Positions 1 through 64,000 of a DNA stretch of 64,000 bases are shown in pieces; positions within the stretch are counted from its first letter, which is position 1, and every line of letters starts with the position of its first letter. Source of the stretch: Ilex aquifolium. Its lineage: Eukaryota; Streptophyta; Magnoliopsida; Aquifoliales; Aquifoliaceae. The translations under genes were made by a program, and so were the position numbers. The stretch lies in the NCBI GenBank assembly GCA_951799425.1, contig OX637391.1, positions 24,786,551-24,850,550 of the forward strand, read 5' to 3'. The notes under the pieces were generated by a model, which was given only the letters and a program-made list of their open reading frames with translations, had not been told where the DNA came from and searched no databases.

Positions 1-1
1 T

Positions 2-338
2 TGTTGCATATGGGGAAGGGACGAACAAAACCAATTAGTCAGACAACCCTTAGGCCCCAACATAAACATCAACCAAGACCCACCCGAGGATCTGGGTGAT
101 AATTTTGAGAATGTCGGTCCAAATCCAAACGTTCAAGGGGGAGGGGGATTGCAACCACCTAGAATGCCCAACCCACGAGTGCAATTTCCTCCTCCTATGA
201 ATGAGGGGAATAACATTCCAATGGATCCTCCGGCAAGGTCTATGAGGGATTTCCTTCAACCAACTCGTAGCACCACACCCTCATGTGTCTTCCTCCCAGT
301 CCAAGCTCAGCTTTTCCAAGTTAAGCCAGGGATGTTGC
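2..338 (+). pseudogene. B gag, N-terminal fragment
   Basis: The frame is open from base 2 to 338, with proline- and asparagine-rich sequence followed by a stretch (about 239-300) that resembles the start of gag in elements A and C: an RDFLQPTR segment, then PSC. It ends abruptly where element A begins. Across A the frame resumes at 13980 with the segment LQLLPTFHG, the same order seen in A's and C's gag. The start codon is outside the window. Gag would form the virus-like particle. The fragment is not a gene by itself. Confidence 0.8.
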
Positions 339-2273
339 TGATTAGCACTTAAAATTAGCATTTTACTATGCCGTTTTAAGACTAATTGTACTTTGATGGA
401 GTTTAAGTGATGTCATTTCAGGCCCTAAACTGAACAAGGACCCAAGAACAACAAGTACCACACTTGGATGCAACACCAGCACATTAGAGCCCAAAATTGG
501 AGAAGCTTGGAGCACAGCCAGAACGTTCGAACGCTTTCTCACGGTTGAACGTCCACATTACACTGTAGCAGACTCAACTGCTAAGAGAAGGCGTGTTGCA
601 GTTAGGAAAGAAGACTGAAGCTCTGAAGCACTTGAGTGTCACGTTCGAACGCCAACTCACGTTCGAACGTGCACTTGAGTTGATTGAAGACCAGACTACT
701 GCATAGAGTTGGAACTGAACTTCACAGAAGACCAACAGACCACTCGAGTGAAAGGGTCAAAACACATCTGGCGTTCGAACGCCCTTAGTGCAAAAACAGA
801 AGAAACGTTCGAACGACAGTCAACGTTCGAAAGCCCTAAGTACAAAAACAGAAACAACGTTCGAACGCCAACTCACGTTCGAACGTTCTCCACAGACTGG
901 CAGCAGAGTGGTTGGCTTTTCACTTGGACTTGGGCGGCAAACACTATTCATTCACCTCCTCTTGTCTCCTCCTCTTGCCTATAAATACTCCCCTTGTTGG
1001 AGAGCTAACGAAGCGAAGTAGAAAAGTTGATGGAGGCTTAGACTCCCACTCACATTGTAGATTTAGCTTATTTTCTTTGTATGAAGTCTTTATCTTAGAG
1101 ATTAGTTTGGCTATAGTCCAACATCTCTTGCTTGTTATAAAAGTAGTTTTATGCTTATGCTTTCATTTTACATGCATAGAAGAGAGATAGTTCATCTTTT
1201 GGTTGAGAAAGCAACCCTCCAATTCTTGGTTGAGGAAGCCACCCTCCAAATGTGACTAGCTTTCTTCTACTTTTATTGTTCATGCATTTCACTTCCATTG
1301 TTTGAGCTTCTTTCTTTCTTAGAAGAGTGAAACTCTTCCACTTTTCTAGAGCTTTACCAAAGTCGTGAAGGGTGGAACGTGATTCACCCATTATTTGTTA
1401 AAGATTGGCTCCGTGTTTGTTGTTACTTTATCTTTTAAGTTCTCTACTTGGAGGGATGAGCATCACTCACTTTTCTAGCTTTACCCAAGCCATGAAGAGT
1501 GAGTAGTTTCTCATTCACTCTTTAGTAAGAGGAGAAGGGCATGTATAAGTTATCCGGGAATCATATTTGTGCATTGTTTTTATGCTTAACGTTTATTTCT
1601 TCTTGTTATTGGATGAGTGATTGCATCTAGCAAATCTAAGGTACTTTGTATAACTGTGGGCTCTTTCTATGACATGGATGACTCTTGCATAGAAAGACTC
1701 ATCAGTTCAAGGCAAGTACCCCGGCTAGATCCTCATGACTACCGTTCAATCCTCCCCCTTATTGTACTTCATTTAAAGAATGGAATATTAATATCATGAT
1801 TGGATGTCTTGTAGAAACACTTGCTTGTTTGTAGACGGGTTAAGTCTCGGCACAGGCAATTCTTGTAAACTTCTAGAAAGACATCGGAATCATGTTCTTA
1901 ATTCTCACAATCCATCTTTATCTTTCGATTAACTTGCTGTTGACATGGGAGTTAATTGAGTTATCAAGCACAATTATGACAAACCAGATAACTAACTACA
2001 TGTCCAGATCCTTGCACTAAAGAGTGACTCTTTTTAATTAGCACTTATCTCCTGTTTTGTTAAGAAAATCCTCTGGGAAAGAATCTTATATTATGTCCAG
2101 GAAAACTCATATCTCACAACAAATCTCAAGGGTTACAATCAATAGGTCTCTACCAGTACTTACCTCAGAAATATCAACAAAATTTCCCTGTGGATTCGAC
2201 TCCGGACTCAAACCGGATTATTACAACAGCTTGACCGCCTGCACTTGGGTGTACACATTTCGGATCAAGAACA
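339..2273 (+). repeat. 5' LTR of element A
   Basis: The LTR is 1935 bp, TG...CA. It matches 12033-13979 along its length. It holds a palindrome array (524-885), a TATA box (980-987), a CT-rich leader and a 60-codon open frame (1617-1799) also present in the other LTRs of the family. The end is fixed by the target duplication seen after the 3' copy. Confidence 0.95.
524..988 (+). promoter_or_regulatory. LTR promoter of A: TTCGAA palindrome array plus TATA box
   Basis: Copies of the 10-bp palindrome CGTTCGAACG lie at 524, 642, 660, 772, 806, 858 and 876, with a one-base variant pair (CGTTCGAAAG) at 824. Paired copies are separated by 8 bp (18 bp centre to centre). About 95 bp downstream of the last copy is TATAAATA (980-987). 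Each full palindrome holds three CpGs. The binding factor is unknown. A promoter role is inferred from position upstream of the TATA box in a U3-like region. Confidence 0.7.
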
Positions 2274-2279
2274 AGTTTT

Positions 2280-2297
2280 TGCCGCCGTTGTCGGGGA
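2280..2297 (+). other. Primer binding site of A (tRNA-Asp type)
   Basis: Six bases after the 5' LTR lies TGCCGCCGTTGTCGGGGA. It matches the complement of the plant tRNA-Asp 3' end (TGGCGCCGTTGCCGGGGA) at 16 of 18 positions. This tRNA is the one reported for Athila elements. Confidence 0.85.
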
Positions 2298-2392
2298 ACC
2301 TTTAAAAGGTGTTTTAAGGTGAAAGGTAAAAAGACCTTCAACGTTGTGTATATTCTTTGGTTTACTGTAAATAACTTTGTTTTATTTTCTTT

Positions 2393-5300
2393 ATGACTGA
2401 GGGCACTCCTCGCTTCCAAAATTTGCCGGAAGAATCGTGTGAGTCCATGAATCAGCCTGAACCAAATTCACCTAGATTAGTAGCAGACTCTTGTGAGGGT
2501 AGTATGGCAAATAATGAAAGAAATGGAGAAGTCCCTATGAGAGAGGAGGAGGTCCCTAACATCCGAACTTTGCGGGATTACTTAAATCCCACACGAAACA
2601 GTGTCCCCTCTTGTTTTATTTTTCCTGAAAATGCTCCCATCTTTACTGTAAAGCTGGGGACAGTGCAGTTATTGTCCGTGTTTCATGGATTGGATGCAGA
2701 AAATCCATATCTGCATATAAAAGATTTTGAGGAAGTGTGTGGAACATTTCAAGACAATTCTGAATTGGCCAAGATGAAACTGTTTTCTTTCTCCTTGAGG
2801 GATAGAGCCAAACAATGGTTAAATTCTTTAAAAGCTTTTTCAATACCCAACTGGAAAGCATTACAAAATGAATTTTTTAGAAATTTTTTTCCTCTACACC
2901 GCACAAATGCACCGAAAAGGCAAATCATGAATTTTGCGGTTAAAGAAGGAGAAACTATTTATCAAAGTTGGGAGAGATTCAAAGATCTGCTTCAATCCTG
3001 CCCACATCATGCTTTTGAAAATTGGACTTTGGTAGGATTTTTCTATGACTCCTTACCCTCTAGACTACGTCAGTTTGTCGAAATGATGGCCCAAGGAGAA
3101 TTCATGGGAAAAAGTCCGGAGGAGGCATTCAATTTTTTCGACACCATATCTAACAGTTCTCAGATGTGGGACTCAGCCTCCCCTACCACTGTAGAAGCCA
3201 GACCATCTACTTCCCAAGGAGGAAAATATGTCTTGAGAGAGGATGATGACTTGAGAGCAAAAATGTCCACATTGTCTCGAAAGCTTGAAGCTTTTGAGAT
3301 GAAGAAAGTCCATCAAGTTGATGTTAGCCCTTCCACCGAGCAAGTGGGTGGAATCTGTGCGCTAACAGGACACCATACTGGGGAGTGTCCCACCATCCCA
3401 GCATTCAAAGAAGTCTTGTTGGAACAAACACATGCAGTTTCCAACTTCAACAAGCCCTACTCCAACCCATATTCTGAAACATACAATCCAGGGTGGCGAA
3501 ACCACCCTAACTTCAGTTGGAAGAACACACAACCAATACCCATGAACCAACAACAAGGGTCATACCCACCACCCCAAGGACCTCCTGCATATCAACCATA
3601 TCAACCACCACAAAAGAGGAACCTTGAGGACACACTGAATCAGTTCATGCAAAGCCAAATGAATTATAACAATAATTCCACACAGGCTTTCACTGATTTC
3701 AAAACCCAGACCACTCAATCTTTTGAGGATCTTAAAAGCCACATCCAAAAGTTGACTTAATCCATGGTCATACACGAAAAGGGCAAGTTTCCTGCCCAAC
3801 CAAAGCAACCACAAGGCCAATTCCATGTAGGGAACCCTTCAACAACAGGAAACACCCAAGACCAAGTTGTCACGACACTAAGAAGTGGCAAGGTGATTGA
3901 CAAGACAATCAGAGACATACTCATTCCCAAGCCAAGACCTGAGTCAAGCCCAGCCAATCCATCATCTGAACCTGAACCAATTGAGACTGAACTTGAGAAA
4001 GACCCTGAGCCTGTGATTGAACAAGAGCCAGAACCTTCTGAGAAAAGGGAACCTTCGTATCCCATTCCGGCTCCGTTTCCTCATCGACTCAAAACCAAAC
4101 AGAAAGTGAAAAATCAGCCTAAAATTTATGAGCTTTCTAAGCAAGTAAATATCAACATCCCACTTCTGGATGCAATCAAACAAGTTCCGTCTTATGCCAA
4201 GTTTCTAAAAGACTTGTGCACAGTCAAGAGAAGCCAGAATGTCCAAAAGAGAGCTTTCCTAACGGAACAAGCTAGTGCTCTTCTTCAACATAAAACCCTT
4301 CCAAAATACAAAGACCCAGGGTGTCCGACTGTCTCATGTATCATTGAGAACTTCAGGATTGAACAAGCTTTGTTAGACCTTGGAGCCAACGTTAATTTGC
4401 TACCCTACTCTGTCTATCAGCAGTTGGGTTTGGGTGAACTTAAACCCACTTGTATCACACTCCAGTTGGTCGACAGATCTGTCAAAACCCCCAGAGGGAT
4501 TGTTGAAGATGTGCTTGTCCAAGTAGATAGTTTTGTCTTCCCTGTTGACTTCATTGTTCTGGATACTCAACCAGCAATAAATTCGGAGAACCAAATTCCC
4601 GTCATTCTTGGTCGGCCATTCCTAGCAACTTCCAATGCCTTAATCAATTGCAGGAATGGAGTCATGAAATTAACTTTTGGGAATATGACTCTCGAACTGA
4701 ACATTTTCAATATTGCTAAACATCCAGGAGAAGAAAAGGAAGAAAGGGAAGTAAACTCCATAGAATCTTTGATACAGGAACATCTGGATGATACATTCTG
4801 TGAGGATCCTACTGAATCATCTCTGTTAGAACTCATCTCATCAGAAACAACAGATGATGACCCAAATCCACCAAGTGGCCCTACTCATACTGTTGAGACA
4901 TGGGCACCCAAATTTGAAGAAATTTCACCGAGTGACACAAAGCCAGTCTCATCAAGTGTTAGCCCACCAAAGCCTGAATTGAAACCTCTCCCATCTGACC
5001 TCAAATATGCATTTTTAGGAGAGAATGAGTCATACCCAGTGGTAATTTCATCTAAACTCACAGACTTACAAGAGTCTAAACTGATTGAAGTTCTTCGAAG
5101 TCATAAAAGCACCATCGGATGGACCATCGCTGACTTGAAAGGTATAAGCCCGTTAATCTGCAATCATGCCATATACCTTGAAGAGGATTCAAAACCCTCT
5201 CGTCAAATGCAGCGATGACTAAACCCTCACATGAAGGAAGTTGTGAGAATTGAGGTACTCAAACTCTTAGATGCAGGGATAATCTTCCCTATCTCAGATA

Positions 5301-7952
5301 GTAAATGGGTTAGTCCAACCCAAGTTGTGCCAAAAAAATCTGGGGTCACAGTGGTCAAAAATAATGCAAATGAACTAGTACCAACTCGAGTCGTCACAGG
5401 ATGACGAATGTGCATTGATTATCGAAAACTCAATTTGGTCACTAGAAAAGATCATTTTCCTCTCCCATTTCTTGACCAAGTCCTAGAGAGAATTGTAGGC
5501 CATGCATTTTATTATTTTTTTTAGATGGGTATTCAGGGTATAACCAAATTGAGATAGCCCTAGATGATCAAGAGAAAACAACCTTCACATGCCCCTTTGG
5601 CTCTTTTGCATTCAAAAGGATGTCATTTGGACTTTGTAACGCTCCTGCAACATTCCAAAGATGTATGCTAAGCTTGTTTAGTGATATGGTTGAAAATTTT
5701 TTGGAAGTATTCATGGATGACTTCTCTTTCTATGGTGATTCCTTCGATTTGTGTTTAACCAATCTGGAGAAAGTACTGATCAGATGTAAGGAAGCCAACC
5801 TAGTGCTCAATTGGGAAAAATGCCATTTTATGGTAACACATGGCATTGTCCTTGGTCACATTGTGTCGTCTGAAGGCATGAAAGTTGACAAGGCAAAAAT
5901 AGATCTGATTGGAAATTTGCCTGCCCCTAAGACTGTAAAGGATGTTCGATCATTCCTAAGACATGCAGGTTTCTACAGGAGATTCATAAAAGATTTCAGT
6001 ACCATAGCAAAACCCATGTTTCACCTCCTAAGTCAGGATGTAATCTTTGATTGGAATGAAGCATGCCAAAAAGCCTTTGACAAGCTAAAAGACATGTTAA
6101 TTTCTGCACCAATAATGCAACCCCCTGACTGGAATCTTCCCTTTGAACTAATGTGTGATGCAAGTGATTTTGCTGTAGGTGCTGTATTGGGACAAAGAAA
6201 AGATAAGAAACCCCATGTGATTTACTATGCAAGCAAAACTTTGAATGATGTTCAAATGAATTATTCAACAACTGAGAAAGAATTGATTGCTGTAGTTTTT
6301 GCACGGGAAAAATTCCGTTCTTATCTTGTTGGTTCTTCTGTTACTGTATTCACTGACCATGCAGCCCTAAAATTTTTGCTCACAAAGAAGCACGTCAAAC
6401 TAAGACTCTTGAGATGGATACTTTTGCTCCAAGAGTTTGATCTTGTCATCAAGGACAAGAAATGTGTCGAGAATGTGGTGGCAGATCATCTGTCCAGACT
6501 AACCTATGAATTTCATGAGGATGGACTGCCAATCAATGAGAAATTCCCTGATGAACAACTGTTCATGATTGATAGGACACCATGGTATGCAGACATTGCT
6601 AACTTTCTTGCTGCTGGTACACTCCCTCCATCCTTTACCATGTTGGACAAAAAGAAATTTCTGAGGGAGGTTCGTAACTTCTTTTGGGAGGATCCTTACG
6701 TATTCAAGTACTGTAAAGATCAAATCATAAGACGTTGCATCCCTGCTCATGAAAGTAGCCAGGTAATAACATTTTGTCATTCTGAAGCATGCGGTGGCCA
6801 CTTTTCATCAAGAAAAACAGCTGCAAAAATATTGCAGTGTGGATTTTACTGGCCTACACTTTTCAAAGATGTCCATGCCTTTTGTTTAACTTGTGATAGG
6901 TGTCAAAGGTTGGGAAACATTTCTAAAAGAAATATGATGCCCTTAAACCCCATTCTGGTAATTAAAATTTTTGACTGTTGGGGCATCGATTTTATGGGAC
7001 CATTTCCCCCTTCCTTTGGCTATCTGTACATTTTAGTGGCTGTAGACTATGTGTCCAAATGGGTTGAAGCAATTCCATGCCGAAACAATGATCACAAAAC
7101 AGTGATCAAATTTTTGAAATAAAATATTTTGTCCCGGTTTGGAATTCCGAAATCAATCATAAGCGATGGGGGTGCTCATTTTTGCAATCGTCCTTTCTAG
7201 AATTTAATGAAAAAATACTTGATTTTTCACAAAATTGCAACCCCTTATCACCCACAGACCAGTGGACAAGCTGAGTTAGCTAATCGGGAGATCAAATTAA
7301 TTTTGGAAAAAATGGTGAATCCAGATCGCAAAGATTGGTCGTTAAGACTAAATGATGCGCTCTGGGCATACCGTACTACTTTTAAAACAATTTTAGGCAT
7401 GTCTCCTTATCGATTAGTCTATGGAAAGCCATGTCACTTGCTTGTGGAATTGGAACATAGGGCATACTGGCCATTAAAGCAATGAATTTTGACTTGGACA
7501 AGGCTGGGCTAGCAAGGAAACTTCAGATAAATGAATTGGAGGAATTGAGAAATGAAGCATATGAAAATGCTAAGATTGCTAAAATCAGGATGAAAATTCT
7601 TCATGACAAACACATTGTGCAGAAATCTTTTGAGCCGTCTCAAAAAGTCTTGCTATTTAATTCAAGACTCCGCCTCTTTCCTGGTAAGTTGAAATCAAGA
7701 TGGACTGGGCCTTACATTGTCAAAAAGGTGTTTGAACATGGAGCAGTTGAAGTGGAAAACCTAGCAAACGGTAATAGTTTTACTGTTAATGGTCAGCGGT
7801 TAAAACCATTTTTGGAGGATGTTGTTAAAAATGTGGAAACCATTCTTTTAATGGAACCAGAGTACTCCACCGAAATTCGTGTCTGCCGACACTCCAGTGG
7901 ATCGGGTCAGGAAAAATCTACTCCAACTCGACCCACTGGGGCGCCTTTATAA
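2393..7952 (+). pseudogene. Gag-pol polyprotein of element A, inactivated
   Basis: The order is gag (from 2393), a protease with a DLGA active site near 4378, reverse transcriptase with FMDD at 5710-5721, RNase H (segment MCDASD near 6151), and integrase with a HHCC finger near 6780-6910 and the D-D-E core. Relative to C it is broken by stops at 3758 (CAA to TAA), 5216 (CGA to TGA), 5402 (TGG to TGA), 7120 and 7198, by a 2-bp insertion in a T run near 5511-5522 and by a 1-bp loss near 7470. The gag part up to 3757 is open for 455 codons. These breaks rule out a complete polyprotein, so A could move only with proteins from another copy. Confidence 0.93.
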
Positions 7953-8334
7953 GGCACCCACTTTTTCTCCCAGCCGCGGCAGTTGCCCCCCCCCCCCCCC
8001 CCCCAATTTCTTCTTCTTCTTCTTTTTCTTTTTCTTCTTTTTCTTTTCTTCTTCTTCCTTCTGTTCGTCTTCGAGTTCTCTGTTATCCGAGAAACCACCC
8101 ATGACCACACTCCACAAACACGATATTTTGCTTCATGTTTTGTATTTTAATCTTATATTTGCTCATGGGCATTCTTCTTTTATTCGCACTCACACATAAG
8201 GATTTTCAGCCTACCCAAAATTCAGATTTGTGCACAGATGAGTAATTTTTTTGTTTTTATTTGTAAGTCTCAGCGGGTGAACAAATCTCTACCATTCAAC
8301 TTCGTCTCCACAATCCATGAACCGGTAAATTCGA
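7953..8334 (+). other. Post-pol noncoding spacer of A with C19 homopolymer
   Basis: After the pol stop comes a run of 19 C (7986-8004), then a TTC/TTTTC-rich tract to about 8065 and an AT-rich stretch. C has the same layout with 12 C (34302-34313). I see no coding capacity; a proline/phenylalanine-rich open frame here only reflects the simple repeats. Confidence 0.7.
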
Positions 8335-8376
8335 AACATTGGGGACAATGTTCAGTTTAGGTTGGGGGGTATGATC
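8335..8376 (+). promoter_or_regulatory. Conserved hairpin and internal polypurine-like tract (A)
   Basis: AACATTG-GGGA-CAATGTT (8335-8352) forms a 7-bp stem with a 4-base loop. Nine bases on is GGTTGGGGGGTATGAT (8361-8376), almost the same as the true polypurine tract and LTR start at 12021-12036. C and B keep both parts at the same place after pol. It could prime extra plus-strand synthesis or act in RNA; neither is shown. Confidence 0.6.
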
Positions 8377-8557
8377 AGTTCATCAGTTCATTAGTTCATA
8401 TTTTCGTAAATTTTTAAAATTTTTTATATTGTCGTTGTTGATCATGCTTGAACATTGATTGTATAAATTGCTGATTATGCTTATGAATCAGCTTCAATCG
8501 TCTTTGTGACTGGCAGACGTTAAAGAATGAGATAGTGAGTCTTAAAACTTAGCAATC

Positions 8558-8794
8558 ATGGATGTAAAACTTTTTTGGTTTAGCCTAGGAGTTCTACGTA
8601 CTTTTCCATCTGATGTACATACTATGATCATGAGAAAAGCAAGATTAGTAAGGAAGGCTGAAATCCAAGAAAAACAAGCGAAACCCCTCTGTGGCAGAAG
8701 CAGCTTTGCCAAACGCCGTCGTGCCAAAAGGCTTGGTGCCTGTAAACAGTGTGGCAGAGTGTTTCACGAAAAAAAGGTACAACCAGTGTTCTGA
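8558..8794 (+). CDS. Small basic zinc-finger-like ORF (frame 1), carlavirus CRP-like N-terminal half, element A
   Basis: The ORF has 78 codons and a favourable start context (A at -3, G at +4). Residues 46-61 read CGRSSFAKRRRAKRLG, followed by C-x2-C (residues 62 and 65) and GR. This basic patch before a zinc-binding pair is typical of the cysteine-rich nucleic-acid-binding proteins of carlaviruses and related Betaflexiviridae (Pfam Carla_C4, PF01623), several of which suppress RNA silencing. Copy C has the same ORF at 34863-35099. In 8691-8756 the three A/C differences are silent in this frame and change residues in the overlapping one. The downstream half of the family pattern lies in the next ORF, in the +1 frame. 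Homology is my reading by eye; function in the element is unknown. Confidence 0.6.
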   Translation: MDVKLFWFSLGVLRTFPSDVHTMIMRKARLVRKAEIQEKQAKPLCGRSSFAKRRRAKRLGACKQCGRVFHEKKVQPVF

Positions 8795-8969
8795 ACCAAT
8801 TTCTGGTCGCGCACTTGATCGATTAGACTGGATAGTGAATGGGCTGAGTAAGGATTACCCTGATACGTCATGCTATTCCGGTACTTTGCTTAACCGGTTT
8901 GTGAGAGAGGAAGTTGGGAGAGTTACTGGTTGTCCATTCTACACAGACACAGAGGGAGACTCAGATTAG
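8691..8969 (+). CDS. Overlapping small ORF (frame 2), carlavirus CRP-like C-terminal half, element A
   Basis: The ORF has 92 codons, overlaps the previous ORF by 104 nt in the +1 frame, and is conserved at 34996-35274. Its first 24 or so residues only shadow the basic motif. From residue 25 (FTKKR, then NQC, then a P-I-S segment and a W-I-V-N-G segment) it resembles the downstream part of carlavirus-type cysteine-rich proteins. One expected cysteine is a tyrosine in both copies. Both A and C carry the same frame break, so it predates their split or is bypassed in expression. The start codon is uncertain; this half may never be translated alone. Confidence 0.5.
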   Translation: MAEAALPNAVVPKGLVPVNSVAECFTKKRYNQCSEPISGRALDRLDWIVNGLSKDYPDTSCYSGTLLNRFVREEVGRVTGCPFYTDTEGDSD

Positions 8970-9239
8970 ATAATTTTCTGTAGGAAATGTGTACTTTTGT
9001 TGGGGGAGTGAAAGCCAAAGGTCAGAATTTGTTGTAAAAAGTGTAAAAATCTTTTTGTATAAATTCTTTTGACTGAAATGAAAATATGGGCCGAGTAAGG
9101 AATGCCCCAGAATACCAACCTGAAGCGTGGGTAGGGGCTTATCCTGAGACGACATAGGTTTTTGATTTAAAATTATGTGTTTAGCCTTCTTAGATTGTGT
9201 ACAGTGTAGTGAAGAATTGTTTTGATTTTTTTGATTCAA
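8970..9239 (+). other. Spacer between small ORFs and env promoter (A)
   Basis: The spacer is T-rich and has no open frame that I would defend. It matches 35275-35542 in C closely, so it is an inherited part of the element. Confidence 0.5.
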
Positions 9240-9509
9240 CGTTCGAACGCCATTTTACGTTTGAACGTCAGCTGCTTACAGTACTCAGCCTCTGATGAAG
9301 CTTCTGATGAAACATAAAAGTATTGGGATCTCTATCTGTTCGAACGCCAATAGACCGTTCAAATGAGATTAATGTTCGAACGCGAATAGAACGTTCGAAC
9401 GTTAGATGCTTACAGTACTTTGGCCTCTGACAGAAACTCAAAAGTACTGAGAGCTCACCACGTTCGAACGCCAAATCACGTTCGAACATTACGACTCAGG
9501 CTATAAAAG
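9240..9509 (+). promoter_or_regulatory. Second TTCGAA palindrome array with TATA box, upstream of env-like ORF (A)
   Basis: The palindrome family of the LTR recurs at 9240, 9258, 9337, 9356 (decayed), 9373, 9392, 9461 and 9479, in pairs with 8- or 9-bp spacers. It is followed by TATAAAAG at 9502-9509 and a leader of about 200 nt before the env-like ATG at 9719. The same design is in C (35543-35863). The likely role is an internal promoter for the env-like ORF, using the same factor as the LTR. This is inferred from the shared motif, not shown. Confidence 0.65.
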
Positions 9510-9718
9510 CCTGGTTCGTCTTCTTCATTTCAAAACCCTCCAAAACCTCTGAAAACCCGAAAAACCCTTGGAGACTCTTCACTACCCAGACCCCAAAACC
9601 CCAACCATTCTCCATTTTCACCAAAAATCAACCCTCCCAAGACATTTTCCACTTCAAGAAGATCCATTTTCACAAAGAAATCAAAGATTTCGAAACCCTC
9701 CAACTCAAAAATCGAAAA

Positions 9719-10264
9719 ATGCCAAGAGTCAAGCTTCCTGCCAAGAGGAACCCAAACACCCAAGAGCCTAATTTTGTCGAAGAAGTGGTGGAGGTGAGAG
9801 AAGGAATGCCACCACTCACAAGGAGATACGACAAGAATCGATTCCCCACAGCTCTGAAAGCTGACAGGTATGAAAATTTCTACCAAAACAAAGCCATTGT
9901 TTGTGAAAGAGATGTGATTTTGGCTGATTTTACGGAGTTGGGGATCTTTGTGGAGATGGAGAGGAGGGGGTGGTTGTTTTATTTGAGGAACGGCGGTGAG
10001 GCCATAGTCGACTTGGTGCGGGAGTTTTACTCCAACGCCGAGATCATCGACAGGGAAATTCGAACATATGTAAGGGGAGTCCATGTGGACGTTGATAAAA
10101 ATTATATTTGGGGGGTAAGGCAAGAAGTGCCTCGGGTTCCAAATCCCGCTTATCCCCCAAGGAAGAATGTGGTGATGAATGAAGTGGGGAAGGAACTGAC
10201 TGGAGTACCCAATTTTGTGTGTTTATTGCGTCTTTTTATAAGTTTCTTCTTTGGTAGTTGTTAA
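9719..10264 (+). pseudogene. Env-like ORF of element A, shortened by internal deletion
   Basis: The remnant has 181 codons. It matches the env-like protein of C up to residue ~160 (segment ELTGVPNF), then jumps to a hydrophobic tail (CLLRLFISFFFGSC) that corresponds to the region near 37050 in C; about 0.5 kb is missing. The family is the Athila env-like or plant transposon-protein group (PF20167-like). Despite the name, a membrane-fusion role has never been proven for plant elements. The start is the ATG in AAAAATGCC after an A-rich leader, as in C. Confidence 0.8.
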
Positions 10265-12032
10265 AGATATTGTAAGTTTTTGTGATTGTGATTGTGGATG
10301 AATTGAATCATTAAGGTTGATGCTAACCAATGATATCTTGAGATATGAATGGTTCAACTCCTCACTTTTATTTGTTTTAAATGCATTTGTAGATTTAGCA
10401 TAAAATTAAAATGTGATGGAACAAATGTGGATGTTAAGAATGCATGCTAGAGTAAATATGCACATGATCGGTTTGACACCTCAATTTATCAACCGAGACT
10501 TAAAACCACATTTCTTGAAAAAATTGGTATTCTCTCTATACTTAAATTGTCATATGTGCATCAATATTTGTTATTTTAAAGGTACAGGAAGATCTGACTC
10601 GAAAATGGAATTGGTATATAACCAATACCCCCTGGAAAACCCGACATACACAGTGGAGATAACAAAGAACACCAGAGTGAGTTTCGAACCTAACGATGCT
10701 TTCGAGAGACAATCGATGTTTACTCAAGTAAATTCTTTTCACTCTCAATTTTTGAATGATCTCATTAACCTTGCTTTGATTGACGCACTTAAAAGTAATC
10801 TATTGACATATCCCACAAGGAACCATCGCATACGACACATACATGTGCACATGCTTGAGAAATGATCTTAGGCCATCTTTGATATAATATTGAGCCTTAG
10901 ACCTTTCTTTGACAAAATTTATCCCTTGTTAGCCATGTTTGAGCCATCAATATATGAATTTTTATTTGATAAACCTATATGATTACCAATCCACAGGAAA
11001 ACATACTTGACATACCTTGGCTATCTAATTTTCTTACATCCTCTCTGTAATATGATACAGAAAAAGGAAAAGAAAAAGAAGCATTAGAGATTATCATCCA
11101 AGAAGAGTTGATTAGAACAATTGAAACAAAACAGAGGCAGAAAGGCAAGACAATGCCAAGAAAGAAGAAAAATGAGAAAAAAAAAATGAAAGAAAGACAT
11201 AATCTCGGGGCAAAAATATTAAAAAGCTAGAAAAAGGTGTGCTACACTACATAAATAGAGGATAGCTCTTAAACACTTTTGATGTCATTTCATTAGCCAC
11301 TGACCTCTGGCCTCATTACAACCTATGAAAAGCCCTAATTGATCTCAAGTCTGTTGCATGCATATGTCGTCAATCAAAATTGGGTATGGTAAATGGTATT
11401 ACTGTCTATTGCGTCAATATCCTTTCATGAGATTATGCCAAACATGATTTATTGCTTCCTTAAACTAGAGCTCCCTTTCTAATTGTACATGTGATCTTTC
11501 GATTGGCCATCTTCTGATCACATGATCTGTGAGAAACAAGTCACTATAATCAGAGTGAACTTTTGTTGAGGGTATACTACGTGAGGTTTGTGAAATCGAA
11601 ACTATCCATGGAAGGTGGTAAAAGGGAGTATTTGTTATATAACAATTCCTATTGCTTGAATGATCATTCCTACTGCATTGAGAATTTCAAATACCAATGT
11701 AACAAATGATAATTTTTGCATAGAATGAATACCTGTGAAATAAGGACGTGTGAGATATAAGTCAAAATTGAGAATCTGGTGTCCCAACGACTATGATGCT
11801 AATTTACTTTAATTAGCACTCTCCTATGCACATCTGTTCGACTGAAGTTTGTGGGTAGCTTCTCTGGAAACCCTCACGAGACAACACTCGTCCGCTAGGG
11901 TAAACCTAGTGGTTCAACGGCTTGTTGCATAAGCTAAATGCAACTGGGTGACCTACGAAAATGGCATTAGGAGTAGATTTTTCTCTTTTTTTTATTATTA
12001 CTAGAGACTAGCAATATTTAGGTTGGGGAGTG
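10265..12032 (+). other. Noncoding 3' module of A, ending in polypurine tract
   Basis: The module is AT-rich and has an A/G-rich tract (about 11059-11200). Homologous sequence follows env in C (37118-38837) but precedes env in B (21838-22720). A 150-codon open frame at 10413-10865 is cut to 115 codons in C and looks like chance. The module ends in GGTTGGGGAGTG (12021-12032), the plus-strand primer tract. Confidence 0.7.
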
Positions 12033-13979
12033 TGATTAGCACTTAAAATTAGCATATTACTATGCCATTTTAAGACTAATTGTACTTTGATGGAGTTTAA
12101 GTGATGTCATTTCAGGCCCTAAACTGAACAAGGACCCAAGAACAACAAGTACCACACTTGGATGCAACACCAGCACATTAGAGCCCAAAATTGGAGAAGC
12201 TTGGAGCACAGCCAGAACGTTCGAACGCCAACTCACGTTCGAACGTCCACATTACACTGTAGCAGACTCAACTGCTAAGAGAAGGCGTGTTGCAGTTAGG
12301 AAAGAAGACTGAAGCTTTGAAGCACTTGAGTGTCACGTTTGAACGCTAACTCACGTTCGAACGTGCACTTGAGTTGATTGAAGACCAGACTACTGCATAG
12401 AGTTGGAACTGAACTTCACAGAAGACCAACAGACCACTCGAGTGAAAGGGTCATAACACATCTGGCGTTCGAACTCCCTTAGTGCAAAAACAGAAGAAAC
12501 GTTCAAACGGCAGTCAACGTTTGAACGCCCTAAGTACAAAAACAGAAACAACTTTCGAACGCCAACTCACGTTCGAACGTTCTCCACAGAATGGCAGTAG
12601 AGTGGTTGGATTTTCACTTGGACTTGGGCGGCAAACACTATTCCTTCACCTCCTCTTGTCTCCTCCTCTTGCCTATAAATACTCCCCTTGTTGGAGAGCT
12701 AACGAAGCGAAGTAGGAAAGTTTATGGAGGCTTAGACTCCCACTCACATTGTAGATTTAGCTTATTTTCCTTGTATGAAGTCTTTATCTTAGAGATTAGT
12801 TTGGCTGTAGTCCAACATCTCTTGCTTGTTATAAAAGTAGTTTTATGCTTATGCTTATGCTTATGCTTTCATTTTACATGCATAGAAGAGAGATAGTTCA
12901 TCTTTTGGTTGAGGAAGCAACCCTCCAATTCTTGGTTGAGGAAGCCACCCTCCAAATGTGACTAGCTTTCTTCTACTTTTATTGTTCATGCATTTCACTT
13001 CCATTGCTTGAGCTTCTTTCTTTCTTAGAAGAATGAAACTCTTCCACTTTTCTAGAGCTTTACCAAAGCCGTGAAGGGTGGAACGTGATTCACCCATTCT
13101 TTGTTAAAGATTGGCTCCGTGTTTGTTGTTACTTTATCTTTTAAGTTCTCTACTTGGAGGGATGAGCATCACTCACTTTTCTAGCTTTACCCAAGTCATG
13201 AAGAGTAAGTAGTTTCTCATTCACTCTTTAGTAAGAGGAGAAGGGCATGTATAAGTTATCCGGGAATCATATTTGTGCATTGTTTTTATGCTTAACGTTT
13301 ATTTCTTCTTGTTATTGGATGATTGATTGCATCTAGCAATGCTAAGGTACTTTGTATAACTGTGGGCTCTTTCTATGACACGGATGACTCTTGCATAGAA
13401 AGACTCATCAGTTCAAGGCAAGTACCCCGACTAGATCCTCATGACTACCCTTCAATCCTCCTCCTTATTGTACTTCATTTAAAGAATGGAATATTAATAT
13501 CATGATTGGATGTCTTGTAGAAACACTTGCTTGTTTGTAGACGGGTTAAGTCTCGGCACAGGCAATTCTTGTAAACTTCTAGAAAGACATCGGAATCATG
13601 TTCTTAATTCTCACAATCCATCTTTATCTTTCGATTAACTTGCTGTTGACACGGGAGTTAATTGAGTTATCAAGCACAATTATGACAAACCGGATAACTA
13701 ACTACATGTCCAGATCCTTGCACTAAAGAGTGACTCTTTTTAATTAGCACTTATCTCCTGTTTTGTTAAGAAAATCCTCTTGGAAAGAATCTTATTTTCT
13801 GTCCAGGAAAACTCATATCTCACAGCAAATCTCAAGGGTTACAATCAATAGGTCTCTACCACTGCTTACCTCAGAAATATCAACAAAAGTTCCATGTGGA
13901 TTTGACTCCGGACTCAAACCGGATTATTACTACAGCTTGACCGCCTGCACTTGGGTGTACACATTTCGGATCAAGAACA
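12033..13979 (+). repeat. 3' LTR of element A
   Basis: The LTR is 1947 bp and is the partner of 339-2273. It has the same palindrome array and TATAAATA (about 12675). Several differences between the two LTRs fall inside the palindromes, as expected for methylated CpGs. It is followed by target duplication GTTGC. Confidence 0.95.
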
Positions 13980-16900
13980 GTTGCAACTACTTCCCACATT
14001 CCATGGGATTGAAAATGAAAACCCGTACCGGCACATAGAAGGGTTTGAGGATATAGTTGCAACATTCAATGCTAACTATGCTTTGGAGGACATAGCTCGA
14101 TTGAAATTGTTCCCTTTCTCCCTTAGTGATAAGGCCAAATCATGGTTTGATGGCATGCGACCTCGATCCATTACCACCTGGGCTCAAATGGTTTCGGTAT
14201 TTTTGAATAAATTTTTTCCGGTTCATAGAACCACTGCTTTGAAAAATGAAATTCAAAATTTTTCTGAGAAGCCCAATGAGCAATTTTATCATTGCTGGGA
14301 TCGTTACAAAGAGTTGTTGTAATCCATACCATATCATGGCTTTGAGTCGTGGCAATTGGTAAGTTTCTTCTACGAAGGAATCACACCAACCCATAGACAA
14401 TTCATTGACATGATGTGCAATGACGAGTTCTTGAACAAAGACCCTGATGAAGCCCTAGACTACTTTAGTACATTGACTCAAAATGCACAATCTTGGGACG
14501 TTAGGGATCCTAACGATGTACCTAGGACATCTCCGGGTAGTAGTCAGCCACAAAGGGGGGGAATCTATGATTTGAGAGACCGGGAAGACTTGCTTTCACA
14601 AATTGCCAAATTATCAAGGAAAGTTGATAGTCTAGAGGTCAATAGGAGGCATGAGGTGGCACATATGTCAAAGACCGAGGGGGTTTGTTCAATTTATGAG
14701 AGTGTCGAGCACCCCATATCGGAGTGCCCAAGCATTCCGGCACTTAAGGAAGCATACCAGGAACAAGTCCATGCCTTCAATCAACCGAGGCACTCATTTT
14801 CTCCAAATGCTAACACTTATAATCCGGGGTGGAGTAATCACCCTAATTTCAGTTGGAGAAATGACAACCACATCCCTCATGGATCAAACACATACACATC
14901 TCCTGTGCCACCTAAGCAAGGTCAACACCACAACCAATACCAAGGTCAAGGGCAAGCATCGAGCTCCCAATACCCCCGGTCCAACCCGCAAGGGTATTCA
15001 TCCAGTCCACCGTCCCAAAACTTCTCCCAACAAGGTCCATCGAATTGTTCCACCTACCAACCTCCCCATAAGAGGAACTTGGAGGATGTGCTCTATAATT
15101 TCATTCAAAGCCAAACCACCTTCAATAACAACATTTCGGCCCAACTCACCAAGATTACCAATGCCATAGGGTTATCACAACAAGAGAAGGGGAAATTCCC
15201 CGCTCAACCCCTAAAGAACCCTAAGGGGCAACATGCCATTGAGTCATCCGACCCCACCAAAGAGAGTTGCGAGCAACTCAAGGCAATCACCACCCTTCGT
15301 AGTGGCAAAAAAATTGACAAAACCATTTTGCCAAGGGTCTCACCCAAAGCTTCATTGTCAATAGAACAAGAGAAGGAGAGTGAGACCAAAGAGGGTAAGG
15401 AGAGTGAGACCAATTAGGGTGAGTTGAGTAAAGAGAAAAAGGGGGAGGGTGATGAGAAAGAAAAAGTGACTGATGATTCCTTCTTTGTTCCTCCTATGCC
15501 TGCCCCTTTCCCACATCGTTTGAAGCCACCTGTGAAGGTGGAAAATTATACTAACATTTTGGAAATGTTCAAGCAGGTAAAAATCAACATCCCACTCCTC
15601 GATGCCATCAAGCAAATACCGTCTTGTGCCAAAATTCTAAAGGATCTATGCACGGTGAAGAGGAGATTGAATGTCCGGAAGAAGGCATTCTTGACCGAGC
15701 AAGTCAGCTCAATATTGAGGACCAATACTCCTCCCAAATTCAAAGATCCTGGCTATCCAACAATTGCCTTCACCATAGGGAATTGTCGGGTGGAAAAAGC
15801 ATTGCTTGACTTGGGAGCAAGCATCAATCTCCTTCCCTACTTCGTGTATCAACAACTCAAGCTTGAGGAGTTGAAGCCCACCTCCATTACGCTTCAATTA
15901 GCGGATCGTAGCATCCGCACACCAAGGGGAGTAGTGGAAGATGTCTTGGTTCAAGTTGACAATTTTTATTTTCTCGTCGATTTTATTGTGCTAGATACAC
16001 ACCCTGTTGCTAACCTTAGTTCCCAGATTCCCGTTATACTTGGACGACCTTTCCTTGCTACGTCTAATGCAGTTATAAATTGCAGGAATGGTCTAATGAA
16101 GTTGGCATTTGGGAACATGACAATGGAGCTCAATGTGTTCAACCTAGCGAAGCAACCGGGTGATGATGAGGAAATAAGCGAGGTAAATAGAATCGACACC
16201 TTGGTTGAGGAGTACATGGAAGTGGAGAGGACGTTGAAGTTCAAGGGAGAAGGATTCGTGAATCTTGAGGAGTTGGAGGAACAAGAGGAGTTAGAGGGAC
16301 AAGAGGAGGTTGGAGAATTGAAAGGGATGGGAACTTGGATCCCTACATTCGAGGAGTTACCCAAACAAGGAAAGAGAATTTTCCTGTCAAATGAACAAAA
16401 GCCGAACTTGGAATTGAAACCATTACCCTCACATTTGAAGTACGCCTACCTTGGCGATGGAGAAACATTCCCAGTGGTCATTAGCTCTACACTGAATGAA
16501 GAACAAGAACAAGAGTTGTTGGAGGTATTAAGAAAACACAAAGGAGCAATAGGGTGGACCATTGCGGACATCAAGGGCATAAGCCCTCTCATTTGCACCC
16601 ACCGAATATATCTGGAGGAGGACTCCAAACCTTCCCGACAACCACAACGACGGCTAAACCCCATCATGAAGGAGGTTGTGAGGGATGAGGTGTTGAAGTT
16701 GCTTGATGTGGGGATTATTTTTCCGATTGCCGACAGTAAGTGGGTCAGCCCCACACAAGTAGTGCCAAAGAAATTCGGAGTCACGGTGGTGGAAAATGAC
16801 GAGAATGAGCTAATACCGACAAGAGTGATCACCGGATGGAGGGTATGTATCGATTATCAGAAGTTGAACTCATGCACTAGAAAAGATCATTTCCCGATGT

Positions 16901-18438
16901 CATTTCTTGATCAAGTCTTGGAAAGAGTAGCTGGGCACCTATTCTATTGCTTTCTAGATGGGTATTCTGGCTATAATCAAATAGAGATCGCGTTGGAGGA
17001 TCAAGAGAAGACAACTTTCACCTGCCCCTATGGTACTTTCGCCTACCGCCGCATATCGTTCGTTCTATGCAATGCTCCGGGAACGTTTCAACGATGCATG
17101 ATGGGCATTTTTAGTGATATGGTGGAAAAGATTGTGGAGATCTTCATGGATGATTTTTCAGTGTTTGGAGATTCGTTTGACAGATGCTTGACAAATTTGG
17201 AGAAAGTCCTAACTAGATGTGAGGAAAAGAATCTGGTGTTGAATTGGGAAAAGTGTCACTTTATGGTGACGGAGGGAATTGTGCTGGGCCACATAGTCTC
17301 GGAAAGAGGTATTGAAGTCGATAGATCCAAGGTGGAGGCCATCTCCAACCTCCCCACGCCGAGGGCCATTAAGGGAATCCGGTCGTTCTTGGGCCATGCA
17401 GGTTTTTATCGCAGGTTTATAAAAAATTTTAGTGCATTGGCCCGACCCTTGACCAACCTACTGTCTAAGGAGGTTCCCTTTGAGTGGTCGGATGACTGTG
17501 AGGTATCTTTTAAAAAACTTAAGAGCATGCTAGTCACGCCTCCTATCATGCGACCACCCAGATGGGACCTACCTTTCGAGCTCATGTGCGACGCGAGTGA
17601 TTTCGTGGTCGGCGCAGTGCTTGGTCAAAGGGAGGAAAATAGGCCGTACATAATACACTATGCTAGCAAAACACTCAATGATGCTCAGATGAACTACACT
17701 ACCACCGAGAAAGAGTTGCTAGCAGTAGTGTTTGCCTTAGATAAATTTCGCTCATACATCATTGGTTCGCCTATTGTTGTCTTTACTGACCATTCTGTCT
17801 TGAAGTACTTGTTATCTAAGCAGGATGCGAAACCAAGGCTCATTAGGTGGATACTCCTCCTACAAGAATTCGACTTGACGATCAAGGACAAGAAAGGAGT
17901 TGAGAATGTGGTGGCGGATCATTTATCCCGGCTTGTGGTGCATGAGACTGATGAGCACATTCCAATCCCTGAATTTTTCCCTGACGAACATTTACTTTCG
18001 ATTCATTCAGTATGTCCTTGGTATGCTGATATTTGTAATTACCTTGTAACAGGACAAATCTCGCCGCAATGGAGTGCAGAGGATAGAAGACGATTCATGG
18101 CAGATGTTAAATATTTCTACTTCGACAACCCGTATGTGTTCAAATATTGCCCTGACCAGGTCATGAGGAGATGTGTACCTGAAAACGAACAGCGGGATGT
18201 CCTAGAATTCTGCCATTCACAAGCTTGCGGCGGACACTTTTCAGCAAAGAAGACTTCTGCCAAAATTCTTCAATCAGGTTTTTACTGGCCATCTCTTATC
18301 AAAGATTGTGTTTCATTCTGTAAGGCATGCTACAGATGCCAACAATTGGGTAGTGTGACCCGTCGAAATATGATGCCCCTCTCTCCCGTGCTTATCATAG
18401 AAATATTCGACTGTTGGGGCATCGATTTCATGGGTCCG
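13980..18438 (+). pseudogene. Gag-pol polyprotein of element B, main part
   Basis: One frame runs from the gag core (segments FHGIENENPY and LKLFPFSLSDKAKSW) through protease (LLDLGAS near 15806), reverse transcriptase (FMDD at 17143-17154), RNase H (MCDASD near 17584) and the start of integrase (HHCC finger 18200-18345, then GIDFMGP). Only two stops interrupt it: 14320 (TAA) and 15415 (TAG). The stretch 15424-18438 is open for about 1000 codons. It stops in the integrase core where a solo LTR is inserted and resumes at 20201. B and A/C differ in many residues, so B is a separate family. Confidence 0.92.
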
Positions 18439-20200
18439 TGCTTGACCAAAAACCTTGTTGTTTCCTAACCTCTAAGATCTATCCCTCAAAATGTGTAATG
18501 TATGGATAAGGGGAGTGTCACCCTCCCTTGGGATAGTGTGAAAAGAAAGGGCAAGAGGAAAGGAAAATGGGATGATGGAAATATGAAATGTGGATGCACA
18601 AAATTATGTGTGTGTGTACAAAAGTGCTCCCCAAGCGCAAGGAGACTTTTGAGAATCGTGTTTTACTTGGTGGTATTCCAAGGTCGTTTCCACGGGGAAG
18701 GAAGTAAACCAAGGTGAAAGTGATTTCAGATAAGAGAAAATGTAAAATCTTTTGTTTGTTGCAAGTTGGTTGGTGGTGTGTGTTGATGAAAATCAAATGA
18801 GAAACAAATGTTGGTAAAGCCAAGAGGTTACTCCAATAGGAATGCCATCTCAACTCGAATCTCTCCTACGATAGAGCATGAATGAACGATTGATTCATGG
18901 GAAATTGGGGATACTAAGGGTGAGTATCTAAGCATAAACCGTGACTAGGCCTACGAAATATCAAAGACTCACCAATTTATCCACCCACAACCCAGTCAAA
19001 CCGAACCATTGATCTCCGGAAAGGGAGGAGAATGAGTTGACATGGCATACCCAAGAGGAGGTTCCCCTTGGTTTTACCAACTAAAGGATTTAGCTACTCA
19101 TGCTTGTAATGAAGTTGACTATGTAAGAAAAATACATTGCAAGAGAGGAAGTTCTTGAGTAACTAAAATGCAAGTAGACAGAAATTAGAGAAAGATGCAT
19201 TTAAGACCCATTTATAGCTAAGAAAATGATGAACCTTTTTGCATTAATGGTGAGAAGTTAATAGAGCATTAAACTAACAATGAACTTGAAAGAAAACAAC
19301 ATTAATGATATTAAAATGAAGCTTGAAATGTTCTTACAGCTGATTACAATATAATGCCGTGAAGAAAATGCAAAAATCTGAAGTTTATCTCTCTAGAACA
19401 CTATTCATCATCTTCTCCAGACTTTCTCTCTCTATATCTCTCTATTTTCTGCTACCAGCTGAATGCCTCTCTCCCTAACCCTTGGCTTACAAAAACGTCC
19501 ATGGAGAGATCCCCTAGTCTCCAGAAAATGACCTCCATCAGTAGGGGTGCAGAAGTCTGGGCAGGAAGAGGGGTTGCAAAGTTTGTCTACACACCCACCT
19601 CTTCATCTCTTCTCTCTCCTCATTTATTAACAAGACTCCAACTTGCAATCATAGGTGTAGAAAGGGGTCACTAGCATTGCAGGTGCGTCAGGGGAGCAGG
19701 GGATGTCAGTTGGTGGGTCCCTCAAGTTAGCAATCATGAGTTACAGGGTAGTTGGGCTGATCAGGCAAAGAGTACCGGTACGCGTACCGGTACGACGAAC
19801 TCCAGTGGCTTCTACGTACCGGTATGCGTACCGGTACGATTAACTCCAGTAGCCTCAGCGTACCGGTATGCGTACCGGTACGGTTTGGCTGACTTCGTGG
19901 TTTTCTGAGATTAGCTCCAGTAGCCTTAGCGTACCGGTATGCGTACCGGTACGGTTTGGCTGACTTCTTGATTTTCTGATTTCCTCATCTCCTGAGCTAT
20001 CCCCAAGCTACCTTTTTGTCCCCATTTGTCTCAATTGATCTGGGAAGGCCTTAAGAAGCCTCTTTTAGCCCCTGTTAACTGCAAACACCAAATATCATCG
20101 TTAAGAGTTTATTTAACCTAACTCCCATCATTTAAATCTCCAAAAACAATTAAAAAGAGAGGATTAGCACATCAAAATATACAATGTTTTGTGCTAATCA
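18439..20200 (-). repeat. Solo LTR of the B family, inserted in B integrase on the opposite strand
   Basis: The sequence is 1762 bp and is the reverse complement of B's 3' LTR (25030-26630 plus 40807-40885). It starts TGCTTGACC and ends GCTAATCA on the plus strand. No internal region is present, so it is a solo LTR from intra-element recombination. Flanking 5-mers GTCCG and TTCAG agree at three of five bases, either a decayed duplication or a sign of rearrangement. It carries four CGTACCGGTACG-type pairs (19772-19953), more than the 3' LTR. Confidence 0.88.
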
Positions 20201-21089
20201 TTCAGTTCCCTATGTCATTCGGTTATCTGTATATCCTTCTGGCAGTGGACTATGTGTCCAAGTGGGTGGAGGCCATCCCGACCAAGACTAACGGCCACCG
20301 AGTCGTAGTCAAGTTCCTCAAAGAGAATATATTTTCAAGGTTTGGGGTACCTCGAGCTATGATCAGTGATGGTGGATCACACTTTTGTAATAGGCCATTT
20401 GCATCTCTAATGTCCAAATATGGCATCACTCACAAAGTATCCACCATTTATCACCCACAAACAAATGGCCAAGCCGAGCTAGCCAATAGGGAGATCAAGA
20501 CCATCCTAGAGAAAACTGTCAACCCAAGTAGAAAGGATTGGTCCAATAGACTAACCGATGCCCTGTGGGCATATCGCACTGCCTATAAGACTGTTTTGGG
20601 CATGTCTCCCTACTGGCTTGTCTATGGAAAGGCTTGCCATCTGCCTGTCGAAATGGAACACAAGGCCTATTGGGCCATTAAAACTTTAAACTTCAATTTG
20701 AGGATGGTCGGTACACATAGGAAGTTGGAGCTGAATGAATTGGAAGAAATTCGTCGATATGCGTACGAGAGCTCAAAAATTTCAAAGGAACGGGCTAAAA
20801 TCTTTCATGATAATTCCATCACACGGAAATCATTTGAGCCCGGGCAAAAGGTGCTCTTATACAATTCTCGCCTCCAAATTTTTCAAGGAAAACTCTGATC
20901 CCGTTGGGATGGCCCCTATCTTGTCAAGGTGGCCTACCCAACGGAGCTTTTGAGGTGACGAATCTCGAGAATGGCCAGACATTCAAGGTCAATGGCCAAA
21001 GACTCAAGCCATTCTTCGAGGGGTCGGAAGGGCAAGAAGTTGAAGAGGAGTTGACGGATCCCGAGTATCCAGATTTGGTGGAGGAGTAG
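20201..21089 (+). pseudogene. B integrase, C-terminal part
   Basis: The frame resumes with [13 protein letters not shown], then the second catalytic Asp (ISDGGSHF, near 20366) and Glu ([11 protein letters not shown], near 20476), and the C-terminal part with [13 protein letters not shown]-to-TGA stop at 20896 and a small frameshift near 20930 break the tail, which continues in another frame to 21089. Integrase would join element cDNA to the chromosome. Confidence 0.88.
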
Positions 21090-21837
21090 CTTGTATTTAT
21101 GGTTATTAGTGTACAGTTGCTTTTATTTACTTATGTCATTTTTTATTCTATGTCACTTACTTTCTTTGGTTGTATAGTATTGATCTTCTGAGTTTCAGAT
21201 ATTGGTGCTTTTGTTAAAGCTCAATTGCGAGGTGTACTCTAACCCTATCTATCTTTTTACTGTCCTTCAGTGCATACCATATCTTTTTGTTGCATTGAGG
21301 ACAATGCATGATTCTAGTTGGGGGGTGAGGTGCACCATGTGTATGATACACCAAGTTGTTGGGAAATTTTTGAGTTTTGCTTGCATCAGTGAAAAATATG
21401 TGAAATTTTTGAAACTTTTTGATGAAAAATATCTGATTGTTGGCCTGTATTCCTTCATGAAGAGTGTGTGAGTTGGATGACATGTTGATCTTTGTTGTGA
21501 ACTTTGTGCACATGAGCATGCTATGGAAGTTGATCCTATGCATAAGTATCACATATGTATTGATTTTTGAATTCAACTGTATGTGATTTTTGATGGTGAA
21601 ATTTCGGCAATTTACAGATTGGATTCATGTTTTAAGCTTGACATAAGTAGTGGAGATGAATAAGGACCCATGAGAGCTTTAGTGCCAAATCCTTTTGGAG
21701 GGAACTTACAATTACTCGAAGAACAATTTTTCAATGTCAAATTTGTTCAATAGTCTCATTATACTTGTTTTGGTTAGTTGCATTTTAGTAGTGGACTGAT
21801 TTGTCTTGAACGTATTATGCCATCCCATGTGGACCTG
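21090..21837 (+). other. Post-pol spacer of B with conserved hairpin and internal purine tract
   Basis: TGCATTG-AGGA-CAATGCA (21291-21308) is the B version of the hairpin seen in A and C, with paired changes in the stem. It is followed by AGTTGGGGGGTGAGG (21316-21330). No counterpart of the small overlapping ORFs of A and C is seen here. The rest is AT-rich with no supported gene. Confidence 0.6.
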
Positions 21838-23075
21838 GAAGTGATCTTAGGCCATCATTGAAAATTTTGAGCCTTTGCCCTTTTTCTTGTGAAAATTTAT
21901 CCCTAGTGCCATGATTGAGCCTTAATTGTAAAATCGTTTCTATGCCACACGTTTGACCAAGCCAATGAAAATGATTAATATCTACCTTACCTTGGTTGTT
22001 CCTAGAGCTGGATATGATTTGATCATAAAGGAGAAGGAAGTTGGTGTGGAAACTCAAACAAAAAGGGATGAATGATGTTGAAACTCAAAGAGTTGAACGA
22101 AAAAAGAAAAAAGAAAAAAAAGAGGAATGCAAATCCAAGAAAAGGAGAAAAAGGGGTGAAAGAAGAAAAAGAAAGAGAAAATGAAAAGGAAAATGTTAAA
22201 GAAAAGAAACAAAGATTGTGGTGATGGTGTTAGCCTAAAAATCCCATAAAAGAGGGATCTTTTTGAAATAAACGTCATACACTCGGAACAACTCTCTTCG
22301 TTATCCTATATACTTCATTTCATTTACCTAGACATCACCCCAAGGCCCCCATTATAACCTTTAAAGTCCCAAGTGATCTAGAGAAGCATGGGAGGTGCAT
22401 AATTTCAAAGGAAATGATGAGTCATGTCTTACTACCTAATGCCCTAGCATTCTGTTCATGAGACTATGCCAAGGTCGCGTCATTTTCATATATGAACTTC
22501 ATTTTTGGATTACATGTGAGCATACTTTATTTTGAACACAAGATTCTATATCACATGTACACATGGAGTGCATACCATGATAACTGAGTGTGTTTCATTG
22601 TTTAAGAGTGACCCTTGGTGAGTTTTGCATTGAAACTGAATTTGTCTTGCTATTCGAATGTGAATTCTGTTGTGTAAGTGCTCAAATTGGTTGTTAAACT
22701 TCACACACACTCGAGTCGAAAATTAATTTGTAGGTGCATACTTTAGACTAGTATCTAAGACTATGGTGTGGCTCATGTGTACTTAGTTCAATCATCTGAG
22801 AAATCTGTCAAATAGCTCCATGCTTGCAAGAATGAGGGAATATGGCTCAACTTTTTGATATTTGAAAAGAATTATGAATGTCTTTGTTATTCATTATATG
22901 ACTAGCATTTTGGGTGTTCATTTTGGTGGTTAAGAATAGAAATCCATTCCTTGTACTTTGAATGCTTTAAAAGTTTAAATCACTTTGCAATTTCAGTAAT
23001 AATTTGGGCATGATGGTTCGGATTGTGATTCATAAGTGGAGTACATTTTGGGGTAGAGTAGAGGTCATGAGAATA
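21838..23075 (+). other. Noncoding module of B, upstream of env-like ORF
   Basis: It begins GATCTTAGGCCATC and holds a purine tract (about 22080-22205). It aligns by eye with the module that lies after env in A and C. I see no coding sequence. Confidence 0.55.
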
Positions 23076-23097
23076 GTACCGGTACGCGTATCGGTAC
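23076..23097 (+). promoter_or_regulatory. LTR-type palindrome pair upstream of B env-like ORF
   Basis: GTACCGGTACGCGTATCGGTAC is a near-perfect copy of the paired CGTACCGGTACG motif of the B LTR. It lies 270 bp before the env-like ATG. The TATA-like sequence AAAATATAG (about 23168-23176) lies between. A promoter role is inferred by analogy with A and C. Confidence 0.5.
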
Positions 23098-23367
23098 AAT
23101 TTTCCTGGGAAGTCAAGGTTCAGGGTTTTTAATCGATTTGTTTTAAAACATCCTTCATTTCCCTCCTAAAATATAGCCCCCTTTCATCTCTCTCTCTCAC
23201 CCGAAAATCAACCCTTAGGCTTCCAATCACCAAGATTCTTTGCATCTCTCAAATCCTCCCCATTGCTCTGTGATCTAGTGGAAAACAACCTTTTGGAAAC
23301 CCTAATTGCCGAAAATCCCCAAACCCTCTTCTCTCTCCAATTCTCATAACTTTTTCAAATCTCTCAA

Positions 23368-24714
23368 ATGGCTCGCTCTCTAGGGTGTTTCCAAGTGACC
23401 ATGGACTCGATTGAGAGTCTCCTCTTCGCCCTCTGTGCTTTTCTCATGATGGTGGCACTGTTCCTATGCATGGCCCGCACCAAGACATCGGGACACAAAT
23501 CCTCTCCACCCGAAGGCTCCAGCGGTCGAAAAAGAAGTGGAGAGGGTTCGAATGGGGATAGGAATGAGCAGAGAAAGAAGGCGAAAAATGAGGCTAGGGA
23601 TCGACTGATCCAGGATAAAGGGGTGACTTGTGAAAGGTACCTGGACTCCATCTCTCTCACCCCTAGGAACGAGGCCATAAAAATCATTGAAGCACATGGG
23701 ATGAAGTTCTGGTTTGAGCCGGTTGAGGGGTACAATCTGTCAATGTGTAAGGAATTTTACCAGATGCTCCGGGTGTCTGAGGTAGATGGTGTAGAAAGCC
23801 TAAAAACCAACGTCCGTGGCAAGGTGTATGTGGTGACCCCGGATGTCATTGCCACACTCTTGGGAGGATACGAGAGGCCACCGGAGTCTACGCTTGTCTA
23901 TCCCCATAACACCCCCAAACCCAAGAAAATTTTTGAATTGGTTGAGTTGATGTATGAGGAGCCGGGAGATTTCAAAGGGACAGTACAGAGTGGGAGACTC
24001 AAGCCCACTTATGGATTGCTGAACAAGCTCCTCTACTACAATCTCATGCCAAGGGGTGCTGAAAAGAAGCCAAATATAGAGAATCTAACCCTTTTGGATG
24101 CAGTCGTGTCTGGGAAGGCCATTGACTTTGCCCTTCTTATTTGGCAGGAAATGAAAAATTTTGCCAAATTACAGAAACCTATGATTAAACTGCCATTCGG
24201 GGACTTGGTAACCCGGATGTGTATGCACTTCAGAGTTAAGGGCTATGCATTCGACAAGATGACCCCCCCTGAGTTTGGAGCCATCAGCAGGACCAGCAAA
24301 AAGAAAAGGAAAGCAATGAGTCGAGGGAAGCGAGCCAAGAACATGGCTCCTGGTTCTGAGGCTCCCGGGGCATCTTCATCTGTCGGGCCATCTGTTGCAG
24401 CACCTCCCCGTTCAATCCCTCAGCGCCTCGATGTGCTAAAGACTACAGTCCATGGGATTGAGGCTACTGTGCTAGGCATGGAGGCCATGATGCAAGAGTT
24501 GTTTCTGCATACCTTCCCTGGGAGACCCATCCCAGAAGTGCCTACTAGACTAGCTCCAGCCACTGCTCCCTCTTTTTCTGCCCCCTCTACCCCCACAGCT
24601 GTCAATGAGGAGGAGGAGGAAGATGATGAGGAAGACACTGAAGAGTCGGGGGAGGGTGAGGAGTATGAAGAAGGTGAAGAGTCTGAGGGGGATGATGGCT
24701 CTGGTGATGATTAG
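23368..24714 (+). CDS. Env-like protein of element B, intact
   Basis: The ORF has 448 codons and no break. A second in-frame ATG at residue 12 directly precedes a hydrophobic segment (about residues 16-34) that could be a signal anchor. Then come a basic stretch, a globular region (about 75-300) that shares KLPFGDLVTRMC-type sequence with the env-like ORFs of A and C, a lysine-rich patch (about 310-325), and a strongly acidic tail (about 411-448). The family is the Athila env-like or putative plant transposon protein group (PF20167-like). No fusion peptide or typical C-terminal anchor is visible. The hydrophobic start supports a membrane role, while the basic patch and acidic tail would also suit a nuclear protein. 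Confidence 0.8.
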   Translation: MARSLGCFQVTMDSIESLLFALCAFLMMVALFLCMARTKTSGHKSSPPEGSSGRKRSGEGSNGDRNEQRKKAKNEARDRLIQDKGVTCERYLDSISLTPRNEAIKIIEAHGMKFWFEPVEGYNLSMCKEFYQMLRVSEVDGVESLKTNVRGKVYVVTPDVIATLLGGYERPPESTLVYPHNTPKPKKIFELVELMYEEPGDFKGTVQSGRLKPTYGLLNKLLYYNLMPRGAEKKPNIENLTLLDAVVSGKAIDFALLIWQEMKNFAKLQKPMIKLPFGDLVTRMCMHFRVKGYAFDKMTPPEFGAISRTSKKKRKAMSRGKRAKNMAPGSEAPGASSSVGPSVAAPPRSIPQRLDVLKTTVHGIEATVLGMEAMMQELFLHTFPGRPIPEVPTRLAPATAPSFSAPSTPTAVNEEEEEDDEEDTEESGEGEEYEEGEESEGDDGSGDD

Positions 24715-25029
24715 GAGGTTATGTCGTAGTGTGGAGTTGCAATTTCTTCTTTTAGGGTTGATTTAGATAGAATGGAGTCGTAGGCTATTTTGTCTCTTTT
24801 GTTGTCCTACACTATGTACTCTAACTTTTTGAACTCATTAATGAAAATACCACAATTCCGGATCTAATATTGTCTGTGTTATTTTGGAATTTCATTATGA
24901 TTTACATTTTTTATTTTAGTTGATTGAATGAATGGTTAGCTAAACAGATTGGGTGTGCATTATCCTTATTGTTTTGTGATTGAAAATAAACTTTTGCTAA
25001 GGGACTAGCAAAACCTAAGTTGGGGGGTG
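24715..25029 (+). other. B env 3' untranslated stretch and polypurine tract
   Basis: This AT-rich noncoding sequence ends in AAGTTGGGGGGTG (25017-25029), the plus-strand primer tract next to the 3' LTR. Confidence 0.75.
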
Positions 25030-26630
25030 TGATTAGCACAAAACTTTGTATATTTTGATGTGCTAATCCTCTCTTTTTAATTGTTTTTGGAGATTTAAAT
25101 GATGGGATTTAGGTTAAATAAACTCTTAACGATGATATTTGGTGTTTGCAGTTAACAGGGGCTAAAAGAGGCTTCTTAAGGCCTTCCCAGATCAATTGAG
25201 ACAAATGGGAACAAAAAGGTAGCTTGGGGATAGCTCAGGAGATGAAGAAATCAGAAAATCAAGAAGTCAGCCAAACCGTACCGGTACGCATACCGGTACG
25301 CTGAGGCTACTGGAGTTAATCGTACCGGTACGCAGAAGCCACTGGAGTTCGCTGTACCGGTACGCGTACCGGTACGCTTTGCCTGATCAGCCCAACTGCC
25401 CTGTAACTCATGATTGCTGACTTGAGGGACCCACCAACAGACGTCCCCTACTCCCCTGACGCACCTGCAATGCCAGTGACCCCTTTCTACACCTATGATT
25501 GCAAGTTGGAGTCTTGTTGATAAATGAGGAGAGAGAAAAGATGAAGAGCTGGGTGTGCAGACAAACTCTGCAACCCCTCTTCCAGCCCAGACTTCTGCAC
25601 CCCTACTGATGGAGGTCATTTTCTGGAGACTAGGGGATCTCTCCATGCATGTTTTTGGAAGCCAAGGGCCAGGGGGAAGAGGCATTCAGCTAGTAGCAGA
25701 AAATAGATAGATATAGAGAGAGAAAGTCTGGAGAAGATGATGAATAGTGTTCTAGAGAGATAAACTTCAGATTTTTGCACTTTCTTCACTGTATTGTATT
25801 GTAATCAGCTGTAAGAACATTTCAAGCTTCATTTTAATACCATTAATGTTGTTTTATTTTAAGTTCATTGTTAGTTTAATGCTCTCTTAACTCCTCACTA
25901 TTAATGCAAAAAGTTTCATCATTTTCTTAGCTGTAAATGGGTCTTAAATGCATCCTTCTCTTAATTCTGTCTACCTGCATTTTAGCTATTCAAGAACTTC
26001 CTCTCTTGCAATGCATTTTTCTTACTTAGTTAACTTCATTACAGGCATGAGGAGCTAAATCCTTTAGTTGGTAAAACCAAGGGGAACCTCCTATTGGGTA
26101 TGCCATGTCAACTCATTCTCCTCCCTTTCTAGAGATCAATGGTTCGGTTTGACTGGGTTGTGGGTGGATAAATTGGTGAGTCTTTGATATTCCGTAGGCC
26201 TAGTCACGGTTTATGCTTAGATACTTACCCTTAGTATCCTCAACTTCCCATGAATCAATCGTTCATTCATGCTCTACCATATGAGGGATTCGAGTTGAGA
26301 TGGCATTCTTATTGGAGTGACCTCTTAGCTTTACCAACATTTGTTTTTCAATTGATTTTCATTAATATACACCACCAAACAACTTTCAACAACCAAAATA
26401 TTTTACATTTTCTCTTATCCAAAATCACTTTCACCTTGGTTTACTTCTTTCCCCGTGGAAACGACCTTGGAATACCACCAAGTAAAACACAATTCTCAAA
26501 AGTCTCCTTGCGCTTGGGGAGCACTTTTGTACACATACACATAATTTTGTGCATCCACATTTCATATTTCCATCATCCCATTTTCCTTTCCTCTTGCCCT
26601 TTCTTTTCACAGTATCCCAAGGGAGAGTGA
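25030..26630 (+). repeat. 3' LTR of element B, first part
   Basis: It starts TGATTAGCAC and is cut by element C at 26630; the last 79 bp follow at 40807-40885, giving about 1.68 kb in all. It contains CGTACCGGTACG-type palindromes at 25277-25300, 25321-25332 and 25353-25376. It pairs with the inverted solo LTR at 18439-20200. Confidence 0.92.
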
Positions 26631-28599
26631 TGATTAGTACTTAAAGTTGACATATTATTATGACATTTTAAGACTAATTGTACTTTAATGGAGTTTAAGT
26701 GATGTCATTTCAGGCCCTAAACTAAACAAGGACCCAAGAACAACAAGTACCACACTTGGATGCAGTACCAGTACATTAGAGCCCAAAATTGGAGAAGCTT
26801 GGAGCACAGCCAGAACGTTCGAACGCCAACTCACGTTCGAACGTCCACAATACACTGTAGCAGACTCAAATGCTGAAGAGAAGGCGTGTTGCAGTTAGGA
26901 AAGAAGACTGGAGCTCTGAAGTACTTGAGTGTCACGTTCGAACGCCAACTCACGTTCGAACGTGCACTTGAGTTGATGGAAGACCAGACCACTGCAGAGA
27001 GTTGGAACTGCACTTCACAGGAGACCAACAGATCACTCGAGTGAAAGGGGTCAGAGCAAATCTGGCGTTCGAACGCCCTCAGTGCAAAAATAGAAGAAAC
27101 GTTCGAACGGCAGTCAACGTTCGAACGCCCTCAGTGCAAAAACAGAAAGAACGTTCGAACGCCAACTAACGTTCGAACGTCATTCACAGACTGGCAGCAG
27201 AGTTGTTGACTGTTCACTTGGACTTGGGCGGCAAACACTATTCTTTCACCCCCCCCCCCCCCCCCCTTTCTCATCCTCTTGCCTATAAATACTCCCCTTG
27301 TTGGAGAGCTAAAGGAGCCAATCATAGTAGGAAGTAGAATAGTGATGGAGGCTTAGACTCCCACTCTCATTGTAGTTAGTTCATTTTACTTATGAAGTCT
27401 TTATTTTAGAGATTAGTTTGCCTTTAGCCCAACATCTCTTGCTTGTTATAACAGTAGTTTTATGCTTATGCTTATGTTTATGCTATCATTTCTCATGCAT
27501 AGAAGAGAAATAGCTCACATCTTGGTTGAGGAAGCAACCCTCCAATTCTTGGTTGAGGAAGCCACCCTCCAAATGTGACTAGCTTTCTTCTACTTTTATT
27601 GTTCATGCATTTCACTTCCATCGCTTGAGCCTCCTTCTTTCTTAGAAGAGTGAAACTCTTCCACTTTTCTAGAGCTTTATTAAAGTCGTGAAGGGTGGAA
27701 CGTGATTCACCCATTCTTTGTGGAAGATTAGCTCCGTGTTTGTTGTTACTTTATCTTTTAAAGTTCTCCACTTGGAGGGATGAGCATCACTCACTTTTCT
27801 AGATTTACCCAAGCCATGAAGAGTGAGTAGTTTCTCATTCACTCTTTAGTGAGAGGAGAAGGGCATGTATAAGTTATCCGGGAATCACATTTGTGCAATG
27901 TTCTCTTATGCTTAACGTTTATTTCTTCTTGTTACCGGATGATTGATTGCATCTAGCAAAGCTAAGGTACTTTGTATAATTGTGAGCTCTTTCTATGACA
28001 TGGATGACTCCTGCATAGAAAGACTCATCAGTTCAAGGCAAGTACCCTGGCTAGATCCTCATGACTACCCTTCAATCTCCCCCCTTATTGTACTTCATTT
28101 AAAGAATGGACTATTAATATCATGATTGGATGTCTTGTAGAAACACTTGCTTGTTTGTAGACGGGTTAAGTCTCGGCACAGGCAATTCTTGTAAACTTCT
28201 AGAAAGACATCGGAATCATGTTCTTAATTCTCACAATCCATCTTTATCTTCCGATTAACTTGCTGTTGACACGGGAGTTAATTGAGTTATCAAGCACAAT
28301 TATGACAAACCGGATAACTAACTACATGTCCAGATCCTTGCACTAAAGAGTGACTCTTTTTAATTAGCATTTATCTCCTATTTTGTTAAGAAAATCCTCC
28401 TGGAAAGAATCTTATATTCTGTCCCGTAAAACCCATATCTCACAGCAAATCTAAAAGGTTACAATCAAAAGGTCTCTACCACTGCTTGCCTTAGAAATAT
28501 CAACAAAAGTTCCCTGTGGATTCGACTCCGGACTCAAACCGAATTATTACTACAGCTTGACCGCCTGCACTTGGGTGTACACATTGGATCAAGCCATCA
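26631..28599 (+). repeat. 5' LTR of element C
   Basis: The LTR is 1969 bp, TGATTAGTAC...GCCATCA. The end is set by comparison with the 3' LTR and its target duplication. It holds the palindrome array, an 18-C run (27249-27266) and a TATA box. Confidence 0.95.
26816..27291 (+). promoter_or_regulatory. LTR promoter of C: palindrome array, C18 run, TATA box
   Basis: CGTTCGAACG pairs begin at 26816 and 26834 and recur to about 27178, again mostly with 8-bp spacers. C18 (27249-27266) lies 17 bp before TATAAATA (27284-27291). The 3' LTR has C13 (39456-39468) at the same spot. Confidence 0.7.
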
Positions 28600-28605
28600 A
28601 GTTTT

Positions 28606-28623
28606 TGGCGTCGTTGCCGGGGA
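28606..28623 (+). other. Primer binding site of C (tRNA-Asp)
   Basis: TGGCGTCGTTGCCGGGGA, six bases after the LTR, matches the tRNA-Asp complement at 17 of 18 positions. Confidence 0.9.
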
Positions 28624-28716
28624 ACCTTTGAAAGGTGCTTTAAGGTAAAAGGTAAAAAGACCTTCAACATTGTGTATATTTTGGTTTACTGTAAATAACT
28701 TTGTTTTATTTTCTTT

Positions 28717-31700
28717 ATGACTGAGGGCACTCCTCACTTCCAAAATTTGCCGGCAGAATCGTGTGAGTCCGTGAATCAGCCTGAACCTAATTCACCTAGA
28801 TCAGTAGCAGACTCTTGTGAGGGTAGTATGGCAAATAATGAAAGAAATGGAGAAGTCCCTATGAGAGAGGAGGAAGTCCCTAACATCCGAACTTTGCGGG
28901 ATTACTTGAATCCCACAAGAAATAGTGTCCCCTCTTGTTTTATTTTTCCTGAAAATGCTCCCCTCTTTACTGTAAAGCCGGGGACAGTGCAGTTATTGCC
29001 CGTGTTTCATGGATTGGATGCAGAAAATCCATATCTGCATATAAAAGATTTCGAAGAAGTGTGTGGAACATTTCAAGACAATTCTGAATTGGCCAAAATG
29101 AAATTGTTTTCTTTCTCTTTGAGGGATAGAGCCAAACAATGGTTGAATTCTTTAAAGGCTTTTTCAATACCCAATTGACAAGCATTGCAAAATGAATTTT
29201 TTAGAAATTTTTTTCCTTTACATCGCACAAATGCATTAAAAAGGCAAATCATGAATTTTGCGGTCAAAGAAGGAGAAACTTTTTATCAAAGTTGGGAGAG
29301 ATTCAAATATCTACTCCAATCTTGCCCACATCATGCTTTTGAAAATTGGACTTTGGTAGGATTTTTCTATGACTCCTTACCCTCTAGACTACGTCAGTTT
29401 GTCGAAATGATGGCCCAAGGAGAATTCATGGGAAAAAGTCCGGAGGAGGCATTCAATTTCTTCGACACCATATCTGACAGTTCTCAGATGTGGGACTCAG
29501 CCTCCCCTACCACTGTAGAAGCCAGACCATCTAATTCCCAAGGAGGAAAATATGTCTTGAGAGAGGATGATGACTTGAGAGCAAAAATGTCCACATTATC
29601 TCGAAAGCTCGAAGCTTTAGAGATGAAGAAAGTCCATCAAGTTGATGTTAGCCCTTCCACTGAGCAAGTGTGTGGAATCTGTGCGCTAACAGGACACCCT
29701 ACTGGGGAGTGTCCCACCATCCCAGCATTGAAAGAAGTCTTGTTAGAACAAACACATGCAGTTTACAACTTCAACAAGCCCTACTCCAACCCATATTCTG
29801 AAACATACAATCCAGGGTGGCGAAATCACCCTAACTTCAGTTGGAAGAACACACAACCAATACCCATGAACCAACAACAAGGGCCATACCCACCACCTCA
29901 AGGACCTCCTGCATATCAACCATACCAACCACCACAAAAGAGGAACCTTGAGGACACATTAAATCAGTTCATGCAAAGCCAAATGAATTATAACAATAAT
30001 TCCACACAGGCTTTCACTGATTTCAAAACCCAGACCACTTAATCTTTTGAGGATCTTAAAAGCCACATCCAAAAGTTGACTCAATCCATGGTCACACACG
30101 AAAAGGGAAAGTTTCCTGCCCAACCAAAGCAACCACAAGGCCAATTCCATGTAGGGAACCCTTCAACAACAGGAAACACCCAAGACCAAGCCCAAGCTGT
30201 CACGACACTAAGAAGTGACAAAGTGATTGACAAAACAATCAGAGACATACTCATTCCCAAGCCAAGACCTGAGTCAAGCCCGGCCAATCCATCATCTGAA
30301 CTTGAACCAATTGAGAAAGACCCTGAGCCTGTGATTGAACAAGAGTCAGAACCTTCTGAGAAAAAGGAACCTTCGTATCCCGTTCCGGCTCCATTTCCTC
30401 ATCGACTCAGAACCAAACAAAAAGTGAAAAATCAGCCTGAAATTTACGAGCTTTTTAAGCAAGTAAATATCAACATCCCACTTCTGGATGCAATCAAACA
30501 AGTCCCGCCTTATGCAAAGTTTCTAAAAGACTTGTGCACAGTCAAGAGAAGCCAGAAAGTCCAAAAAAGAGCTTTCCTAACGGAAGAAGCTAGTGCTCTT
30601 CTCCAACAGAAAACCCTTCCAAAATACAAAGACCCAGGGTGCCCGACTGTCTCATGTATCATTGGAAACTTCAGAATTGAACAAGCCTTGTTAGACCTTG
30701 GAGCCAGCGTTAATCTGCTACCCTACTCTGTCTATCAACAGTTGGGTTTGGGTGAACTTAAACCCACTTGTGTCACACTCCAGTTGGCTGACAGATCTGT
30801 CAAAACGCCCAGAGGGATTGTTGAAGATGTGCTTGTCCAAGTAGATAGTTTTGTCTTCCCTGTTGACTTCATTGTCCTGGATACTCAACCAGCAATAAAT
30901 TCGGAGAACCAAATTCCCGTCATTCTTGGTCGACCATTCCTAGCAACTTCCAATGCTTTAATCAATTGCAAGAATGGAGTCATGAAATTAAATTTTGGGA
31001 ATATGACTCTCGAAATGAACATTTTCAATATTGCTAAACATCCAGAAGAGGAAAAGGAAGAAAGGGAAGTAAACTCCATAGAATCTTTGATACAGGAACA
31101 TCTGGATGATACATTCTGTGAGGATCCTGCTGAATCATCTCTGTTAGAACTCATCTCATCAGAAATAACAGATGATGACCCAAATCCACCAAGTGACCCT
31201 ACTCATACTGTTGAGACCTGGGCACTCAAATTCGAAGAAATTTCACCAAGTGGCACAAAGCCAGTCTCATCAAGTGTTAGCCCACCAAAGCCTGAATTGA
31301 AACCTCTCCCATCTGACCTCAAGTATGCATTCTTAGGAGAGAATGAGTCATACCCAGTGGTAATTTCATCTAAACTCACAGACTTGCAAGAGTCTAAATT
31401 ACTTGAAGTTCTTCGAAGTCATAAAAGTACCATTGGATGGACCATCGCTGACTTGAAAGGTATAAGCCCGTTAATCTGCAATCATGCCATATACCTTGAA
31501 GAGGACTCAAAACCCTCTCGTCAAATGCAGCGACGACTGAACCCTCACATGAAGGAAGTTGTGAGAATTGAAGTACTCAAACTCTTAGATGCAGGGATAA
31601 TCTTCCCTATCTCAGATAGTAAATGGGTCAGTCCAACCCAAGTTGTGCCAAAAAAATCTGGGGTCACAGTGGTAAAAAATGATGCAAATGAACTAGTGCC

Positions 31701-34269
31701 AACTCGAGTCGTCACAGGATGGCGAATGTGCATTGATTATCGAAAACTCAATGTGGTCACTAGAAAATATCATTTTCCTCTCCCGTTTCTTGACCAAGTC
31801 CTGGAGAGAATTGCAGGCCATGCATTTTACTGTTTCCTGGATGGATATTCAGGGTATAACCAAATTGAGATAGCCCTATATGATCAGGAGAAGACAACCT
31901 TCACATGCCCCTTTGGCACCTTTGCATTCAAAAGGATGTCATTTGGACTTTGTAACGCTCCTGCAACATTCCAAAGATGTATGCTAAGCTTGTTTAGTGA
32001 TATGGTTGAAAAAATTTTGGAAGTATTTATGGATGACTTCTCTGTCTATGGTGATTCCTTCGATTTGTGTTTAACCAATCTGGAGAAAGTACTGATCAGG
32101 TGTAAGGAAGCCAACCTAGTGCTCAATTGGGAAAAATGCCATTTTATGGTAACACAGGGCATTGTTCTTGATCACATCGTGTCGTCTGAAGGCATGACAG
32201 TTGACAAGGCAAAAATTGATTTGATTGGAAATTTGCCTGCTCCTAAGACTGTAAAGGATGTTCGATCATTCCTAGGACATGCAGGGTTCTACAGGAGATT
32301 CATAAAAGATTTCAGTACCATAGCAAAACCAATGTGCCACCTCCTAAGTCAGGATGTAATATTTGATTGGAATGAAGCATGCCAAAAAGCCTTTGACAAG
32401 CTAAAAGACATGTTAATTTCTGCACCAATAATGCAACCTCCTGACTGGAATCTTCCTTTTGAACTAATGTGTGATGCAAGTGATTTTGTTGTAGGTGCTG
32501 TATTGGGACAAAGAAAATATAAGAAATCCCATGTGATTTACTATGCAAGCAAAACTTTGAATGATGCCCAAATGAATTATTCAACAACTAAGAAAGAATT
32601 GCTTGCTGTAGTTTTTGTACTGGAAATATTTCGTTCTTATCTTGTTGGTTCTTCTGTTACTGTATTCACTGACCATGCAGCTCTAAAATTTTTGCTCACA
32701 AAGAAGGACGCCAAACCAAGACTCTTGAGATGGATACTTCTGCTCCAAAAGTTTGATCTTGTCATTAAGGACAAAAAAGGCGTCGAGAATGTGGTGGCAG
32801 ATCATTTGTCCAGACTGACCTATGAATTTCATGAGGATGGACTGCCAATCAATGAAAAATTCCCCGATGAGCAACTGTTCATGATTGATAAGACACCATG
32901 GTATGCAGACATTGCTAACTTTCTTGCTACTGGTACACTCCCTCCATCTTTTACCATGTTGGACAAAAAGAAATTTCTGAGGGAGGTTCGTAACTTCTTT
33001 TGGGAGGATCCTTACGTATTCAAGTACTGTAAAGATCAAATCATAAGACGTTGCATCCCTGCTCATGAAAGTAGCCAGGTAATAACATTTTGTCATTCTG
33101 AAGCATGCGGTGGCCACTTTTCATCAAGAAAAACAGCTGCAAAAATATTGCAGTGTGGATTTTACTGGCCCACACTTTTCAAAGATGTCCCTGCCTTTTG
33201 TTTAACTTGTGATAGGTGTCAAAGGTTGGGAAACATTTCTAAAAGAAATATGATGCCCTTAAACCCCATTCTAGTAATTGAAATTTTTAACTGTTGGGGC
33301 ATCGATTTTATGGGACCATTTCCCCCTTCCTTTGGCTATCTATACATTTTAGTGGCTGTAGACTATGTATCCAAATGGGTTGAAGCAATGCCATGCCGAA
33401 ACAATGATCACAAAACAGTGATCAAATTTTTAAAAGAAAATATTTTGTCCCGGTTTGGAATTCCGAAATCAATCATAAGCGATCGGGGTGCTCATTTTTG
33501 CAATCGTCCCTTCTGGAATTTAATGAAAAAATACTTGATTTTTCACAAAATTGCAACCCCTTATCACCCACAGACCAGTGGACAAGCTGAGTTAGCTAAT
33601 CGGGAGATCAAATTAATTTTGGAAAAAACGGTGAATCCAGATCGCAAAGATTGGTCATTAAGACTAACTGATGCGATCTGGGCATACCGAACTGCTTTTA
33701 AAACAATTTTGGGCATGTCTCCTTATCGATTAGTCTATGGAAAGCCATGTCACTTGCCTGTGGAATTGGAACATAGGGCATACTGGGCCATTAAAGCAAT
33801 GAATTTTGACTTAGACAAGGCTGGGCTAACAAGGAAACTTCAGATAAATGAATTGGATGAATTGAGAAATGAAGCATATGAAAATGCTAAGATTGCTAAA
33901 ACCAGGATGAAAATCTTTCATGACAAACACATTGTGCGGAAATCTTTTGAGCCATCTCAAAAAGTCTTGCTATTCAACTCAAGACTCCGCCTCTTCCCTG
34001 GTAAGTTAAAATCAAGATGGGCTGGGCCTTACATTGTGAAAAAGGTGTTTGAACACGGAGCAGTTGAAGTGGAAAACCCAGTAAACGGTAATAATTTTAC
34101 TGTTAATGGTCAGAGGTTAAAACCATTTTTGGAGGATTTTGTTAGAAATGTGGAAACCATTCTTCTAATGGAACCAGAGTACTCCTCCGAAATTCGCGCT
34201 TGCCGACACTCCAGTGGATCGGGTCAGGAAATATCTACTCCAACCCGACCCACTGGGGCGCCGTTATAA
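28717..34269 (+). pseudogene. Gag-pol polyprotein of element C, one frame with two nonsense codons
   Basis: The single frame of about 1850 codons starts MTEGTPHFQN. Gag is about residues 1-450. Protease has DLGAS (Asp at 30694). Reverse transcriptase has FMDD at 32026-32037. RNase H has the MCDASD and [10 protein letters not shown] segments. Integrase has a HHCC finger (33090-33230) and the D-D-E triad at 33304, 33481 and 33589. Only two in-frame stops are present: TGA at 29176 (TGG in A) and TAA at 30040 (CAA in A), both in gag. From 30076 to the end the frame is open for 1397 codons. The catalytic residues are all present. As it stands it would yield a truncated gag. Confidence 0.94.
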
Positions 34270-34641
34270 GGCGCCCACTTGTTCCCCAGCCGCCGCAGTT
34301 GCCCCCCCCCCCCTTTTTCTTCTTCTTCTTCTTCTTCTTCTTTTTCTTTTCTTCTTCTTCCTTCTGTTAGTCTTCGAGTCACTGTTACCCGAGAAAACAC
34401 CCATGACCACACACTCCACAAACACGATATTTTGCTTCCTATTTAGCATTTTAATCTTATATTTGCTCACGGGTGTTCTTCTCTTGCTCGCACTCACACA
34501 TAAGGATTTTCAGCCTACCCGAAATTCAGATCTGTGCACAGATGAGTAATTTTTGGTGTTTTTCTTATTTGTAGGTCTCAGCGGTGAACAGATCTCTACC
34601 ATTCAACCTCGTCTCCACACTCTATGAACCGGTAAATTCGA
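34270..34641 (+). other. Post-pol spacer of C with C12 run and CTT repeats
   Basis: C12 (34302-34313) is followed by a CTT/TTTTC-rich tract and an AT-rich stretch, as in A. No supported gene. Confidence 0.6.
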
Positions 34642-34682
34642 AACATTGGGGACAATGTTCAGTTTAGGTTGGGGGGTATGAT
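34642..34682 (+). promoter_or_regulatory. Conserved hairpin and internal polypurine-like tract (C)
   Basis: AACATTG-GGGA-CAATGTT (34642-34659) and GGTTGGGGGGTATGAT (34667-34682) are identical to those of A. Confidence 0.6.
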
Positions 34683-34862
34683 CAGTTCATTTTTGTTCAT
34701 AATTTTCGCAAATTTTTTTTTTTATTATTATTTTTATTGTCGTAGTTGATCATGTTTGAACATTGATTGTATAAATTGATTATGCTTATGAATCAGCTTC
34801 AATCGTCTTTGTGACTGGCAGACGTTAAAGAACCGGATAGTGAGTCTTAAAATTTAGCAATC

Positions 34863-35099
34863 ATGGATGTAAATCTTTTTTGGTTTAGCCTAGGAATCCT
34901 ACGTACTTTTCCACCTGATGTACATACCATGATCATGAGAAAAGTAAGATTAGTAAGGAAGGCTGAAATCAAAGAAAAACAAGCGAAACCCCTCTGTGGC
35001 AGAAGTAGCTTTGCCAAACGTCGTCGTGCAAAAAGGCTTGGTGCCTGTAAACAGTGTGGCAGATACTTTCACGAAAAAAAGGTACAACCAGTGTTCTGA
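34863..35099 (+). CDS. Small basic zinc-finger-like ORF (frame 1), carlavirus CRP-like, element C
   Basis: The ORF has 78 codons and is the counterpart of 8558-8794 with the same start context. The basic block GRSSFAKRRRAKRLG and the C-x2-C pair are unchanged from A, while the region before them has five replacements, so the motif is the best-kept part. It sits 180 bp after the internal purine-like tract and about 440 bp before the env promoter array. No promoter of its own is evident; it could be expressed from spliced or bicistronic LTR RNA. It resembles the carlavirus nucleic-acid-binding family by eye; a chance basic zinc-finger peptide is the alternative. Confidence 0.6.
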   Translation: MDVNLFWFSLGILRTFPPDVHTMIMRKVRLVRKAEIKEKQAKPLCGRSSFAKRRRAKRLGACKQCGRYFHEKKVQPVF

Positions 35100-35274
35100 A
35101 CCAATTTCCGGTCGCGTACTTGATCGATTAGACTGGATAGTGAATGGGCTGAGTAAGGATTACCCTGATACGCCATGCTATTCCGGTACTGTCCTTAACC
35201 GATTTGTGAGAGAGGAAGTTGGGAGAGTTACTGGTTGTCCATTTTACAAAGACACAGAGGGAGACTCAGATTAG
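34996..35274 (+). CDS. Overlapping small ORF (frame 2), carlavirus CRP-like C-terminal half, element C
   Basis: The ORF has 92 codons and is the counterpart of 8691-8969 in the same +1 relation to the first ORF. FTKKR, NQC, P-I-S and W-I-V-N-G segments are conserved, and it ends in the acidic DTEGDSD. The A7 run (35074-35080) within the overlap has the same length in A. Expression is unproven. Confidence 0.5.
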   Translation: MAEVALPNVVVQKGLVPVNSVADTFTKKRYNQCSEPISGRVLDRLDWIVNGLSKDYPDTPCYSGTVLNRFVREEVGRVTGCPFYKDTEGDSD

Positions 35275-35542
35275 ATAATTTTATGTAGGAAAAGTATACT
35301 TTTGTTGGGGGAGTGAATGCCAAAGGTCCGAATTTGTTGTAAAAAGTGTAAAAATCTTTTTGTATAAATTTCTTTTTGACTGAAATGAAAATATGGGCCG
35401 AGTAAGGAATGCCCCAAAATACCAACCTGAAGCGTGGGTAGGGGTTCATCCTGAGACGCCTTAGTTTTTGAATTAAATTTGTGTGTTTTGTCTTCTTTGA
35501 TTGTATATAGTGCAATAGAGAAAAATTTTAATTTTTGGTTCA

Positions 35543-35863
35543 ACGTTCGAACGCCAGGTAATATTCGAACGTTGACTGCTTACAGTACTCAGTCTCTGAT
35601 GAAGCTTCTGCTGGAACTTGAAAGTACTGGGAGCTCAGTCCGTTCGAACGCCAATAGACCGTTCGAACGAGAATAACATTCGAACGCCAATAGACTGTTC
35701 GAACGAAGAGTACTTACAGTACTTTGGCCTCTGACAGAAACACAAAAGTACTGGAAGCTCACCACGTTCGAACGCCAAACCACGTTCGAACGATTTGTTT
35801 AATTCCTTCTACCCACGTTCGAACGTCACCAACGTTCAAACGTTACAACTCAGGCTATAAAAG
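35543..35863 (+). promoter_or_regulatory. Palindrome array and TATA box upstream of env-like ORF (C)
   Basis: TTCGAA palindromes form pairs at about 35543-35570, 35640-35706 (two pairs), 35764-35791 and 35815-35842. TATAAAAG follows at 35856-35863 and the env-like ATG at 36073. C has one more pair than A. Same reasoning as for 9240-9509. Confidence 0.65.
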
Positions 35864-36072
35864 CCTGGCTCGTCTTCTTTATTTCAAAACCCTCCAAAAC
35901 TTCTGAAAACCCGAAAAACCTTGGAGACCCTGCACTACCCAGACCCCAAAACCCCAACCATTCTCCATCTTTAACAAAAATCAACACTCCCAAGACATTT
36001 GCCACTTCAAGAAGATCCATCTTCACAAAGAAATCAAAAATTTCAAAACCATCCAGCTCAAAAACCAAAAAA

Positions 36073-37117
36073 ATGCCAAGAGTCAAGCTTCCTGCCAGGA
36101 GGAACCCAAACACCCAAGAGCCAAACTTTGTCGAAGAAGTGGTGGAGGTGAGAGAAGGATTACCACCACTCACAAGGAGATACGACAAGACTCGGTTTCT
36201 CACAGCTCTAAAAGCAAACAGGTATGAAAATTTCTACCAAAACAAAGCCATTGTTTGTGAAAGAGATGTGATTTTGGCTGATTTTGCGGAGTTGGGGATT
36301 TTTTGCGGAAATGGAAAGGAGGGGATGGTTGTTTTATTTGAGGAATGGTGGAGACGCCGTTGTTGACTTGGTGCGGGAGTTTTACTCCAACGCCGAGATT
36401 ATCGACGGGGAAATTCGAACTTATGTAAGGGGAATCCATGTGGACGTTGATAAGGATTATATTTGGGGGGCAAGGCAAGAAGTGCCTCGGGTCCCAAATC
36501 TCGTTTATCCCCCAAGGAAGAATGTGGCGATGAATGAGGTGGGGAGAGAACTAACGGGAGTACCCAACTTTTCATGGGCAGGGAAGAAATTTTTTAGACA
36601 AGGGGAGCTTAGTGATAAATATAAGATGTTGAATTTGATTACGGTGTCCAACTTCGCTCCCGTAGGAAGAAAGAATGAGATTCTACCCGACATGGCCCGA
36701 CTTCTGTATGCCATTGGCAAGGGACATAGCATTGACCTCCCCTCTCTCATCCTGAGCGAAATGAAGAAGGGGTGTGATGTAAAGAGGAGCGCACTCCCTT
36801 TTGGTACTTTGGTGACTGAAATGTGCACAGGGCATGGGGTGAGGGTAAAACCTGAGATGGAGATTCAAAAGCCAATGGGGCCACTGAACAAGGCTTCCTT
36901 CCGGAGAAGCCAAAGTCATAGTGGCAGCCCAGCAGCAAGGCAAGAAGAGCCCCCGGCCCACGGAGTGGATGAAGTGCAAGAGGAGCTAGTGGACAAGGAG
37001 GAGAGTGAGAGAGAGGGATTTCTATTTCTGTCCTTGTTTTTTTTATGTTTGTTCAAAGTGCTTCTTTTTATGAATTTCTTCTTTGATAGTTGTAAGTTTT
37101 TGTGTGGTTGTGAATGA
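36073..37117 (+). pseudogene. Env-like ORF of element C, one frameshift
   Basis: It starts MPRVKLPARRNP and reads to about residue 77, where an extra T in a run (36299-36304) shifts the frame; the rest is open to 37117. Together this is the full-length form of the A remnant, about 345 codons. Recognisable segments are LVREFYSNAEI, YVRGIHVDVDKDYIWG and ALPFGTLVTEMC, the last shared with B's env-like protein. The end is acidic, then strongly hydrophobic (about 37015-37095), so it could be tail-anchored. The env label rests on position and family, not on any shown function. Confidence 0.8.
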
Positions 37118-38837
37118 ATTGAACTGTTGATGTTAAAAGACGATATTTTGAAATGAATGGTTCCATTTATCACTTTTCTTTGTTTTAATGCATTTGTAGA
37201 TTTAGCATAAAAATTAAAAGGTGATGGAACAAATGTGGATGTTAAGAATGCTTGCTAGAGTAAATATGCACATGATCGGTTTGACACCTCCATTTATCAA
37301 CCGAGACTTAAAACCACATTTCTTGAAAATATTGGTATTCTCTCTATACTTAAATTGTCATATGTACATCGATATTTGTTATTTTAAAAGTACAGGAGGA
37401 TCTAACTTGCAAATGGAATTGGTATATAACCAATACCCCCTGGAAAACCCGACATACACAGTGGAGATAACAAAGAACACCAGGGTGAGTTTCGAACCTA
37501 ACGATGCTTTCGAGAGACAATCAATGTTTACTCAAGTAAATTCTTTTCAAATCTCAATTTTTGAATGATCTCATTAACCGTGCTTTGATTAACGCACTTA
37601 AAAGTGATCTATTGACATATCCCACACGGAACCATCGCATACGACACATACATGTGCACATGCTTGAGAAATGATCTTAGGCCATCTTTGATATAATATT
37701 GAGCCTTAGACCTTTCTTTGAAAAAAAATTTATCCTTCGTTAGCCGTGTTTGAGCCATCAATGTATAATGTTTTATTTGATAAACCTACATGATTACCAA
37801 TCCACAGGAAAACATACTTGACATACCTTGGCTATCTAATTTTCTTACATCCTCTTTGTAAGATGACACAGAAAAAGGAAAAGAAAAAGGAGCATTCGAG
37901 ATTATCATCCAAGAAGAGTTAATTGGAACAATTGAAACAAAACAGATGCAAAAAGGCAAGAACTTGCCAAGAAAGTGAAAAAATGAGAAAAATGAAAGAA
38001 AGAAATGTCATCTCTCGGCAAAATATCAAGAAGTTAGAAAAAGGTGTGCTACAATACGCAAACAGCGGATAGCTTTTGAAAATCCCTGACGTCGTTTCGT
38101 TAGCCACTAACCTCTGGCCACGCTACAACCCATGAAAAGCCCTAATTGATCTCAAGTATGTTACATGCATGTGTTGTTAATCACAATTGGGATATGGTAA
38201 ATAGCATTCATTTTAATTGCATTAATATTCTTTCATGAGATTATGCCAAACATAAGTAGTTGCTTCTTTAAAATTTCACTCCTTTCCTAAATTGTGCATG
38301 TGATTTTTCGATTGGCCATCTTCTGATCACATGATCTGTGAGAAACAAGTCACTATAATCAGAGTGAACCTTTGCTGAGAGTATACTACGTGAGGTTTGT
38401 GAAATCGAAACTATCCATGAAAGGTAATAAAAGGGAGTATTTGTTACATAACAATTCTTGTTGCTTGAATGATCATTCCTATTGCATTGAGAATTTCAAA
38501 TACCAATGTAACAAATGATAATTTTTGCATAGAATGAATACCTGTGAAATAAGGACGTGTGAGACATAAGTCAAAAATTGAAAATCTGGTGTCCCAACGA
38601 CCATGATGCTGATTTACTTTAGTTAGCATTCTCCTATGCACATCTGTTCGACTGAAGTTTGTGGGTAGCTTCTCTAGAAACCCTCACGAGACAACACTCG
38701 TCCGCTAGGGTAAACCTAGTGGTTCAACGGCTTGTTGCATAAGCTAAATGCAACCGGATGACCTACGAAAATGGCATTAGGAGTATAATTTTCTTTTTCA
38801 TATTACTAGAGACTAGCAATATTTAGGTTGGGGAGTG
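37118..38837 (+). other. Noncoding 3' module of C, ending in polypurine tract
   Basis: It is homologous to 10265-12032 in A, including an A/G-rich stretch near 37870-38045. It ends in GGTTGGGGAGTG (38826-38837). No supported gene. Confidence 0.7.
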
Positions 38838-40801
38838 TGATTAGTACTTAAAGTTGACATATTATTATGACATTTTAAGACTAATTGTACTTTAATGGAG
38901 TTTAAGTGATGTCATTTCAGGCCCTAAACTGAACAAGGACCCAAGAACAACAAGTACCACACTTGGATGCAGTACCAGTACATTAGAGCCCAAAATTGGA
39001 GAAGCTTGGAGCACAGCCAGAACATTCGAACGCCAACTCACGTTCGAACGTCCACAATACACTGTAGCAGACTCAAATGTTGAAGAGAAGGCGTGTTGCA
39101 GTTAGGAAAGAAGACTGGAGCGCTGAAGTACTTGAGTGTCACGTTCGAACGCCAACTCACGTTCGAACGTGCACTTGAGTTGATGGAAGACCAGACCACT
39201 GCAGAGAGTTGGAACTGCACTTCACACGAGACCAACAGATCACTCGAGTGAAAGGGGTCAGAGCAAATTTGGCGTTCGAACGCCCTCAGTGCAAAAATAG
39301 AAGAAACGTTCGAATGGCAGTCAACGTTCGAACGCCCTCAGTGCAAAAACAGAAAGAACTTTCGAACGCCAACTAACGTTCGAACGTCATTCACAGACTG
39401 GCAGCAGAGTTGTTGACTGTTCACTTGGACTTGGGCGGCAAACACTATTCTTTCACCCCCCCCCCCCCTTTCTCATCCTCTTGCCTATAAATACTCCCCT
39501 TGTTGGAGAGCTAAAGGAGCCAAGCATATTAGGAAGTAGAATAGTGATGGAGGCTTAGACTCCCACTCTCATTGTAGTTAGTTCATTTTCCTTATAAAGT
39601 CTTTATTTTAGAGATTAGTTTGCCTTTAGCCCAACATCTCTTGCTTGTTATAACAGTAGTTTTATGCTTATGCTTATGTTTATGCTTTCATTTCTCATGC
39701 ATAGAAGAGAAATAGCTCACATCTTGGTTGAGGAAGCAACCCTCCAATTCTTGGTTGAGGAAGCCACCCTCCAAATGTGACTAGCTTTCTTCTACTTTTA
39801 TTGTTCATGCATTTCACTTCCATTGCTTGAGCCTCCTTCTTTCTTAGAAGAGTGAAACTCTTCCACTTTTCTAGAGCTTTATTAAAGCCGTGAAGGGTGG
39901 AACGTGATTCACCCATTCTTTGTGGAAGATTAGCTCCGCGTTTGTTGTTGCTTTATCTTTTAAAGTTCTCCACTTCGAGGGATGAACATCACTCACTTTT
40001 CTAGATTTACCCAAGCCATGAAGAGTGAGTAGTTTCTCATTCACTCTTTAGTGAGAGGAGAAGGGCATGTATAAGTTATCCGGGAATCACCTTTGTGCAA
40101 TGTTCTCTTATGCTTAACGTTTATTTCTTCTTGTTACTGGATGATTGATTGCATCTAGCAAAGCTAAGGTACTTTGTATAATTATGAGCTCTTTCTATGA
40201 CATGGATGACTCCTGCATAGAAAGACTCATCAGTTCAAGGCAAGTACCCCGGCTAGATCCTCATGACTGCCCTTCAATCTCCCCCCTTATTGTACTTCAT
40301 TTAAAGAATGGACTATTAATATCATGATTCGATGTCTTGTAGAAACACTTGCTTGTTTGTAGACGGGTTAAGTCTCGGCACAGGCAATTCTTGTAAACTT
40401 CTAAAAAGACATCGAAATCATATTCTTAATTCTCACAATCCATCTTTATCTTCCGATTAACTTGCTGTTGACACGGGAGTTAATTGAGTTATCAAGCACA
40501 ATTATGACAAACCGGATAACTAACTACATGTCCAGATCCTTGCACTAAAGAGTGACTCTTTTTAATTAGCATTTATCTCCTATTTTGTTAAGAAAATCCT
40601 CCTGGAAAGAATCTTATATTATGTCCAGCAAAACCCATATCTCACAGCAAATCTAAAATGTTACAATCAAAAGGTCTCTACCACTGCTTGCCTTAGAAAT
40701 ATCAACAAAAGTTCCCTGTGGATTCGACTCTGGACTCAAACCGGATTATTACTACAGCTTGACCGCCTGCACTTGGGTGTACACATTGGATCAAGCCATC
40801 A
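38838..40801 (+). repeat. 3' LTR of element C
   Basis: The LTR is 1964 bp, near-identical to 26631-28599. C13 (39456-39468) precedes TATAAATA (39486-39493). It is followed by AGTGA, the target duplication. Confidence 0.95.
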
Positions 40802-40885
40802 AGTGACACTCCCCTTATCCATACATTACACATTTTGAGGGATAGATCTTAGAGGTTAGGAAACAACAAGGTTTTTGGTCAAGCA
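40802..40885 (+). repeat. 3' LTR of element B, last part
   Basis: It continues the B LTR after element C; 40802-40806 is the duplicated AGTGA. It is the reverse complement of 18439-18517 and ends in GGTCAAGCA. Confidence 0.9.
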
Positions 40886-41390
40886 ATGGCCTTTGCTCAG
40901 CCCTTTTTCAAAGTGTTTGTTCCTTAGCACTTAGCTAGGGACTTTCAATACTTGGAAATTTCTCTAAGAAGACTTGGTCCTCTTGGGCCTTTCTTCGAAG
41001 AGTTTGTTTTTGTGTACACACCGACCCACCAATCTAATCGAACTTAGAACATTACCCGTTTGGTTTAAATCGTCATGCCTAACCTTAGGCATGGATCTAA
41101 TCATATGGCTATGCCTGATTTAGGCTTCTACCTCTATTAGGATTTTTGCCTCCCTGCCTTGGCAGTAGGATAGGTTTAATAAACTAAGAATTTGACAAAT
41201 TCTTCATGAACTTTTATAAAAAATGATTTTGACACACAAAGAGAAATATTCTTGACAAAGGTACTCTCTTTCTTTCCTAACGCTACGGTCCTATAGGGGG
41301 CACCCCTATTCCTCGAAGGTACTTTGGAGTTCGTATTCGTGAAGACATTTTAGAAATAGAGCTTTCACAGATTAGTTGTATTCGAGGTTC
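40886..41390 (-). other. Post-pol noncoding part of E
   Basis: AT-rich sequence after the integrase end. I see no open frame or repeat to name. Confidence 0.5.
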
Positions 41391-44308
41391 GGGGTTCCCG
41401 CCTCTGGTCCATAGTCTCGAGTTCTAGGATCCATTTCCTCCTACTTGGGTTACTTCATAAGGCCCCTCCCAGTTGGCACCTAACTTCCCATGCGTTGGAT
41501 CCTTTGCGGCCCCATGACACGTCTGAGCACTAGGTCCCCAAGAACAAAAGCATGGGGATGAACTCTCCTATTGTTGGCTCGAGCTATTTGCTGCTGATAG
41601 GCAGCTATGTGAACAACTGTTGACTCCCTTTTTTCATCGAGCAGATCTAATTCTTGGCTAATGGCGGTTTCATTACTCCCATTCATTGCTAGGTCGGTTC
41701 TAAGCGTAGGCAACCCAATTTCCAAGGGTATCACGTCTTCCATTCTATAAGCAAGTGTGAATGGAGTTTCCCTCGTTGCGTGTCAGGGTGTGGTTCGGTA
41801 CAATACATCCACAGAATGCTGGGCAACTCTTCTACCCATCTACCTTTTGCTTTCTCCAATTCTTTTTGATTCCATCAAGCATGGTTTTGTTCAAGATTTT
41901 TGTCTACTCGTTACTCTGCGGGTAGGCTGGCGCGGAGTAACAATTCCGAATTCCATGTTGTTTATAGAAAGCTTTGAAGGGCCCACTATCAAATTAGGTC
42001 CCATTGTCAGAAATAAGGAAAGCTGGTATGCCATACCTTGTGATGATGTTCTTTCACACAAATTTTCTGGTATCTATATCTCTTAGGTTAGCCAAAGGTT
42101 CCACTTCTACCCATTTCATAAAGTAATCGGTTGGAACTACCAGCAACCACTTGTTCCCTAAAGCTCGGGGTAACAGACCAACTATGTCAAGCCCCTACTA
42201 TGCGAAAGACCAAGGGCTTGTTACCAAGGAATTGGGGAAAAACTGGCACTTCTCGCAGCGCCTAACACAAACTATTGTGCATCTTTTTGCGTGTATAGCC
42301 ACCAATATCCTTGAGAAAGTGTTTGGTGAGCCAGTGACCTTCCCCTTGTGTGTGCTCCACAACTTCCCTCATGGATTTCCAATAGGAAATCCTAGACCAA
42401 GTCAGGATATATATACCTTAGGTACAGTCTGGAGAACGAATGTTGGTAAAGCTCTTGTTTTGGGGATAACCAGAACCTAGCTGATTTGAGCCGCACCTTA
42501 TGTGCTTCCTTTTTGTTTTTTGGAAGGTCTCTGGTCTTGAGGTAACTGACAATCTCATCCATCCAGCTTGGTTTAGTCTCATTTACAAGGACTTCTTTTA
42601 CTGGTAGAGGCCTAATGCTCAGCTCAATTTGGTATTCTTTATAATGGCTCTCTCTCCTTTTTCATTTACGACCGAAGCTAGGGAGGCTAGCGCATCAGCA
42701 TGCGTATTTCTTTTGCAGCTGACCTGCCTAATGTAGAACTCTAGGATTCGACCGAGCACTTTCATGGACAAATCATAGTAGGCGATCATCCTTTCATCCT
42801 TGCCAAGTATTCTCCGAGTATCTGATTCATCACCTGTTGTGAATCGAAAAAGATTTGAAGTCTTTTAATATTCAAATCGATTGCAAGCTTCAGTTGAGCT
42901 AGCAAGGCTTCATACTCTGTCTCGTTGTTTGAGACTTGGAAACCGAGTCTTACTGCTCTTTAAAGTACATCCCCCTCCGGGCTTTCAAGTATAACACCAA
43001 TTCCTGCTCCTTCGTAATTCGATGAACCGTCGATGAATAGGTTCCAACTTCTTTTTGTGTCCGCCACATCATTCAGATGTGGGGGTTACATTTCGACGTG
43101 ATGATCCCTGGGTGAGAATTTAGTGATGAATTCGGCCACCACTTGCCCCTTTATTTTAGTTCATAGCTCAAAGAGGATGTTGTATTCCCTGAACACCACG
43201 ACCCATCCAGATAATCTTCCGGATAGGTCGGCTTTTCTAAACAAGGTTTTAAGTGGTAGTTCGGTAAGCACTACTATGGTGTGGGCTTGGAAGTAGTGTC
43301 ACAACTTTCGAGCCGCATTTATGAGTGCGAGCACCAGCTTTTCGAGTGGCAACTATCTCGTCTCGATATCAAGGAGCATCTAACTAACATGTTAGATCAG
43401 ACACAACCCTTTTTGGGAGTTCTTTATCAGGCCACCGCTGACTACATGCTCAGATAGTGCTAGGTATAACGACAATCGTTCCCCTACGGATGGTGTCGTT
43501 AACAGGGGTGAAGCAGCTAAATAGAACTTCAGGTTATTGAAGGCCTTTTCACACTCCCGATCCCATATCTGCTCGCCTTTCCATTTAATGGACTGAAAAA
43601 ATGGTCGACATTTATCAGAGGCTCAGGATATAAACCTACCCAATGCTGCTGCCATCCCTATTAACCTTTGCACTTCTTTAATCGTTTTTGGCGGTTGAAA
43701 CTGTGTCAAGGCCGCAACTTGATCTGGATTCACCTCAATTCCACGATGAGTGACTAAGAAGCCTAAAAAAATTTGGAACCAACCCCAAATGCACATTTTG
43801 AAACGTTTAGCTTTATCCTGTATCTGTGAAGGACGTCCAAAAAGTTCTCCTTAGATCGGCAATGTGGTCGTTGACTTTTTGACTCTTTACCACCATATCG
43901 TCGATGTAGACTTCCATAATGTCGCCTAGCATGCCTGAGAACATCTTCATCACCGATCTCTGGTACGTTACCCCTGCGTTTTTTAGTCTGAATTGTAACA
44001 GTAAATTCCCTCTAGGGTTATGAATGATGTTTTTTCCGGATCTTGCTCGGCAAGGGGGATCTGGAGCTATCCCTTATACGCATCAAGGAAACTTATTCGT
44101 TCATTACTAGAGGTTGCATCGACAAATTGATCAATCTTACACAAACGAAAGTTGTCCTTTGGGCATGCCTTGTTAAGGTTAATAAAGTCAACGGACACCC
44201 TCCATTTTTCTGTTTTCTTGTTCAACACCACCGTATTCGACAACCAGGTCAGATACTGGACTTCTTTGATGGTCCATGCTTCCAATAGTATTGCTACCTC
44301 TTCCTTTT
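41391..44308 (-). pseudogene. E pol: reverse transcriptase, RNase H, second RNase H and integrase
   Basis: On the minus strand, 44308-44067 gives REVQY-like sequence then the WRVSVDFINLNKACPKD segment of reverse transcriptase. The catalytic YIDD is intact at 43897-43908. Near 43050-42840 a FIDGSSNYEGAG segment followed by NNETEYEALLAQL marks an extra RNase H domain, typical of Tat elements. An integrase finger fragment (RRCEKCQ) is near 42250. The integrase end near 41743-41400 includes AYQQQIARANNRRV and LGANWEGPYEV. Stops and shifts break all domains; the longest clean stretch is under 90 codons. Confidence 0.85.
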
Positions 44309-45616
44309 GTTGGAACGAAAATTCCAAGAATCATTGACAATGCGTATGTATCGAATACAAAAAAAAAAATATTTAAAACCCTACAAGGCTGGAATTAGGG
44401 TTGACCTTCAAGATCGCTCTGGATTAATCTCGTCTCAACACGAACGCAGAAACTGAATATAGACACAGAAAGCAGCTCGCTAAACCTCACGATCTTATGT
44501 CATATATCCCCCAAGGCTAAAAATCTGGATATAGTGTGGGCTGGAAGGACCTCTGAACTTCTATTCTCTCTCTCTCTCTCAGCCTCTCTAAAAAATCTGA
44601 GTAATAAATTGATGCTGATTTAGAGAGTCTAGACGTCTATGTATAGGCTACGACAAAAACCCTAAGGAGAAATAAGGACCAGACTTCCAATGGGCCTAGG
44701 ATTCCTATGTTCAACCTAGAACAAACATCCTACAGCCCATTAATAATAAGTTTAGTCCACTAAAAAATTATTATTGATCTCTTGAGCCTTATCTCAAAAT
44801 TATATTCGAGCTTCTTATTATTATATGCTTAATAATCTCCCCACATTTAAGATTATAGATGTCCATCAATTAAATAAATTACTGACAATTATATTTAATT
44901 AACTTCTTTTATTCCTTAAGACCTTATCACTCAACTTATTTGTCATGCTGGATAATTAAATCCACCTGTAGGGTTTGACATGAACAAAATTTATGTGCTT
45001 CCTCAAAAGGACATCATCAACCTATTTAAATATTAGGACGTGGTTTTCTTTAATAATTAATTTCCACCATACAAATATCATCGTCTCCCAATTCACCGAG
45101 CTTATTGACTCAATATGAATCTCACTCTTTGATGAATTAAAGTAACAATCATTATATGCACGTGACGATTAAATATTTCGGGATTAAGAGCATAAAAAAT
45201 CAAAATAATCATGAGGTATCTTATTGAATTAGTAAAAGATAATAACCTCAACATGGGTATGTTCAATACACAAAGTGCACTAGCGCAATAATACGAGATA
45301 TCAAACAATCAAGATAAACTATGTCAGAATATTACACTACAATTATACTGATGGTGTGTCAATTCCATCTAGGATTGTGAATATATATTTATATTATATA
45401 AGGATCCAATAATTTAGTCTTCTATGCATAAGCCGAACTCTACATACCAGATTATCTACAATGTAAAATATAAGACACACATGCATACTATATATCATAT
45501 ATAATGCAAACATTTTGCCCACATAGATTCTCAATAAAATGGAAAGAAAAAACTTCAATTAATTAATAAAATGAGTTTCACTACAAAAAATAAGCTTTTA
45601 GTATACAACTCTATCA
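44309..45616 (-). repeat. Solo LTR, probably copia type, inserted in E reverse transcriptase
   Basis: The insert is 1308 bp and interrupts E coding sequence. On the minus strand it starts TGATAGAG and ends TTCCAACA, as copia LTRs do, with a GA-rich leader near the end and AT-rich U3. Flanking 5-mers (CTTTT and CCTAT on the plus strand) agree at three of five. Coding similarity resumes on both sides within a few codons, which fixes the ends approximately. Orientation is inferred from the leader-like stretch. Confidence 0.6.
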
Positions 45617-46440
45617 CCTATATTGCCTCCAAATGCTACGGTGCCAACCTTCTATACTTTTGCTTCATTGGTTTGAAGCTCAGGTCAACATTTAGGTGAT
45701 GGCACACGATTTTAGGAGGTACACCTAACATTTTGTACGTCGTCCAAGCGAACACGTCAATGCATTCCTTGAGAAGCGAAACTAATCTTGTGTACTCAAC
45801 CACTAATGAAGAACCTAGCAAGAAATACCTTTCGGCGTCCCCATCTAAAAACACCTTAGTTAGGTCTTCTATGGTGCTCTCGGTCAACTCGATGTGCTGA
45901 TCTTCAATAGTCGACCACTTTGATTGCTATTTCCTATTTTCTTGATTCGTGACCTTATCATGTACCTCTGCGCATCCCTTGCCTTTAACCGAGGTTAGGA
46001 GACAGGTTCGTGAACTTACCTGGTCCCCTCGAACGTCGATTATCCCATCATTCGTCGGGAATCTTAGCACTTGGTGGTAAGCCAAAGGGACCGCTTTCAT
46101 CTTGTGTAACCAGGTACACCGCATAATGGCATTGTATGTGGACTCTACATCCACTACAAGGAACTCCATCATGGTCTCGACCGGTCCTATGCAGACAGGT
46201 AGGGTGATTTTCTCTTTTGGGAAAATTATTTTTCCACTAAACCCCACTAGAAGGATATTCGCTGCCTTGAGGTCCTCCTCTTTGAGGCCTAGCTTCTGAA
46301 AAACACCTAGGTACATGATTTTGAACGAGCTCCCTTGGTCAATCAGCATCTGATTAGCATCAAAATTTACTATTCGTAAGTTAAGAAGGAGTGCGTCATG
46401 ATGCGGGTGGTGTACCCCTATCAAGTCTTGTTCGTAGAAA
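45617..46440 (-). pseudogene. E protease and start of reverse transcriptase
   Basis: 46424-45927 is open for 165 codons. It has a protease-like core (ANQMLIDQGSS; an Asp-x-Gly-Ser site with Gln in the middle), then YNAIMRCTWLHKMKAVPL, typical of Tat protease. 45887-45636 continues with DVFAWTTYKMLGVPP and HHLNVDLSFKPMKQKYRRLAP, the linker before reverse transcriptase. The right edge is where the solo LTR D enters. Confidence 0.85.
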
Positions 46441-46445
46441 CTGAT

Positions 46446-48232
46446 TGATTAGTAGTTAAAATCAACATATTACTATGTCCTTTTTAAGACTAATTATACT
46501 TTGTTGTAGTTTAAATGATGTCATTTGAGGACATAAATTGTACAAGGGACCAAAGGCAATGACTATCAAACTTTTGTGCAACACCAACATATTCTGGAGC
46601 AAAATTGGAAAATCTTAGACCAAGACAAGAACGTTCGAATGTCAATCCACATTCGAACGTTCTCTTGAATTATGGAAGATCAGACTGCTAAAGTGCTGAT
46701 GCATAGCGTGTTGCAGCAAAGAACGAAAACACGCAGAAGTACTTGAGTACAGCGTTCGAACGCCAATCCACGTTCGAATGTTGTCCTAAATTATTGAAGA
46801 CCTGGCTGATGAGTGCAAGGGCAGTGGTTCATGGCGTATGGAAGTAACTCTCCTAGAAGAACAGAGGCCACTTGAGTAGGAGGTTCAAACTACATCTAGC
46901 GTTCGAACGCCATCAAGCAAAGACAGGAAGAATGTTCGAACGCCAGACAATGTTCGAACGTTGTCCCCAGACTGTCTGTAGAGTGGTTGGCTTTCACTTG
47001 GAATTTGCCGGCCTTGCACTATTCTTTCACACTCCCTTGTCCCCCTCATCTTTGCCTATAAATACTCACATTGTGGGAGCTTCAAGGAGGACTTGGTTTT
47101 TAGACTAGACCAACATCTTTTAGCTTGTTATAGAATTAGTCTTAGACTTAGGTTTATATTTACTTACATAAAGGAAGATAGATCATCTTTTGGTTGCGGT
47201 AGAAACCCTCCAAAAGTGACTAGCTTTCTTCTACTTTCAGTATTAGTTTCACTCACTTCCATTGCTTGAGCTTCTTTCTTTCCTTAGAGGAGTGAAACTA
47301 TTCCACTTTTCTAGAGCTTTACCAAAGCTGTGAAGGGTGGAACGTGATTCACTCATTCTTCGTCGAAGATCGGCTCCTTGTGTAGTGTGTTTTATCTTGT
47401 AACTCCTCTACTTGGAGGGATGAGCATCACTCACTTTTCTAGCTTTACTAAAGCCATGAAGAGTGAGTAGTTTCTCATTCACTCTTTAGTAAGAGGTAAT
47501 GGACATGTATAAATCATCCGGAAGTTATATCTGTGCATTTTCGGTTACGCTTAATGCTTTATATTTCCCTTGCTTATTGAATGATTGACTGCATCTAGAA
47601 AAGTTAAGGTACCTTGTATAATCGTGAGTACTTTCTATAATATAGATAACTCTTGCATAGAAAGACTCATTGGTTCAAGGCAAGTACCCCGGCTAGATCT
47701 TCATGACTACCCTTCAATCTTCACCATTATTGTGCTTCATTTAAAGAATGGAATATTAATGTCATGGTTGGATGCCTTGTAAAAATACTTGCCTGTTTGT
47801 AGACGGGTTAAGTCTCGGCACAGACAATTCTTGTAAACTTCTGGAAAGACATCGGAACCATGCTCTTAATCCACCTTTATATTCCGATTAACTTGCTGTT
47901 GACACAAGGGTTAATTGAGTTACCAAGTACAAGTATAATAAACCGGATGATTAACTACATGTCCAGATCCTCGAACTAAAGAGTGACTTTTTATATTTAA
48001 GCTTATCTTATATTTTGTCTAGAAAATCCATTTGGAAAGAATCCTATATTTTGTCCATAAAATACCATACATCACACAACTTCAAAACTAAAAGGTTACA
48101 ATCACTTAGTCTCTGTCACCGCTTACTTCAAAACACCGACAACAGTTTCCTTTGGATTCGACTCCGGACTTAACCGGATTATTACTACAACTTGACCGTC
48201 TGCACTTGGGTATACACATATCGGATCAATTC
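46446..48232 (+). repeat. Solo LTR D of the A/C family, diverged
   Basis: The sequence is 1787 bp, TGATTAGTAG...CGGATCAATTCA, alignable to the A and C LTRs along its length but clearly diverged. Flanks CTGAT (46441-46445) and ATGAT (48233-48237) match at four of five. TTCGAA palindromes remain at 46632, 46650, 46753, 46771, 46900, 46933 and 46951, with 8-bp spacers in each pair. TATAAATA is at 47057-47064. No internal region is present. Confidence 0.9.
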
Positions 48233-49934
48233 AATGATCCTCCTAGCTACTTCATCCATTTTGAACTTCTTTCTCTCAGCTTCAAGGCTCACCCTCAATT
48301 GAAAAACTTCTTTGGCCTATGCGGCCAGCTTACATCGATAATCCCAACTGGCATCGGTCGATCACGGGGAGTGACGGCAGTACCTCCGTTGTTATTCTTG
48401 CTTCCATCCCCCTCCACAAATTGCGAGAGGTGTCCAACTTGAACCAATTCTTCTGAGTGCTACTTCAAATAACAGCAATTCTCTATCTTGTGCCCCACAT
48501 CTCGATGTTACGAGCATCTGAAGTTTGGGTTCCTTTTGGCTGGATCGCCTCCCAACTTATTTGGCCATTTGAAGTAGGGTTTTCCCTTAATTTGGAAAAG
48601 AATTTTGTAGATCGGTTCCTTGAATTCCGTGCTGACTCCCATATATGGGGACTTAGAGGGGAACCCCTCTTTTTCCTTCCCCTTTGCTCCATCTCAGGCT
48701 TGCACTCCCGACTTCTCTTTGCCGAATTATTTTTTCCCGACTTGTTCTCTACTTAAGTCTCTACTGAGGTCGTCATCGACCTTGGCATAATTTTCAACCC
48801 TGGGCATGAACTCCTCCATGTCCATTGCCACTCTTGTTGTAAGCGATTGTATAATGTGTTCTCCTTCGGCAATCCTATCTTGAAGGGTGCTACCGTAATT
48901 TCGGGGTTTCACGCCTCCACTTCATTCATCGTTTCCCAATACCGATGAGTGTACTCCTGCAGCGTTTTGCCATTCCTTCTTTTCAATGTCAGCAATGCCC
49001 CAACATCCTTGGGTTGTCGACTGCTAGTGATGAACCAAGTTGTGAATTGCTCAGCAAGCTGGGCCCAGCTATCGACCGAGTCCCTAGCAAGTTCGTCGTA
49101 CCATTTCATGGCTGATATCCCGAGACTACTAGGGAATATGGTGCATAATAGAGGCTCATTCTTTCTGTGAACTATCATTAGCTACCTATAATGACGAATA
49201 TGGGTGATTGGATCCGTTTTACCATCATACAATTTTAAGTTCGGGACGACAAACTTGCTCAAGATTCTTGCACGTTCGATCCATTTAGAAAAGGGAGAAA
49301 CCTCTGTTCCTCCTATAGATTCTCCTATGGCCCTCCGTGTCAGGTCTCTTGCCGACTTCTGCTTAGGCCTCTTCAACCTATTGTTGAACTCTTCGATGAT
49401 GAAGAATTTCCACTCATCTTCCTAGTTTTCAATTCGGTGAGACTTTCTCCAGTATCTAGCTTTTGGTGAGTCTTCATCACTCCTTTGCCTCCGCCTATCT
49501 ACTTTCCTCTGTCGTTGTCTTCTAGAGCATCGAACATCTTCATCAACAACCTCCTTTTCTCTAACCCTCCTCAGCTCTTCCTTTAACTCCTTGTTTTCCC
49601 GCTTTAAAGCCTTATCTCTTGTGTATGAATTATTAAACATTGCGTCGTGTGCATCTAATCGGCCCTGTAGAGATTGGACCAACTTTGTTAGGGCAGGATT
49701 ATCCCCCTCCACACGAAGGGACTCGTCCTGCGGAGTGTCGTTCTGGTTCTCATTATTATCAAGTTTGAAACTAGCCAAGGATATCTTATCGTCGTGCTGT
49801 TTATCCTGGCTATCATAAATTTCTACCCAAATGTCGCTATCCGAAGGGAACGACTCACGTTAGTTTGGATCCGAGTCCTCTTGCTGAGCATTGGAACTTA
49901 CTGGTGATCCAATGGTGCTCTTTAACCTTGCCAT
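48233..49934 (-). pseudogene. Gag of element E
   Basis: Reading starts at the ATG at 49934 (MARLKSTIG), but a stop follows within 25 codons. 49778-49422 encodes a coiled-coil-like and basic region (KRENKELKEELRRVRE). 49376-48909 holds the retrotransposon gag core (KLYDGKTDPITHIRHY, then MKWYDELA..SVDSWAQLAEQF). 48912-48727 and the stretch to 48238 carry the C-terminal part. Several frame breaks are present. The function would have been particle formation. Confidence 0.85.
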
Positions 49935-49952
49935 TGCTTTTTGTTTAGGAAG

Positions 49953-49973
49953 CTTCTCACAAAAGGCGTCAAA
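49953..49973 (-). other. Decayed primer binding site of E
   Basis: The minus strand reads TTTGACGCCTTTTGTGAGAAG, a damaged version of TTTGGCGCCGTCTGTGGGAA found in the TR-GAG element (56841-56860). Confidence 0.6.
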
Positions 49974-50220
49974 TGTAAGTGGTAAAATTACAATATGTCC
50001 TACTTCTGATGAAGAAAATTGTATTCCTCCCTCAAAATCCTCCCTGCAAAATGAACAAACTGCTTAGGACAGAAGTGCTTCGATTGAAGGCACTCTGATG
50101 CTTAAGTCAGTAACTGCATAAAAAGAATATGTATCAAAGAAGATTCTACTTACCTCTCACAGTGTATCATGCGTGCTTTATATAGACCTTGTCGTGTTTC
50201 TAGGGTTTTTGTTACTGGTT

Positions 50221-50252
<32 letters not shown>

Positions 50253-50462
50253 CACATCTCCCCTTACTCAAGAATGTTTGTTGGGGATTGTTGAAATCTC
50301 TTCAGACGCTCCCTCAATTGCAACACTTCTAAGTCATTGACTTCGCCTAGTTGTTGCACCTAAATTCCTTAATTGTAGGCATTTTCCCTGTTGTTCAGTT
50401 TAGGTCCTGTTTTCAAGTTGAGCTCTGTGCAATTTTGCTCGGTACCATGAATCGAGCTGTCA
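49974..50462 (-). repeat. 5' LTR of element E (outer end tentative)
   Basis: The inner end ...TTACA abuts the primer site. The minus strand carries TATATAAA (50184-50177). A run of 22 G on the plus strand (50231-50252), C on the coding strand, lies about 46 bp upstream of it. The outer end is placed at TGACAGCTCG (50462), but without the other LTR it cannot be proven. Confidence 0.5.
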
Positions 50463-50682
50463 TAGTTCGGTCGGTTCATCCCCAATTGTTCCTATTTTGA
50501 CCCACGTGACCTGTCCTTCCAAGAATACGTGAGTGTATTGCTTGTGCACGTGGCATATATTTATGCCTCTTTAAGATCCATCTAACTATTAAAATGGACA
50601 AGAATATTTTATGATCGATTTTTAACTTTTTTTTTACCTGATGTTTGTTTGTTAAAAAGTAGTAGTTTGGAAATTCGTGTAA

Positions 50683-51185
50683 GAGCAACTCCAAAGGGAG
50701 TTGCCATTTTGGGATGCCAAATCCTTCATTTGCAATCTTGAACAGTGTTTTGCCATTTCTGAATTATAAATCTGCTCCAATGGCAGGTGCCAAAATAGGG
50801 TGTCATTTTCATATTTTTATTCATTAATCTATATGAATCGTTGGATCTATATTCATCTAACGAATCTATATTCATCAATTCATTTGCAACCTCTCTTTCT
50901 CTCTCCAGAGTTGCCAAAAATGCCACACCAAGATCTTTGATGCCATTTTTCAACCCCATATACCACCCCCTTTACGCCCTGTTTGATATGTTTTTTGGGA
51001 GGGGTTTGGATTGGATTGTCCAAACCCATGTTTGACCCAAAGATGAAATTCAAATATGAAATTCAACATTCAATGTTGTCTATATACATGTTTGGTATGT
51101 GCAGGGATATATGATTATTATGATAATCCAAACATGGGTTTAAGGGGTTCATACGACCCCATATGCAATCCGCTTGGAGTTGCTC
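50683..51185. mobile_element. PIF/Harbinger-type MITE upstream of PPR gene
   Basis: The element is 503 bp with terminal inverted repeats GAGCAACTCCAA / TTGGAGTTGCTC and 3-bp duplication TAA (50680-50682 and 51186-51188). It has no coding capacity. TAA duplications and this terminus type suit Tourist-like elements. It ends 58 bp before the likely TATA box of the PPR gene. Confidence 0.8.
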
Positions 51186-51242
51186 TAACTATACTGGTCA
51201 GAGACAGCTGTAGCCTTCTCGTCTTCTTCATACAATCTTCCC

Positions 51243-51249
51243 TATAAAT
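51243..51249 (+). promoter_or_regulatory. Probable TATA box of PPR gene
   Basis: TATAAAT lies 157 bp before the ATG at 51406 with no competing TATA-like sequence nearer. Confidence 0.5.
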
Positions 51250-51405
51250 TGCCATTGCAACCCTCCACATATCCTCCTTAATAATGGAATGTCTTCGTTT
51301 TTGTGAGCTTATATCTTGACTACACGCTTTGTATACACATAAAGCTTTGGGATTTCTTTCAGATGCAAACAGAACACGCAGTTCATATATCTGATCAAGA
51401 TCTCC

Positions 51406-53271
51406 ATGCCCAAAATCTTCAATTCTTCAAAACTTCCGACCTTGTTTTGCTTTCAATCAAGACTCATGTCAACCACCCCTGCCCCAACCAACCAACACAT
51501 TACCTATCTCATATTAGAACAAAAATCAGCAAGTCAAGCCCTCCAGACCTTCAGATGGGCGTCCAAACTTCCCAGTTTCATCCACTCTCAATCCACCTAC
51601 AGGGCTTTGATACACAAGCTCTGTACTTTTCGTCAATTTGAGACCGTCAAAGAACTGCTCGACGAAATGCCCAGCTCGATTGGTTCACCCCCGGATGAAG
51701 AAATTTTCGTCACAATGGTCCGTGGTTTGGGCCGGGCTCGAATGATTCGAGAAGTGATCAAAGTTCTTCACGTGGTTTCCAAGTTTGAAAAGAACCCATC
51801 TTTGAAACTCTTCAATTCAATACTTGATGTTCTTGTTAAGGAAGATATTGACTTGGCAAGAAAATTTTATCGGGAGAAGATGATGAAAAGTGGTGTTCTA
51901 GGTGATGATTATACTTATGGGATTTTAATGAAAGGACTTTGCTTGACAAATAGAATTGGTGATGGTTTTAAGCTTTTGCAAGTAATGAAGACGCGGGGTG
52001 TAACGCCGAATACTGTTTTATACAACACATTGATCCATGCTCTTTGCAAGAGTGGGAAACTTGGGATTGGGCGAGCTAGAAGCTTGATGAATGAAATGGT
52101 GGAACCCAATGACGTCACCTTTAACATTTTGATATCAGCTTATTGTCGAGAAGAGAATTTAGTGCAAGCTCTTGTGATATTAGAGAAATGCTTTAGTACT
52201 GCTTTTGTTCCTGATGTTGTTGCAGTGACTAAGATGGTGGAAATTCTTTGCAATGCTGGTCGTGTTGCCGAGGCTGTTGATGTTTTAGAAAGAATAGAGA
52301 GCAAAGGAGGTAAATTGGATGTTGTGGCGTATAATACCCTGATAAAGGGGTTTTGTAGCTTAGGGAAAGTGAAGGTTGGATGTAGGTTTTTAAAGGAGAT
52401 GGAGAGAAAGGGTTGCCTTCCAAATGTGGACACTTATAATGTGCTGATCTCTAGTTTCTGTGCCTGTGGGATTTTGGATTCAGCTATTGATTTGTTTAAT
52501 GAAATGAAAATGATTGGGATTAATTGCAACTTCGTCACATATGATACGTTAATCCGTGGCTTGTGCTCAGGAGAAAAGATGGAAGAGGGCTTTAAGATCT
52601 TGGAATTAATGGAGGAAGTTAAAGGGGGTTCTGCCGGTCATATAAGTCCCTATAATAGTATCATATATGGTCTGTATAAAGAAAACCGTTTGGATGAAGC
52701 CCTCAAATTTCTGACTAAGCTGGAGAAATTGTTTCCTAAAGCTGTTGACAGGAACTTGAAGATACTAGGTTTCTGTGAGGAGGGTAGTGTTGAGGATGCC
52801 AAGAGAGTTTATGATCAGATGACTAAGGAGGGAGGTTTTCCTAGTGCTCTCGTTTATGTCAGTTTGATTCATGAGTATTGCCAAGAAGGGAGTGTGAAAG
52901 AAGCATTTGAGATGATGAATGAAATGGTTGCTGGGGGTTATTTTCCTATTGCGTCAACATTCAATGCTTTAATTACTGGGCTATGTAGGCAAGGCAAATT
53001 TGGGAGTGCGTCAAAACTCCTGGAGGACATGGTTGGAAAAGGTTGCTTGCCTAATTCTGAAAGTTATGGTCCTTTGATCAATGCACTTAGTCGGAACGGG
53101 GATTTGCAAAATGCTTCGATACTATTTCTCGAAATGGTGGAAAAAGGTATTATTCCTAATTTCGATACATGGAGCACATTGATTTTATGTCTTAGTCAAG
53201 AAACGAAAAGGTTGGAAGGCAAGGATATATTTCGTGTAAATAACCAATTACAGTGGATTCTTGAGACTTGA
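51406..53271 (+). CDS. P-class pentatricopeptide repeat protein, probably mitochondrial
   Basis: A single exon of 621 codons, intact. The N-terminus ([19 protein letters not shown]) is basic and lacks acidic residues, as in mitochondrial presequences; an in-frame ATG at 51466 is a possible alternative start. About 13 repeats of 35 residues follow from near residue 130, e.g. those starting [49 protein letters not shown] and [12 protein letters not shown]. No E/DYW editing domain is present. P-class PPR proteins bind organelle RNA, each repeat contacting about one base, and act in its stability, splicing or translation. It looks like the counterpart of Arabidopsis At2g17525, recalled rather than searched. 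It is one of two host genes in the window and runs tail-to-tail with PIG-H. Confidence 0.95.
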
Positions 53272-54940
53272 ATTATTGGCTGGGAATTACTTATAATGTT
53301 GATATTGGTGCTGGACTTGATATCTCTCAAAACAGTGGTTGCATCAATAGATTAGATGCAATGGGAGTGTACTAGAAAGAGGGCATCGTGCTCTTCTGTT
53401 ATGAGAAGATTGTTTCTCCTTCAACCTTTATGTATCTTTGCACTCCTGTCATCAATTTAATCTTGTACATTTTTCAGTTATGTTTTCTTCTGCGGATCTT
53501 TTGTGTCTAGGTTTTACTTCACTCACTGATTTTTTGCCTTCCCCTTTGCCATGGCACCAGATCTTTTTGTTTTGGGTCTCTTTGATGGAGAGGGATGGAA
53601 CATGTGCTTGCATGTATTTTTGATTTCCAGGTTTTTAATGGGATCTTTGCTTCTGGCGAAAGAATTTGGTAAAATGAAACAAATGCTTGTCGTTTGTTTA
53701 AAGAATATAATGATAAACAATTCTTCAGTTGGTGAGGTGATTGAGGTCTGAAATTTCATTGCATTCATTGTTCCATCTGATTGTCATGCTCGGTTTCTTT
53801 TCTTTTGGTGGAAGCATTAGAGATGGAGAGTGTTGGAGTATTCTACAAAAGAAATAATTTCAAATTCTTTAATTATTTTCATAAATGACCTTTTAGTTTT
53901 TCAATAAGATAATGAACTCTAATCATTCGTGTGTATTGGATTGCCAAATTCATGTTTCCCTTTTTACCTGCTTTTAACAAATTTTTGCCCCAAATTGGTG
54001 CAAAACGGGCATATTGTTACCGTTTATAGAGATTCAGGATGCATTTTTAATCTCCAAAGGAATCAATGGCTCTTTAATTCAATAATATTCCTTGTCTTGT
54101 GAAGGTTTTGCATTCTTAAGATCAAGAGTTCAAGTCTCCCCCGCTCTTCCCCTCCCTTAGAAGAAAAAAATAATTTCAAAGGAACAGTGCAAAAGTTTGA
54201 AAGACAAAATTCCACCAGCCCTTTTGCTTTTAACAAAACTTGGTTTAAATTTGCTAAACTGTATTAAGTTTGGTTTTCCAAAAGTAAAATCCATTACAGT
54301 AAAACAGTTTTTGTGATTCAAAGGATTGGTTGCTGTTCTTGTGTCCTAAATCTGTTACAATCAAGCAGTTTGATTACAAGGATTGCTTTTTTCTGTTTGG
54401 TCTTTTTTAAAAATGGTCATCAGTAGTTTAGTTAAACGACCATCTAACAAACCATCTCAGAAACTTAGTAGGTGCTTGTTTATTGTCCTTATTCTAACTA
54501 ATTCTATTCAACTTAGACTAAATTTTTATTTCAACTATTTGCGATTGACTACATAAATGTAATTTTTCCATTGTTTTGTATCAAAAACAATATTTTCCCC
54601 TCATTCTAATTAATTCTCCCAAAACAATTTGTATGCGCAGAATTAGTATACGCCAATGCCACAACCCTGAAGCACCCTAATGCAACGTGCAGTCCAAAGG
54701 CGTCATAGGTTATGACGAGTCACTCCGACAGTGGGGGGAGGTAGTGAATGCTTAATGGGAGAGAGGGTTGTGGGGTTGAGAGGTCTGTCTCTCTCCTGTG
54801 TGTGTTCTCGCTTATGTATGCATGTATATACATATGGAATATGATATGGTAAAATTTATCTAATAGGTAATGCATAATTAAAAGATTTTCTAATGGAAAA
54901 TTTCGTAAAAACAACAATTTCCGTCATGTGTATGTGGAAT
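53272..54940 (+). other. PPR 3' flank and intergenic region
   Basis: AT-rich, with no open frame I would support. A short tRNA-like stretch (54062-54180, with GAGTTCAAGTCTCCC resembling an internal B box and an A-rich end) may be a decayed SINE. The PPR poly(A) site was not located. Confidence 0.5.
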
Positions 54941-55289
54941 TAGAAGTGTTAATTGTGTCGTGTCATTTTCGTGTTATGTCACTTTTAGTCGTGTTATTTT
55001 CATGTCGGGTTCGTATCAATATTCGTGTCAATAAAAAACTATTTAATTCTCCAACAACTCATATAATTCTATTTAAAACATTTAAAAAATATATAAAATT
55101 TTTATTTTCTATCTACAATACTCGTTAAATACTTATTTTCTATATACAGTACACATTAATCATGTTATTTGTTTCGAACCTTAATTTGACCAATTTCTTA
55201 CTCGTGTTAATTAATTATGTTATTTTTTAGTTTTGTGTCCGGTTGGGTTCGTGTCTGGTTCATGTTAATAAATAAAATTGACACTCCCA
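54941..55289. mobile_element. Possible hAT-type MITE
   Basis: The ends AGAAGTGTTAATT and AATTGACACTCCC are imperfect inverted repeats, and the inside is rich in GTGTCGTGT/TTCGTGTC words, common in dispersed plant repeats. ATGTGG occurs next to both ends and may be part of an 8-bp duplication. The exact ends are uncertain. Confidence 0.4.
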
Positions 55290-55558
55290 TGTGGGGCAAA
55301 CACCGACAAGGGATGTCAGTAAAAATTCAAAAAATACAAGTGTTGTTCTTGAAGTTATGCCTATTTACAAGCTGTTTGAATGAAACTTTCCCTGAAATAC
55401 AAAATGTACAGTACATATTAACAGACCTGAATACAGCAACATTGCGGACATTAATAAAGCTACATTGTTCCCACTACTAATGCACAAGGTACACTACAAC
55501 CACTAATCCCAAAAGTAGATGCACACCATTCCCCATCTTATGTACATGCATCAGGACT

Positions 55559-58500
55559 TTATTTACTGTCAGTTGCAGCACACAAAGCCTTCCAGATGGG
55601 GACTAACATTTTCATTGGTGGACGCTATTCCTGGATAATAAATTCAAGCATTATGAACCAGTAAGAGAGGCATATGTGGAGGACACGAAAAAGAGGATAA
55701 AAGAAAACAACTTAAATGTAACTGTTCCACATTTAATTTTTCTCCCTTAGTAGAAAATAAATTACCTTGTTCTACTGGTTCAGACTACAGCTCAACCCAC
55801 AATGTCCATTTTTTAAGGAGTAATGCTACACTGACCAAATTTTGGGACTAAAGCCCAAATGACATGACAACATGTCATTTGGAGTCTTTATTGGGGCCCA
55901 AATGACATGACACCAAATAAAGAAGCTTAAATCAGCTGCTATATCATTTGGGCTCCAAATTTGGTCCCAAAATTTGGTTAGTGTAGTATTACTGTTTTTT
56001 AAGTCTTGAACTCTTGTTTATTCATTGTTGAGCAACATAAATGAAGCAAATTTCCATGAAAAACTCAAGGTGCGGAGAAGAAACAAGATCATTTACCTTG
56101 GAAACGAACATCAGTTCAGCTTCTTCATGTACAATCAAAGACAGGCTCCAGTAACAACTGACTGGGGTCACACATTCATTCAACATTGGTCGTAAAATCT
56201 TCCTAATTGGAACAAAGCAGTGGATAGTTCTCCTACTATATGGAAAAAAGAAGTGTGATTCTATTTCTGATGATACCTAGAAAAAAGCTCTAAGTATGAG
56301 GTCAGACAAGGAGGTCAGACATAGTAACCAGGGCTCCGCAATTCAGACCTCAAGCTCTCATCAAAGAAAACAAACGAGAAATTGAAAGGGAAACAGCTGG
56401 CTAGTGAATGACATCCTCAAAGCAATGGAAAGCTATAATCAAGGCACAAAACTCTCAGCTAACCAAGATCATCTCCCAAAAATCAAGGAAGATCCCACGG
56501 ATGAAGGCAAAGATCTCGGTGAAAATCCCTTAGAGATAGAAATCACACTATAAATACTGTACAGCGCCTCAATCAAAAGGCAGAGAACCCTACTGGCATC
56601 AAAGGCCTCTTGTAAAATATTTTCTAGATGAATATAGATTCTAGGAGCAAGAGACTCCATTGAAGAGTGGACTAGCCGAGCTCCCAAGCCGGTGAACCAC
56701 TATATTTCTACGTGTTACACACACCACACCTCGGACAACTAGAACATTCAACCACCAATTCACGGGCCTTGTAGCTTAGATCTGTTCCTAGCAATTATAC
56801 TCTAACTCGCTGCTCATTCACGTGAAATAACACCATCAGTTTGGCGCCGTCTGTGGGAACGACTGTTCCTGTTACAAATAAGCTGATCTCTCAGTGACTG
56901 ATGGTATCAACTCGAAACATGAGCAGAAGCCAAACAAACCCACCACGAACGCAGGATCAGCAGGAAGCCACCAACGACAGACAACCCGAGAACGTCCAAG
57001 AGACTAATTCCCCCATTAACAACGAGATGGAGGCCCTTCGCCTCGTCAACCAACGTTTGCTAAGGGAAAACGCAGAGCTATCGAAGCTCATACAACGCCC
57101 ACAGGAGGCACTACCAGCCCAAGAAGGCCAGAATAATCCCCCTCATAGGGAACAACGACACTTGGACCCCCTTAGAGAGGTCAACGAAGGAGGAGAAAGC
57201 AGCCAGACCAGGGGGCATGTTCCCTACCTACCCCCTAGGAATGGCCACAACGAAGAAGTGCAAAGTCAGAACGATGGGGGCGAGAGGGACGATTTTTTCC
57301 CTTACCAGCAGGACAGGAGAGAGCAGCACTGGGAGCAACGCTTCAAGGACATCCAGCAAGAGCTCAGCCACATGAAGGAGGCTGTAAAGAGCAAGGCTCC
57401 GGTTACAATGGACGTCTTGATGCAACAAACCGAGTCCCCATTCACCACTGGAGTGCTGCACTTTTCTCTCCCACCAAAGTTCAGGATGCCACAAATAGAG
57501 GTCTTTGACGGAACAAAAGATCCCGTAGATCATCTCAACACTTACAAGAACCAAATGGAGCTGCATGGATACCAGGATCCTGTACGTTGCAGAGCTTTTG
57601 CCATCACATTGAAAGGCTCCGCCCTAGCCTGGTTTCACAGGCTCCCACCAGCCTCGATCTCATCCTTTAAAGAGCTCTCCATAGCTTTCGTATCTCACTT
57701 TATAGGAGCCCGAATATACAGAAAGCCGAGCTACCACCTACTGAATGTGAAACAGGGACCCCAAGAAAACCTACGGTCTTATGTCCAAAGGTTCAATTCA
57801 GAATCCCTGAAGGTAGAAATTCCAGATGAGAAGTTTGCTATCACTGCTTTCATTTCTGGATTAGGAGTGCAGTCGAAGGATTTGATATTTTCTATATCAA
57901 AAAACCCCCAAGCAAGCATGGCAGAGGTGCTGGCTAAAACAGAAAAGTATATTAATGGCGAGGAAGCCCTTCTCTCAAAGGTAGGGAGCTCATCCTCATA
58001 GAAGGAAAAAGTGAAGAAAGAAAATAAGAGGGATCGAAGTCCTAGGAAAGAAAGAGGACGAGATAGGTCCCAAAGAAGAGACAGGGATCGCTCCCCCAAG
58101 AGAAGGGAAGATGTCAGAGAACGAGACGAGCTATTCAGCTCATGAACATCCGATGAGCTCTTCAGCTCATAAACTCAAGATGAGCTCTTCAGCTCATAAA
58201 CATCCGATGAGCTCTTCAGCTCATAAATTTAAGATGAGCTCTTCAACTCATGAACTCAAGATGAGCTCTTCAGCTCATGAACTCAAGATGAGCTCTTCAG
58301 CTCATAAACATCCGATGAGCTCTTCAGCTCATAAATTCAAGATGAGCTCTTCAGTTTATAACTTGAGCCAAGCAGCTCACGATGAACTCTTCAGTTCGTA
58401 ACTTGAGCCACGTAGCTCACGATGAACTCTTCAGTTCATAACTTGAGCCAAGCAGCTCACGCTGAACTCTTCAGCTCATAATATGAGCCACGTAGCTCGC

Positions 58501-60076
58501 GCTGAACTATTCAGTTCATGATATGAGCAACACAGCCCACGAAGAACTTCAATAGTTCAGAAAAGAGCCTAGGAGCTCGGAATGGGCTATTTAATTCCTA
58601 AAAAGAGCCTTATAGCTCATAATGAAAGTTCATAAAAAAAAAAAAAAAAAGAGTCTGGCAGCTCATAAAGTCAATAAATTTGCTTTAAGAAGCACTGAAG
58701 TACTTCTCGAAGCAATGAGAACAACTGGGAACTCGGCAACCGTAGGAAAAACAACAGCTCTCTGCACCTCGAGTTCATGCAAATCGAGGTCGATGTGTGG
58801 AAGTCTATCTCAATTCAGCATCGACTCAGCCCCTGCCCAAGCTCGCTTGGGCCAAGGGCTGGGGGGCAACTGATGATACCTAGAAAAAAGCTCTAAGTAT
58901 GAGGTCAGACAAGGAGGTTAGACATAGTAACCAGGGCTCCGCAATCCAGACCTCAAGCTCTCATCAAAGAAAACAAACGAGAAATTGAAAGGGAAACAGC
59001 TGGCTAGTGAATGACATCCTCAAAGCAATGGAAAGCTATAATCAAGGCACAAAACTCTCAGCTAACCAAGATCCTCTCCCAAAAATCAAGGAAGATCCCA
59101 CGGATGAAGGCAAAGATCTCGGTGAAAATCCCTTAGAGATAGGAATCACACTATAAATACTGTACAGCGCCTCAATCAAAAGGCAGAGAACCCTACTGGC
59201 ATCAAAGGCCTCTTGGCATCAAAGGCCTCTTGTAAAACATTTTCTAGATGAATATAGATTCTAGGAGCAAGAGACTCCATTGAAGAGTGGACTAGCCGAG
59301 CTCCCAAGCCGGTGAACCACTATATTTCTACGTGTTACACACACCACACCTCGGACAACTAGAGCATTCAACCACCAATTCACGGGCCTTGTAGCTTAGA
59401 TCTGTTCCTAGCAATTATACTCTAACTCGCTGCTCATTCACGTGAAATAACACCATCAATTTCCAAACCCTGTGATCAGAAAAAAAATGATGATCCTATT
59501 ATTACATAAAATATTGAATTGGCCGATATCACAGACAATGCAAGCATAAACAATTTTGTATCACTGAGTCAGCTGCAAGGTCAAGGCACAACCCCCGATG
59601 TTCTTGTTAGGCTAGGAACGCTCACAGATATCGTTAGGTCTTGAACTGGCAGAGTCCATAAGCAATACCAGCTTAGCTATTACTAAGTCAGCTGCAAGGG
59701 CCAGGGAAAAAATTGCCAAGTTCTATCGTGCAAGAAATGTTGAGAGCCAAAAGAAATACAACCAATGAAATTGATCCAGAAGGAACTAGGAAATCACAAA
59801 AAATGGTAGGCAACGCCTAGAATGTCGATTGATGAAATCAGAAGGTGTATGGTTCATGTTATGAAAAAAAAATGAGAGATACTCTAAATCTGGGGCAAAC
59901 CCACTTTCGGCATCAAATATGCAACATAATTTTGAAATAGCAAATAGTTGCCTAAATATGGCACAATGAGTACCAACTTCTTCCATATGACAGAGTAAGA
60001 ATTACCTTCCATACCGAGTTTCAAGCTGTACTCCAAAAGCTGGCATAGTTATGATGGAAAGTGCACGGGTGAATTC
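55559..60076 (-). CDS. PIGH: PIG-H (GPI-GlcNAc transferase subunit H), 3' exons only
   Basis: Three exons on the minus strand: 60006-60076 (71 nt), 56097-56235 (139 nt) and 55559-55624 (with stop). Phases fit: the first ends with two bases of a codon and the second begins with one. GT donors are at 60005 and 56096. Protein segments are IITMPAFGVQLETRYG, FVPIRKILRPMLNECV, YWSLSLIVHEEAEL and KMLVPIWKALCAATDSK, the PIG-H domain (PF10181). PIG-H is an ER-membrane subunit of the enzyme that adds GlcNAc to phosphatidylinositol, the first step of GPI-anchor synthesis. The 5' exons with the membrane hairpin are not in the window; elements G and F begin 13 bp upstream of the first visible exon. The last exon has two candidate acceptors, 55631 and 55625; the first puts a stop straight after one codon. 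TEs fill both introns. Confidence 0.85.
55818..55994. mobile_element. Mutator-type MITE in PIG-H intron
   Basis: The element is 177 bp with inverted repeats of about 31 bp (GAGTAATGCTACACTGACC at the left end, a near match at the right). It is flanked by a perfect 9-bp duplication TTTTTTAAG (55809-55817 and 55995-56003). A 9-bp duplication is typical of Mutator-like elements. Noncoding. Confidence 0.85.
56268..56838 (+). repeat. 5' LTR of TR-GAG
   Basis: 571 bp, with CTATAAATA near 56549-56557 as a likely TATA box. Confidence 0.93.
56842..56860 (+). other. Primer binding site of TR-GAG
   Basis: TGGCGCCGTCTGTGGGAAC, three bases after the LTR. This sequence is common in Tat-type elements; I do not assign the tRNA. 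Confidence 0.75.
56901..58001 (+). CDS. Gag of TR-GAG, with basic SR-like tail beyond an amber stop
   Basis: The ORF has 366 codons. The N-terminal half is polar and asparagine/glutamine-rich. A coiled-coil-like stretch is near residues 45-70. The retrotransposon gag core (residues ~195-350) has QIEVFDGTKDPVDHLNTY, ALAWFHRLPPASISSF and SYVQRFNSESLKV. The TAG at 57999 is followed in the same frame by 46 or so codons rich in Arg, Ser, Asp and Lys up to a TGA near 58142. In full-length relatives such a basic tail is part of gag, so TAG is either a point mutation or a readthrough stop. No CCHC knuckle is seen. It would package element RNA. Confidence 0.88.
   Translation: MVSTRNMSRSQTNPPRTQDQQEATNDRQPENVQETNSPINNEMEALRLVNQRLLRENAELSKLIQRPQEALPAQEGQNNPPHREQRHLDPLREVNEGGESSQTRGHVPYLPPRNGHNEEVQSQNDGGERDDFFPYQQDRREQHWEQRFKDIQQELSHMKEAVKSKAPVTMDVLMQQTESPFTTGVLHFSLPPKFRMPQIEVFDGTKDPVDHLNTYKNQMELHGYQDPVRCRAFAITLKGSALAWFHRLPPASISSFKELSIAFVSHFIGARIYRKPSYHLLNVKQGPQENLRSYVQRFNSESLKVEIPDEKFAITAFISGLGVQSKDLIFSISKNPQASMAEVLAKTEKYINGEEALLSKVGSSSS
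58128..58520 (+). repeat. 27-bp tandem repeat of hairpins in TR-GAG
   Basis: The units are close to GATGAGCTCTTCAGCTCAT plus an 8-base spacer, about eight clear copies then decayed ones. Each unit contains ATGAGCT-CTTC-AGCTCAT, a 7-bp stem with a 4-base loop. The 27-bp period gives a 9-residue repeat in an open frame (58111-58401), which is most likely a by-product. Confidence 0.85.
58856..58870 (+). other. Polypurine tract of TR-GAG
   Basis: GGGCTGGGGGGCAAC directly before the 3' LTR; the same words precede the LTR of element G. Confidence 0.75.
58871..59458 (+). repeat. 3' LTR of TR-GAG
   Basis: 588 bp; differs from the 5' copy by a 17-bp tandem duplication (TGGCATCAAAGGCCTCT, around 59197-59231) and about 6 substitutions. 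Confidence 0.93.
59464..60005 (-). other. PIG-H intron sequence between TR-GAG and exon
   Basis: AT-rich intron remainder with a good donor at its right end (GTAATT on the minus strand). A repeated word TCAGCTGCAAGG occurs near 59570 and 59689. Nothing else is seen. Confidence 0.6.
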
Positions 60077-60089
60077 CTACAATGAATAG

Positions 60090-60780
60090 TGATGGCGTAA
60101 ATCTGCGTGAATGAGCTATGGGACTAGATTGTTTGGTATGAATGATCTGTGTGGTGATTAATGTGATATCTGAGCTGCAAGGCTCGTGTCTAATAATGCA
60201 GGTGAAGGTTTTGGGGAAAAAGGAAAGGGATAATAACACGACAGAATTATAATGGTTCACCGGCCTGAGCTCGGCTAATCCACTCTAAATTGGAGTCTCT
60301 AGCTCCTTTCTCTCTCTTATTGATAGTGTTCCATGCGTTACAGTCGAATCGCCCCTTGGTGGCTCTATCACCTCCCTTTTATAGCCTCATGCTTACCTCT
60401 AATTCGAAATCTCATCCTATATTAAAGGGATCATGCCCTATCTTCATCTATCATCTCGGAGTTCCCTAAACTTCCTATGGCTGGCTTCAAACAGCGAGAT
60501 CTTTCCCTTTTATTGTGGGATCCTCTCCTTGGTTTTAGGAGAAGATCTTGGTTAGTTACTGGTTTTACGCCTTGGATCAGCTTAATTCCCATTATGAAGG
60601 TATCTGCTCTCATCTCGCTGCCCTCTTGTCATTTCTCAGTTTGTGTCTTCAGCTGGGAGCTCTGGTACCGGCTGGATGAGCTCAGACTATGGCTGGAGGA
60701 GCTCAGCGTATATTACCTGAGCTCCCGAGCTGAGCTCACTTTCTAAGCTCGTGTCTGGAGTTTGTTTTTAGGCATCATCA
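60090..60780 (-). repeat. 3' LTR of element G
   Basis: 691 bp; minus strand TGATGATGCC...TTACGCCATCA. It shares with the TR-GAG LTR the words near the TATA box (GGCTATAAAAGG here) and the stretch GAGACTCCA..TTAGCCGAGCTC. The purine tract GCTGGGGGGCAAC is at 60793-60781. Confidence 0.82.
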
Positions 60781-60853
60781 GTTGCCCCCCAGCTCTTGCT
60801 CTAAGTTTAGCTTAGGTAAGGGCTGAATTGTTTCTCAATCCGAGCTAGATCTG

Positions 60854-60967
60854 CACGTGGTCTCCCTCGGCTTCTCACGTGGCTGGAGATTTTTGACGGT
60901 TTGCAGCAATCATGACTCTCCTCGATCCCCGCGCGCGTCTCAGCCCACGTCTTTCAAGATTTAAATA
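60854..60967 (+). promoter_or_regulatory. Candidate promoter of the antisense ORF of G
   Basis: Two G-boxes CACGTG (60854-60859 and 60876-60881) and a CCACGTC word (about 60944) precede a TATA-like TTAAATA (60961-60967), on the strand of the antisense ORF. A possible leader intron (about 61179-61239) follows. Inferred from motifs only. Confidence 0.45.
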
Positions 60968-61449
60968 CCCAAAACGGCTACCTGAACCGTTTCTTTGCAC
61001 TGTTCATCTTCTCCTCTGTTTCTCCGAATTCCTTGCCTCTGTGAATTCTTGAGCCCCAGTCTTGAAGCTCTCTGATTCTTGCCCAAAATCGGCCTTTCTG
61101 TGTTTGATTCGAAGGCTTCGCAGTGCTTCTCCTCTTGATTCGGTTCCGGATTTGTTGTTCGCTGCTCTTGCCCCTCTAGGTACGCTTTCCCTATCCTTTT
61201 TTTTAGACTTTTCCAACTCTGGACCCTCTGTGTTCTAGGTGGTTGCTGCGTTTTTGGGCCCATAGGTTCTTCTATTTCTGGTCTCGTGATTGTTGCCTGT
61301 CTCCCCTTCCCCATTTCGTGGACTGGAGTTCCATCGTGCACATACTCGCTGTTGGGAGTTACTGTGCTGACCCTAGGGTTATTAGGGAAAGTTTGAGTAG
61401 TGTTCCTCATCTATACCGTTCCTTTAATCTTCCCTTTTCTTGCCCAAAT

Positions 61450-62118
61450 ATGTCTGTTTCTTCTGGTGCTACTCGTTCCTCTGTTTCCCTATTAGGGGAT
61501 CGATCTGAGGACACTGATTTGGGGGATGTTGGCGATGAGATTGATAACTTTCCTGGTGCGGAGGCCGGAGAGGCCGAGGCTGGCACCGAGGAACCTCCCT
61601 CTACCTCTTCTCTCATGCCCCCCAGACCTGATAAAGGCAAGGTTAAGGTGAGTGGAGTCGGGGTTGAAGAAAAGACCTCATATTTGGGGTCTGCCTTCAG
61701 GCATGCCGAGTTTGTGGGCTACAGTAGAGAGGCCCCTGGGTTAATGAAAGATTATAAGGTTCGATACGGTTTTCCTCCTGGGGTTGAACCCTGGTGTCCA
61801 GATAAATCCATCTACTATGTAGAGCAAGTACGCAATAGGATCTGCTTCTTTCTTGCCGCCTTTGAGAACGGTCTTCGCTTTCCTTTGCATCCCTTTATCA
61901 AGACTGTTCTGCAACATTTCAATGTATGCCCTTCCCAGATTTCTCCCAACTTCTATGGCGTCATGGTTGGTCTCCTAGTCATCTTTAAGAAGCATAAACT
62001 CGGGGTTCCTAGCATTTTTTTGCTTATGGAGCTCTTCAATGTCAAACTGACCTCCGCTGAAGGTTTTTTGTATATTTCCAAGCGAACTAAAGTTAAGAAA
62101 ATTATTACTGACCTTGAT
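61450..62118 (+). CDS. Antisense ORF of Tat element G, gypsy-type transposon protein domain, 3' truncated
   Basis: 223 codons from MSVSSGATRS to the point where F is inserted; the next codon after the junction is a stop. The first 70 residues are acidic and Ser/Gly-rich. Residues ~95-220 (YKVRYGFPPGVEPWCP, FLAAFENGLRFPLHPFIKTVLQHFNVCPSQISPNFYGVMVG in part) resemble the 'putative gypsy type transposon' family (Transposase_28, PF04195). Such ORFs lie antisense between pol and the 3' LTR of Tat elements; their role is unknown. The frame is also open upstream to 61243 but without an ATG. Confidence 0.75.
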
Positions 62119-63977
62119 TGATTGGTAATTACGTCGTTCCTAATCTCGTAACATCACCCTCACCCTCAATGTGTGTATGTGGCTTATAGTGATGGGGGAG
62201 TGTCACTCTCCCTCCGGATGATGCAAGAAGATAGGAAACAACAACAAAATGGATGTGAATGGAAATGTGATGAACAAAATAGATGGAATGAGATGCGGTG
62301 TGCACAAAAATGCTCCCCAATCGAAAGGAGTCTTTTGTGGTCGTGTGTTTTACTTGGAAAATATTCCAAGGTCGTCTCCTCAGGGAAGGAAAGGGAGTTT
62401 TGTGAAAGTGATTTTGCAAAAGTGAAAAGAAAGTGTAAAATCTTGTATTTGAGTTTTGTGTTTGGTTTGTGAATGAAAATGCAAATTAAGCAAGTGTTGA
62501 TTAACCACAAAGGTTCACTCCAATGGGAATGTCAAGCCAACTCAAAGCCTTCCTCCGATTGAGCATGAATGAACGATTGATTCGGGGGAAGCTAGGGACG
62601 AGATTGGTGAGTAATCTAAGCATAAACCGTGACTAGGCCTACGGAATATCAAAGGCTCACCAACTCATCCACTCTCAACCCCGTCAAACCGAACCATTTG
62701 ACTCAAAAGGGAGGAAAGAAGAAGAGTTGAAATGGAATCCCCAAGAGGAATTTTCCCTTGGATTAACCAACTTAAATCCTAGCTAATCATACATAAAAAT
62801 GAAAGACAAGCATAATGTAAAGACATATAATGAAGACATGAAGCATGAAAATTAACTTACAACAAGAAATCTAAAGCTATGAAGGAAAAATATGCAATAC
62901 CCAATATAAAAGCTTGAAATGAAGAAAACTTAAATAACAATGGTGAAATGAAGAACATGAAAGTAAACTTGCAATAAACTTGAAAGGAATGACATTAAAG
63001 ACAATAGATTAAACTTAGAAGATCCTTACAAGAGATTACATGACAATAGAATGAAGAGAATGCAAAAATGTAAACTTTCGGCACTATTCATTGTCTTCTT
63101 CATTGGAACTAAACTAAGCTTAGGTAGCCAACTCAATACAAGCTTGTAATGTTGAATATATGGAGTGTATGCCTCTCATTTTCGTGCATGGTGGTCCCCC
63201 CTAGCTGTGTGAACGAGCTCCCATCAAGAGAGGGCTGAATGGATGGCTTTGACAGGCTAGGGAGAGCATAGCCTGGCAGCCCACTTCCCTCCCCCTTCCT
63301 TCAATGTTCAAGCCTCAAAAGTCTTCCCCAAGGTGTAAGAGAGACATGGTTGTGTAAGGAAATGTTGGGGGAAACGTGGGAGAATCGATGGTGGGACCCC
63401 CAAGCAAGTGGGGCTGAGTTGCAGGAGCATCGGGGCTGCTTCAGGGGAGCGTACCGATACGCGTACCGGTACCCCGAACACCAGAAACTTCGGCGTACCG
63501 GTACGCGTACCGGTACCCTCTTTTCTGCTCTGGACCACTTTTGGTAGAATCGGCATAACTTTTGATCCAACCGTTGGATTGGGCTGAAATTTTGACACAA
63601 AATAGAAGACCCCAGATCTACAACTTTTATGTTTTGTACTTTTTCAAATTTTGAGTAGATCATGGTCAAAATGGAGGAACTCCGAGGCAGTACTTCCAAA
63701 CGATGTGGCTGCTGATGCCCTTGTTCCCAAGCACCAATGCCTTCTTGATTTCTTCACTTTTAAGCCTCCAATTCTTCATATATTGTGTCCATGACTTCAC
63801 CACACATCCATCAAGGTTGCAATATCCTAAAATCAATCATTTAAGCTATAAAAGGTTGCAACATCAAAATATCAACATTATAGTTCAAAACGGCTAACTT
63901 CTAAGCACTTATATGCAAAAGTTGAGTTGAAATGCTTGCAATGAGGCCATGAAATATGCAAAATTACGCACTCATCA
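62119..63977 (-). repeat. 3' LTR of element F (B-like)
   Basis: 1859 bp; minus strand TGATGAGTGC...TTACCAATCA. It aligns with the B LTRs, for example around 62190-62400 against 18510-18720 and in the CCTAGTCACGGTTTATGC region. It carries CGTACCGGTACG-type pairs at 63450-63472 and 63494-63516. Confidence 0.82.
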
Positions 63978-64000
63978 ACCTCCCCTCTTCTCACAAGGCG
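62119..64000 (-). mobile_element. Element F: B-like retrotransposon, only its 3' LTR in window
   Basis: The LTR is at 62119-63977 on the minus strand, with a purine tract just to its right (63978-63992; minus strand GAGAAGAGGGGAGGT). The internal region therefore lies to the right, outside the window. It is inserted in the antisense ORF of G; the target duplication would be TTGAT (62114-62118). Confidence 0.75.

What the first reader, a model, noticed from the sequence alone, without database searches (positions are those of the whole stretch)
8558..8969. Carlavirus-type cysteine-rich protein-like ORFs inside an Athila retrotransposon (copy A)
Between pol and the env-like ORF lie two overlapping small ORFs. 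The first has a Gly-Arg-Ser, an arginine/lysine block and C-x2-C; the second, in the +1 frame, has FTKKR, a Cys, P-I-S and a W-I-V-N-G stretch. In that order this is the layout of the nucleic-acid-binding cysteine-rich protein of carlaviruses and relatives (PF01623). Several of those proteins suppress RNA silencing. I know of no report of such a gene in an LTR retrotransposon, and silencing is the main host defence against these elements. Seen: motifs, order, two copies. Known: family features. Inferred: capture from a virus and any role.
Basis: partly seen in the sequence, partly recalled or inferred. Interest (0 to 1): 0.92.

Follow-up and report, generated by a model that had tools for sequence, protein, structure and literature searches.

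The report
Plant-virus gene carried by jumping genes
A small gene related to the nucleic-acid-binding proteins of plant RNA viruses, some of which suppress RNA silencing, sits inside an abundant plant retrotransposon family, where selection keeps it intact in most copies scored, though the two copies in this window are broken.

Summary
The first ORF of copy A (8558-8794) matches PF05515 Viral_NABP (36.1 bits, cut-off 23) and PF01623 Carla_C4 (30.7, cut-off 20.9). A profile of four virus proteins scores it 77 bits; the best of 500 shuffles scores 7.8. The two overlapping ORFs are halves of one broken gene: relatives hold both in one frame. In the window's own 800-Mb genome 112 of the 150 scored copies are open to at least 131 aa without a stop (counted by eye; chosen by protein similarity). 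Thirty open copies give dN/dS 0.21, wrong frames 1.04-1.05; integrase gives 0.24. Of 31 copies fetched, the gene lies between integrase and the env-like ORF in 22 and beside one of them in the other 9, same strand. A distant clade of mostly 182-aa proteins (Populus, Xanthoceras, Orobanche) also follows a related pol in the one context found (L001). Ten literature searches (listed in the report) showed no such gene in an LTR retrotransposon. Homology and selection are shown; anti-silencing function and direction of transfer are inferred.

The parts
334..338 (.). target-site duplication GTTGC, left end of element A
339..2273 (+). 5' LTR of element A
   Evidence: K2P to 3' LTR 0.0269
2375..5218 (+). 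gag and protease part of element A, one in-frame stop at 3758-3760
   Evidence: Retrotrans_gag, Asp_protease_2
5476..7952 (+). pol (RT, RNase H, integrase region) of element A, frame broken in places
   Evidence: DNA homology to B, where the domains were found; A's own pieces were not scanned
8343..8370 (+). polypurine-tract-like motif downstream of pol, upstream of the NABP gene
   Evidence: identical at 34650-34677, 4 mismatches at L001:2582-2609
8558..8794 (+). NABP gene, first half (78-aa ORF): N-terminal part, basic block, C-x2-C and the His of the finger
   Evidence: PF05515 36.1 bits, PF01623 30.7 bits; virus-only profile 77 bits
8760..8969 (+). NABP gene, second half, in the +1 frame after the break: last Cys of the finger, DRLDWIVNG, acidic tail
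   Evidence: aligned with the C-terminal half of intact relatives; 112.7 bits to the clade profile for the surrounding segment
9431..10264 (+). env-like ORF of element A (some 460-480 bases fewer than copy B)
   Evidence: PF20167 36 bits, under its cut-off of 45; B homologue 86.7 bits; gap seen
12021..12032 (+). polypurine tract before the 3' LTR of element A
   Evidence: position counted by eye
12033..13979 (+). 3' LTR of element A, followed by GTTGC 13980-13984
26631..28599 (+). 5' LTR of element B (TSD AGTGA 26626-26630)
   Evidence: K2P 0.0175
28699..34269 (+). gag-pol of element B, one frame with two in-frame stops (29176-29178, 30040-30042)
34863..35099 (+). NABP first half, copy B
   Evidence: PF05515 34.9 bits, PF01623 27.8 bits
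35065..35274 (+). NABP second half, copy B, +1 frame
36284..37117 (+). env-like ORF of element B
   Evidence: PF20167 86.7 bits for 36272-37114
38838..40801 (+). 3' LTR of element B, followed by AGTGA 40802-40806

Best explanation
It is an extra protein gene of an abundant Athila-type LTR retrotransposon family: a 136-aa member of the plant-virus nucleic-acid-binding protein family (PF05515, overlapping PF01623), placed between pol and the env-like ORF and held by purifying selection while the elements multiplied. Shown: viral homology over the first half, position, number of matching copies, selection in the reading frame. Copies A and B are broken versions of a gene whose usual form is one protein. 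Most likely mechanism (inferred, about 45%): the protein is made from a separate or spliced 3' mRNA, binds RNA through its basic block and C-C-H-C finger, and shields the element's RNA from host RNA silencing, as viral relatives do. Origin (inferred, about 75%): transfer from a Betaflexiviridae-like RNA virus into the element.
For: Pfam hits above curated cut-offs for ORF 1 of both copies and for 4 of 4 open genomic copies scanned, of 20 fetched by then (PF05515 38.3-41.1 bits, PF01623 28.7-29.5). Virus-only profile: 77.1 and 71.3 bits for A and B in the window's six frames; best in the reversed window 4.9; 0 of 500 shuffles of ORF 1 reach it. Named viral relatives: apricot vein clearing associated virus, Caucasus prunus virus, Glyptostrobus prunevirus (labelled RNA silencing suppressor by a source) and grapevine virus H. 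One-frame relatives. Own genome: 3772 first-look candidates, 150 scored and all 150 matched at E < 1e-40; 112 of 150 open to at least 131 aa with no stop in the match (by eye). Context: integrase part upstream in 28 of 31 fetched copies, env-like ORF downstream in 25 of 31, both in 22 of 31, same strand throughout. Selection: 20 open copies dN/dS 0.187, wrong frames 1.02 and 1.14; codons 79-136, outside the search query, 0.40 against 0.78 and 0.87; 10 more found with a distant query 0.26 against 1.15 and 0.70; all 30 0.21 against 1.05 and 1.04; integrase part in 11 gapless copies 0.24, NABP of the same copies 0.21. A against B: no indel in 412 bases of NABP, flanks 0.4-1.8 per 100. Viral CRPs suppress silencing (PMC3689765 and PMC12172455, passages).
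Against: No expression, binding or silencing data. Copies were picked by protein similarity and for open frames, so the 0.08 of the first half and the open fraction are biased; a sample picked by flanking DNA could not be run (search busy). 8 of the 11 integrase parts carry 1-3 stops while NABP was chosen stop-free. A-against-B counts are small (21 changes; P = 0.064, or 0.036 if no stop is allowed). A group in which all four members (B, L035, L036, L037) are broken has multiplied (100/100*), so the gene is not needed in cis. The exact finger spacing is not that of any of the 4 named viruses. Transfer direction is unresolved.
Confidence: 0.6

Rival explanations
1. Same gene and same selection, but it serves replication rather than defence: a second nucleic-acid chaperone, packaging or RNA-export factor, or an activator of the LTR promoter.
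For: Viral relatives are described as nucleic-acid-binding and, for one carlavirus, as a plant transcription factor (passage of PMC3689765; reference title in PMC12172455; that paper itself is not held). Selection alone does not tell the role.
Against: Gag of copy B already has a C-x2-C-x4-H-x4-C knuckle (seen by eye), which makes a second chaperone less needed.
Confidence: 0.35
2. The transfer went the other way, or both got it from a third source: the viral NABP gene came from plant retrotransposons.
For: The element clades are diverse and deep, and the four virus rows lie among them in the tree without being shown to be outside.
Against: Only four named viral sequences were in the listed hits, three on long branches; the AU test does not reject the viruses being one group (p = 0.41, 39 of 130 rows used), so it speaks for neither side. 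NABP genes are general in the viral genera (recalled).
Confidence: 0.2
3. A passenger: a viral cDNA fragment that hitchhikes in the element without function.
For: Copies A and B and 11 others of the 150 scored are broken at the same place, and a broken group has multiplied.
Against: dN/dS 0.21 in 30 open copies with wrong frames at 1.04-1.05, as constrained as integrase; no indels; one-frame relatives down to about 60% identity.
Confidence: 0.04
4. In copies A and B the two ORFs are both used, joined by programmed +1 frameshifting or slippage on the run of A.
For: The second half keeps a low dN/dS in its own frame in 11 broken copies (0.39; wrong frames 0.79 and 0.46); the break lies at a homopolymer.
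Against: Most scored copies read straight through; broken copies are mixed with open ones, which fits recent, recurrent changes (or recurrent assembly errors); the signature is what a recent break would leave, and one wrong frame is almost as low.
Confidence: 0.04
5. Convergence on an unrelated host zinc-finger or ribosomal protein.
For: Weak PDB sequence hits to plant eL43 (best E 0.022) and one database label 'ribosomal protein L37AE/L43A'.
Against: Rubisco scores better in the same list (E 0.01), so these are chance level; no host family reaches its Pfam cut-off; the virus-only profile matches residues outside the finger too.
Confidence: 0.01

Closest known systems
Viral_NABP proteins (PF05515; grapevine virus H, a vitivirus, is the named member met here)
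   Same: G-R-S..basic block, C-C-H-C finger, D-R-L-x-W-I/V-x-x-G segment after it
   Different: Finger spacing C-x2-C-x4-H-x6-C against C-x-C-x4-H-x4-C; longer N-terminal part; encoded by an integrated retrotransposon; tail ending DSD
Prunevirus NABP (apricot vein clearing associated virus, Caucasus prunus virus)
   Same: Close in the first half: VRKLEIQEEQAKPLCG against VRKAEIQEKQAKPLCG, then the basic block and C-x2-C
   Different: Finger C-x2-C-x12-C-x4-C; C-terminal half hardly alignable
Carlavirus CRP (PF01623)
   Same: Basic block followed by a zinc finger; above the Pfam cut-off over residues 36-69
   Different: Finger C-X2-C-X9-C-X4-C (PMC3689765 passages) is not met; shorter matched stretch
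Additional ORFs (aORFs) of plant LTR retrotransposons, e.g. orchid Ty3/Gypsy AlkB domain, Tekay aORF with a predicted dsRNA-binding-like structure
   Same: Extra gene retained in a Ty3/Gypsy element, with RNA-related function shown or proposed (PMC9289625 sections 12 and 17; PMC11728184 passages)
   Different: None named in the text read is a viral NABP
Endogenous non-retroviral RNA virus sequences in plants
   Same: RNA-virus-related genes in plant chromosomes, incl. a Betaflexiviridae replicase-like one in cucumber (PMC3136472 passages)
   Different: Here the gene is part of a multiplying element

Membership tests
PF05515 Viral_NABP | profile score above the curated cut-off (23 bits) | tested here: met
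   ORF 1 of A 36.1, of B 34.9; 4 of 4 open genomic copies scanned 38.3-41.1; L001 34.2
PF05515 Viral_NABP | match beyond the finger into the C-terminal half | tested here: met
   residues 9-105 to 9-116 of 136 in open genomic copies; not seen for the separate second half of A or B
PF01623 Carla_C4 / carlavirus CRP | profile score above the curated cut-off (20.9 bits) | tested here: met
   30.7 and 27.8 bits, but over residues 36-69 and 37-68 only; the L001 protein of the other clade stays below (19.8)
PF01623 Carla_C4 / carlavirus CRP | zinc ligands C-X2-C-X9..12-C-X4-C | tested here: not met
   0 of 12 clade proteins; 11 of 12 have C-x2-C-x4-H-x6-C
viral NABP/CRP as silencing suppressor | suppression of RNA silencing; nucleic-acid binding | not testable with these tools
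   bench assays needed
viral NABP/CRP | basic (arginine/lysine) block before the finger | tested here: met
   12 of 12 window-clade proteins, 6 of 9 of the neighbour clade, 4 of 4 viruses, 89 of 100 of the 182-aa clade
LTR retrotransposon, Ty3/Gypsy order | LTRs, 5-bp target-site duplication, order protease-RT-RNase H-integrase | tested here: met
   (domains in B)
Athila lineage | place in an RT tree of reference lineages | not tested
gene captured from an RNA virus | element proteins nest inside rooted viral diversity | tested here: inconclusive
   four viral rows only; AU p = 0.41 for the viruses as one group

The most novel reading that the evidence does not exclude
Retrotransposon lineages of several plant families acquired an RNA-virus NABP gene at least twice, at different places behind pol (window clade downstream of the polypurine-like motif; 182-aa clade upstream of it in L001), and have kept it for anti-silencing, so that an abundant class of plant retroelements carries virus-type silencing suppressors.
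Probability: 0.33. Interest if true: 0.97.

Novelty: new variant of a known kind. Interest (0 to 1): 0.88.

Why it matters
Extra ORFs of plant LTR retrotransposons are known, but many have no known origin or function (PMC7264820, part 1 of 3 read). Here an extra ORF has a recognisable family with tested activities in viruses, a dN/dS as low as integrase, and 3772 first-look candidate places in one genome, of which 150 were scored and matched. If the intact protein suppresses silencing, it gives a direct, testable answer to how such elements keep multiplying under small-RNA silencing, and shows a trade route of genes between RNA viruses and retroelements.

Tried and rejected
Led nowhere: seven scans of viral contigs and the first of two scans of genome contigs found no encoding locus. 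The PDB sequence search gave chance-level hits only. Structure prediction was never available, so no fold comparison exists. The flanking-DNA search of the own genome was busy at every try.

Considered and rejected: host zinc finger or ribosomal protein; the in-frame stops in gag-pol as recoding sites (they lie at different places in A and B); PF01623 in a sorghum glyoxalase paper as a plant NABP gene (there it labels HAGH_C, so probably a slip for another accession, passage); one break inherited by A and B from a common broken ancestor with no later change (the flanking tree mixes broken and open copies).

Mistakes corrected: the first dN/dS of broken copies was wrong because the start was misplaced in L036 (which also missed L033) and in L033 and L036; one search leaves those two out (11 of 13 used). 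Rows dropped before counts: three short fragments P0013, P0018, P0019; 4 of 14 fetched copies outside the length window of 126-164 aa (L048, L049, L054, L056); 9 of 20 copies without a gapless integrase part; the second test of tree topology used 39 of 130 rows.

Full report
What is there. Elements A (339-13979) and B (26631-40801) are LTR retrotransposons with target-site duplications GTTGC and AGTGA and LTR-LTR distances (K2P) of 0.0269 and 0.0175. Pol of B has the order protease, RT, RNase H, integrase, and both carry an env-like ORF matching PF20167 (B above its cut-off, A below). Between pol and the env-like ORF lie the two ORFs of the finding.

Identity. ORF 1 of A scores 36.1 bits with PF05515 Viral_NABP (cut-off 23) and 30.7 with PF01623 Carla_C4 (cut-off 20.9); B scores 34.9 and 27.8. 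No other family reaches its cut-off. ORF 2 alone has no Pfam hit. A profile from three pruneviruses and one vitivirus gives ORF 1 of A 77.1 bits (best of 500 shuffles 7.8) and the second half 9.9 bits (best of 500 shuffles 5.4). With the three pruneviruses alone the second half scores 5.7 and 1 of 500 shuffles does as well; with the 182-aa clade 1.4, and 8 of 500 do. So the viral tie of the second half rests mainly on intact relatives. The protein search with ORF 1 returned 8 of 9 candidates at E <= 1, all 112-136 aa with both domains listed. A search with alignment A2 returned 22 proteins, including apricot vein clearing associated virus and grapevine virus H. A third, with A5, returned 654 at E <= 0.01, of which 120 were listed.

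One gene, broken. In relatives of 112-148 aa the sequence of ORF 1 runs on in the same frame into that of ORF 2. In A and B the frame changes shortly after the His of the finger, at a run of A. The 78-aa product lacks the last zinc ligand and the C-terminal half, and ORF 2 has no ATG.

The family in its own genome. The window lies in an 800-Mb genome held as G000. ORF 1 as query gave 3772 first-look candidates, of which only the best 150 were scored; all 150 matched. By eye, 13 have the 82-aa frame of A and B (these two included), 4 have 79, 15 have 90-94, 3 have 108-118, and 115 have 131 or more, three of these with a stop in the match. A search with the distant P0038 gave a best E of 1.5e-6 at 36% identity, so no close 182-type copy; by eye, 132 of its 150 scored places are open to at least 128 aa without a stop. 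The 14 of these that I fetched belong to the window clade; the others were not checked one by one. Both samples are chosen by protein similarity, so these fractions are likely too high. I fetched 20 open copies and the other 11 with the 82-aa frame (31 of the 150). The integrase part is upstream in 28 of 31, the env-like ORF downstream in 25 of 31, both in 22 of 31, at least one in all 31, always on the same strand, with usual offsets of about -2.15 and +1.43 kb.

Selection. Twenty open copies: dN/dS 0.187, wrong frames 1.02 and 1.14. First 74 codons 0.082 (inside the search query, so biased); codons 79-136 0.40 with wrong frames at 0.78 and 0.87. Of 14 copies fetched from the list (taken at steps down the list, short frames included), 10 were within the length window: 0.26, wrong frames 1.15 and 0.70; first 74 codons 0.17, the rest 0.45. 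All 30: 0.214, wrong frames 1.05 and 1.04. Integrase part in the 11 of 20 copies where it is gapless: 0.241, wrong frames 0.82 and 1.02; 8 of these 11 carry 1-3 stops there. NABP of the same copies, chosen as open: 0.213. A against B: gag-pol 0.20 (wrong frames 0.97 and 1.13), NABP 0.36 on 21 changes, P = 0.064 in a random-substitution null, 0.036 if no stop is allowed. The 412 bases show no indel, the flanks 0.4-1.8 per 100 bases; divergence 0.051, gag-pol 0.039-0.048, flanks 0.065-0.189. Eleven broken copies keep 0.25 and 0.39 in the two halves; one wrong frame of the second half is also low, 0.46.

The break. On flanking DNA the 13 broken and 20 open copies are mixed: 8 changes, at least 5 forced by starred branches; 34 of 500 shuffles of the label are as low, so there is at most mild clustering, and the count does not tell gain from loss of the open frame. 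A sits in a group of five with three open copies (L011, L016, L017) and one broken (L031). B, L035, L036 and L037 form an all-broken group (100/100*). So changes recur at the same place, and one broken line has multiplied, probably helped by intact relatives (inferred). Repeated assembly errors at the homopolymer cannot be excluded for the scattered cases.

Elsewhere. The tree of 127 of 130 proteins (bootstrap not settled) shows the window clade (14 rows), a clade of 9 proteins of 97-133 aa, the four viruses, and a clade of 100 proteins (92-218 aa, median 181) that includes Populus alba, Populus x canadensis, Xanthoceras sorbifolium and Orobanche hederae. One DNA context for that clade was found: L001, a 3330-base plant-like contig in a bacterial MAG record, with an integrase-bearing pol end 72.7% identical to B pol, followed by the NABP gene at 1799-2347 (PF05515 34.2 bits, PF01623 19.8, below its cut-off). 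There the polypurine-like motif lies after the gene; in the window it lies before it. This suggests separate entries or a move, on one example. The protein tree cannot settle it: in 39 chosen rows, holding the four viruses together costs 2.58 log units, p-AU 0.41. The finger also differs by clade: C-x2-C-x4-H-x6-C in 11 of 12 of the window clade, C-x2-C-x4-C-x3-C in 95 of 100 of the 182-aa clade, C-x2-C-x9..12-C-x4-C in 3 of 4 viruses, and C-x-C-x4-H-x4-C in the vitivirus.

How it most likely works. The protein has the parts by which viral NABP/CRP proteins act. Potato virus H CRP suppresses local silencing (PMC3689765, passages). A mandarivirus CRP suppresses silencing triggered by single-stranded RNA, and the finger of another is needed for cell death (PMC12172455, passages). 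Prunevirus entries in the search are labelled RNA silencing suppressor by a source. I infer that the intact element protein binds element RNA or small RNAs and weakens host silencing (about 45%); the main rival is a role in replication, packaging or transcription (about 35%). Nothing here tests function. An acceptor-like TGGCAG about 41 bases before the ATG, shared by A and B, and an A at -3 with G at +4 would fit expression from a spliced 3' mRNA (by eye); splicing of a plant env-like message is reported for Bagy2 (PMC7264820, part 1 of 3 read).

Literature. Ten searches of the open library listed no paper whose title or abstract opening reports a viral NABP gene in an LTR retrotransposon; four listings showed fewer papers than matched. 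A screen of 121 angiosperm genomes for extra domains in LTR retrotransposons names none in the sections read (PMC9289625, sections 12 and 17; supplement not seen). The first third of a review of additional ORFs (PMC7264820) and passages of PMC11963269 and PMC11728184 do not mention one. Endogenous flexivirus replicase-like sequence is known in cucumber (PMC3136472, passages). Most subscription papers are not in the library.

Verdict. Observation confirmed; interpretation right in kind and corrected in detail: one gene rather than two, closer to Viral_NABP than to the carlavirus type, a gene of a numerous family rather than of two copies, under selection, and present in at least two distinct forms among plants. 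Direction of transfer and function remain open.

Noticed in passing
8343-8370, 34650-34677; L001:2582-2609: A conserved motif resembling the 3' polypurine tract (TTTAGGTTGGGG) behind pol; before the NABP gene in the window, after it in L001. Possibly a central polypurine tract.
   Followed up: partly
14323-24714: A third Athila-like element (pol about 66% identical to B) with an env-like ORF but no NABP match by profile search.
   Followed up: partly
8510-8516 and the same place in B: Splice-acceptor-like CTGGCAG, shared by A and B, shortly before the NABP start codon.
   Followed up: no
3758-3760; 29176-29178; 30040-30042: In-frame stops in otherwise open gag-pol of A and B, at different places in the two copies; the changes look like C-to-T or G-to-A, as methylation decay would give.
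   Followed up: partly
L033, L036: Two broken genomic copies have also lost the NABP start codon.
   Followed up: no
protein hits P0011 and P0013: An intact NABP and a shortened NABP are both listed with a longest contig of 2941 bases; perhaps one contig with two NABP copies.
   Followed up: no
L001 (DAIEQH010000041.1): Plant-like retrotransposon contig binned into a Candidatus Nomurabacteria MAG: apparent contamination in a public genome record.
   Followed up: partly
18518-20200 and 25030-26630: Inverted duplicate segments 93-98% identical, origin not worked out.
   Followed up: no
58124-58548, 56267-59462: Tandem and direct repeats beside a gag-like ORF at 56898-58001.
   Followed up: no
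51343-53271: A long PPR-repeat protein ORF (642 aa), apparently a host gene.
   Followed up: no
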